From: Chrysomallon squamiferum
Taxonomy: Eukaryota > Mollusca > Gastropoda > Neomphalida > Peltospiridae
DNA: 64,000 nt
Assembly (NCBI GenBank): GCA_012295275.1
Contig: CM022679.1
Span: forward strand, 31,598,447-31,662,446
Reading direction: 5' to 3'
Position numbers and translations under genes: made by a program. Shown here one piece after another: positions 1-64,000 of the stretch (positions within the stretch are counted from its first letter, which is position 1; each line of letters starts with the position of its first letter). The notes below the pieces were generated by a model. The model made no database searches, was not told where the DNA came from, and worked only from the letters and a program-made list of their open reading frames with translations.

Positions 1-239
1 CAGACAATGGTATGTATCAATTACCAGTAGGTATCTTAAATGTGTTTACAGCAGTACCAAACAAATTCTTACATCAAAATTGAAGAAACAAATACACATC
101 TGACCTGTTGTAATTTTATGCACTTTAATATAAATATTTTTAAATGAATTTTGAGATGACTAACCATGAGATGGATTCAAATTTATTTTTAAGTTCCGAT
201 ACTTATTATTTGATTGATAATTGTTTCTCTTCAAAATAT
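1..239. other. AT-rich non-coding DNA, nothing recognised
   Basis: This stretch is AT-rich and carries stops in every frame. I see no coding signal, RNA gene or clear repeat in it. Confidence 0.5.
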
Positions 240-745
240 CAAACAAACAAACAGCCTGGTAAGTCTCATTCTCTTAAATTGTAAGACAATTTAATTCAGC
301 AGAAGTATTATATATTGGGTCTTAGTTTTGTAAAACGTATCAGAAACCATTAAAACAAGTCTCTTTGATATATTCGTAAGTTAATAGAGAGCACCCCACC
401 TGGAAAAAGAACTGAATGGGGATTTCATGCAGTATGAACATAAGGGCATTAAAACAGACGACATTGATAAAAAATAAATTGTTAAAAAGGACCTCATTAT
501 ATATGACAATGCTGATAATGCTGAATTCATTTTCTAACAAATGGACACTCAATCAGTTTATGCTTTTTAAACATTCACACTTCTTTTCCTGCAAATATAT
601 ACTTTTTACTTCCCTGTATATGTGAAGCATATTTATCCTTATTAGTGTATTGATTAAGGACTTTTTTCTTTGATTGTTTGTCACTTTTATTCTTTGTTTT
701 GCTATCTGATAATATATCAAAATAAAAGTAACACAATCAAAACAT
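240..745. repeat. Diverged tandem repeat, ~500 bp unit, copy A
   Basis: First of three diverged direct copies of a long unit. Shared landmarks with copy B are TCTCTTAAA, TGGGTCTTAG (316 here, 841 in B), CTGAATTCATTTTCTAAC, and a tail with TTTATCCTTATT and an A-rich stretch near the end. The A-to-B period at the TGGGTCTTAG landmark is 525 bp. Short open frames overlap it, but they look like by-products of the repeat. The unit family is not recognised. Confidence 0.6.
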
Positions 746-769
746 CTTTTTTTTTATCTTTTTAAAACA

Positions 770-1200
770 GGTCGAGAAGACATTCGTGAGTCCTATTCTC
801 TTAAACTCTAAGACAAATTACATCAGCAGAAATATTATATTGGGTCTTAGTATTAGAAATATAAAGTACAAGTCTCACTGATATATTTATAAAGTAATAG
901 GTACCCTTAAATTTTGCCTTCGAAAAACATTAGAATGAGGACTTCATGCACTATGTTCATCATGACCATAAAACAGGACTTTTTGTGTGTGACAATGTTC
1001 ATAATGCTGAATTCATTTTTCTAACGAGTAGACGTTCCATCAGTTTGTAATATAAACATTGAACTGCTTTTGCAGCAAATGTATACTTTTTCCTTAACTG
1101 TATATCTGAAGTATATTTATCCTTATTTCTGTCACTCGTATTTTTAATTTTGTCAACTCATAATACATCAAACTAAAAGTAATACAACCGAAACACTCAA
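770..1200. repeat. Diverged tandem repeat, ~500 bp unit, copy B
   Basis: Second copy. It is closest to copy C: both contain the run TCTCACTGATATATTTATAA, then the GGTACCCTTAAATTTTGCC block and a CTTCATGCACTATGTTCATC block. The B-to-C period at the TGGGT landmark (841 and 1315) is about 474 bp. A T-rich run followed by an AAACAG sequence precedes copies B and C and resembles a splice acceptor, but no coding frame supports an exon. Confidence 0.65.
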
Positions 1201-1244
1201 TTCTTATGACTGGATTTTTTTTTTTTTTAATCTTTTAGAAACAG

Positions 1245-1490
1245 ATGGACAAATACCGGGTGAATTTTATGCTCTTAAACATTAAGACAAATTACATCAG
1301 AGGAAATATTATATTGGGTTTTATTTTTCTAATATGTATTAGAAATGTTAAGTACAAGTCTCACTGATATATTTATAAAGTAATAGGTACCCTTAAATTT
1401 TGCCTTCGAAACAAATTAGAATGATGACTTCATGCACTATGTTCATCATAGCCTTAAAGCAGATGACATTCATTAAAAATAGTTTTCGTA
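1245..1490. repeat. Diverged tandem repeat, copy C, truncated
   Basis: Third copy. It follows copy B closely to about 1475 (GCAGATGACATTCATTAAAAA) and then diverges, so the tail seen in copies A and B is missing. A short open frame here shares a SCTMFIIALKQMTFIKN-like string with the matching part of copy A. This could be a decayed coding remnant or simply repeat conservation. Confidence 0.6.
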
Positions 1491-1922
1491 ATACGCATTC
1501 GAAACTAATAAATATAACTGTCACTGAATTGCACCGGTTCGGAATAAAATTATATTGTTCAATGTTGACAGGAGGCAATTTCACCATTTACAAATAAAAG
1601 AATTCAGTTTGAGAAGACCGTACAAATGTCCAACCTTATGATTTAAAATCTCTAAAAATAAGTGAAACATTTCACATTACTGTCTAGCACTTTGTAAATT
1701 CATATCTACAAAGGTGAAGATATAATCACGTTTGTGAACAAACCCACGACAAAATCATACTCACATTAAATTTCCTAATTGATCCTTCAGACAGTATATA
1801 TATATTTTTTTGCTAATAATAATAATTTAAAAAAATGGTAATTAAATTTCTAGAAGATATACTGAATTTAAAATCAAAGCGTTTTTCTCCAAATCTTAAG
1901 AATATCATGTGTACAGTTAAAT
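1491..1922. other. AT-rich non-coding DNA, nothing recognised
   Basis: No gene, RNA or repeat unit was recognised. There is a short TA run near 1795 and short AAT and A/T-rich tracts after it. Confidence 0.45.
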
Positions 1923-1925
1923 AAA

Positions 1926-1979
<54 letters not shown>

Positions 1980-2006
1980 GACAACAACAATAATAATAAT
2001 GATAAT
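1923..2006. repeat. (AAT)n microsatellite
   Basis: A nearly pure AAT trinucleotide run of about 18 units is followed by an impure tail (ACGACAACAAC, then AAT again). Confidence 0.9.
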
Positions 2007-2295
2007 ACTCTTACACAGCAGTTCAGATAAACTTAGTATTTTAAAGACGATGTCAAAATGAAGAGAAAAGATCGGAACAGTTCGTTATCAAAAAACTGTA
2101 TAGAGGTTATCTCAAGTAAAATAAAATAAAATGTAATTTGTATTTTCAGGATAATCGGCAAGCGATCTGTTATCTCTGATCTGCCTCACATCAGAAGTTG
2201 TAAGTGTAGTACTTTTTGTCTAAACTAATACAAGAAAGAAAATGTATATTTTTGTGGATACTTATGTACGTAATTAAGCATATATCACTGAATGA

Positions 2296-2414
2296 ATATA
2301 TGTATATATGTTTGTATGTATGTATGTCTGTATGTATGTATGTATGCATACATGTATGTATGTATGATCGTATGCATGCATATATATGCATGTGGATGTG
2401 CATAAACGTGTGTA
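2296..2414. repeat. (GTAT)n-type tetranucleotide microsatellite next to gap 1
   Basis: An imperfect ATGT/GTAT tetranucleotide tract with ATGCAT variants runs up to the first gap. The open frames here on both strands are artefacts of the repeat. Confidence 0.85.
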
Positions 2415-2614
2415 NNNNNNNNNNNNNNNNNNNNNNNNNNNNNNNNNNNNNNNNNNNNNNNNNNNNNNNNNNNNNNNNNNNNNNNNNNNNNNNNNNNNNN
2501 NNNNNNNNNNNNNNNNNNNNNNNNNNNNNNNNNNNNNNNNNNNNNNNNNNNNNNNNNNNNNNNNNNNNNNNNNNNNNNNNNNNNNNNNNNNNNNNNNNNN
2601 NNNNNNNNNNNNNN
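2415..2614. other. Assembly gap 1 (200 N)
   Basis: Exactly 200 N, the same as the other two gaps, so it is likely a placeholder. The left side is microsatellite and the right side is in the middle of the 53-bp satellite. The true left edge of the satellite is therefore not seen. Confidence 0.95.
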
Positions 2615-5600
2615 TTAGTATTATGGCTAGATTTAGTTATCTGTTTACCTTATGACTAGGGTTAAAGTTAGTATTATGGTTAGATTTAGTTATCTGTTTA
2701 CCTTATGACTAGGGTTAAAGTTAGTATTATGGTTAGATTTAGTTATCTGTTTACCTTATGACTAGGGTTAAAGTTAGTATTATGGTTAGATTTAGTTATC
2801 TGTTTTACCTTATGACTAGGGGGTTAAAGTTAGTATTATGGTTAGATTTAGTTATCTGTTTACCTTATGACTAGGGTTAAGTTTAGTATTATGGTTAGAT
2901 TTAGTTATTGTTTTACCTTATGACTAGGGTTAAGTATTATTATGGTTAGATTTAGTTATCTGTTTTACCTTATGACTAGGGTTAAAGTTAGTATTATGGT
3001 TAGATTTAGTTATCTGTTTACCTTATGACTAGGGTTAAAGTTAGTATTATGGTTAGATTTAGTTATCTGTTTACCTTATGACTAGGGTTAAAGTTAGTAT
3101 TATGGTTAGATTTAGTTATCTGTTTACCTTATGACTAGGGTTAAAGTTAGTATTATGGTTAGATTTAGTTATCTGTTTACCTTATGACTAGGGTTAAAGT
3201 TAGTATTATGGTTAGATTTAGTTATCTGTTTACCTTATGACTAGGGTTAAAGTTAGTATTATGGTTAGATTTAGTTATCTGTTTACCTTATGACTAGGGT
3301 AAAAAGTTATTATTATGGTTAGATTTAGTTTATCTGTTTACCTTTTATGACTAGGGTTAAAGTTAGTATTATGGTTAGATTTAGTTATCTGTTTACCTTA
3401 TGACTAGGGTTAAAGTTAGTATTATGGTTAGATTTAGTTATCTGTTTACCTTATGACTAGGGTTAAAGTTAGTATTATGGTTAATCTGTTTTTACCTTAT
3501 GACTAGGGTTAAAGTTAGTATTATGGTTAGATTTAGTTATCTGTTTACCTTATGACTAGGGTTAAAGTTAGTATTATGGTTAGATTTTAGTTATCTGTTT
3601 ACCTTATGACTAGGGTTAAAGTTAGTATTATGGTTAGATTTAGTTATCTGTTTTACCTTATGACTAGGGTTAAAAAGTTAGTATTATGGTTAGATTTAGT
3701 TATCTGTTTACCTTATGACTAGGGTTAAAGTTAGTATTATATTTAGATTTAGTTATCCTTTTACCTTTATGACTAGGGTTAAGTATTATGGTTATTATGG
3801 TTATTTTTTAGTTATCTGTTTACCTTATGACTAGGGTTAAAGTTAGTATTATGGTTAGATTTAGTTATCTGTTTTTACCTTATGACTAGGGTTAAAGTTA
3901 GTATTATGGTTAGATTTAGTTATCTTTTACCTTATGACTAGGGTTAAAGTTAGTATTATGGTTAGATTTAGTTATCTGTTTACCTTTATGACTAGGGTTA
4001 AAGTTAGTATATTATGGATTTAGATTTAGTTATCTGTTTTACCTTATGACTAGGGTTAAAGTTAGTATTATGGTTAGATTTAGTTATCTGTTTACCTTAT
4101 GACTAGGGTTAAAAAGTTTATTATTATGGTTAGATTTAGTTATCTGTTTACCTTATGACTAGGGTTAAAGTTAGTATTATGGTTAGGGTTAAAGTTTTAG
4201 TATTATGGTTAGATTTAGTTATCTGTTTTACCTTATGACTAGGGTTAAAGTTAGTATTATGGTTAGATTTAGTTATCTGTTTACCTTTATGACTAGGGTT
4301 AAAGTTAGTATTATGGTTAGATTTAGTTATCTGTTTACCTTATGACTAGGGTTAAATTTAGTATTATGGTTAGATTTAGTTATCTTTTTTACCTTATGAC
4401 TAGGGTTAAAGTTAGTATTATGGTTAGATTTAGTTATCTTTTTACCTTATGACTAGGGTTAAAAGTTAGTATTATGGTTAGATTTAGTTATCTGTTTTTT
4501 ACCTTATTATGACTAGGGTTAAAGTTAGTATTATGGTTAGATTTAGTTATCTGTTTACCTTATATTACTAGGTTTAAAGTTAGTATTATGGTTAGATTTA
4601 GTTATCTGTTTACCTTATGATTAGGGTTAAAGTTAGTTATTATGGTTGGATTTAGTTATCTGTTTAGTTATGACTAGGGTTTTAGTATTATGGTTAGATT
4701 TAGTAGGGTTACCTTTTATTATTATTTGGTTAGATTTAGTTTATTTGTTTTACCTTTTTATTAGGGTTAATTTTAGTATTATGGTTAGATTTAGTTATCT
4801 GTTTTACCTTATTACTAGGGTTAAAGTTATTTATTATGGTTAGATTTAGTTATCTGTTTACCTTTATGACTAGGGTTAAAAGTTAGTATTATGGTTAGAT
4901 TTAGTTATCTACCTTTTTATGAGGTTAGGGTTAAAGTTAGTATTATGGTTAGATTTAGTTATCTGTTTACCTTATGACTAGGGTTAAAGTTAGTATTATG
5001 GTTAGATTTAGTTATCTGTTTTACCTTATGACTAGGGTTAAAGTTAGTATTATATGGTTAGATTTAGTTATCTTTTTACCTTATGACTAGGGTTAAAGTT
5101 AGTATTATGGTTAGATTTTAGTTATCTGTTTTACCTTATGACTAGGGTTAAAGTTAGTATTATGGTTAGATTTAGATTTATATCTTTTACCTTATGACTA
5201 AGTTAAAGTTAGTAGATATTATGGTTAGATTTGTTTATCTGTTTACCTTTATGACTAGGGTTAAAGTTATTATTATTATTTGGTTAGATTTAGTTATCTG
5301 TTTACCTTATGACTAGGGTTAAAGTTAGTATTATGGTTAGATTTAGTTATCTGTTTACCTTATGACTAGGGTTAAAGTTAGTATTATGGTTAGATTTAGT
5401 TATCTGTTTACCTTATGACTAGGGTTAAAGTTAGTATTATGGTTAGATTTAGTTATCTGTTTTTATTTTTATGACTAGGGTTAAAGTTAGTATTATGGAT
5501 TGGTTAGATTTAGTTATCTTTTTACCTTATGACTAGGGTTAAAGTTAGTATTATGGTTAGATTTAGTTATCTGTTTACCTTTTTACTAGGGTTAGGGTAA

Positions 5601-8600
5601 AGTTAGTTAGTTATAGATTTAGATTTAGTTATCTGTTTACCTTATGACTAGGGTTAAAGTTATTATTATGATTTTAGATTTAGTTTATCTGTTTTACCTT
5701 ATGACTAGGGTTAAAGTTAGTATTATGGTTAGATTTAGTTATCTGTTTACCTTATGACTAGGGTTAAATTTGGTTTTATTATGATTTAGATTTATTTATC
5801 TTTTTACCTTATGACTAGGGTTAAATTATTATTATTATAGATTTAGTTATCTGTTTTTGACTAGGGTTAAAGTTTATTATTATGGTTAGATTTAGTTATC
5901 TGTAGTTTTATTATTAGGGTTAAGTTTAGTATTATTATGGTTAGATTTAGTTATGTTTTTATTATGACTAGGGTTAAAGTTTTATTATGGTTAGATTTAG
6001 TTATCTGTTTTACCTTATGACTAGGGTTAAAGTTAGTATTATGGTTAGATTTAGTTATTTTTACCTTATGACTAGGGTTAAAGTTAGTATTATGGTTAGA
6101 TTTAGTTATCTGTTTACCTTATGACTAGGGTTAAAGTTAGTATTATGGTTAGATTATTTAGTTATTATGTTTTTTTATTTAGTTATTTGTTTTAAGTTAG
6201 TATGTTTATTAGGTTATTTATCTTTACCTTATTTAGGGGTTAATTTAGTTTATCTATAGATTTTGTTTTTTTACTAGGGTTAAAGTTAGTATTATGGTTA
6301 GATTTAGTTTATCTTTTTACCTTATTATTTAGGGTTAAATTTAGTATTATGGTTAGATTTAGTTATCTGTTTACTTTATGACTAGGGTTAAAGTTAGTAT
6401 TATGGTTAGATTTAGTTTATCTTTTACCTTATGACTAGGGTTAAAGTTAGTATTATGGTTAGATTTAGTTATCTGTTTACCTTATGACTAGGGTTAAAGT
6501 TAGTATTATTATGGTTAGATTTAGTTATCTTTTTTACCTTATTACTAGGGTTAAAGTTATTATTATGATTTAGATTTAGTTATCTGTTTACCTTATGACT
6601 AGGGTTAAAGTTAGTATTATGGTTAGATTTAGTTATCTGTTTACCTTATGACTAGGGTTAAAGTTAGTATTATGGTTAGATTTAGTTATCTGTTTACCTT
6701 ATGACTAGGGTTAAAGTTAGTATTATGGTTAGATTTAGTTATCTGTTTACCTTATGGTTAAGGGTTAAAGTTAGTATTATGGATTTAGATTTAGTTATCT
6801 GTTTACCTTTTATGGTTAGGGTTAAAGTTAGTATTATTATTTAGATTTTAGTTATTTTTTTTACCTTATTGACTAGGGTTAAAGTTAGTATTTATGGTTA
6901 GATTTAGTTATCTGTTTACTTTTATGACTAGGGTTAAAGTTAGTATTATGGTTAGATTTATTTATTTGTTTTTTACCTTATGACTAGGGTTAAAGTTAGT
7001 ATTTGGTTTAGATTTAGTTATCTGTTTACCTTATGACTAGGGTTAAAGTTATTATTATGGTTAGATTTAGTTATTTTTGTTTTGACTTTATTTTATTATG
7101 GTTAGATTTATTTTTTATTATGGTTAGTTTATTTAGTTATCTGTTTACCTTATGACTAGGGGTTAAATTTATTATTATGGTTAGATTTAGTTTATCTTTT
7201 ACCTTATGACTAGGGTTAAAGTTAGTATTATGGTTAGATTTAAGTTATCTGTTGTTTTACCTTATGACTAGGGTTAAAGTTAGTATTATGGTTAGATTTT
7301 TTATTTATTTACCTTTTACCTTATGACTTAAAGTTAAAGTTAGTTAGTATATGGATTTAGATTTTTAGTTATTTGTTTACCTTATGACTAGGGTTAAAGT
7401 TAGTATTATGGTTAGATATTAGTTATCTTACCTTTTACTTAGTTAAAGTTTATTATGGTTAGTTATCTGTTTACCTTTATATTAGGGTTGGTTATTTATT
7501 ATTAGATTTAGTTATCTGTTTACCTTATTACTAGGGTTAAAGTTAGTATTATGGTTAGATTTAGTTATCTGTTTACCTTATGACTAGGGTTAAAGTTAGT
7601 ATTATGGTTAGATTTAGTTATCTGTTTACCTTATGACTAGGGTTAAAGTTAGTATTATGGTTAGATTTAGTTATCTGTTTACCTTTTTTTAGGGTTAAAG
7701 TTATTATTATTATGGTTAGATTTAGTTATCTGTTTACCTTTATTAGGGTTAAATTTAGTATTATGGTTAGATTTAGTTATCTGTTTTACCTTATGACTAG
7801 GGTTAAAGTTAGTATTATGGTTAGATTTAGTTATCTATTTGTTTTTACCTTATGACTAGGGTTAAAAGTTAGTATTATTATGGATTTAGATTTTAGTTAT
7901 CTGTTTTATTTATGACTAGGTTAAAAAGTTATTATTATGGTTAGATTTAGTTATCTGTTTACCTTTTTTTAGGTTTAGGGTTAAAGTTAGTATTATGGTT
8001 AGATTTAGTTTTATCTGTTTTACCTTATGGTTAGGGTTAAATTTAGTTATATTATGGTTTTATTTTAGTTATCTTTTTTTACCTTATTTTAGGTTTTTTT
8101 ATTATTATGGTTAGATTTAGTTATCTGTTTACCTTATTACTAGGGTTAAAGTTAGTATTATGGTTAGATTTAGTTATCTGTTTACCTTATGACTAGGGTT
8201 AAAGTTATTATTTTGGTTAGATTTAGTTATCTGTTTACCTTATGACTAGGGTTAAAGTTAGTATTATGGTTAGATTTAGTTATCTGTTTACCTTATGACT
8301 AGGGTTAAAGTTAGTATTATGGTTAGATTTAGTTATATCTTTTTACCTTATGACTAGGGTTAAAGTTAGTATTATGGTTAGATTTAGTTATCTGTTTACC
8401 TTATGACTAGGGTTAAAGTTTATTATATTATGGTTAGATTTAGTTATCTCTTTACCTTATGACTAGGGTTAAAGTTAGTATTATGGTTAGATTTAGTTAT
8501 CTGTTTACCTTTATGACTAGGGTTAAAGTTAGTATTATGGTTAGATTTAGTTATCTGTTTACCTTATGACTAGGGTTAAAGTTAGTATTATGGTTAGATT

Positions 8601-11600
8601 TAGTTATCTGTTTACCTTATGACTAGGGTTAAAGTTAGTATTATGGATTTAGATTTATTTATCTGTTTTATTATGACTAAGGGTTAAAGTTAGTATTATG
8701 TTTTAGATTTAGTTATCTTTTTACCTTATTGATTAGGGTTAAGTTAGTTAGTATTATGGTTAGATTTAGTTATCTGTTTACCTTATGACTAGGGTTAAAG
8801 TTAGTATTATGGTTAGATTTAGTTATCTGTTTACCTTATCACTAGGGTTAAAGTTAGTATTATGGTTAGATTTAGTTATCTGTTTACCTTTTGACTAGGG
8901 TTAAAGTTAGTATTATGGTTAGATTTAGTTATCTGTTTACCTTATGACTAGGGTTAGGGTTAAAGTTAGTATTTGGATTTAGATTTAGTTATCTGTTTAC
9001 CTTATGACTAGGGTTAAAGTTAGTATTATGGATTTAGTTTTTTTATTTGTTTTATGACTAGGGTTAAAGTTAGTATTATGGTTAGATTTAGTTATCTGTT
9101 TACCTTTGACTAGGGTTAAAGTTAGTTATTATGTTTAGTTATTTAGTTATATTTGTTTTACCTTATTACTAGGGTTAAATTTAGTATTATGGTTAGATTT
9201 AGTTATCTGTTTACCTTATGACTAGGGTTAAAGTTATTATTATGGTTAGATTTAGTTATCTGTTTACCTTATGCTAGGGTTAAAGTTATTATTATGGTTA
9301 GATTTAGTTATCTGTTTTTACCTTTAGGGTTAGGTTTAAAGTTAGTATTATGGTTTATTTAGTTATCTAGTTAGGGTTAAAGTTAGTATTATGGTTAGAT
9401 TTAGTTATCTGTTTACCTTATGACTAGGGTTAAAGTTAGTATTATGGTTAGATTTAGTTATCTGTTTACCTTATGACTAGGGTTAAAGTTAGTATTATGG
9501 TTAGATTAGTTTTAGTTATCTTTTACCTTACTAGGTTAAGGGTTAAATTTAGTATTATGGTTAGATTTAGTTATCTGTTTACCTTATGACTATGGGTTAA
9601 AGTTTATTATTATGATTTAGATTTAGTTATCTTTTTTATTATGAGGGTTAGGGTTAAAGTTAGTATTATTATGATTTATTTTAGTTTTTGTTTACCTTAT
9701 TTTAGGGTTAAATTTAGTATTATGGTTAGATTTTAGTTATCTGTTTTACCTTATGACTAGGGTTAAAGTTAGTTATTATTATGGTTTAGATTTTTAGTTA
9801 TCTGTTTACCTTATTACTAGGGTTAAATTTAGTATTATGGTTAGTTTTATTTATTTTTTTACTTTTATAAAGTTAGGGTTAAAGTTTTATTATTATTATT
9901 TATTTAGTTATTTGTTTACCTTATGTTAGGGTTAAAGTTAGTATTATGGTTAGATTTAGTTATCTGTTTTACCTTATGACTAGGGTTAAAGTTAGTATTA
10001 TGGTTAGATTTAGTTATCTGTTTACCTTATTTATATTAGGGTTAGGGTAGTATTATGGTTATTATTATGGATTTAGATTTAGTTATCTGTTTTACCTTAT
10101 TATGGTTAGGGTTAAAGTTATTATTATGGATTTTATTTAGTTTATTGTTTACCTTTATGTTAGGGTTAAAGTTAGTATTATGGTTAGATTTAGTTTATCT
10201 GTTTACCTTATTACTAGGGTTAAAGTTAGTATTATGGTTAGATTTAGTTATCTGTTTTTATTATGGTTAGGGTTAAAGTTTTATTATGGTTATTTTTTAC
10301 CTTATGGTTAGGGTTAAAGTTAGTATTATGGATTTAGATTTAGTTTATTTGTTTTTTTTTTATGACTAGGGTTAAAGTTAGTATTATGGTTAGATTTAGT
10401 TATCTGTTTACCTTATGACTAGGGTTAAATTTTATTATTATGGTTAGATTTAGTTATTTGTTTACCTTATTATTTAGGGTTTAAAGTTAGGGTTAAAGTT
10501 AGTATTTATGGTTAGATTTAGTTATCTGTTTTTTTATGACTAGGGGTAAAGTTTATTATTATTATGGTTAGATTTTAGTTTGTTTTTGTTTATTAAATTA
10601 CCTTATGGTTTAGGGTTAAATTAGGTTTAGTATTATGGTTAGATTTAGTTTATCTTGTTTACCTTATGACTAGGGTTAAAGTTATTATTTATTAGATTTT
10701 TCTGTTTACCTTATTTTAGGGTTAAAGTTATTATTATGGTTAGATTTTTTATTGTTTACCTTATGACTAGGTTAGTTAGTATTGGTTAGATTTAGTTATC
10801 TGTTTTACCTTATTATTAGGGTTAAAGTTAGTATTATGGTTAGATTTAGTTATCTGTTTACCTTATGACTAGGGTTAAAGTTAATTATTATGGTTAGATT
10901 TAGTTATCTGTTTACCTTATGACTAGGGTTAAAGTTAGTATTATGGTTAGATTTAGTTATCTGTTTACCTTATGACTAGTGTTAAAGTTAGTATTATGGT
11001 TAGATTTAGTTATCTGTTTACCTTATGTTTAGGGTTAAAGTTATTATTATGATTTAGATTTAGTTATCTTTTTACCTTATGACTAGGGTTAAAGTTAGTA
11101 TTATTATTATTTAGTTATTTAGTTATCTGTTTTATGACTAGGGTTAAAGTTAGTATTATTAGATTTAGTTTATTTATTTATCTATTTTTATTATATTAGG
11201 GTTATTAGTTATTATATTATGTTTATTTAGTTTATCTGTTTTATTTTTTATGGTTAGGGTTAAAGTTAGTATTATGGTTAGTTTTATTTTATCTTTTACC
11301 TTATTATTACTAGGGTTAAAGTTATTATTATTATTTAGATTTTTATTTATCTGTTTACTTTATGACTAGGGTTAAAGTTAGTATTATGGTTAGATTTTTA
11401 TTTATCTTTTACCTTATTTACTAGGGTTAAAGTTAGTATTATATTTAGATTTTTTATCTATTTTACCTTATTAGGGTTAGGGTTAATTATTTTTATTATG
11501 GTTAGATTTGTTTATCTTTTACCTTATTTTAGGGTTAAAAATTTATTTATTATGGATTTAGATTTAGTTATCTGTTTTTTATTTTATGAGTTAGGTTAAA

Positions 11601-14600
11601 TTTATTATTATTTTAGATTTAGTTATCTGTTTACCCTTATTACTAGGGTTAAATTTAGTATTATTTAGTTATTTAGTTATCTTTTTACCTTATGACTAGG
11701 GTTAAAGTAGTATTATTATTATATTTTAGATTTAGTTATCTGTTTTACCTTATGACTAGGGGGTAAATTTAGGGTTATTTAGTTATCTGTTTTTTATTTT
11801 AGGTTTTATTTTATTTATTAGTTTTACCTTATGTATTAGGGTTAAAGTTTAGTATTATGGTTAGATTTATTTATCTGTTTACCTTATGACTAGGGTTAAA
11901 GTTAGTATTATGGTTAGATTTATTTATCTGTTTACCTTATGACTAGGGTTAAAGTTAGTATTATGGTTAGATTTAGTTATCTGTTTACCTTATGACTAGG
12001 GTTAAAGTTAGTATTATGGTTAGATTTAGTTATCTGTTTACCTTTATAGGGTTAAAGTTAGTATTATTATTTAGTTATCTGTTTACCTTATTACTAGGGT
12101 TAAAGTTAGTATTATGGTTAGATTTAGTTATCTGTTTTACCTTTGACTAGGGTTAAAGTTAGTATTATGATTTTTATTGTTTTTATTTATTATTTTATTT
12201 AGTTATCTGTTTTATGACTAGGGTTAAAGTTAGTATTATGGTTAGATTTAGTTATCTGTTTACCTTATGACTAGGGTTAAAGTTAGTATTATGGTTAGAT
12301 TTAGTTATCTGTTTACCTTATGACTAGGGTTAAAGTTAGTATTATGGTTAGATTTAGTTATCTGTTTACCTTATGACTAGGGTTAAAGTTAGTATTATGG
12401 TTAGATTTAGTTATCTGTTTACCTTATTATGACTAGGGTTAATTTTAGTATTTTGTTTTAGATTTAGTTATCTGTTTTATTATTACTAGGTTAAAGTTTA
12501 TTATGGTTAGATTTATTATCTGTTTAGTTTTAGGGTTTAGTTTTATTTAGATTTTTACCTTTTATGACTAGGGTTAAAGTTTTATTATGGTTAGATTTTA
12601 GTTTATCTTTTACCTTATTACTAGGGTTAAAGTTATTATTATTAGATTTAGTTTTCTGTTTACCTTATGACTAGGGTTAAAGTTAGTATTATGATTTTAG
12701 ATTTATTTTTGTTTTTGTTAGGGTTATGTTATTAGGGTTAATTTAGTTATCTGTTATTATGGTTAGATTTAGTTATCTTTTTATCTGTTTATGACTAGGG
12801 TTAAAGTTAATTATGGTTAGATTTTAGATTTTTGTTTATCTTTTTAGGGTTAAAGTTAGATTATGGTTAGTTAAAGTTAGTATTTATTATTTAGATTTAG
12901 TTATCTGTTTTACCTTATGTTTAGGGTTAAATTTAGTATTTTTTTTTTTAGTTATCTTTTTACCTTATGACTAGGGTTAGTTATTTTAGTATTTTGGATT
13001 TAGATTTAGTTATCTGTTTACTAGGGTTTATGGTTAGGGTTAATTATGTTATTTATTATTTTTTAGATTTAGTTATCTGTTTTAGTTAGTATTATGGTTA
13101 GATTTAGTGTTTATTTAGTTATTATGGTTATTTGGTTTATTTGTTTTTACCTTATTACTAGGGTTAAAGTTAGTATTATGGTTAGATTTAGTTATCTGTT
13201 TACCTTATGACTAGGGTTAAAGTTAGTATTATGGTTAGATTTAGTTATCTGTTTACCTTATGACTAGGGTTAAAGTTAGTATTATGGTTAGATTTAGTTA
13301 TCTGTTTACCTTATGACTAGGGTTAAAGTTAGTATTATGGTTATATTTATTTATTTGTTTACCTTATGACTAGGGTTAAAGTTAGTATTATGGTTAGATT
13401 TAGTTATTTGTTTTACCTTATGACTAGGTTAAAAGTATTTTAGTTTTGGTTAGATTTATCTGTTTACCTTATGATTAGGGTTAAAGTTAGTATTATGGTT
13501 AGATTTAGTTATCTGTTTACCTTATTACTAGGTTTAAGTTTATTATTATGATTTTTATTTTTTTTTTTTATCTAGGGTTTACCTTATGGTTATGGTTATT
13601 TAGTTTATCTGTTTACCTTATTTGGTTTTTAGTATTATTTAGATTTATTTTATCTGTTTCTGTTTTATTACTAGGTTTTATTTTATTATGTTTTAGATTT
13701 AGTTATCTGTTTACTTTATGATTTAGGGTTAAAGTTTTTAGTATTATGGTTAGATTTAGTTATCTGTTTACCTTATGACTAGGGTTAAAGTTAGTATTAT
13801 GGTTAGATTTAGTTATCTGTTTACCTTATGACTAGGGTTAAAGTTAGTATTATGGTTAGATTTAGTTATCTGTTTACCTTATGACTAGGGTTAAAGTTAG
13901 TATTATGGTTAGATTTATTTTTGTTATTTTACCTTATGACTAGGGTTATGAGTTAGGGTTAATTTTATTATTATGTTTTAGATTTAGTTATCTTTTACCT
14001 TTTACCTTATGACTAGGGTTAAAGTTAGTATTATGGATTTAGATTGTTTATCTGTTTACTTTTATTAGGGTTAAAGTTAGTATTATGGTTATTTAGTTAT
14101 CTGTTTACTTTATGACTAGGTTAAAGTTAGTATTATGGTTAGATTTAGTTATTGTTTTTACCTTATGACTAGGGTTAAAGTTAGTATTATGGTTAGATTT
14201 AGTTATCTGTTTACCTTTTTATGACTAGGGTTAAAAGTTATTATTATGGTTTTATTTGTTTCTTTTACCTTATGACTAGGGTTAAAGTTAGTTATTATGG
14301 TTAGATTTAGTTATCTTTTTACCTTATGACTAGGGTTAAAGTTAGTATTATGGTTAGATTTAGTTATCTGTTTTTTTATTATGACTAGGGTTAAAGTTAG
14401 TATTATGGTTAGATTTAGTTATCTGTTTACCTTATGACTAGGGTTAAAGTTAGTATTATATTTAGATTAGTTTATCTTTTTTATGACTAGGGTTAAAGTT
14501 AGTATTATGGTTATGATTTAGTTATTTAGTTATCTGTTTTACCTTATGGTTAAAGGGTTAAAAGTTAGTATTATGGTTAGATTTTTTTTCTTTTTACCTT

Positions 14601-17600
14601 ATGAGTTAGGGTTAAAGTTATTATTATGGTTAGATTTAGTTATCTGTTTTATTATTATTAAAGTTAGGGTTAAGATTTTAGTGTTTATTTATTTATTGTT
14701 TTAGTATTTAGATTTTAGTTTTTGTTTACCTTATGACTAGGGTTAAAGTTATTATTATGTTTTAGATTTAGTTTATCTGTTTACCTTATGACTAGGGTTA
14801 AAGTTTTTATGGTTAAAGTTATTTTTATATGTTAGGTTAATTTTTAGTTATTTGTTTTATTTAGTTATCTGTTTAGGGTTAAAGTTTATTATGGTTAGAT
14901 TTAGTTATTTGTTTACCTTATGACTAGGGTTAAAGTTAGTATTATGGATTTAGATTTAGTTATCTGTTTTACCTTATGACTAGGGTTAAAGTTAGTATTA
15001 TGGTTAGATTTAGTTATCTGTTTACCTTATGACTAGGGTTAAAGTTAGATTATTTTAGATTTAGTTTATCTACCTTTTACCTTATGTTAAAGGGTTAAAG
15101 TTAGTATTATGGTTAGATTTAGTTATCTTTTTTACTTTTATGACTAGGGTTAAAAGTTAGTATTATTATTTAGATTTAGTTATCTGTTTACCTTATGACT
15201 AGGGTTAAAGTTAGTATTATGGTTAGATTTAGTTATCTGTTTACCTTATGACTAGGGTTAAAGTTAGTATTATGGTTAGATTTAGTTATCTGTTTTACCT
15301 TTATTTAGGGTTAAAGTTATTTATTATTGGTTAGATTTAGTTATCTTTTACTTTTATGATTAGGGTTAAAGTTATTATTATGGTTAGATTTTATTTATCT
15401 GTTTTTTACCTTATTTTAGGGTTGTTTATTTATTTGGATTTAGATTTAGTTATCTGTTTACCTTATGAGTTAGGGTTAAAGTTTATTATGGTTAGATTTA
15501 GTTTATTGTTTTACCTTTTATGACTAGGGTTTAAAGTTAGTATTATGGTTAGATTTAGTTATCTGTTTACCTTATGACTAGGGTTAAAGTTAGTATTATG
15601 GTTAGTTTTTAGTTTATTTGTTTTTTATTTTAGGGTTAAAGTTATATTACTAGGGTTAATCTGTTTAGTATTTATTTAGATTTAGTTTATTTGTTTACCT
15701 TATGACTAGGGTTAAATTTAGTTATTATATTAGATTTAGATTTTAGTTATCTGTTTACTTTTATGACTAGGGTTAAATTTAGTATTATGGATTTAGATTT
15801 AGTTATCTGTTTTACCTTATGACTAGGGTTAAAGTTATTATTTTGGATTTAGTTATTTTATTTTCTGTTTTTTTATGACTAGGGTTTAGTATTATGGTTA
15901 GATTTAGTTTTACCTTTTATTGTTTTATTATGTTATTTTTATGGTAGTTATTTAGTTTTATCTTTTTTATTTTACTAGGGTTAAAGTTGTTATTATTTGG
16001 TTAGATTTATTTATCTGTTTTAGTTTATTACTAGGGTTAAATTTATTTATTATGGATTTAGATTTATTTATCTGTTTGTTTACCTTATGACTAGGGTTAA
16101 AGTTTAGTATTATGATTTAGATTTAGTTATCTGTTTACCTTATGACTAGGGTTAAAGTTAGTAATTGGTTATGATTTAGTTATTTGTTTATTTGTTTTTA
16201 CCTTATGACTAGGGTTAAAGTTAGTATTTGGTTAGATTTATTTATTTGTTTACCTTATGACTAGGGTTAAAGTTAGTATTATGGTTAGATTTAGTTATCT
16301 GTTTATTATTATGGTTAATTTAGTTTATCTGTTTAGTTATGACTAGGGTTAATTTTATTATTATGTATTATTTAGATTTAGTTATCTTTTTACCTTATTA
16401 CTAGGGTTAAAGTTAGTATTATGGTTAGATTTTTTTATCTGTTTTACCTTATGACTAGGGTTAAAGTTAGTATTATGGTTGGTTAGATTTAGTTATCTGT
16501 TTTACCTTATTACTAGGGTTAAATTTATTATTATGGTTTTATTTAGTTTTATCTTTTTACCTTATGACTAGGGTTAAAGTTAGTATTATTTAGATTTAGA
16601 TTTTTTTTATATCTTTTACCTTATGACTAGGGTTAAAGTTAGTATTATGGTTAGATTTAGTTATCTGTTTTACCTTATGACTAGGGTTAAAAGTTAGTAT
16701 TATGGTTAGATTTTTAGTTATTTACCTTTTACCTTATGACTAGGGTTAAAGTTATTATTATGGTTAGATTTAGTTATCTGTTTTACCTTTTGGTTAGGGT
16801 TAAATTTAGTTATCTGTTTTTGTTGTTATTATGTTTAGGGTTAAAGTTAGTATTATGGTTAGATTTAGTTATCTGTTTACTTTTATGGGTTAGGGTTAAA
16901 GTTAGTATTATGGTTAGATTTAGTTATCTGTTTACCTTATTAGGGTTAAAGTTAGTATTATGGTTAGATTTAGTTATCTGTTTACCTTAGTTTTAGGGTT
17001 AAAGTTATTATTATGGTTTTATTTATTTTATTTTATTACTAGGGTTTTTAGTATTATTTAGATTTGGTTTATCTTTTACCTTATGGTTAGGGTTAAAGTT
17101 TTATTATGGTTAGATTTTAGTTATCTTTTTTACCCTTATGAGTTAGGGTTAAAGTTAGTATTATGGTTAGATTTAGTTATCTGTTTACCTTATGACTAGG
17201 GTTAAAGTTAGTATTATGGTTAGATTTAGTTATCTGTTTACCTTATGACTAGGGTTAAAGTTAGTATTATGGTTAGATTTAGTTATCTTTTTTACCTTAT
17301 GACTAGGGTTAAAGTTTAGTTATTAAATTTTTAGTATTATTTTTAGATTTAGTTATTTATCTGTTTACCTTATGACTAGGGTTAAAGTTTATATTTTATT
17401 TAGATTTAGTTGTTTTTTTTCTTTTTTATTAGTTAGGGTTAAATTTAGTTTTATTTAGATTCTGTTTCTATGACTAGGGTTTATGGTTATTAGGGTTAGT
17501 TATCTGTTTATTATTATTATTTAGATTTAGTTATCTTTTAGTTATTTTATGACTAGGGTTAAAGTTATTATTTGGTTAGATTTAGTTATCTGTTTACCTT

Positions 17601-20600
17601 ATGACTAGGGTTAAAGTTTTATTATGGTTTTATTTTTATCTGTTTACCTTTATGACTAGGGTTAAAGTTATTATTATTTGGTTAGATTTAGTTATCTTTT
17701 TTACCTTATGACTAGGGTTAAAGTTAGTATTATGGATTTAGATTTAGTTATCTGTTTACCTTATGACTAGGGTTAAAGTTATTATTATGGTTAGATTTAG
17801 TTATCTTTTTACCTTATGACTAGGGTTAAAGTTAGTATTATGGTTAGATTTAGATTTAGTTTTATCTGTTTTACTATTAGTTAGGGTTAGTAGTTAGTAT
17901 TTTAGATTTATTTATTATTGTTTACCTTATGACTACTATTTAAAGTTAGTATTATGGTTAGATTTAGTTATCTGTTTACTTATGACTAGGGTTAAAGTTA
18001 GTTTAGTATTATGGTTAGATTTAGTTTTCTGTTTTACCTTATGACTAGGGTTAAAGTTAGTATTATGGTTTTAGATTTAGTTTATCTGTTTTACCTTATT
18101 TTAGGGTTAAAGTTAGTATTTATGGTTAGATTTGTTTATCTTTTTACCTTATGACTAGGGTTAAAGTTAGTATTATGGTTAGATTTAGTTATCTGTTTTA
18201 CCTTATGACTTTAGGGTTAAAGTTTAGTATTATGATTTAGATTTAGTTATCTGTTTGTTTACCTTATTAGGTTAAAGTTAGTATTATGGATTTAGATTTA
18301 TTTCTGTTATTATGACTAGGGTTAAAGTTTATTTATGGTTAGATTTTTATCTGTTTACCTTATGACTAGGGTTAAAGTTAGTATTATTATGGTTAGATTT
18401 AGTTATCTGTTTCCCTTATGACTAGGGTTAAAGTTAGTATTATGGATTTAGATTTAGTTTATCTTTTTTTACTAGGGTTAAAGTTAGTATTATGGTTAGT
18501 TATTTAGTTTATCTGTTTTACCTTATGACTAGGGTTAAAGTTATTATTATTTTAGATTAGTTTATCTGTTTACCTTATGACTAGGGTTAAAGTTAGTATT
18601 ATTATGGATTTAGATTTAGTTATCTGTTTTTACCTTATGACTAGGGTTAAGTTTATTATTATGGTTAGATTTAGTTATCTTTTTACCTTATGACTAGGGT
18701 TAAAGTTAGTATTAGTTATTTAGATTTATTTATCTGTTTACCTTATGACTAAAGGTTAAAGTTAGTATTATGGTTAGATTTTTAGTTATTGTTTTTTACT
18801 TTATGACTAGGGTTAAAGTTTATTATGGTTAGATTTAGTTATCTGTTTTATTTATGATTAGGGTTTAAGTTTATTTATTTTATTTAGTTATCTGTTTACC
18901 TTATTATTAGGGTTAAAGTTATATTTTATTTTTATTCTGTTTCTGTTTTATGACTAGGGTTAAAGTTAGTATTATGGTTTTTTATTTATTTATTTTTATT
19001 TTACTAGGGTTTAGTATTATGGTTAGATTTAGTTATCTTTTTTTAGTATTAAAGTTTATATTTAGATTATGGTTATTGTTTACCTTATGATTTAGGGTTA
19101 AAGTTAGTATTATGGTTAGATTTAGTTATCTATTTTACTTATGTTAGGGTTAAAGTTAGTATTATGGTTAGATTTAGTTATCTGTTTTTACCTTATGACT
19201 AGGGTTAAAGTTAGTATTATGGATTTAGATTTATTTATCTGTTTTTACCTTATGACTAGGGTTTAAAGTTAGTTATTATGGTTAGATTTAGTTATCTGTT
19301 TTACCTTATGACTAGGGTTAAAGTTAGTATTATGGTTAGATTTAGATTTAGTTATCTGTTTTACCTTATGACTAGGGTTAAAGTTTAGTATTATGGTTAG
19401 ATTTAGTTATCTGTTTTTACCCTTATGACTAGGGTTAAAGTTTATTATTATGGTTAGATTTAGTTATCTTTTTACCTTATGACTAGGGTTAAAGTTAGTA
19501 TTATGGTTAGATTTAGTTATCTGTTTACCTTATGACTAGGGTTAAAGTTAAATTTAGTATTATGGTTAGATTTAGTTATCTGTTTACTTATTATGTTAGG
19601 GTTTAAAATTATGGTTAGTATTAGATTTAGATTTGTTTATCTTTTTACCTTTTGTTTAGGGTTAAATTAGTTAGTTATTTTGGTTAGATTTAGTTATCTG
19701 TTTTTTACCTTATGAGTTAGGGTTTAAAGTTAGTATTATGGTTAGATTTAGTTATCTCTGTTTACCTTATGACTAGGGTTAAAGTTAGTATTATGGTTAG
19801 ATTTTTAGTTATCTGTTTTTACCTTATGACTAGGGTTAAAGTTATTATTATGGTTAGATTTAGTTATCTGTTTTTTATGACTAGGGTTTATATTATGGTT
19901 TTATTTATTTATTGTTTACCTTTTTTTATTATGGTTAGATTTAGTTATCTGTTTTACCTTATGACTAGGGTTAAAGTTAGTATTATGGTTAGATTTATTT
20001 TATCTGTTTTACCTTATGACTAGGGTTAAAGTTAGTATTATGGTTAGATTTAGTTATCTGTTTTTTACTAGGGGTAAAGTTAGGGTTAAAGTTAGTATTA
20101 TGGTTAGATTTTTAGTTATCTGTTTACCTTTATCTGTTTTAGGGTTAAAGTTATTATTATATTTAGATTTTAGTTTTATCTGTTTTACCTTATGACTAGG
20201 GTTAAAGTTAGTTATTATGGTTTAGATTTAGTTATTTGTTTACCCTTATATGGTTAGGGTTAAAGTTAGTATTATGGTTAGATTTAGTTATCTGTTTACC
20301 TTATGACTAGGGTTAAAGTTATTATTATGGTTAGATTTAGTTATCTGTTTACCTTTTATGACTAGGGTTAAAAGTTAGTATTATGGTTAGATTTAGTTAT
20401 CTGTTTACCTTATGACTAGGGTTAAAGTTAGTATTATGGTTAGATTTACTTATTTATTTGGTTATTTTTATTTATTAGATTTTTTACCTTATGACTAGGG
20501 TTAAAGTTAGTATTATGGTTAGATTTAGTTATCTGTTTACCTTATGACTAGGGTTAAAGTTAGTATTATGGTTAGATTTAGTTTATCTTTTTACCTTATG

Positions 20601-22463
20601 ACTAGGGTTAAAGTTAGTATTATAGATTTAGATTTAGTTATCTGTTTTTACCTTATGACTAGGGTTTAAAGTTAGTATTATGGTTAGATTTAGTTATCTG
20701 TTTTACCTTATGACTAGGGTTAAAGTTAGTATTATTATGGTTAGATTTAGTTATCTGTTTACCTTATGACTAGGGTTAAAGTTAGTATTATGGTTAGATT
20801 TAGTTTGTTTATTTATTAGGGTTTAGTATTATGGTTTAGATTTTTTATCTTATTATTAGGGTTAACTTAGGGTTTAGTATTATGGTTAGATTTAGTTATC
20901 TGTTTACCTTATGACTAGGGTTAAAGTTAGTATTATGGTTAGATTTAGTTATCTGTTTTACCTTATGACTAGGGTTAAAGTTAGTATTATGGTTAGATTT
21001 AGTTATATCTTTTTACCTTATGACTAGGGTTAAAGTTAGTATTATGGATTTAGATTTAGTTATCTGTTTACCTTATGACTAGGGTTAAAGTTAGTATTAT
21101 GGTTAGATTTAGTTATCTGTTTACCTTATGACTAGGGTTAAAGTTAGTATTATGGTTAGATTTAGTTATCTGTTTTTACCTTATGACTAGGGTTAAAGTT
21201 AGTATTATTTAGATTTTTTATCTTTTTTATCTGTTTACCTTATACTAGGGTTAAAGTTTATTATGGTTAGATTTAGTTTCTGTTTTACCTTATGACTAGG
21301 GTTAAAGTTAGTATTATGGTTAGATTTAGTTATCTTTTTATGACTTATTACTAGGGTTAAATTTAGTTATTATGGTTAGATTTAGATTTAGTTATCTATT
21401 TTTACTGTTTTATGACTAGGGTTAAAAGTTAGTATTATGGTTAGATTTAGTTATCTGTTTTACCTTATGACTAGGGTTAAAGTTTAGTATTATGGTTAGA
21501 TTTAGTTATCTGTTTACCTTATGACTAGGGTTAAAGTTAGTATTATGGTTAGATTTAGTTATCTGTTTACCTTATGACTAGGGTTAAAGTTAGTATTATG
21601 GTTAGATTTAGTTATCTGTTTACCTTATGACTAGGGTTAAAGTTAGTATTATTATATGATTTAGATTTTTAGTTATCTGTTTACCTTATGACTAGGGTTA
21701 AAGTTATTATTATGGATTTAGATTTTTATCTGTTTACCTTATGACTAGGGTTAAAGTTAGTATTATGGATTTAGATTTTAGTTATCTGTTTACCTTATGA
21801 CTAGGGTTAAAGTTAGTATTATATTTAGATTTAGTTATCTTTTTTTTACCTTATGACTAGGGTTAGGGTTAAAGTTAGTATTATGGTTAGATTTAGTTAT
21901 CTGTTTTTACCTTATGACTAGGGTTAAAAGTTATTATTATGGATTTAGATTTAGTTATCTGTTTACCTTATGACTAGGGGGTTAAAGTTGGTTATTATGG
22001 TTAGATTTAGTTATCTGTTTACCTTATGACTAGGGTTAAAGTTAGTATTATGGTTAGATTTAGTTATCTGTTTACCTTATGACTAGGGTTAAAGTTAGTA
22101 TTATGGTTAGATTTAGTTATCTGTTTACCTTATGACTAGGGTTAAAGTTAGTATTATGGTTAGATTTAGTTATCTGTTTACCTTATGACTAGGGTTAAAG
22201 TTAGTATTATGGTTAGATTTAGTTATCTGTTTACCTTATGACTAGGGTTAAAGTTAGTATTATGGTTAGATTTAGTTATCTGTTTACCTTATGACTAGGG
22301 TTAAAGTTAGTATTATGGCTAGATTTAGTTATCTGTTTACCTTATGACTAGGGTTAAAGTTAGTATTATGGTTAGATTTAGTTATCTGTTTACCTTATGA
22401 CTAGCGTTAAAGTTAGTATTATGGTTAGATTTAGTTATCTGTTTACCTTATCACTAGCTTGTG
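2615..22463. repeat. 53-bp satellite array, left segment
   Basis: Continuous head-to-tail tandem array. Successive TATGACTAGGG landmarks at 2651 and 2704 give the 53-bp period. The unit, in order, contains TTAGTATTATGG, TTAGATTTAGTTATC, TGTTTACCTTATGAC and TAGGGTTAAAG. The consensus has T 24, A 14, G 11 and C 4 on the plus strand. All units face the same way, and I saw no inversion. The segment equals about 375 unit lengths. Near-perfect stretches (2615-3300, about 8100-8940, 22010-22450) alternate with scrambled ones containing T and A expansions, lost GTT/ACC parts and partial units. The array contains no gene. Its function is unknown; centromeric, pericentromeric or subtelomeric satellite are all possible. 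Confidence 0.97.
12480..13140. repeat. Scrambled sub-region of the 53-bp satellite
   Basis: Unit boundaries are mostly lost here, although fragments such as TTAGATTTAGTTATC and AGGGTTAAAG persist. Similar stretches occur near 10500-10800, 14640-14900, 15600-16060, 17320-17560 and 18860-19070. They are bordered by almost perfect units, so the change is patchy rather than a gradient. Confidence 0.75.
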
Positions 22464-22663
22464 NNNNNNNNNNNNNNNNNNNNNNNNNNNNNNNNNNNNN
22501 NNNNNNNNNNNNNNNNNNNNNNNNNNNNNNNNNNNNNNNNNNNNNNNNNNNNNNNNNNNNNNNNNNNNNNNNNNNNNNNNNNNNNNNNNNNNNNNNNNNN
22601 NNNNNNNNNNNNNNNNNNNNNNNNNNNNNNNNNNNNNNNNNNNNNNNNNNNNNNNNNNNNNNN
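22464..22663. other. Assembly gap 2 (200 N) inside the satellite
   Basis: Exactly 200 N. Satellite lies on the left side, apart from the last six bases, CTTGTG, which do not fit the unit. Foreign adapter-like sequence lies on the right side. Confidence 0.95.
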
Positions 22664-22694
22664 TTGGTATACTTCAGTTCAGTTACGTATTGCT
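22664..22694 (+). other. Oxford Nanopore ligation adapter remnant (contaminant)
   Basis: The sequence right of gap 2 does not belong to the satellite. It contains GTTCAGTTACGTATTGCT, the 3' part of the standard Oxford Nanopore ligation adapter top strand. It is preceded by TACTTCA, where the adapter as I know it has TACTTC. After a few more bases (AGTTATGGTTTTT) the 53-bp satellite resumes. The match of 18 consecutive bases plus the near-match before it, at a contig edge, makes chance very unlikely. It is a technical artefact, not biology. Confidence 0.93.
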
Positions 22695-25329
22695 AGTTAT
22701 GGTTTTTACCTTATGACTAGGGTTAAAGTTAGTATTATGGCTAGATTTAGTTATCTGTTTACCTTATGACTAGGGTTAAAGTTAGTATTATGGTTAGATT
22801 TAGTTATCTGTTTACCTTATGACTAGGGTTAAAGTTAGTATTATGGCTAGATTTAGTTATCTGTTTACCTTTGACTAGGGTTAAAGTTAGTATTATGGCT
22901 AGATTTAGTTATCTGTTTACCTTATGACTAGGGTTAAAGTTAGTATTATGGTTAGATTTAGTTATCTGTTTACCTTATGACTAGGGTTAAAGTTAGTATT
23001 ATGGTTAGATTTAGTTATCTGTTTACCTTATGACTAGGGTTAAAGTTAGTATTATGGCTAGATTTAGTTATCTGTTTACCTTTTGACTAGGGTTAAAGTT
23101 AGTTATGGTTAGATTTAGTTATCTGTTTTTTATTTTGACTAGGGTTAAAGTTAGTTATTATGGTTAGATTTAGTTATCTGTTTTACCTTTTTTACTAGGG
23201 TTAAAGTTAGTTATTATGGTTAGATTTAGTTATCTGTTTACCTTATGACTAGGGTTAAAGTTAGTATTATGGTTAGATTTAGTTATCTGTTTACCTTATG
23301 ACTAGGGTTAAAGTTAGTATTATGGCTAGATTTAGTTATCTGTTTACCTTATGACTAGGGTTAAAGTTAGTATTATGGTTAGATTTAGTTATCTGTTTAC
23401 CTTATGACTAGGGTTAAAGTTATGGTTATTTAGTTATTATGTTTATGGTTACTAGATTTAAAGTTAGTTATGGCTGATTTAGTTTTATTTTTTATGACTA
23501 GGTTAAAAGTTTAGTATTATGGTTAGATTTAGTTATCTGTTTACCTTATTTACTAGGGTTAAAGTTAGTATTATGGTTAGATTTATTTATTTATTTTTTT
23601 TTTATTACTAGGGTTAAAGTTAGTATTATGGTTAGATTTAGTTATTTGTTTACCTTTTGACTAGGGTTAAAGTTAGTATTATGGTTAGATTTAGTTATCT
23701 GTTTACCTTATGACTAGGGTTAAAGTTAGTATTATGGTTAGATTTAGTTATCTGTTTACCTTATGACTAGGGTTAAAGTTAGTATTATGGTTAGATTTAG
23801 TTATTTTATTTTTTTTTAGGGTTAAAGTTAGTATTATTATGGTTAGATTTAGTTATCTGTTTTACCTATGACTAGGGTTAAAGTTTATTATGGTTAGATT
23901 TAGTTATCTGTTTACCTTATGACTTAGGGTTAAAGTTAGTTATTATGGTTAGATTTAGTTTGTTTATTTTATTATTATTACTTAGGGTTAAAGTTTAAAG
24001 TTATTTATTTATGGTAGGGTTAGGGTTAAAGTTAGTTATTTTTTTAGTTATTTATTTTTACTATTACTAGGGTTTTAAAGTTAGTATTATGGTTTTACCT
24101 TATGATTTAGTTATCTGTTTACCTTATTAGTTATACTTTACCTTATGTTAAAAAAGTTAGTATTATTTAGATTTAGTTATCTGTTTACCTTATGACTAGG
24201 GTTAAAGTTAGTATTATGGTTAGATTTAGTTATCTGTTTACCTTATGACTAGGGTTAAAGTTAGTATTATGGTTAGATTTAGTTATCTGTTTACCTTTTG
24301 ACTAGGGTTAAAGTTAGTATTATGGTTAGATTTAGTTATCTGTTTACCTTATGACTAGGGTTAAAGTTAGTATTATGGTTAGATTTAGTTATCTGTTTAC
24401 CTTATGACTAGGTTAAAGTTAGTATTATGGTTAGATTTATTTATTTGTTTACCTTATGACTAGGGTTAAAGTTTTATGGTTATTTATTATCTGTTTTTTA
24501 CCTTATGACTAGGGTTAAAGTATTATTATGGTTATGGTTTAGTTATTTATTTTATCTTATTTACTAGGGTTAAAGTTAGTATTATGGTTAGATTTAGTTA
24601 TTTGTTTTTTTTACTTTTAAACTTAGGGTTAAATATATTATGGTTTATCTGTTTACCTTATGACTAGGGTTAAAGTTAGTATTATGGTTAGATTTAGTTA
24701 TCTGTTTACCTTATGACTAGGGTTAAAGTTAGTATTATGGTTAGATTTAGTTATCTGTTTACCTTATTACTAGGGTTAAAGTTAGTATTATGGTTAGATT
24801 TAGTTATCTGTTTACCTTATGACTAGGGTTAAAGTTAGTATTATGGTTAGATTTAGTTATCTGTTTACCTTATGACTAGGGTTAAAGTTAGTATTATGGT
24901 TAGATTTAGTTATCTGTTTACCTTTTATAGGGTTAAAGTTAGTTTATGGTATAGGTTATTTAGTTTATGTTTTTTCTTATGACTAGTTTAAAGTTATTTA
25001 TGGTTAGGTTAGTTTTTTTGTTTACCTTATTATAGGTTAAAAGTTAGTATTATGGTTTAGTTAGATTTAGTTATTTGTTTTACTTTATGGTTAGGGTTAA
25101 ATCTTTTACCTTTATTAGGGTTAGATTTAGTTATTTTTTTATCTTACCTTTATTACTAGGGTTAGGTTTAAGTATATATTATGGTTAGATTTAGTTATCT
25201 GTTTACCTTATGACTAGGTTAAAGTTAAAGTATTATGGTTAGATTTAGTTATCTTTTTTACCTTATGACTAGGGTTAAAGTTAGTATTATGGTTATGGTT
25301 AGTTATCTTTTTATTACCTTATGACTAGG

Positions 25330-25500
25330 TTAAAGTTATGGTTAGGGTTTAGTTATTTTTTTTATATTTTTTACTAGGGTTTAAGTTAGTATTATTATAG
25401 TATTTAGTTATTATTATTTATTTTATTTATTATTATTAAAAGTAGTTTAAAATTATGATTTAGATTTAGTTATGGTTATTATTTTTTTATTACTTATGTT
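25330..25500. repeat. Heavily scrambled satellite block
   Basis: Almost no complete unit is present and the text is TTATT/TTAGTT-like. Comparable blocks are at about 26690-27000, 28400-29080, 30860-31290, 31640-32400, 34750-35150, 37790-38030, 41500-41800 and 42600-42860. Confidence 0.7.
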
Positions 25501-28500
25501 AAAGTTAGTTTTATGGTTAGATTTAGTTATTTTTTTTTACCTTATTTATTAGGGTTTAAGTTAGTATTATGGTTAGATTTAGTTTATTTTTTTAGTTATC
25601 TTTTACTAGGGTTAAAGTTAAAGTTATTATTATGGTTAGATTTAGTTATCTGTTTTTTAGTTTTTTGTTAGGGTTAAAGTTAGTATTATTAAAGTTAGAT
25701 TTATAGATTTATTTAGTTATTTACCCTTATGACTAGGGTTAAAGTTAGTATTATGGTTAGATTTAGTTATCTTTTTTTACCTTATGACTAGGGTTAAAGT
25801 TAGTATTATGGTTAGATTTAGTTATTTGTTTATTTTATGACTAGGGTTAAAGTTAAAGTATTATGGTTATGGTTAGTTATTTTATTTATTTTTTATTACT
25901 ATGGGTTAAAGTTAGTATTATGGTTAGATTTAGTTATCTGTTTACCTTTGATTAGGGTTAAAGTTAAAGTTATTATTATTTAGATTTAGTTATCTGTTTT
26001 TTTTTTTAGGGTTAAAGTTAGTTTATGGTTTAGATTTAGTTATATTTTATTTTTTACTAGGGTTAAAGTTAGTTTTATGGTTAGATTTTAGTTATTTGTT
26101 TACCTTATGACTTAGGGTTAAAGTTAGTATTATGGTTAGATTTAGTTATCTGTTTACCTTGACTAGGGTTAAAGTTAGTATTATGGTTAGATTTAGTTAT
26201 CTATTATAGGGTTAAAGTTAGTATTATGGTTAGATTTAGTTATCTGTTTACCTTATTACTAGGGTTAAAGTTAGTATTATGGTTAGATTTTATAGATTTA
26301 GTTATCTGTTTACCTTATGAGGGTTAAAAGTTAAAAGTTATGGTTAGATTTAGTTATCTGTTTACCTTTTACTTAGGGTTAAAAGTTAGTATTATGGTTA
26401 GATTTAGTTATCTGTTTTTATGACTAGGGTTAAAGTTAGTTATTATGGTTAGATTTAGTTATCTTTTTATAGGGTTAAAGTTTATGGTTAGATTTATTAT
26501 CTGTTTAACTAGGGTTAAAGTTAGTTATTATGGTTAGATTTAGTTATCTGTTTATCTTTTTTACTAGGGTTAAAAAGTTAGTATTATGGTTAGATTTAGT
26601 TATCTGTTTTATACCTTTTTTACTAGGGTTAAAGTTAGTATTATGGTTAGATTTAGTTATTTGTTTACCTTTTACCTTCTAGGGTTAAAGTTAGTATTAT
26701 TATATTATATTTAGTTATTTAGTTTATTTATTTTTTACTTATAGTTTAAAGTTAGTTTTATTATTAGATTTTAGTTATTTATTTTTATTTTTATTTATTA
26801 TCTGTTTAAAGTTAGTAGGGTTAAATTAGATTTTAGTTATTTAGTTATTACCTTATGACTAGGGTTAAAGTTAGTATTATGGGTTAGATTTAGTTATCTG
26901 TTTACCTTATGACTAGGGTTTTTAGTATTATTAAAGATTTAGTTAAAGTTAGTTTTATAGTTATTTTTAGTTTTTATCTATTTAGTTATGTTTAAAGTTT
27001 ATTATGGTTAGGGTTAAAGTTAGTATTATGGTTAGATTTAGTTATTTGTTTTTAGTTATCTGTTTATTACTAGGGTTAAAAGTTAGTATTATGGTTAGAT
27101 TTAGTTATTTGTTTTTACCTTTGACTAGGGTTAAAAGTTAGTATTATGGTTAGATTTAGTTATCTTTTTACCTTATTTACTAGGGTTAAAAGTTAAAGTT
27201 ATTATTAGATTTAGTTATCTGTTTTACCTTTTATTTATGGTTAAAGTTAGTATTATTATGGTTAGATTTAGTTATCTGTTTTTACCTTATGACTACCTTA
27301 TTAAAGTTAGTATTATATTATGGTATTTAGTTTTTGTTTATCTTTTACTAGGGTTAAAGTTTAGTATTATGGTTAGATTTAGTTATTTAGTTATTTGTTT
27401 ACCTTATGACTAGGGTTAAAGTTAGTATTATGGTTAGATTTAGTTATCTGTTTACCTTATGACTAGGGTTAAAGTTAGTATTATGGTTAGATTTAGTTAT
27501 CTGTTTACCTTATTTACTAGGGTTAAAGTTAGTATTATGGTTAGATTTAGTTATTTTTTACCTTATTATATTAGGGTTAAAGTTAGTATTATTATGTTAG
27601 ATTTAGTTATTAGTTACCTTTTACTAGGGTTAAAGTTAGTATTATGGTTATTAGTTTATTTTAGTTTACCTTTTTTAGGGTTAAAGTTAGTATTATAGTT
27701 ATATTTAGTTATATGTTTATCTTTTACTTAGGGTTAAAGTTAGTTAATTATGGTTAGGGTTAGTTATTTATTTTTTTTACCTTATTTACTAGGGTTTTAA
27801 AGTTAGTATTATGGTTAGATTTAGTTATTATAGTTATCTTTTTACTAGGGTTAAAGTTAAAGTTATTAATATATGTTATTTTAGTTTAGTTGTTTTACCT
27901 TATTTGTTTACCTTTAAAGTTAAAGTTATTATTATAGATTTTTATTTATTTAGTTTTACCTTTTACCTTATGACTAGGGTTAAAGTTAGTATTATGGTTA
28001 TTTAGTTATCTGTTTACCTTATGACTAGGGTTAAAGTTAAAGTATTATGGTTAGATTTAGTTTTCTGTTTACCTTTATTTACTAAAGTTAAAGTTAGTTT
28101 TTATTTATTTTTATTTTTTAGGGTTTAAAGTTAGTATTATGGTTAGATTTAGTTATTAGTTTTTTAGTTATTTACTAGGGTTAAAGTTAGTATTATTATG
28201 TTAGATTTAGTTATCTGTTTTACCTTATGACTAGGGTTAAAGTTAGTATTATGGTTAGATTTAGTTATCTGTTTTACCTTATTACTAGGGTTAAAGTTAG
28301 TATTATTATTTAGATTTAGTTATTTGTTTACCTTATTATGACTAGGGTTAAAGTTAGTATTATGGTTAGATTTAGTTATCTAGTTTTACCTTTATTAGGG
28401 TTAGGGTTAAAAAGTTAGTTTTATTAAAAGTAGATTTAGTTATCTATTTTTAGTTTATGGCTATATTTATTAAAGTTAGTTATTATAAAGTTATTTAGTT

Positions 28501-31500
28501 ATTTAGATTTAGTTATTTTATTTTTACCTTATTAAAGTTAAAGTTAGTATATGGTTAGATTTAGTTATCTGTTTTTTACTTATTTGACAGGGTTAAAGTT
28601 AGTATTATGGTTAGATTTTTATTATCTTTTACCTTTTGACTAGGGTTAAAGTTAGTATTATGGTTTAGATTTAGTTTTATCTATTTATTATTACTTATTT
28701 AAAGTTAGTTATTTAGTTTAGGGTTATTTATTAGTTATTTTAAAGTTTTTTTTAGTTATTTGTTTAGGGTTATTTAGTTAGTATTATGGTTTAAATTTAG
28801 TTATAGATTTAGTTTATTTAGTTTTTTATTTTAGGGACTAAAGTTAAAAGTTTATATATAGATTTAGTTATCTTTTTTATTTTTTATTTAGGGTTAAAGT
28901 TAAATTATTATGGTTAGATTTAGTTATTTATTTAGTTATTTTACTTAGGGTTTAAAGTTAAAGTAGTATTATTAGATTTAGTTATTATGTTTTATTTTTT
29001 ACTGTTTTTTAAAGTTAGTATTATATAAAGGGGTTAGTTATTTATGTTTAGATTTATTACTTTTTTTATTTTAAGTTACTAGGTTAAAGTTTAGTATTAT
29101 GGGTTAGATTTTTAGTTATCTGTTTACCTTATGACTAGGGTTAAAGTTAAAGTATTATGGTTAGATTTAGTTATCTTAGTTTACCTTTGACTTATTTAAA
29201 AGTTAAAGTTATTATTATTAGATTTAGTTTTTATGTTTTACCTTATTACTAGGGTTTAAAGTTAGTATTATGGTTAGTTTAGTTATCTATTTATTTTTAC
29301 TAGTTAGTTAAAGTTAGTTATTATGGTTAGATTTAGTTATTATTTTTTTTTATGATTTAGGGTTAAAGTTAGTATTATGGTTTATTGTTTATTTTTTTTT
29401 AGGGTTAAAAGTTAGTATTATGGTTAGATTTAGTTATCTTAGTTATTTTGACTAGGTTAAAAGTTAGTTATTATTAGTTTTAGTTAGTTTTATTTTATTT
29501 ATTTACCTATGGGTTAAAGGTTTTAAATTATATTATTATTATAGTTATTGTTTTTATTTTTATTACTAGGGTTAAAAGTTAAAGTTATTATAGGTTAGTT
29601 AGTATTATTTTAGATTTTTTTTTCTGTTTACCTTATGACTAGGGTTAAGTTAGTATTATGGTTAGATTTAGTTATCTGTTTACCTTTGACTACTAGGGTT
29701 AAAGTTAGTATTATGGTTAGATTTAGTTATCTGTTTTACCTTATTTAGGGTTAAAGTTAGTTATCTGTTATGGTTATTATTTAGTTATTATTATGTTTTT
29801 TTATTTATATGTTTACCTTATGACTAGGGTTAAAGTTAGTATTATTATTATGGTTAGTTTTATTTATTTATTACCTTATTACTTAGGGTTAAAGTTAGTA
29901 TTTTATTATTATTTAGATTTAGTTATTTTATTTATCTGTTTATGACTATTAGGGTTTAAAAGTTAGTATTATGGTTAGATTTAGTTATATCTTTACCTTT
30001 TTATGACTAGGGTTAAAGTTAGTATTATGGTTAGATTTAGTTATTTTTTACTTTTACCTTATGATTAGGGTTAAAGTTAGTATTAGTTGGGCTAGATTTA
30101 TTTATTTTTTTTACCTTATGACTAGGGTTTAAGTTAGTATTATGGTTAGATTTAGTTTATTTGTTTACCTTTTTACTTATGTTAAAAAAGTTAGTATATA
30201 TATGGTTAGATTTAGTTATCTGTTTACCTTATGACTAGGGTTAAAGTTAGTATTATGGTTAGATTTAGTTATTGTTTTTTTATGATAGGGTTAAAGTTAG
30301 TATTATGGTTATTATTAGTTAGGGTTAGTTTATTTATTTTTAGTTATCTATTTACTTACTGTTAAAGTTTAGTATTATGGTTAGATTTAGTTATTTGTTT
30401 ACCTTATGACTAGGGTTAAAGTTAGTTATTATGGTTAGATTTAGTTATCTGTTTATTTTATGACTTAAAGTTAGTTATTATGGTTAGATTTAGTTATTTT
30501 GTTTTAGATTTATTTTAGGGTTAAAGTTAGTTATTATGGTTAGATTTAGTTATCTGTTTTTACCTTATGACTAGGGTTAAAGTTAGTATTATTTAGATTT
30601 AGATTTAGTTATTTTTTTACCTTACTAGGGTTAAAGTTAGTATTATGGTTAGATTTAGTTATATTTAGTTTCTTACCTTACTTAGGGACTAAAAGTTAGT
30701 ATTATGGTTATGGTTAGTTATCTTTTTGTTTATGACTAGGGACTAAAGTTAAAGTTAGTATTATGGGTTAGATTTAGTTATCTGTTTACCTTATGACTAG
30801 GGTTAAAGTTAAAGTTATGGTTAGATTTAGTTATTTGTTTACCTTTATACTAGGGTTAAAGTTAAAGTTATTATTATTTAGATTTAGTTATTAGTTATTT
30901 ATTTACTTTAAAGTTAGTTTTATGGTTAGATTTAGTTATTGTTTTATTTATATTAGGGTTTTAGTTATTTATTTATTATTTTACCTTTTTAGTTTAAAGT
31001 TTTAGTATTATGGTTATTATATCTTTATTACCTTTTTTATAGATTAGTTTAAATTATATATATTTTATTTATTTGTTATATTTTTTTTAGGGTTAAAGTT
31101 AAATTATGGTTAGATTTAGTTATTTTTTATTATTATTACTAGGGTTTAAAGTTAGTTATTATTTATGTTAGATTTAGTTATTTAGATTTTAGTTTTATTA
31201 TTTATGGTTAAAGTTAGTATTATGGTTAGATTTTAGTTATATTTTTTTATTTATCTTTTACCTAGTTTTAAAGTTAGTAAAGTTAAAGTTATGATTTAGA
31301 TTTTAGTTATCTGTTTACCTTATGACTAGGGTTAAAGTTAGTATTATGGTTAGATTTAGTTATCTGTTTACCTTATGACTAGGGTTAAAGTTAGTATTAT
31401 GGTTAGATTTAGTTATCTGTTTACCTTATGACTAGGGTTAAAGTTAGTATTATGGTTAGATTTAGTTTCTGTTTACCTTATGACTAGGGTTAAAGTTAGT

Positions 31501-34500
31501 ATTATGGTTAGATTTAGTTATCTATTTATCTTATTTACTTAGGGTTAAAGTTAAGTATTATATGTTAGATTTAGTTATCTGTTTTTATTTATCTTTTTAG
31601 GGTTAAAGTTAGTAAAGTATTATGGTTAGATTTAGTTATCTTTTTACCTTATTACTAGGGTTAAAGTTAGTTTATAGTTAGTTTAGTTATTGTTTATTTT
31701 TTTACTAGGGTTAAAGTTAGTATTATTATGGTTAAATTTAGTTATTATTTTTTAGTTTTATTATTACCTTATTTAGGTTAAAAGTTTAGTTATTATGGGT
31801 TAAAGTTAGTATTTTGGTTATTTATTTATCTTTTACCTTTTACTTTATGACTAAAGTTAAAGTTAGTAAGGTTAGATTTTATTATCTGTTTTTACTTATG
31901 ACTAGGGTAGATTTAGTATTATTATGTTTAGTTATTGTTTATTATACTAGTTTAAAGTTAGTTAGTATTAGTTAGATTTAGTTATCTGTTTTTTACCTTA
32001 TGACTAGGGTTAAAGTTAGTATTATGGTTAGATTTATTTATTTATTTAGGGTTAAAGTTAGTATTATTAAAATTTAGTTAATTTATATTATTATTTAGGG
32101 TTAAAGTTTAGTTATATTTTTTTATTTTTTATTTTACTTACCTTATTTAGGGTTAAAGTTAGTTATATTTAGATTTAGTTATTTTTTATTTATTTATTAC
32201 TAGGGTTAAAAGTTAGTATTATGGTTAGATTTAGTTATTTATTTACCTTTATTTTTACTAGGGTTTAAAAAGTTAGTATTATGGTTAGATTTAGTTTTAT
32301 TTGTTTTTACCTTATTACTAGGGTTAAAAGTTAGTTATTATTTACCTATTATAGGGTAGTTTAGTATGTTTATATTTAGTTTGTTTTATTTACCCTTGAA
32401 AGGGGTTAAAGTATTATTATGGTTAGATTTAGTTATCTGTTTACCTTATGACTAGGGTTAAAGTTAGTATTATGGTTAGATTTAGTTATCTGTTTACCTT
32501 ATTATTTAGGGTTAAAGTTAGTATTATATAGATTTAGTTATTTATTTTATTTTTTTACTAGGGTTAAAAAGTTAGTTTATTATGGTTAGATTTAGTTTTA
32601 TTTTTACCTTATTACTTAGGGTTAAAAGTTAGTATTATGGTTAGATTTAGTTATCTGTTTTTCTTTTTTACTAGGGTTAAAGTTAGTATTATTATTTTTA
32701 GATTTAGTTTAGTTGTTTTTTTATTTTACTAGGGTTTAAAGTTAGTTTATGGTTAGATTTAGTTATCTGTTTACCTTTTGACTAGGGTTAAAGGGTTAGT
32801 TATTATGGTTAGATTTAGTTATCTGTTTACCTTTATGACTAGGGTTTAAAAAGTAGTATTATGGTTATAGTTTAGTTATATCTTTATATGTTTACTTAGG
32901 GTTAAAAGTTAGTATTATGGTTAGATTTTATTATATCTTTTACCTTTTTACCTTACTAAAAGTTAAAGTTAGTATTATGGTGGATTTAGATTTAGTTATC
33001 TGTTTACCTTATGACTAGGGTTAAAGTTAGTATTATGGTTAGATTTAGTTTATTATGTTTTTACCTTATGACTAGGGTTAAAGTTAGTATTATTATGGTT
33101 AGATTTAGTTATCTGTTTACCTTTTTAGGGTTAAAGTTAGTATTATGGTTATTTTATTTATCTATTTATCTTTATGGGTTAAAGTTAGTATGGTTAGATT
33201 TTTATTATCTATTTTACCTTATTACTAGGGTTAAAGTTAGTATTATGGTTAGATTTAGTTATCTGTTTACCTTATTACTAGGGTTAAAGTTAGTATTATG
33301 GTTAGATTTAGTTATCTGTTTACCTTATTACTAGGGTTAAAGTTAGTATTATGGTTAGATTTAGTTATCTGTTTACCTTATGACTAGGGTTAAAGTTAGT
33401 ATTATGGTTAGATTTAGTTATTTGTTTACCTTATGACTAGGGTTAAAGTTAGTATTATGGTTAGATTTAGTTATCTGTTTTTTCTTTTTTTACTTAGGGT
33501 AGGGGTGTTAAAGTTAGTATTATGGTTAGATTTAGTTATCTGTTTACCTTATGACTAGGGTTAAAGTTAGTATTATGGTTAGATTTAGTTATCTGTTTAC
33601 CTTATGACTAGGGTTAAAGTTAGTATTATGGTTAGATTTAGTTATCTGTTTACCTTATGACTAGGGTTAAAGTTAGTATTATGGTTAGATTTAGTTATCT
33701 GTTTTATTTTGACTAGGGTTAAAGTTAGTATTATTATGGTTAGATTATCTTTAGTTACCTTTTGACTAGGACTTAAAGTTTAAAGTTATTATTATGGTTA
33801 GATTTAGTTATCTGTTTTTACCTTTATGACTAGGGTTAAAGTTAGTTATTATGGTTAGATTTAGTTATCTTTTTTACTTATGACTAGGGTTAAAGTTAGT
33901 ATTATGGTTAGATTTTATTTAGTTATTTTGACTAGGGTTAAAAGTTAGTATTATGGTTAGATTTAGTTATTTTTATCTTAACCTTATGACTAGGGTTAAA
34001 GTTAGTTTATGGTTAGATTTAGTTATTTTTATAGTTATTTTATTATCTGTTTAAAGTTAGTAGGGTTAATTAGTATTATGGTTAGATTTAGTTATCTGTT
34101 TACCTTATGACTAGGGTTAAAGTTAGTATTATGGTTAGATTTATTTATCTTTTATCTTTATCTGTAGGGTTAAAATGTTAGTATTATGGTTATTTAAAGT
34201 TAGTTTTTATTTAGTTATCTGTTTACCTTATGACTAGGGTTAAAGTTAGTATTATGGTTAGATTTAGTTATCTGTTTACCTTATGACTAGGGTTAAAGTT
34301 AGTATTATGGTTAGATTTAGTTATTTGTTTACCTTATGACTAGGGTTAAAGTTAGTATTATTAGTAGATTTAGTTATTTGTTTTACCTTTTACTTTATGT
34401 TAAAAGTTAAAGTTTATTATGTTAGATTTAGTTATTATTTTTTTATTTTTATTACTTTTACTTAGGGTTAAAGTTAGTATTATGGTTAGATTTAGTTTAT

Positions 34501-37500
34501 TTGTTTTAGTTACCTTTTTTACTTATGGTTAAAAGTTAGTTATTATGGTTAGATTTAGTTTTAGTTTTTTTTTTTGACTAGGGTTAAAGTTTAAAGTATT
34601 ATGGTTAGATTTAGTTATTTATCTTATCTTTTACCTTATGACTAGGGTTAAAGTTAGTATTATGGTTAGATTTAGTTATCTGTTTTTACTTATGACTAGG
34701 GTTAAAAGTATTATGGTAGATTTAGTTATTACCTTTGACTAGGGTTAAAGTTAGTATTATAGGTTTAGTTTTAGTTATCTATTTTATTTTTAAAGTTAGT
34801 TTTATGTTTTTAGTTATTTTTACCTTATGGTTAGTTAAAGTTAGTATTATGGTTTAAAGTTATCTGTTTACCTTTTGTTAAAGTTTAGTTTTAGTTAGTT
34901 TTTAGTTAGTTATGACTTACTTTTAAAGTTAGTATTATTATTATTTAGATTTAGTTATTTTTTTAAAGTTTATTATGGTTAGGGTTTTAAAGTTAGTTAT
35001 TACTAGGGTGGTTAAGTTATTTTAGTTATTATGGTTTATTAGTTTTTACTATGGTTTAAAGTTAGTTTTAAAGTTATAATTATGGTTTAGTTATTTTTTA
35101 TCTTTTATTTTATGTTATCTTTTTAAGTTAAATTATAGTATTATGGTTTAGTTATCTGTTTTTTTACCTTATGACTAGGGTTAAAAGTTAGTATTATGGT
35201 TAGATTTAGTTATCTGTTTACCTTTTGACTAGGGTTAAAGTTAGTATTATTATGGTTAGATTTAGTTATCTGTTTTATTATGACTAGGGTTAAAGTTAGT
35301 ATTATGGTTAGATTTAGTTATTTGTTTATTACTTATTTTTATGGTTAAAGTTAGTATTATGGTTAGATTAGTTATTAGTTTTATTATGATTAGGTTAAAG
35401 TTTAGTATTATGGTTAGATTTAGTTATTTTTTAAATTTAGTATTAGGTTATTTTTAAGTTAAATTTATGGTTAAAGTTAAATTATGGTTAGTTTTTAGAT
35501 TTTTTATTTTACCTTATAGGGTTAAAGGTTAAAGTTATTATGGTTAGATTTAGTTATCTGTTTACCTTATTATTACTAGGGTTAAAGTTAGTATTATGGT
35601 TAGATTTAGTTATTATGTTTATGGTTTATAGTTTAGGGTTAAAGTTAGTTATTTATTATTATTTAGGTTTATTATATTAGTTTTAAAGTTAGTATTATGG
35701 TTTATTTAGTATCTGTTTACCTTATGACTAGGGTTAAAGTTAGTATTATGGTTAGATTTAGTTATCTGTTTTACCTTATGACTTAAAGTTAAAATTATGG
35801 TTAGATTTAGTTATTTGTTTATTTTATTTAGGTTTAAAGTTAGTATTATGGTTAGATTTAGTTATTTTTATTTTTATTATAGGGTTAAAGTTAGTATTAT
35901 GGTTAGATTTAGTTATTTTTACCTTATTACTAGGGTTAAAGTTAGTATTATTTTAGATTTAGTTATCTGTTTTTATTTATTTTTACTAGGGTTAAAGTTA
36001 GTTATTATTATTTTAGATTTAGTTATCTTTTTACTTTTTTTTAAGGGTTTAAAGTTAGTATTGGTTAAATTTAGTTATTTATTATTTGTTTATTACTAGA
36101 TTTAAAGTTAAAGTTTTATGTATTATTTTTAGTTTAGTTTATCTTTTATTACTATGACTAGGTTAAAGTTAGTTATAGTTATTTATTTAGTTTATCTTAT
36201 TTATGTTTACCTTAAACTAAGTAGTATTATTATGGTTAGATTTAGTTATTTTTTATCTTTTTTTACCTTTACTAGGGTAAAAAGTTAAAGTTAGTATTAT
36301 GGTTTTAGATTTAGATTTAGTTATCTGTTTACCTTATGACTAGGGTTAAAGTTAGTATTATGGTTAGATTTAGTTATCTGTTTACCTTTTACTAGGGTTA
36401 AAGTTAGTATTATGGTTATATTTAGTTATTTAGTTATTTTTTTAGGGTTTAAAGTTAGTATTATGGTTAGATTTAGTTATCTGTTTACCTTTTTACTAGG
36501 GTTTAAAGTAGTTAGTATTATGGTTAGGTTTAGTTTATTTTTTATTTTTTTACTAGGGTTAAAGTTAAAAGTATTATGTTTAGATTTAGTTTTCTAGTTT
36601 ATTTTTTGACTTATTATTAAAAGTTAGTTATTATGGTTAGATTTTAGTTTAGTTATTTATTACCTTTGACTAGGGTTAAAGTTAGTTTTATGGTTAGATT
36701 TTAGTTATATATTTATTTTATTACTAGGGTTAAAGTTAATTATTATTAGTTAGATTTTAGTTATCTGTTTTTTTATGTTTATTACTAGTTTTATGTTAGT
36801 ATTTAGTATGTTTAGTTTTGACTAGGGTTAAGTTAGTATTTTGGTTAGATTTTTTATATTTATTTTGACTAGGGTTAAAGTTAATTATGGTTAGATTTAG
36901 TTATCTGTTTACCTTATTAGTATGGTTAAAGTTATTATTTATTTTTATTTATTAGTATTTAGTTAGATTTAGTTATTTTTACCTTATTTTAGGGTTAAAG
37001 TTAGTATTATGGTTAGATTTAGTTATTTGTTTACCTTTTGACTAGGGGTTAAAGTTAGTATTATGGTTATATTTAGTTATTTATTTTATTTTTTACTTTG
37101 GTTAAAGTTAAAGTATTATGGTTAGATTTAGTTATCTGTTTATTTTATGACTAGGGTTAAAGTAAAGTTATTATGGCTTTTAGTTATCTGTTTAGTTACC
37201 TTATTACCTTATTAGGGTTAAAGTTAGTTATGGTAGATTTATTTTATATTTTACCTTTATGACTATGACTAAAAGTTAATTATGGTTTAGATTTAGTTAT
37301 CTGTTTATCTTTTTGACTTAGGGTTAAAGTTAGTATTATTATGGTTAGATTTAGTTTATTTGTTTACCTTATCTACCTAGGGTTAAAGTTAAAGTATTAT
37401 TATATATTATGGTTAGATTTAGTTATCTGTTTACCTTATGACTAGGGTTAAAGTTAGTATTATGGTTAGATTTAGTTATCTTTTTTACCTTATTTAGACT

Positions 37501-40500
37501 AGGGTTAAAGTTAGTATTATTTTTAGTTATCTGTTTACCTTATTATTACTAGGGTTAAAGTTAGTTAGTATTATGGTTAGATTTAGTTATTTGTTTACCT
37601 TTTATTAGGGTTAAAGTTAGTATTATTATGGTTAGATTTAGTTATCTGTTTACCTTATGACTAGGGTTAAAGTTAGTATTATGGTTAGATTTAGTTATCT
37701 GTTTACCTTATGACTAGGGTTAAAGTTAGTATTATGGTTAGATTTAGTTATCTGTTTTACCTTATTACTAGGGTTAAAGTTAAATTATGGTTATGGTTAG
37801 ATTTATATATTTACCTTATTAGGGTTAAAAAGGGTTAATAGTTAGTTTTTATGGTTTGTTTTATCTTTTATTTACCTTTAACTAGTTTATTATATAGGGT
37901 TTAGTTATTAGTTAGTATTTATTTTTAGTTTAGTTATTTATAGTTTAAGGTTAAGGTTTAGTATTATGGTTATGGTTTAGATTTATTATTTTTACCTTTA
38001 TTATTAAAAAGGGTTATTATTAAAGTTAGTTATTATTTAGTTAGATTTAGTTATTTGTTTACCTTATGGTAGTAGTTAAAGTTATTATTATGGTTAGATT
38101 TAGTTTTCTGTTTACCTTTTTATTTACTAGGGTTAAAGTTAAATTATTATTTATGGTTTAGATTTTAGTTTTTCTTTATTTACTAGGGTTTAAAGTTAGT
38201 TTATGGTTAGATTTAGTTATCTGTTTACCTTATGACTAGGGTTAAAAGTTAGTATTATGGTTATTTTAGTTATCTGTTTTACCTTATGACTAGGGTTAAA
38301 GTTAGTATTATGGTTTAGTTATTTTTAGTTATGACTAGGTTATAAAGTTAGTTTTATGGTTAGATTTAGTTATCTTATTTGTTTTTACTAGGGTTAAAAG
38401 TTAGTATATTATGGTTAGTTTTTAGTTTTAGTTTATTATTACTAGGGACTAAGTTAAAAGTAATTATGGTTAGATTTAGTTATTTTTTTATCTGTTTACC
38501 TTATTACTAGGGTTAAAGTTAGTATTATGGTTAGATTTAGTTATCTGTTTACCTTATGACTAGGGTTAAAGTTAGTATTATGGTTAGATTTAGTTATCTG
38601 TTTACCTTTTACTTAGGGTTAAAGTTAGTATTATGGTTAGATTTAGTTATTTATTTACCTTTTACTAGGGTTAAAGTTAAATTATGGTTAGATTTAGTTA
38701 TTTGTTTATCTTTTTACTAGGGTTAAAGTTTAGTATTATTAATTTAGATTTAGTTTATTTTTTAGTTATGATTACTTTTTTTAAAGTTAGTTATTATGGT
38801 TAGATTTATTTATTTTTTTATCTTTTACCCTTTTTAAAGTTAGTATTATTAGTTAGATTTAGTTATTTAGTTATTTTTTACTTATTTTTAAAGTTAGTTA
38901 TTATGGTTAGATTTAGTTATTATTTATTTTAGATTTATTATCTAGTTTTAAAGTTATATATTAGGTTTAAAGTTTATATTATGGTTAGATTTAGTTATCT
39001 GTTTACCTTAACTAGGTTAAAGTTATTATTATTATGGTTAGATTTACATATTATTTGTTATCTGTTTACCTTATGACTAGGGTTAAAGTTAGTATTATGG
39101 TTAGATTTAGTTATCTGTTTACCTTATGACTAGGGTTAAAGTTAGTATTATGGTTAGATTTAGTTATCTGTTTACCTTATTAGTAGGGTTAAAGTTAGTA
39201 TTATGGTTAGATTTAGTTATCTGTTTTATATTTTACTTATCTGTTAAAGTTAGTTTTATTATGTTAGATTTAGTTATTTTTAATTTTATTATGATTAGGG
39301 TTAAAGTTAGTATTATGGTTATGATTTAGTTATTTTTTTATTTTATTTAGGGTTAAAGTTAGTATTATGGTTAGATTTAGTTTTCTTTTTACCTTTTATG
39401 ACTAGGGTTAAAGTTAGTATTATATTTTATGATTTAGATTTAGTTTCTTTTTACTTTTTTTAAGGGTTAAAGTTAGTATTTATGGTTAGTTATATTTAGT
39501 TATCTGTTTTTATTTTTTACTAGGGTTAAAGTTAAAAGTATTATGGTTAGATTTAGTTATCTGTTTACCTTTTGACTAGGGTTAAAGTTAGTTATTATTA
39601 TGGTAGATTTAGTTATCTGTTTACCTTATGACTAGGGTTAAAGTTTAGTATTATGGTAGATTTAGTTATCTGTTTACCTTTTTTAGGGTTAAAGTTAGTA
39701 TTATTATGGTTATTTTAGTTATTTGTTTATTTTACTAGGGTTAAAGTTATTTATGGTTAGATTTAGTTATTAGTTATTATGTATTAGGGTTAAAGTTAGT
39801 TATTATTATTAAAGTTAGTTTAGTTATGGTTATTTAGTTATTACTAGGGTTAAAGTTAGTATTATGGTTAGATTTAGTTATTTGTTTTACCTTATGACTA
39901 GGGTTAAAGTTAAATTTATTATTAGATTTAGTTATTTGTTTACTTTATGACTTTAGGGTTAAAGTTAAAATTATGGTTATGGTTAGTTTATTGTTTACCT
40001 TTTTTGACTAGGGTTAAAGTTAAAGTTAGTATTATATGGATTTAGTTTTATTTATTTAGTTATCTGTTTATTTAGGGTTAAAAGTTAAAAGTTTATTATA
40101 TTTTATTTATATTTATTTATTTTATTTACTAGGGACTAAAGTAAAGTATAGTATTATGGTTAGATTTAGTTATCTGTTTACCTTATGACTAGGGTTAAAG
40201 TTAGTATTATGGTTAGATTTAGTTATCTTTAGTTTATTTATGACTAGGGTTAAAGTTAGTATTATGGGTTAGATTTAGTTTATTTTTTATTATTTATTTT
40301 TAAAGTTAGTATTATTAGTTAGATTTAGTTATTTAGTTATTTTTTTATTATTAAAGTTAGTATTATATGTTAGATTTAGTTATTTGTTTTTATTTATGAC
40401 TAGGGTTAAATTTTAGTTTATGGTTAGATTTAGTTATTATTTTTTTATACTAGGGTTAAAGTTAGTTATTATTTTTATTTTAGTTATCTTAGTTTTACCT

Positions 40501-43357
40501 TTATTTAGTTTTTAAAGTTAAAGTATTATGGTTAGATTTAGTTATCTTTTTACCTTTAGTTACTTTTACCTTTTAAAGTTTAGTATTATGGTTTAGTTTA
40601 TTTATTATCTTTTATTTTATTATCTGTTAAAGTTAGTTAGTATGGTTAGGGTATTATTTAGTTTTAGATTTTTATTTTTAGTTATCTATACCTTTTATGA
40701 GTTAAGTTAAAGTTAGTATTATGGTTAGATTTAGTTTTTTGTTTTATTTGACTAGGGTTAAAGTTAAATTATTATGACTAGGTTTAAAGTTAGTATTATG
40801 GTTAGATTTAGTTATTTGTTTACCTTATTTATTAAGGTTAAAGTTAGTATTATGGTTTTAGTTATTTGTTTTATTTTATTACTAGGGTTAAAGTTAAAGT
40901 TATTATTATGGTAGATTTAGTTATTATTTATTTATTTAGGGTTAAAGTTAGTATTATGGTTAGATTTAGTTATTTGTTTTACCTTATGACTAGGGTTAAA
41001 GTTAGTATTATGGTTAGTTTTGTTTTATCTTATGTTTAGGGTTAAAGTTATATTATGGTTAGATTTAGTTATTTGTTTACCTTATGACTTAGGTTAAAAG
41101 TTAGTATTATGGTTAGATTTTTAGTTATCTGTTTACCTTATTACTAGGGTTAAAGTTTATTATTATGGTATATTTAGTTATTTTACCTTATTTAGGGTTA
41201 AAGTTTTTATGGTTAGATTTATTATTTATCTTTTACCTTATTATTATGGGTTAAATTTAGTATTATGGTTAGATTTAGTTATCTTATTTGTTTACCTATA
41301 TTATGACTAGGTTAAAGTTAGTATTATGGTTAGATTTAGTTATCTGTTTACCTTATTACTAGGGTTAAAGTTAAAGTATTATTATTAGTTTAGTTTATTT
41401 ATTTTTTTTTTTATGACTAGGGTTAAAAGTTAGTATTATGGTTATTTTAGTTATCTGTTTACCTTTTGACTAGGGTTAAAGTTAGTTATTATGGTTAGAT
41501 TTAGTTTTAGTTTTTTTTTTACTTATTTAAAAAGTTAGTTATTATGGTTATTATTAGTTTTAGTTTATTTTTTTATATGACTTAAAGTTAGTTTTATTAC
41601 TAGTATTAGTTATATGTTTTAGTTTTTTACCTTATGTTTTAAAGTTTAGTATTATTAATTATATTTTTAGTTATTTATTTTATTTTTTTACTTTAGGTTT
41701 AAGTTAGTAGTATTTATGGTTAGGTTTAAAGTTTTATTTGGCTTTTTTTATTTGTTTACCTTATTTTTTAAAGTTTAGTAGTTAGGTTTATGGCTTTATG
41801 GTTATATTATTTATCTGTTTACCTTATGACTAGGGTTAAAGTTAGTATTATGGTAGATTTATCTTTTACCTTTTGACTAGGGTTAAAGTTAGTATTATGG
41901 TTAGATTTAGTTATCTATTTGTTAAAGTTTACCTTATAGTTAGGTTTAAAGTTAGTATTTATTTAAAGGTTAGATTTAGTTTTATATTTTATCTTTTTAT
42001 TATTAGGGTTAAAGTTAGTTATTATGGTTAGATTTAGTTTTATTTTTATTTTATGACTTAGGGTTAAAGTTAAATTATGGTTAGATTTAGTTATCTTTTA
42101 CCTTTTACCTTATTTTAAAGTTAGTATTATTATTTAGATTTAGTTATTTGTTTACCTTTTATTAGGGTTAAAAGTTAGTATTATGGTTAGATTTAGTTAT
42201 CTGTTTACCTTATGACTTATTAAAGTTAGTAGTTATATTATGTTTAGGGTTATTATTTAGTTTTTACCTTATTAGGGTTAGGTTAAAGTTTATTATGGTT
42301 ATTTAGATTTATTTATCTGTCTTTACCTTATGACTTAGGGTTTAAGTTAATTATAGTATTATGGTTAGATTTAGTTATCTGTTTACCTTATGACTAGGGT
42401 TAAAGTTAGTATTATGGTTAGATTTAGTTATCTGTTTACCTTATGACTAGGGTTAAAGTTAGTATTATGGTTAGATTTAGTTATCTGTTTACCTTTTACT
42501 AGGGTTAAAGTTAGTATTATGGTTAGATTTAGTTATCTGTTTACCTTTATTTACTAGGGTTAAAAGTTAAAGTTATATTATTATTTAGATTTAGTTATCT
42601 GTTTTTATTATATGACTATTATTTAAAGTTAGTATTATGGTTTATGGTTAGTTATTTGTTTATCTTTTTACTTTAGGGTTAAAGTTAAAGTTAGTATAAA
42701 GTAGATTTAGTTATTAGTTTTAGTTATTTTTACTAGGGTTAAAGTTAAATTATTAGTATTATTTAGTTATTATTTTTATCTTTTTACTACTACCTTAAAA
42801 TTAAAGTATTATTAAAGTATTTTTATTTTTATTTTTTTATCTTTTTTACTTACCTTATTAAAGTTAAATAAAGTTAGTATTATGGTTAGATTTAGTTATC
42901 TCTTTTTTACCTTATGACTAGGGTTAAAGTTAGTATTATGGTTAGATTTAGTTATTGTTTACCTTTTATTACTAGGGTTAAAGTTAGTATTATGGTTAGT
43001 TTAGTTATGGTTTATTTTTATAGGTTTAAAGTTATTTATTATGGTTAGGGTTTAGTTATTATTTATTTAGTTATACTAGGGTTAAAGTTAGTTTATGGTT
43101 AGATTTAGTTATTTTTATATTTTACTAGGTTAGTTTATGGTTTAGATTTAGTTTATCTGTTTTATTACTAGGGTTTAAAGTATTATGGTTAGATTTAGTT
43201 ATTTTTTATCTTTTTACTAGGGTTTAAAGTTAGTATTATGGTTAGATTTAGTTTATCTGTTTTTTATTATGATACTAGGTTAAAGTTAGTATTATTAGAT
43301 TTAGTTATTAGTTTAGTTTTTATTAGGGTTAAAGTTAAAGTTATTATTTATTTAGAT

Positions 43358-43470
43358 TTTAGTTATCTGTTTACCTTATGACTAGCGTTAAAGTTAGTAT
43401 TATGGTTAGATTTAGTTATCTGTTTACCTTATCACTAGGGTTAAAGTTAGTATTATGGCTAGATTTAGTT
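43358..43470. repeat. Satellite units carrying two rare linked variants
   Basis: Consecutive units carry CTAGCGTTAAAG (instead of CTAGGGTTAAAG) and then TTATCACTAG (instead of TTATGACTAG). They are followed by a GGCTAG unit and a TTTTGACTAG unit. The same first two variants occur together at 22377-22457, beside gap 2. The identical stretch is about 81 bp. Confidence 0.85.
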
Positions 43471-43739
43471 ATCTGTTTACCTTTTGACTAGGGTTAAAGT
43501 TAGTATTATGGTTAGATTTAGTTATCTGTTTACCTTTTTACTAGGGTTAAAGTTAGTATTATTATTAGTTATTTAGTTATTTTTTTACCTTATTTAGGGT
43601 TAAAGTTAGTTAGTTTATTATATGGTTAGTTTTATTATTTATTTAGTTTACTGTTTACCTTAAAGTTACTAGGGTTAAAGTTAGTATTATGGTTAGATTT
43701 AGTTATTATGTTTTACCTTTTGACTAGGGTTAAAGTTAA

Positions 43740-45720
43740 AGTTATTATGGTTAGATTTTAGTTATTTTTTATTATTTTATTAGTTTAAAAGTTAGTATTA
43801 TGGTTAGATTTAGTTATCTTTTATATTTATTATTAGTTTTATTTTTATTTATTTTAGTTTATTATTACTAGGTATTTTTAGTATATTATGGTTTTATTAT
43901 TTTTCTTTGTTTAAGACTTAGTATTAAAGTTAGTATTATTATAGTTTTATATATTTATCTTTTTTTATTATGACTAGGGTTAAAGTTAGTATTATTATTA
44001 TAGATTTAGTTATTTTTTATATCTTTACCTTATGACTAGGGTTAAAGTTAGTATTATGGTTAGATTTAGTTATCTGTTTACCTTTAGGGTTAAAAGTTAG
44101 TTATTATAGTTAGTTTAGTATTGTTTTTACTTATGACTTAGGGTTAAAGTTATTTTATGGTTATTTAGTTATATATTTTATTATTACTTATTTAAAAAAT
44201 AAAGTTATTATAGATTTAGTTATTTTTTTACTGTTTATATGACTAGGGTTAAAGTTAGTATTATTAGTATTTTAGTTATATTTTTATACTTTTTTACTTA
44301 TGGTTAAAAGGTTTAATTTTAGGTTAGATTTTAGTTATTTAGTTTTATTTTTACTAGGGTTAAAGTTAGTATTTATTATGGTTAGATTTAGTTTTTATTT
44401 TTTATTTTATTTACTAGGGTTAAAAATTAGTTATTATGGTTATTATTTAGTTTTTTTATTTTTATTTTTTATTTACTAGGGTTAAAGTTAGTAAAGTATT
44501 ATTATGGTTTAGTTTTTAGTTTATCTTTTTATTACTGTTTACCTAAAGTTAAAGTATTAAAGTTAGTTATTATTTAGATTTAGTTATCTCTTTACCTTAT
44601 TTACCTTATTAAAGTTAGGGTTAAAGTTAGTTATATGGTTAGATTTAGTTATCTGTTTACCTTTGACTAGTTAGGTTAAAGTTAGTATTATGGTTAGATT
44701 TAGTTATTTTTTTACTTTTTTTACCTTAGGGTTAAAGTTAAAGTTTATTATTTAGATTTAGTTATTTACTTATTATTATTAAAAGGTAGTATTATTATAG
44801 TTAGATTTTAGTTATTATGTTTTTATTTATGATTTAGGGTTTAAAGTTAGTTTTATGGTTAGATTTAGTTATTAGTTTATTTTATTAGTTAAAGGGTTAG
44901 TTAAAATTATGGTTATTATTTAGTTATCTTTTATCCTTTTGACTAGGGTTAAAGTTAGTTTATGGTTAGATTTAGTTTATTTTTTTTTTATTTATGACTA
45001 GGGTTATGACTAGTATTGGTTAGATTTAGTTATTTATTTATTTATTATTAGGGGTTAAGTTAGTTAGTATTATGTTAGATTTTAGTTATCTTTTTATCTT
45101 TTTACCTTATGGTTAAAGTTAAAGTATTATTATGGCTAGATTTAGTAGTTATCTGTTTACCTTATGACTAGGGTTAAAGTTAGTATTATGGTTAGATTTA
45201 GTTATCTGTTTACCTTATGACTAGGGTTAAAGTTAATTATGGTTATTTTAGTTTCTATTTTATCTTTTACTTTACTTTAAAGTTAAAGTATTATTATGTT
45301 AGGTTTAGTTATTTTTTATCTTTTACTATTATTAAAGTTAGTATTATGGTTAGATTTAGTTATTATTATTATGTTATTTATTTAGGGTTTAAAGTTAAAA
45401 TTATTATTTAGATTTTAGTTATCTTATTTTATTTTATTTATTATATTATTTAAAGTTTAGTTAAATTTAATGTTAGATTTAGTTATTAGTTTTACCTTTT
45501 ACTTTTAGGTTATAATTATTAGTATTATATGGTTAGATTTAGTTTTATTTTTATGGTTTTTTATTTAGTATTATTTAAGTTAGTTATTATTAGGTTTAAT
45601 TTAGTTATTATGGTTTTATGGTAGTTATCTTTATTAAAACTAGTATTATTAGTTAGGTTTTAGTATTATGGTTATGATTTAGTTTAGTTATACTACCTTT
45701 TTATGACTAGTTAAAAAAGT
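43740..45720. repeat. Longest strongly scrambled satellite zone
   Basis: Across about 2 kb only a few intact units remain (for example around 44030-44090 and 45130-45235). The rest is made of short satellite words such as AAAGTTAGTATTAT and TAGATTTAGTTAT joined by T-rich and A-rich filler. Cytosine occurs mainly in the contexts it has in the unit (ATC, ACC, GAC/TAC). Confidence 0.7.
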
Positions 45721-48700
45721 TAGTATTATGGTTAGATTTAGTTATCTGTTTACCTTTTGACTAGGGTTAAAGTTAGTATTATGGTTAGATTTAGTTATTT
45801 GTTTACCTTATGACTAGGGTTAAAGTTAGTATTATGGTTAGATTTAGTTTCTATTTTATTATATACTTATTTTAAAGTTAGTATTATGTTTATTTTAGTT
45901 ATTTTAGTATTTTATTACTATTAGTTTAAAGTTAGTATTATGGTTAGATTTAGTTATTAGTTATATTTTTACTAGGGTTTAGTTAGTATTATGGTTAGAT
46001 TTAGTTATTGTTTACCTTATTACTTAGGTTAGGGTTAAAGTTATGGTTATTTTAGATTTATTTATCTTTAGTTACCTTATGACTAGGGTTAAAGTTAGTA
46101 TTATGGATTTTTTTTTTTCTTATTTTATTTAGGTTTAAAGTTTATTTATGGTTAGATTTATTTATTTAGTTTTACCTTTGACTAGGGTTAAAGTTAGTAT
46201 TATGTATTATAGATTTAGTTATTTTTTTATTTTTACTTTACCTTTAACTGTTAAAAGTTATTATATTTAGATTTAGTTTTTGTTTTTGTTTATTTTACCT
46301 TATGGGGTAAAAAAAGTAGTATTATGGTTAGATTTAGTTATCTGTTTACCTTTATGACTAGGGTTAAAGTTAGTATTATGGTTAGATTTAGTTATTAGTT
46401 TTAGTTATTACTAGGGTTAAAGTTAGTATTATTAGTTAGATTTAGTTTTATTATTTTATTTTTTATTATTTACTAAAGTTAGTATTATGGTTAGGTTTAG
46501 TTATTTGTTTATGTTTTTTATATTTAAATTTAGTTTATGGTTTAGATTTAGTTATATGTTTATTTATTATTTAAAGTTAGTATTATGGTTAGATTTAGTT
46601 ATCTGTTTACCTTATGACTAGGGTTAAAGTTAGTATTATGGTTAGATTTAGTTATCTGTTTACCTTTTACTAGGGTTAAAGTTAGTATTATGGTTATTTA
46701 GTTATTATTTTTTATTATACTAGTTTACCTTATTAATTTATTATTAGTTTTAGTTATTTATTTTTAGTTATTATACCTTATGGTTAAAGTTAAAGTTATT
46801 TTAGATATTTAGTTATTGGTAGATTTAGTTTACTTTACTGACTAGGTTAAAAAAAAGTTAGTATTATGGTTAGATTTAGTTATCTGTTTACCTTTTACTA
46901 GGGTTAAAAGTTAAAGTTATTATGGTTAGATTTAGTTATCTGTTTACCTTATGACTAGGGTTAAAGTTAGTTAGTATTATGGTTATTTTATTTATCTATT
47001 TATCTTATTACTAGGGTTAAAAGTTAGTATTATTATTAGATTTTAGATTATATTTATTTTGACTAGGGTTAAAGTTAAATTATTATTATATTTTTATTTA
47101 TCTTTTTACCTTATTATTTGGGTTAAAATTTAGTATTATTATTATTAGATTTTAGTTTTAGTTTTATTTTTACTTAGGGTTAAAGTTTAAAGTTTATGGT
47201 TAGATTTAGTTTATTAGTTTTACCTAGTTTTTACTAGGGTTAAAGTTAGTATTATGGTTAGATTTAGTTATCTGTTTTACCTTTATGACTAGGGTTAAAG
47301 TTAGTAAGTTATATTATGTTTAGATTTAGTTTTACTGTTATTTTATGACTAGGGTTAAAGTTAGTATTATGGTTAGATTTAGTTTCTGTTTACCTTATGA
47401 CTAGGGTTAATGGTTAAAGTTTTATTTGGTTAGATTGTTTACCTTATGACTAGGGTTAAAGTTAGTATTATGGTTAGATTTAGTTATCTGTTTACCTTAT
47501 GACTAGGGTTAAAGTTAGTATTATGGTTAGATTTAGTTATTTGTTTACCTTATTACTAGGGTTAAAGTTAGTATTATGGTTAGATTTAGTTATTTTTTTT
47601 TTATTATGTTTTAGTTATTTTTACCTTTTATGACTAGGGTTAAAGTTAGTATTATGGTTAGATTTAGTTATCTTTTTATTATATTACTTAGGGTTAAAGT
47701 TAGTTTATGTATTATTATCTGTTTAGTTTATTTATTAGTATTATTTAGATTTTGGTATTAGGGTTTAAAGTTAGTATTATGGTTTAGATTTAGTTATTTT
47801 TTTTATTTAGTTATTATTATTTAGGGTTAACCTTATGACTAGGGTTAAAGTTATGGTATGGTTAGATTTAGTTATCTGTTTACCTTTATGACTAGGGTTA
47901 AAAGTTAGTATTATGGTTAGATTTAGTTATTTAGTTATCTTTATTACTAGGGTTAAAGTTAAAGTTATGGTTAGATTTAGTTATTTATTACCTTATGACT
48001 AGGGTTAAAGTTAGTATTATGGTTAGATTTAGTTATCTGTTTACCTTATGACTAGGGTTAAAGTTAGTATTATGGTTAGATTTAGTTATTATGTTTATTT
48101 ATTTACTAGGGTTAAAAGTTAGTTTATGGTTAGATTTAGTTATTTGTTTAGTTTTTTTACTAGGGTTAAAGTTAGTATTATTAGGTTATATTTAGTTATC
48201 TGTTTATTTTTTATTACTAGGTTAGGGTTTAAAGTTATTATTATTTAGATTTATTTATTGTTTTTTATTTTATTTAGGGTTAAAGTTAGTTTATGGTTAG
48301 ATTTAGTTTTCTGTTTACCTTTGACTTAGGGTTAAAGTTAAGTATTATATTTTAGATTTAGTTATCTGTTTTACCTTATTTTTTATGGTTAAAGTTAGTT
48401 AAATGGTTAGGTTTTAGTTATTTTTATCCTTTTTTTACTAGGTTAAACTTAAAATTAGTATATATTTAGTTGGCTATTATTTTTTATCTTATTACCTTTA
48501 TTATGACTAGGGTTAAAGTTAGTATTATGGTTAGATTTAGTTATCTGTTTACCTTATGACTAGGGTTAAAGTTAGTATTATGGTTAGATTTAGTTATCTG
48601 TTTACCTTATGACTAGGGTTAAAGTTAGTATTATGGTTAGATTTAGTTATTATTTTTATTTTTATTAGGGTTAAAATTTAGTTATTATGGTTAGATTTAG

Positions 48701-51300
48701 TTATTATGTTTACCTTATGAGGGTTTAAAGTTAGTATTATGGTTAGATTTAGTTATCTGTTTTATTTATAGGGGTTAAAAGTTAGTATTATTATGGTAGA
48801 TTTAGTTATCTTTTTTACCTTTTGACTTAGGTTAAAAGTTAGTATTATTATAGATTTAGTTTATCTGTTTTTTTTTGACTAGGGTTAAAAGTTAGTATTA
48901 TGGTTAGATTTAGTTATTTGTTTTTTTACTTTTTACTAGGGTTAAAGTTAGTATTATGGTTAGATTTAGTTATCTTTTACCTTTTATTACTAGGTTAAAA
49001 GTTAGTTATTATTATTAGATTTAGTTATCTGTTTACCTTATGACTAGGGTTAAAGTTAGTATTATGGTAGATTTAGTTATCTTTTACCTTATGACCTTAG
49101 GTTAAAGTTAAAGTTAGTATATGGTTAGATTTAGTTATCTGTTTACCTTATTATGACTTAAAAAAGTTAGTATTATGGTTAGATTTAGTTATCTGTTTAC
49201 CTTTTGACTAGGGTTAAAGTTAGTATTATGGTTAGATTTAGTTATTTGTTTATCTTTATGACTAGGGTTAAAGTTAGTTATTATATATAGATTTAGTTAT
49301 CTGTTTATTTATGACTAGGGTTAAAGTTAGTATTATGGTTAGATTTAGTTATCTTTTTTACCTTATTACTTAAATAAAGTTAGTATTATGGTTAGATTTA
49401 GTTATCTGTTTACCTTTATTAAGTTAAAGTTAGTTTATGGTTAGATTTTAGTTATTATTTTTACCTTATTACTAGGGTTAAAGTTAGTATTATGGTTAGA
49501 TTTAGTTATCTGTTTACCTTATTACTAGGGTTAAAGTTAGTATTATGGTTAGATTTAGTTATCTGTTTACCTTATGACTAGGGTTAAAGTTAGTTTATGT
49601 ATTATTTGGTTTTAGTTATCTATCTTTTACCTTATTACTAGGGTTAAAGTTAAAGTTAGTATTATGGTTAGATTTAGTTTATCTGTTTACCTTATGACTA
49701 GGGTTAAAGTTAAAGTTATTATTATAGGTTAGATTTAGTTATCTGTTTTTACCTTATGACTAGGGTTAAAGTTAGTATTATGGTTAGATTTAGTTATCTG
49801 TTTTATCTTTTTACTAGGGTTAAAAGTTAAAGTTATGGTTAGATTTAGTTATTTGTTTTACCTTATACTACTAGGGTTAAAGTTAGTATTATTATAGATT
49901 TAGTTATCTGTTTACCTTATGACTAGGGTTAAAGTTAGTATTATGGTTAGATTTAGTTATCTGTTTACCTTATGACTAGGGTTAAAGTTAGTATTATGGT
50001 TAGATTTAGTTATCTGTTTACCTTATGACTAGTTTAAAGTTAGTATTATGGTTAGATTTAGTATTTTCTGTTTACCTTATTACTAGGTTAAAATTAAAGT
50101 TTATGGTTAGATTTAGTTTATTTGTTTACCTTATTACTAGGGTTAAAGTTAGTATTATGGTTAGATTTAGTTATCTGTTTACCTTATGGCTAGGGTTAAA
50201 GTTAGTATTATGGTTAGATTTATTTATCTGTTTACCTTATGACTAGGGTTAAAGTTAGTATTATGGCTAGATTTAGTTATCTGTTTACCTTATGACTAGG
50301 GTTAAAGTTAGTATTATGGTTAGATTTAGTTATCTGTTTACCTTATGACTAGGGTTAAAGTTAGTATTATGGTTAGATTTAGTTATCTGTTTACCTTATT
50401 ACTAGGGTTAAAGTTAGTATTATGGTTAGATTTAGTTATCTGTTTACCTTTTGACTAGGGTTAAAGTTAGTATTATGGCTAGATTTATTTATCTGTTTAC
50501 CTTATGACTAGGGTTAAAGTTAGTATTATGGTTAGATTTAGTTATCTGTTTACCTTATGACTAGGGTTAAAGTTAGTATTATGGTTAGATTTAGTTATTA
50601 TTTTTACTTATGACTAGGGTTAAAGTTAGTATTATGGTTAGATTTAGTTTTATTTTATTATATTACTAGGGTTAAAGTTAAAGTATTATGGTTAGATTTA
50701 GTTATTTGTTTTACTTTTACTAGGGTTAAAAGTTAGTATTATGGTTAGGTTTAGATTTAGTTATTTAGTTTTACCTTTACCTTTAGGGTTAAAGTTAGTA
50801 TTATATGGTTAGATTTAGTTATCTGTTTACCTTTATTATGACTAGGGTTAAAGTTAGTATTATGGTTAGATTTAGTTATCTGTTTACCTTTACTAGGGTT
50901 AAAGTTAGTATTATGGTAGATTTAGTTATCTGTTTACCTTATGACTAGGGTTAAAGTTAGTATTATGGTTAGATTTAGTTATCTGTTTTCACTTATGACT
51001 AGGGTTAAAGTTAGTATTATGGCTAGATTTATTTATCTCTTTACCTTATGACTAGGGTTAAAGTTAGTATTATGGTTAGATTTAGTTATCTGTTTACCTT
51101 ATGACTAGGGTTAAAGTTAGTATTATGGTTAGATTTAGTTATCTGTTTACCTTATGACTAGGGTTAAAGTTAGTATTATGGTTAGATTTTAGTATCTGTT
51201 TACCTTATTACTAGGGTTAAAGTTAGTATTATGGTTAGATTTAGTTATCTTATTTGTTTTTTACCTTATGACTAGGGTTAAAGTTAGTATTATGGCTAGA

Positions 51301-51500
51301 NNNNNNNNNNNNNNNNNNNNNNNNNNNNNNNNNNNNNNNNNNNNNNNNNNNNNNNNNNNNNNNNNNNNNNNNNNNNNNNNNNNNNNNNNNNNNNNNNNNN
51401 NNNNNNNNNNNNNNNNNNNNNNNNNNNNNNNNNNNNNNNNNNNNNNNNNNNNNNNNNNNNNNNNNNNNNNNNNNNNNNNNNNNNNNNNNNNNNNNNNNNN
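51301..51500. other. Assembly gap 3 (200 N), cutting the vWA exon of copy 1
   Basis: Exactly 200 N. Satellite is on the left. On the right the sequence starts in the middle of coding exon 3 (minus strand) of the first gene copy. The join between satellite and gene is therefore a scaffolding inference and is not shown by sequence. Confidence 0.95.
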
Positions 51501-51788
51501 TTCATTAGCCACCATTTTGATTGCTGCGTCTGTATTAGTACCTGCCCCGTCGTAGTACACGTTATTAATTCCATTGACAACACCGTTGACGGTGCTGTAC
51601 TTTGAAAGGTCGAAGTCTACATACGGGGAACTGCTGAAGCTGACGGTAGCTACTCTGGTGTCGTTGGCGCTGATGTCGAGGCCTCGGACAACGTGAACGA
51701 GAAAGTTTTGAACACGTATAAAGTTGTCCGCACCAATACTGCCCGACGTATCAACAATAAACACTAAATCTAAATTTGTCTTACAAGT
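51501..51788 (-). CDS. vWA-domain exon 3 of copy 1, truncated by gap
   Basis: Minus-strand exon encoding the N-terminal half of a von Willebrand factor A domain, a fold that typically binds extracellular ligands through a metal site (MIDAS). Visible motifs are the MIDAS DTSGS, the following strand TRVATVSFSS, and GAGTNTD with the second metal-binding element. The exon should begin at the acceptor CACACAG/ACT (51788), giving TCKTNLDLVFIVDTSGSIG as its start. The reading frame has no ATG there, which is expected for an internal exon. It stays open for 96 codons to the gap. The third MIDAS element (TDG) is not present because the sequence ends. As far as read, the protein is the same as in copy 2. 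Confidence 0.85.
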
Positions 51789-51797
51789 CTGTGTGGA

Positions 51798-51835
<38 letters not shown>

Positions 51836-51839
51836 CAAG

Positions 51840-51870
<31 letters not shown>

Positions 51871-51897
51871 GATAGATAGATAGAGAGATAGATATAG

Positions 51898-51928
<31 letters not shown>

Positions 51929-51937
51929 GAGAGAGAC

Positions 51938-52035
<98 letters not shown>
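51798..52035. repeat. Compound microsatellite in intron 2, copy 1: (AAT)n, (AT)n/(GATA)n, (GA)n
   Basis: An AAT run (to 51833), then AT and GATA blocks, then about 110 bases of almost pure GA with a few CAGAGA interruptions. It starts ten bases upstream of the exon 3 acceptor, so its minus-strand TTATT/TCTC text supplies the pyrimidine-rich tract. Confidence 0.9.
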
Positions 52036-52289
52036 GTTTAAGAACAATTCATAAAAGAAATAAATAAATACTTTCAAATTTTATTTAACAATGACAAAGA
52101 CAGAAAAATACCAAAGAAAAAAGAAAGAAGAACAGGAACAAGAAGAACAACAATCAACGTATAAAAGAAGGATGTAGACAAACAGGGAAAGAGAGATGGA
52201 GAAACAGTTTAAGAAGAAGAAAATAATTTAAAAAATTCTATCTAAAAAAAATAAAAATATGAAAGAGAAAAAAATGAAAAAAATAAATA

Positions 52290-52301
52290 ACAATAATAGT
52301 A

Positions 52302-52390
<89 letters not shown>
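52290..52390. repeat. (AAT)n microsatellite, copy 1
   Basis: AAT trinucleotide run with a few AGT and AAAA interruptions, inside intron 2. Leucine-run and tyrosine-run frames here are artefacts. Confidence 0.9.
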
Positions 52391-52394
<4 letters not shown>

Positions 52395-52584
52395 GGCAGC
52401 CAATACAGCGACTCATTTCTGAGACAGTGTGGAACGTGTTTTTAACATTCACTTGATGTAAACGTTTCAAATGGACGACTGGGTTTTAATATTAAAGCTT
52501 AAGCGTCACAGGTTTTATCTACTTACTAACTTACTTATTTGTTTACTAAAATAAAAGATATGGAAAGAAAGACCAACCATTGAC

Positions 52585-52854
52585 ATCTGCTTTTCTTGTA
52601 AACACATCGACAGACTCATTCGGGCTGTAGATACGTTTCCACAGCAACGCTTGGCTTGTGACGTCACCGGGAATGCTGATCCCACTCTTCAGTTGAATGT
52701 AGAGCGAAGCAGCGAGTCCAGAATACAGCGGTTTTAGTAGATCTCTCCACTTCCCCTGCTGTCATGTTATGTTGAGTGACGTCATAATTCTGTCACACGT
52801 CACACTAACAGGTGGCGGGAAGTGATTAATTTCATTGAACTTTGATTCATCAAC
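52585..52854 (-). pseudogene. Exon 2 of vWA gene, copy 1, with nonsense change
   Basis: Second coding exon, minus strand. It continues the lysozyme-like domain started in exon 1, beginning VDESKFNEINHF directly after a TTTTTTGAG acceptor, and includes KPLYSGLAASLYIQL. Compared with copy 2, the codon for Trp in NITWQQGKW is TGA instead of TGG (plus-strand TCA at 52762-52764), so this copy cannot make the full protein if spliced as inferred. The 3' end is uncertain. A GAT/GTCAAT donor at 52585 keeps phase 0 with exon 3 (90 codons). A GTTGGT donor ending at 52578 reads as well but gives phase 1, which would need another exon. A single-base sequencing error is a possible alternative to a true mutation. 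Confidence 0.75.
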
Positions 52855-53101
52855 CTCAAAAAATATTTAATAATTGATTTTTTATTAAATAAGAATAAAT
52901 AAATGACTACTCCTCTTAATACTACTACTACTACTACTACTAATAATGATAATATAAAATCGTATTATTAATCGATACTATATTATATATATATATATAT
53001 ATATATTTCTTTATTTACATTTTTTTTCATTATGTATATTTTTTCTTATATTTGTAAATGTGTTTTCACAAAGTTATATCGTATTCCATAAAATTCACTA
53101 A

Positions 53102-53132
<31 letters not shown>

Positions 53133-53148
53133 ATCAATAAAGTTTCAC
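52855..53148 (-). other. Intron 1 of vWA gene, copy 1
   Basis: Phase 0 intron of 294 bp with donor CAG/GTGAAA and acceptor TTTTGAG/GTT on the minus strand. It is AT-rich and contains ACT, AT and AAAT microsatellites. Confidence 0.75.
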
Positions 53149-53400
53149 CTGCCAAATTCCTCCGTAAAACCCTTTTCTGTATGTTTTTGTATCTCCCCCA
53201 TTATCGGACTCAACTAGAGCCAGTCGCTGCAAGAAAAGTCTGTCCTGAGAGAAGATGCAGTTGTCTCTGATCTGATCTACGACTGCAGTCACAACGTCAT
53301 CACCTTTCTGCTTCTCTTTACGGGTTAGGTCTATTTCGCCGTCAATCACAACTGAAAGAACGACGACACAAAGAAAACGAAAGAGACAAGACGACGCCAT
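53149..53400 (-). CDS. Exon 1 of secreted lysozyme-like/vWA protein, copy 1
   Basis: First coding exon of 84 codons on the minus strand. I chose the ATG at 53400: it has a good Kozak context (GAAATGG), and the first 20 or so residues (MASSCLFRFLCVVVLSVVI) form a clear signal peptide. An upstream in-frame ATG at 53457 would overlap the TATA-like box and hide the signal peptide. Residues 55-84 contain ALVESDNGG (Glu64) and YGGIWQ, a pattern resembling the catalytic-Glu and GxxQ regions of lysozyme/transglycosylase-like domains found at the N-terminus of some invertebrate extracellular vWA proteins. The exon ends at CAG/GTGAAA in phase 0, and exon 2 begins VDESKF. I infer a secreted protein. Its enzymatic activity is unknown. 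Confidence 0.8.
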
Positions 53401-53454
53401 TTCTGACTGGAACCGAACCAGCAGACTCGAGAGTGTCAGAGAACGTGCGTGGCG

Positions 53455-53462
53455 CATATAAA
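53455..53462 (-). promoter_or_regulatory. Possible TATA-like element, copy 1
   Basis: TTTATATG on the minus strand, about 55 bases upstream of the chosen ATG, which leaves room for a short 5' leader. It is supported by position and sequence only. Confidence 0.3.
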
Positions 53463-54297
53463 TGTTATCTTAGACGTTAAATATTTAAAACAAAACTTTT
53501 TTTTCTTTACTGTTATTATCAACACATATGTTCGTCTTCACGCTCATTTTTATTTTTTGTTTGTTCATTGTCTGAATAAAAATTTAAAAAGATAAAAATT
53601 AAATAAATAAATAAAATAAAATAAAGATTATGACGATGACGATGATGATTGTAATATTATTATGTTAACATATCTGTTTGAAGATGGATTTTTCTGGCGT
53701 TCTTTCAACCATTACTTCCAAAGGATCAATGCGAACGTCAAGAAGAAAAAAAGAAAGAAAAGAAAAACAAATCATAGAATTGTATTTGCTGGTGGGATCT
53801 TAAAACTTACATTTGTTTGACTGGACAGACGTAGGAATTACATTAAATTTCTTAAAGATGAAATTATTTAAATATGTCTCCCAAAGTTCTAGTTAGAGAG
53901 AAAAAATATATAATTGATATTTAAATATTTTGTTATTTATTTATTTATTTATTTATTTACTTATTTACTTACTTACTTATTTATTTATCTATTGTAGTGA
54001 ATTGTCATAGCTGTACATTTTACGAATATTATTTTGAAAGTTTGCACTATCATTCTGTGTTTCGTAGAGTTCTGGAAAGAGGAAATGATATTATCGTAGA
54101 CTGGTGTTTTAAGATTATTTAAAACAAGATATGTTAAAACGTTAGCTTGCTTTTTTATAACTCAACATTATGAGTGTTTTGAGATTCTGTCGCGTTTATC
54201 TGACAATGAGTTCAACATCTATAAACAATATAGTCCTTAGTTGTGGTTTTTAGTTTTCTAAAATACATTTCCTATCGTACCTTTTGTAAATAAAACC

Positions 54298-54342
<45 letters not shown>

Positions 54343-54690
54343 CATTTCACTGTATAATAGCAGAGGAGGGGCTAAGTTCTGCTACGGGTAAGTTGTGCCA
54401 CACCCTCTCCAGGCTGGCTGACTGAGTGGATACGACTGAAAGATTCTGCCATCTACTGATTCGTGTTAGGATAAAATGATTTTTCTCACTGATGCAGGAG
54501 ACATGTAACTTCCCTAGAGAACAAAGATTCTCTGACAAAAAGTATGAATTTTGGTGTCTAATGTCGATCTTAGCCGGACAGATTTGTGAATTTCCTCCGT
54601 ACTCACTGCAAAGATTATGCTGAAATCACATTTCATGTATCATAACTAGAAAATTGTTTTCATATTATTTCTATCAGTAAAGGTGGAGTA
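53463..54690. other. Non-coding DNA with simple repeats, copy 1
   Basis: Upstream region of the vWA gene. It contains TTAT tetranucleotides (about 53933-53992), a TTA run (54300-54341) and AAAT tracts. A 63-codon minus frame at 54347-54538 is identical in both duplicate copies, but it has no recognisable domain and is not supported as a gene. Confidence 0.5.
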
Positions 54691-54841
54691 ACACGACCCA
54701 TTTCATATTTCCTCGTTTCAGCTACCACAACCACTTCATCAGGAGATCTATCTGCTGAGCAGCTACACATTGATGTACCAATGAAAAGCTGCTTATTCAG
54801 TGCATACACCATGTTATTCAGTACTGTACGGAACACAAGAT

Positions 54842-55810
54842 CTTCTCACACTAGACAACCACCAGTCAAACATAACTTTACAGGTTGTTGAAGTTCTACG
54901 GATACTGGTATTGTGATGCTGTTTTACCTCCGCACACGAATCACTGAGATACTATTTGACAATGATATCCAATCTGTCGTGAATGAGACGGAAATGTCGG
55001 CTATGATTCCGAGGAATATATTATCGGAATTTAAAAGCACAGGCATGTTTTTGTTTAAACAGGGACCTATTCACAAACTTCACTTCACTCCAGCAGAATC
55101 CACTGACTGGAGGATAGAAGCAAACCAAGAATAGACTGATGAAGTGGATAATGACAGTGACAGTATGGCTATCGATTATCAAATTCAGGACAAGCAGAAT
55201 GATGTCAGTAGAGACATTTGTTGTTTTTTCTACCACAGATCACCCCACCCCACTGACTGACTATCAACTTCAACAGCAACAACTAACCTTGACAAATCGG
55301 CCGCGTCTCTCAGTAGTTCTGTTGATGATGTGGATGTGTCCCCTTCCGTAATTCTACGAACTCCACAGGCCGCCCCCCACCCCCGAAAAAAGCCACGAAA
55401 CGTACGAAGAACAGTTCCAGGATGATGACTGACACTGCTATTCGAGATGCAGTTCCTGCTGCCTTGGTAGAAAGCGAACAAGTGCAAGGAAAACCAGGCC
55501 TACTCCAGAACTGTGTGTTCTTACGTCAGACGACAAGTGGTGCAGCAGCGTGATGATGACGAGACAAGTTGAATCTGATGCTGCATCTACCCAGGTAACG
55601 CATCCACACAGCTTGAGATAAACGAAGAGGATTTTGTTAAGGTTAAATTTGCAGGAAAGTCAATCAGTAAGGAATACATTGCTAGGACTGATGCTGTAGG
55701 TGATGTTTCATTGCTAGGACGATATCATCCACAAGCTTCCCGAGCAAACGACTGCACGAAGATCCCTCCAACTTGTTTACACGAGGAATTTATTAAAAAA
55801 ATGAAATATA
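54842..55810 (+). pseudogene. Decayed pogo/Tigger-like DDE transposase, copy 1
   Basis: Plus-strand remnant of a DDE-type transposase. At 54842 a frame reads LLTLDNHQSN, matching the LLxLDNHxSH region that carries the second catalytic Asp in pogo/Tigger/jerky transposases. After a shift comes TGIVML and then, in another frame, LPPHTNH. The block up to the C-terminal region is missing. At about 55025-55085 a frame reads ILSEFKSTGMFLF and, shifted, NRDLFTNF, resembling the GFxxTGIFPFNRxxF motif of these proteins. At 55579-55810 a 70-codon frame with DFVKVKFAGKS resembles the C-terminal tail seen in invertebrate members. Several stops and frameshifts separate the pieces, so it is non-functional. 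I did not identify terminal inverted repeats. Confidence 0.7.
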
Positions 55811-55811
55811 A

Positions 55812-55813
55812 CA

Positions 55814-55869
<56 letters not shown>
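55812..55869. repeat. (AAT)n microsatellite, copy 1
   Basis: Pure AAT run at the end of the transposase remnant frame. It creates a poly-Asn frame on plus and a poly-Leu frame on minus, neither of which is a gene. It is one unit shorter than in copy 2. Confidence 0.95.
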
Positions 55870-56040
55870 TCTTCAATTATAAGTTCTTCCACTGTCTGTC
55901 TCTCTGTCTGTATCTTTAAGGAGATGATCGTGATCAGTGACGTCGTTTTCTTCAATAGAAACACAACCTCTCTTGATACGTTCTGATTTTACATCAGTTG
56001 TTAACAGAGAGAGGAAAGGGAGGAACGGGAAATAGTGCTA

Positions 56041-56120
56041 CTGGATCTCACATGTATGTATGTATGTATGTATACAAACACACACGCCCATACATACATG
56101 CACATATATATTTTACAGCG
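56041..56120. repeat. (ATGT)n and CA-rich microsatellite, copy 1
   Basis: Short ATGT run followed by ACACAC and ATACATACATGCACATATATA. Confidence 0.8.
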
Positions 56121-56149
56121 AAAACGGCAATGACAATAACTTCTATTAC

Positions 56150-56535
56150 AACTGATGATGACAATAATAGTAGTAGTAGTAATAATAGTAGAAGTAGTAG
56201 TAATAGTAGAAGTGGTACTACTAGTAGTAGTAGTTATAGTAGTAACACTGTTATAAGCACTACTGCTACTACTATTTAAATTACTACTGCGGCTACTCCT
56301 ACTTTTAGCAATGCTACTACTACTGCATGTCAGGTACTACCCGCTATATTGCTCGATTTATCCGCACACTATTCTTATTAGCAGCAAGAAACAACAAATT
56401 ACTGTTACTACTGCTACCAGTCCTACAACTATCACCATTAACAAGAAAGTTGGTTCAAGCACCAAACTACTACTACTACTACTAGTACTAGTACTACTAC
56501 CACTACTACTACTGCTACTACTACTAATAATAATA
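56150..56535. repeat. Trinucleotide (AGT/ACT/CTA)n tracts, copy 1
   Basis: Long imperfect AGT tract (about 56165-56245) followed by ACT/TAC tracts, with the best run at 56465-56530. The Ser/Asn-rich and Leu-rich frames over it are artefacts. Confidence 0.85.
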
Positions 56536-56539
56536 TTAC

Positions 56540-57037
56540 TACATTACAACCTCGACAACTATTACATTATTTCTGTCACAGCTCGTTCATTTTAATGTTT
56601 GTTCAACTGTTATAACTATCTCTACTGCTACAACTTCTACGACGTCAACAGTTACTAATATGACGAGATTACAAATGTAATTTTGTATTTTCTGACTAAC
56701 TCACCCACTGTGACAAGACTGGTAAAAAAAGGTAGTCCCATTTAAATAGGTTGCAAATACGGTAAGCACGTGCTTTCCAATATCACTTTTGTTAGCGTAA
56801 GGAAATAAAGATGACATCACGTATCGAGTACACTTCACCTTCACGTTGTGGATGTTTACAGCAACGTGAACACTGCTGATGTTTCCTTGTTAACATTTCC
56901 CTTTTTGTTCACAGACATTGTTGGAACGGGAGAAAACAGTTTTGTTTAAGGAGACTGTTTGTCCTAGATGAGCCACGACAAAATTATTTTGTTTTGAAGA
57001 ATCCACGAGTACAGGGTGAACTGAAACGATAGAAATA
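56540..57037. other. Right end of copy 1, no gene recognised
   Basis: Mixed-composition non-coding sequence. It is repeated at 63500-64000 with a few substitutions (for example GATGACATC versus GATGTCATC, and CTGAAACG versus CTGCAACG). Confidence 0.5.
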
Positions 57038-58195
57038 ATGAATGGAAGAATGAAGAATGAAAACATTTGAGAACATAACTAATGAATGGATCGATGGATG
57101 ATTAATGGACGAACTGATTATGAATCATGGTTGGGAGGATAAAACATGAATAAAAAAGAACAAGAAAAAATATCCACGTAATTCTTATATAACGCTCACA
57201 CAAAGAAACAGAAACAAACACAAAAATAATATACATATATACATAATCAGTAATTCAAAATTATTTAGTATTACAGATATTTAGAAAAGTAGAATATTAA
57301 TCAATGTAGTTTTGTTTCTCTATCTGTTTCTTCTTTTCTTCTTTCTTTCTTTCTTTCTTACATTTACTTAGTTATATTGTTTTACAAAAATATATTTAGA
57401 AACAAAATAAATAAATAAATTAATGATGATGATGATAAAAATAATAATAATGTTTTTAATAATAATAATAATGATAATAATAATAATGCATTTTATTTCT
57501 GTGAGATCTTACCATCATTTTATCATGTGAAATACATCGTAATTACCATCATCATACAACCAAAACAAATTTATTTCATCATGTTAGCCAATAACTGTTC
57601 CGATGTCATGTTGACGGACGCAAGCACGATCTCTGATGTCAAAAACCACGTGAATGGGACTCGCCTATCCTCTTTTTAAAAGACGTTTCGTTTCTTCTTT
57701 CCAGATGAATGAAGGTTGACTAGGCGTGAAGAAGAACGAAAAGAACGCTGTCGACGTACGGTGCACAAACCACGTTCAATCAGCTACGTGTATCCTCGGA
57801 AAGTCCACTTGGAACTTTCACGAGACATTCGTTTACTGTCTACTCATATTAGTTATAATCCTTCTCAGCTTCGCGTTGGTCTCTTTCTTTCTCAATTTAG
57901 ACCAGACTATTCGACAACGACTAACTTGTTATGACCGACATATTTTCACAGCAGTTCCAAAGTGCGAAAAAATTCACTCGTATTGACCTACTGGTGGTAC
58001 AAACGATGACGAAATCAGGAGACATCATACGTTATTAAGATCTATTCTCTGTTCGTGTTATTCTTTTTTTAATAAATTTGCAATGTTACAAGATTCTGCA
58101 CAGTGTTGTTCTGTTCCACTCTATATGATTGTTGCGACGCATGGGAGACATCTCCACTTAGAGAAATTAATACATTTTACAATGTAAGGGAGGTA
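57038..58195. other. Inter-copy region, no gene recognised
   Basis: This part occurs only once here, because copy 1 is cut by gap 3 on its left and the window ends before copy 2 would reach it. It contains TTCT (57335-57358) and ATG/AAT (57405-57490) microsatellites. A 86-codon plus frame at 57726-57986 has a hydrophobic stretch, but no homology I recognise and no better support than the overlapping frame. A TTTTTAAAAG sequence near 57671 could be a TATA-like element, without further evidence. Confidence 0.45.
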
Positions 58196-58224
58196 ATTCT
58201 AATTAAGAAAATATTTTGTATCCA

Positions 58225-58408
58225 ACGGTCCAAGAGAGATAACTCCATTTAAGGAAACTATTAAAAATGTACGGTCTAAGAGGGATAACTCCATTTAAGG
58301 AAATTATTAAAAATGTACGGTCAAAGAGAGATAACTCCATATAAGGAAATTATTAAAAATTTACGGTCTGAGACGGATAACTCCATTTAAGTAAATTATT
58401 TAAACGTC
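58225..58408. repeat. 46-bp tandem repeat, four copies
   Basis: Units start at 58225, 58271, 58317 and 58363, exactly 46 bp apart, with a few substitutions each. Each holds ACGGTC, then a GAGAGATAACTCCAT-like block, then AAATTATTAAAAAT. A preceding GGGAGGTAATTCTAATTAAG at about 58189 looks like a related partial unit. The AGGGAGATAACTCC-type word is, to my knowledge, common in molluscan repeats. The array ends right beside the vWA exon of copy 2. Confidence 0.9.
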
Positions 58409-58416
58409 CGGGCAAC

Positions 58417-58746
58417 TTTTTTCGAGTTTTTTCGCATTCCGTGATTCTCTGCGAATATTTCATTAGCCACCATTTTGATTGCTGCGTCTGTATTAGTACC
58501 TGCCCCGTCGTAGTACACGTTATTAATTCCATTGACAACACCGTTGACGGTGCTGTACTTTGAAAGGTCGAAGTCTACATACGGGGAACTGCTGAAGCTG
58601 ACGGTAGCTACTCTGGTGTCGTTGGCGCTGATGTCGAGGCCTCGGACAACGTGAACGAGAAAGTTTTGAACACGTATAAAGTTGTCCGCACCAATACTGC
58701 CCGACGTATCAACAATAAACACTAAATCTAAATTTGTCTTACAAGT
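58417..58746 (-). CDS. vWA-domain exon 3 of copy 2
   Basis: Minus-strand exon with the first half of a vWA domain: acceptor CACACAG/ACT at 58746, then TCKTNLDLVFIVDTSGSIG, TRVATVSFSS, YYDGAGTNTD and IFAENHGMRKNSKK. The MIDAS DxSxS and Thr elements are present; the TDG element would lie in the next exon. A donor-like GTTGCC follows AAAAAA at 58417, giving 110 codons in phase 0. Without splicing the frame continues KVARTFK and stops at 58396. Family members usually continue as KVAIVITDG, so the sequence departs from the family within a few codons, exactly where the 46-bp repeat begins. No matching second half was found to the left on the minus strand, so this copy looks like a 5' gene fragment. 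Confidence 0.8.
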
Positions 58747-58755
58747 CTGTGTGGA

Positions 58756-59009
<254 letters not shown>

Positions 59010-59269
59010 GTTTAAGAACAATTCATAAAAGAAATAAATAAATACTTTCAAATTTTATTTAACAATGACAAAGACAGAAAAATACCAAAGAAAAAAGAAA
59101 GAAGAACAGGAACAAGAAGAACAACAATCAACGTATAAAAGAAGGATGTAGACAAACAGGGAAAAGAGAGATGGAGAAACAGTTTAAGAAGAAGAAAATA
59201 ATTAAAAAATTCTATCTAAAAAAAATAAAAATATGAAAGAGAAAAAAAATGAAAAAAAAATAAATAACA

Positions 59270-59278
59270 ATAATAGTA

Positions 59279-59357
<79 letters not shown>
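59270..59357. repeat. (AAT)n microsatellite, copy 2
   Basis: Counterpart of 52290-52390 and shorter, lying inside intron 2. Confidence 0.9.
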
Positions 59358-59361
<4 letters not shown>

Positions 59362-59545
59362 GGCAGCCAATACAGCGACTCATTTCTCAGACAGTGTGGA
59401 ACGTGTTTTTAACATTCACTTGATGTAAACGTTTCAAATGGACGACTGGGTTTTAATATTAAAGCTTAAGCGTCACAGGTTTTATCTACTTACTAAAATT
59501 TGTTTACTAAAATAAAAGATATGGAAAGAAAGACCAACCATTGAC

Positions 59546-59815
59546 ATCTGCTTTTCTTGTAAACACATCGACAGACTCATTCGGGCTGTAGATACGTTTC
59601 CACAGCAACGCTTGGCTTGTGACGTCACCGGGAATGCTGATCCCACTCTTCAGTTGAATGTAGAGCGAAGCAGCGAGTCCAGAATACAGCGGTTTTAGTA
59701 GATCTCTCCACTTCCCCTGCTGCCATGTTATGTTGAGTGACGTCATAATTCTGTCACACGTCACACTAACAGGTGGCGGGAAGTGATTAATTTCATTGAA
59801 CTTTGATTCATCAAC
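59546..59815 (-). CDS. Exon 2 of lysozyme-like/vWA protein, copy 2 (intact)
   Basis: Second coding exon, open throughout, from acceptor TTTTGAG/GTT at 59815. It starts VDESKFNEINHF, joining exon 1 as GGIWQ-VDESKF, and includes TCDRIM, NITWQQGKWRDL, KPLYSGLAASLYIQL and IPGDVTSQALLWKRIYSPN. This continues the lysozyme/transglycosylase-like domain pattern. The phase 0 donor GAT/GTCAAT (90 codons) fits exon 3 directly. A donor seven bases further (ATG/GTTGGT) is an alternative but breaks the phase. Unlike copy 1, the Trp codon at 59723-59725 is intact. Confidence 0.8.
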
Positions 59816-60062
59816 CTCAAAAAATATTTAATAATTGATTTTTTATTAAATAAGAATAAATAAATGACTACTCCTCTTAATACTACTACTACTACTACTA
59901 CTAATAATGATAATATAAAATCGTATTATTAATCGATACTATATTATATATATATATATATATATATTTCTTTATTTACATTTTTTTTCATTATGTATAT
60001 TTTTTCTTATATTTGTAAATGTGTTTTCACAAAGTTATATCGTATTCCATAAAATTCACTAA

Positions 60063-60093
<31 letters not shown>

Positions 60094-60109
60094 ATCAATA
60101 AAGTTTCAC
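59816..60109 (-). other. Intron 1 of vWA gene, copy 2
   Basis: Phase 0, 294 bp, the same splice sites as in copy 1 (CAG/GTGAAA and TTTTGAG), with AT-rich simple repeats inside. Confidence 0.75.
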
Positions 60110-60361
60110 CTGCCAAATTCCTCCGTAAAACCCTTTTCTGTATGTTTTTGTATCTCCCCCATTATCGGACTCAACTAGAGCCAGTCGCTGCAAGAAAAGT
60201 CTGTCCTGAGAGAAGATGCAGTTGTCTCTGATCTGATCTACGACTGCAGTCACAACGTCATCACCTTTCTGCTTCTCTTTACGGGTTAGGTCTATTTCGC
60301 CGTCAATCACAACTGAAAGAACGACGACACAAAGAAAACGAAAGAGACAAGACGACGCCAT
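60110..60361 (-). CDS. Exon 1 of secreted lysozyme-like/vWA protein, copy 2
   Basis: Same 84 codons as in copy 1 with no amino-acid change: ATG at 60361 in the context GAAATGG, signal peptide over about the first 20 residues, a basic linker (TRKEKQKGDD), then ALVESDNGG with Glu64 as the candidate catalytic acid, and YGGIWQ before the CAG/GTGAAA donor. With exons 2 and 3 it would give a secreted protein with an N-terminal lysozyme-like domain followed by a vWA domain. The rest of the protein is not in the window. Confidence 0.8.
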
Positions 60362-60415
60362 TTCTGACTGGAACCGAACCAGCAGACTCGAGAGTGTCAG
60401 AGAACGTGCGTGGCG

Positions 60416-60423
60416 CATATAAA
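60416..60423 (-). promoter_or_regulatory. Possible TATA-like element, copy 2
   Basis: TTTATATG on the minus strand at the same distance from the ATG as in copy 1. Identity between copies is not independent evidence, because the duplication is recent. Confidence 0.3.
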
Positions 60424-61256
60424 TGTTATCTTAGACGTTAAATATTTAAAACAAAACTTTTTTTTCTTTACTGTTATTATCAACACATATGTTCGTCTTC
60501 ACGCTCATTTTTATTTTTTGTTTGTTCATTGTCTGAATAAAAATTTAAAAAGATAAAAATTAAATAAATAAATAAAATAAAATAAAGATTATGACGATGA
60601 CGATGATGATTGTAATATTATTATGTTAACATATCTGTTTGAAGATGGATTTTTCTGGCGTTCTTTCAACCATTACTTCCAAAGGATCAATGCGAACGTC
60701 AAAAAGAAAAAAAGAAAGAAAAGAAAAACAAATCATAGAATTGTATTTGCTGGTGGGATCTTAAAACTTACATTTGTTTGACTGGACAGACGTAGGAATT
60801 ACATTAAATTTCTTAAAGATGAAATTATTTAAATATGTCTCCCAAAGTTCTAGTTAGAGGGAAAAAATATATAATTGATATTTAAATATTTTGTTATTTA
60901 TTTATTTATTTATTTATTTACTTATTTACTTACTTACTTATTTATTTATCTATTGTAGTGAATTGTCATAGCTGTACATTTTACGAATATTATTTTGAAA
61001 GTTTGCACTATCATTCTGTGTTTCGTAGAGTTCTGGAAAGAGGAAATGATATTATCGTAGACTGGTGTTTTAAGATTATTTAAAACAAGATATGTTAAAA
61101 CGTTAGCTTGCTTTTATAACTCAACATTATGAGTGTTTTGAGATTCTGTCGCGTTTATCTGACAATGAGTTCAACATCTATAAACAATATAGTCCTTAGT
61201 TGTGGTTTTTAGTTTTCTAAAATACATTTCCTATCGTACCTTTTGTAAATAAAACC

Positions 61257-61300
<44 letters not shown>

Positions 61301-61650
61301 CATTTCACTGTATAATAGCAGAGGAGGGGCTAAGTTCTGCTACGGGTAAGTTGTGCCACACCCTCTCCAGGCTGGCTGACTGAGTGGATACGACTGAAAG
61401 ATTCTGCCATCTACTGATTCGTGTTAGGATAAAATGATTTTTCTCACTGATGCAGGAGACATGTAACTTCCCTAGAGAACAAAGATTCTCTGACAAAAAG
61501 TATGAATTTTGGTGTCTAATGTCGATCTTAGCCGGACAGATTTGTGAATTTCCTCCGTACTCACTGCAAAGATTATGCTGAAATCACATTTCATGTATCA
61601 TAACTAGAAAATTGTTTTCATATTATTTCTATCAGTAAAGGTGGAGTAAC
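60424..61650. other. Non-coding DNA with simple repeats, copy 2
   Basis: Counterpart of 53463-54690. It has TTAT (about 60893-60950) and TTA (61261-61301) runs and no supported gene. Confidence 0.5.
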
Positions 61651-61802
61651 ACGACCCATTTCATATTTCCTCGTTTCAGCTACCACAACCACTTCATCAG
61701 GAGATCTATCTGCTGAGCAGCTACACATTGATGTACCAATGAAAAGCTGCTTATTCAGTGCATACACCATGTTATTCAGTACTGTACGGAACACAAGATC
61801 TT

Positions 61803-62770
61803 CTCACACTAGACAACCACCAGTCAAACATAACTTTACAGGTTGTTGAAGTTCTACGGATACTGGTATTGTGATGCTGTTTTACCTCCGCACACGAATC
61901 ACTGAGATACTATTTGACAATGATATCCAATCTGTCGTGAATGAGACGGAAATGTCGGCTATGATTCCGAGGAATATATTATCGGAATTTAAAAGCACAT
62001 TGGCATGTTTTTGTTTAAACAGGGACCTATTCACAAACTTCACTTCACTCCAGCAGAATCCACTGACTGGAGGATAGAAGCAAACCAAGAATAGACTGAT
62101 GAAGTGGATAATGACAGTGACAGTATGGCTATCGATTATCAAATTCAGGACAAGCAGAATGATGTCAGTAGAGACATTTGTTGTTTTTTCTACCACAGAT
62201 CACCCCACCCCACTGACTGACTATCAACTTCAACAGCAACAACTAACCTTGACAAATCGGCCGCGTCTCTCAGTAGTTCTGTTGATGATGTGGATGTGTC
62301 CCCTTCCGTAATTCTACGAACTCCACAGGCCGCCCCCCACCCCCGAAAAAAGCCACGAAACGTACGAAGAACAGTTCCAGGATGATGACTGACACTGCTA
62401 TTCGAGATGCAGTTCCTGCTGCCTTGGTAGAAAGCGAACAAGTGCAAGGAAAACCAGGCCTACTCCAGAACTGTGTGTTCTTACGTCAGACGACAAGTGG
62501 TGCAGCAGCGTGATGATGACGAGACAAGTTGAATCTGATGCTGCATCTACCCAGGTAACGCATCCACACAGCTTGAGATAAACGAAGAGGATTTTGTTAA
62601 GGTTAAATTTGCAGGAAAGTCAATCAGTAAGGAATACATTGCTAGGACTGATGCTGTAGGTGATGTTTCATTGCTAGGACGATATCATCCACAAGCTTCC
62701 CGAGCAAACGACTGCACGAAGATCCCTCCAACTTGTTTACACGAGGAATTTATTAAAAAAATGAAATATA
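61803..62770 (+). pseudogene. Decayed pogo/Tigger-like DDE transposase, copy 2
   Basis: Counterpart of the remnant at 54842-55810, with the same LDNH region, TGIVML, LPPHTNH, and DFVKVKFAGKS tail. It differs by a two-base indel near 62001 (AGCACATTGGC against AGCACAGGC). The frame therefore reads KSTLACFCLNRDLFTNF here, where copy 1 reads KSTGMFLF. It is non-functional in both copies. Confidence 0.7.
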
Positions 62771-62771
62771 A

Positions 62772-62773
62772 CA

Positions 62774-62832
<59 letters not shown>
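62772..62832. repeat. (AAT)n microsatellite, copy 2
   Basis: Pure AAT run, one unit longer than in copy 1. Confidence 0.95.
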
Positions 62833-63109
62833 TCTTCAATTATAAGTTCTTCCACTGTCTGTCTCTCTGTCTGTATCTTTAAGGAGATGATCGTGATCAG
62901 TGACGTCGTTTTCTTCAATAGAAACACAACCTCTCTTGATACGTTCTGATTTTACATCAGTTGTTAACAGAGAGAGGAAAGGGAGGAACGGGAAATAGTG
63001 CTACTGGATCTCACATGTATGTATGTATGTATGTATACAAACACACACGCCCATACATACATGCACATATATATTTTACAGCGAAAACGGCAATGACAAT
63101 AACTTCTAT

Positions 63110-63500
63110 TACAACTGATGATGACAATAATAGTAGTAGTAGTAATAATAGTAGAAGTAGTAGTAATAGTAGAAGTGGTACTACCAGTAGTAGTAGTTAT
63201 AGTAGTAACACTTTTATAAGCACTACTGCTACTACTATTTAAATTACTACTGCGGCTACTCCTACTTTTAGCAATGCTACTACTACTGCATGTCAGGTAC
63301 TACCCGCTATATTGCTCGATTTATCCGCACACTATTCTTATTAGCAGCAAGAAACAACAAATTACTGTTACTACTGCTACCAGTCCTACAACTATCACCA
63401 TTAACAAGAAAGTTGGTTCAAGCACCAAACTACTACTACTACTACTAGTACTAGTACTACTACTACTACTACTACTGCTACTACTACTACTAATAATATT
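63110..63500. repeat. Trinucleotide (AGT/ACT/CTA)n tracts, copy 2
   Basis: Counterpart of 56150-56535 with small substitutions and a slightly different ACT run. Confidence 0.85.
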
Positions 63501-64000
63501 ACTACATTACAACCTCGACAACTATTACATTATTTCTGTCACAGCTCGTTCATTTTAATGTTTGTTCAACTGTTATAACTATCTCTACTGCTACAACTTC
63601 TACGACGTCAACAGTTACTAATATGACGAGATTACAAATGTAATTTTGTATTTTCTGACTAACTCACCCACTGTGACAAGACTGGTAAAAAAAGGTAGTC
63701 CCATTTAAATAGGTTGCAAATACGGTAAGCACGTGCTTTCCAATATCACTTTTGTTAGCGTAAGGAAATAAAGATGTCATCACGTATCGAGTACACTTCA
63801 CCTTCACGTTGTGGATGTTTACAGCAACGTGAACACTGCTGATGTTTCCTTGTTAACATTTCCCTTTTTGTTCACAGACAGTGTTGGAACGGGAGAAAAC
63901 AGTTTTGTTTAAGGAGACTGTTTGTCCTAGATGAGCCACGACAAAATTATTTTGTTTTGAAGAATCCACGAGTACAGGGTGAACTGCAACGATAGAAATA
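63501..64000. other. Right end of window within copy 2, no gene recognised
   Basis: Matches 56540-57037 with a few substitutions. Nothing coding is recognised. Confidence 0.5.

What the first reader, a model, noticed from the sequence alone, without database searches (positions are those of the whole stretch)
22664..22694. Untrimmed Oxford Nanopore adapter embedded in the assembly
The bases right of gap 2 contain GTTCAGTTACGTATTGCT plus most of the preceding adapter text, flanked by satellite. This is a sequencing adapter, not genomic DNA. It shows that a read end was placed here, probably by gap filling or by a contig ending in the satellite, so the array around it may be misassembled.
Basis: partly seen in the sequence, partly recalled or inferred. 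Interest (0 to 1): 0.8.

Follow-up and report, generated by a model that had tools for sequence, protein, structure and literature searches.

The report
Leftover nanopore adapter at contig end
A short piece of man-made Oxford Nanopore sequencing adapter was left on the first bases of a contig made of satellite repeats, next to a scaffold gap, so it is a laboratory leftover and not part of the organism's genome.

Summary
Window 22670-22694 is the Oxford Nanopore ligation-adapter top strand with one extra A; its last 18 bases (22677-22694) are exact. With up to 3 mismatches this is the only match in the window, 0.03 being expected by chance. All 6 papers found to print this 18-mer give it as the nanopore adapter.

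It is not embedded in satellite. It lies at the first bases of a contig, 6 bases right of a 200-N gap (22464-22663), with its ligation side facing the satellite, as at a nanopore read start. In two public collections the 24-base core occurs 42 times: the leader side is within 15 bases of a gap or stretch end in 23, the insert side in 0, and 19 are internal.

That the array is unreliable is supported indirectly: the 53-bp array (2615-51300) is cleaner near contig ends and scrambled inside, with errors running mostly towards T. Reads were not available and the own-genome search was unanswered six times. An artefact: bases 22664-22694 should be trimmed.

The parts
22464..22663 (.). Scaffold gap of exactly 200 N, left of the adapter
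   Evidence: the window's other two gaps (2415-2614, 51301-51500) are also exactly 200 N
22664..22669 (+). First six contig bases (TTGGTA), read as the poorly called leader of the adapter
   Evidence: the same six letters precede the core in 1 of 42 public matches, L006
22670..22694 (+). Oxford Nanopore ligation-adapter top strand, 24 bases plus one extra A; the last 18 bases (22677-22694) are exact
   Evidence: adapter text printed in papers seen
22695..51300 (+). Satellite of period 53 that follows the adapter with no other bases between; rest of the contig that the adapter begins
2615..22463 (+). The same satellite in the contig left of the gap; no adapter found at either of its edges

Best explanation
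It is an untrimmed Oxford Nanopore ligation adapter. A DNA molecule that ended inside a 53-bp satellite array was ligated to the adapter (the adapter's last T pairs with an A-tailed fragment; recalled). The read began partway through the adapter leader, was not trimmed, and supplied the first bases of a contig. A scaffolder then placed that contig in the array with a fixed 200-N gap on its left. Shown: the sequence, its orientation, its place at the contig edge, and that no second adapter copy is in the window. Inferred: that a single read supplied the contig edge, that scaffolding was by Hi-C, and that the scrambled array interior comes from nanopore basecalling or consensus failure in repeats.
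For: Exact 18-mer, only match in the window at up to 3 mismatches, 0.03 expected. Gapped score 44 against 22-23 for the rest of the window and at most 30 in 60 random sequences. All 6 papers of the library found to print the 18-mer give it as the nanopore adapter. Leader side 6 bases from the N run, insert side facing satellite. In public collections the 24-base core has its leader side within 15 bases of a gap or stretch end in 23 of 42 matches and its insert side there in 0 of 42.
Against: One extra A inside the match and a leader (TTGGTA) unlike the printed one. 19 of the 42 public matches are internal, so an edge position is not a rule; of these, L027 has its insert side 39 bases from the end of its stretch. 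20 of the 32 genome matches come from one record and the 9 viral stretches bear one sample number, so the controls are few independent cases. No reads of this assembly were seen.
Confidence: 0.98

Rival explanations
1. The adapter was brought in by gap filling: a read end was pasted into a gap and the N run is what remained.
For: A read end lies beside a gap, which a partial fill would also give.
Against: The N run is exactly 200, like the window's two other gaps, as fixed-size scaffold gaps are; the adapter's leader side touches it, as at an unmodified contig start.
Confidence: 0.07
2. The 25 bases are genuine genomic DNA that resembles the adapter by chance or descent.
For: None found beyond the fact that the sequence is in the assembly.
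Against: The rest of the window scores no better than random sequence; 0.03 matches were expected at up to 3 mismatches; the place and orientation at a contig edge are those of a read start. Eukaryotic genomes could not be searched for the 25-mer.
Confidence: 0.005
3. The adapter marks a native chromosome end: the satellite is telomere-like and the read began at a telomere.
For: The unit holds TAGGGTTA, and TTAGGG occurs 180 times in 2615-51300.
Against: TTAGGGTTAGGG occurs only 3 times there and CCCTAA never. A read that starts at a telomere reads the C-rich strand inward (recalled), whereas this one reads the G-rich strand. Non-satellite DNA lies on both sides of the array in this scaffold, although joined to it only across gaps.
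Confidence: 0.005

Closest known systems
Oxford Nanopore ligation (Y) adapter, top strand (as printed in PMC9965538, PMC7490894, PMC7730629 and PMC9848274 with AATG, and in PMC12886913 and PMC12405535 with CCTG, before TACTTCG)
   Same: 24 of 24 bases from TACTTC to the final TTGCT, in order
   Different: One extra A after TACTTC; the bases before TACTTC read TTGGTA, so the AATG and CCTG forms cannot be told apart
Adapter remnants in a public Hi-C scaffold, NZ_JAAVSH020000001.1 (Lamellibrachia endosymbiont)
   Same: Same core; leader side 3-8 bases from an N run in 14 of its 20 matches
   Different: Gap lengths vary there; here the flank is a satellite and the gaps are all 200 N

Membership tests
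Untrimmed Oxford Nanopore ligation adapter | Adapter top-strand sequence, beyond chance | tested here: met
   Exact 18-mer, 24 of 24 bases with one insertion; text from papers
Untrimmed Oxford Nanopore ligation adapter | Orientation of a read start: leader outwards, ligation side against the insert | tested here: met
   Leader side 6 bases from the N run, satellite starts directly after the final T
Untrimmed Oxford Nanopore ligation adapter | Position at a contig edge | tested here: met
   N run ends at 22663, contig starts at 22664; public matches 23 of 42 within 15 bases of a gap or stretch end on the leader side
Untrimmed Oxford Nanopore ligation adapter | Full leader (AATG or CCTG form) present | tested here: inconclusive
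   22664-22669 read TTGGTA; the same letters stand before the core in 1 of 42 public matches
Untrimmed Oxford Nanopore ligation adapter | Raw nanopore reads begin here and reads of other platforms lack the segment | not testable with these tools
   No reads held; the own-genome search did not complete
Telomere (TTAGGG type) | Tandem TTAGGG | tested here: not met
   TTAGGGTTAGGG 3 times in 2615-51300; the repeat unit is 53 bp

The most novel reading that the evidence does not exclude
The adapter itself leaves no room for novelty. The boldest reading left open nearby is that the scrambled, T-biased interior of the 53-bp array is partly real DNA: a satellite decaying on one strand only (C, G and A going to T on the same strand) through some strand-biased damage or repair.
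Probability: 0.03. Interest if true: 0.5.

Novelty: not a real feature. Interest (0 to 1): 0.05.

Why it matters
It matters only for data quality. It shows that nanopore reads went into this assembly, that adapter trimming and screening missed a contig end, and that the letters of the satellite array, its copy number and the order of its contigs should not be used for biology without other reads.

Tried and rejected
Other adapters (nanopore rapid, PacBio SMRTbell in two forms, Illumina TruSeq stub and Nextera; recalled sequences, ungapped comparison): best distances 20 or more mismatches of 45-50 for the long ones and 6 of 19 for Nextera; the 13-base TruSeq stub reached 2 mismatches at 2069, not followed up. 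Adapter at the other five contig edges in the window: local scores of 17 or less, so none seen. tRNA genes and Rfam families at gathering score: none. The satellite in viral contigs by one exact 27-base word: 0. Telomere reading: rejected, see rivals. Paper searches on adapter contamination gave 107 papers (15 listed, one of them, PMC9869717, opened for passages) and 187 papers (15 listed, none opened).

Full report
What is there. Window 22677-22694 is GTTCAGTTACGTATTGCT without a mismatch, the only match in the window on either strand with up to 3 mismatches, against 0.03 expected. Allowing gaps, 22670-22694 matches 24 bases of the adapter with one extra A (score 44; rest of the window 22 and 23 on the two strands; best of 60 random sequences 30). 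A full-text search of 5.39 million open papers found 6 that print the 18-mer; in the passage seen of each of the 6 it is the nanopore adapter (PMC9965538; PMC7490894; PMC12886913; PMC9848274; PMC12405535; PMC7730629). PMC9965538 reports truncating residual adapter from the termini of its final assembly, the same kind of remnant.

Where it is. The window has three runs of N, each exactly 200. The second, 22464-22663, is followed at once by TTGGTA and the adapter. After the adapter's last T, satellite begins at once at 22695. So the adapter is at the first bases of a contig, leader side outwards, insert side inwards, the geometry of a nanopore read start. Gaps of 200 N are reported for an assembly scaffolded with YaHS (PMC12134992, passages seen), which fits Hi-C scaffolding but does not prove it.

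Public controls. The 24-base core without the extra A was sought in genome contigs: 32 stretches in 11 records, 20 of them in one record, the Hi-C scaffold of a Lamellibrachia endosymbiont. In viral contigs: 9 stretches with 10 matches, all with one sample number in the name. Of the 42 matches, 23 have the leader side within 15 bases of an N run or of the end of the fetched stretch, 0 have the insert side there, and 19 are internal. Of the 23, 16 lie beside N runs and 7 at stretch ends (L003, L005, L019, L020, L025, L031, L038). Among the 19 internal matches, L027 has its insert side 39 bases from a stretch end, the opposite geometry. The six bases before the core in the window, TTGGTA, precede it in 1 of 42 public matches; 4 of 42 continue with AAGGTTAA, by recall the flank of native barcodes. 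The window does not, which suggests an unbarcoded ligation library.

The array around it. 2615-51300 is one satellite of period 53 in two contigs, tandem-repeat score 21582, 73% matches and 14% indels. In the left contig the fraction of bases in exact consensus 21-mers is 0.93 in the first kb and 0.88 in the last block, and 0.37-0.77 from 4615 to 21614. In the right contig it is 0.76 in the first block, 0.80 and 0.78 in the last two, and 0.19-0.66 between. Against the consensus, the inner part of the right contig (23695-49614) shows C>T 0.184 but G>A 0.032, G>T 0.100 but C>A 0.032, A>T 0.033 but T>A 0.007, with 62% of inserted bases T (alignments in so repetitive a stretch are approximate). 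Mutation without strand bias would make each pair about equal. The repeat variant GGCTAGA makes up 11 of 91 GG[CT]TAGA words within 1.5 kb of contig ends and 3 of 445 inside (Fisher p 5e-7; the 1.5-kb cut was chosen). These patterns suggest basecalling or out-of-register consensus errors inside, and better-called or single-read sequence at the ends. Strand-specific nanopore miscalling is documented for telomeres and telomere-like repeats (PMC9414165, abstract and passages seen); that it acts on this satellite is my inference. Another reason for clean ends is that assemblers break where copies are identical. No reads were seen.

Verdict. Contig end is favoured over gap filling. Trim 22664-22694 and treat the array's copy number and letters as unreliable.

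Noticed in passing
51501-57037 and 58459-64000: Two same-strand copies, 98.9% identical over 5560 columns, spaced about 6,960 bases within one contig and running to the window's end. A global alignment shows 15 mismatches and 15 gaps, most gaps in simple repeats. Either a recent tandem duplication or a false duplication in the assembly; not decided.
   Followed up: partly
51501-51758 and 58396-59022, minus strand: A von Willebrand factor A domain frame (Pfam PF00092, E 3e-19 and 1.2e-26) in both copies; the contig's first base, 51501, cuts the left one.
   Followed up: partly
2615-51300: A 53-bp satellite of at least 48 kb whose inner parts depart from the consensus mostly towards T on one strand, while contig ends are cleaner; the GGCTAGA variant is nearly confined to contig ends.
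   Followed up: partly
51770-52080 and 58728-59054, also 1-2414: Long runs of simple repeats beside the coding frame. By recall only, this style resembles cephalopod genomes; the organism was not identified.
   Followed up: no
L001-L032: 11 public prokaryote records of species-representative genomes still carry the nanopore adapter core, with 20 stretches in NZ_JAAVSH020000001.1 alone.
   Followed up: partly
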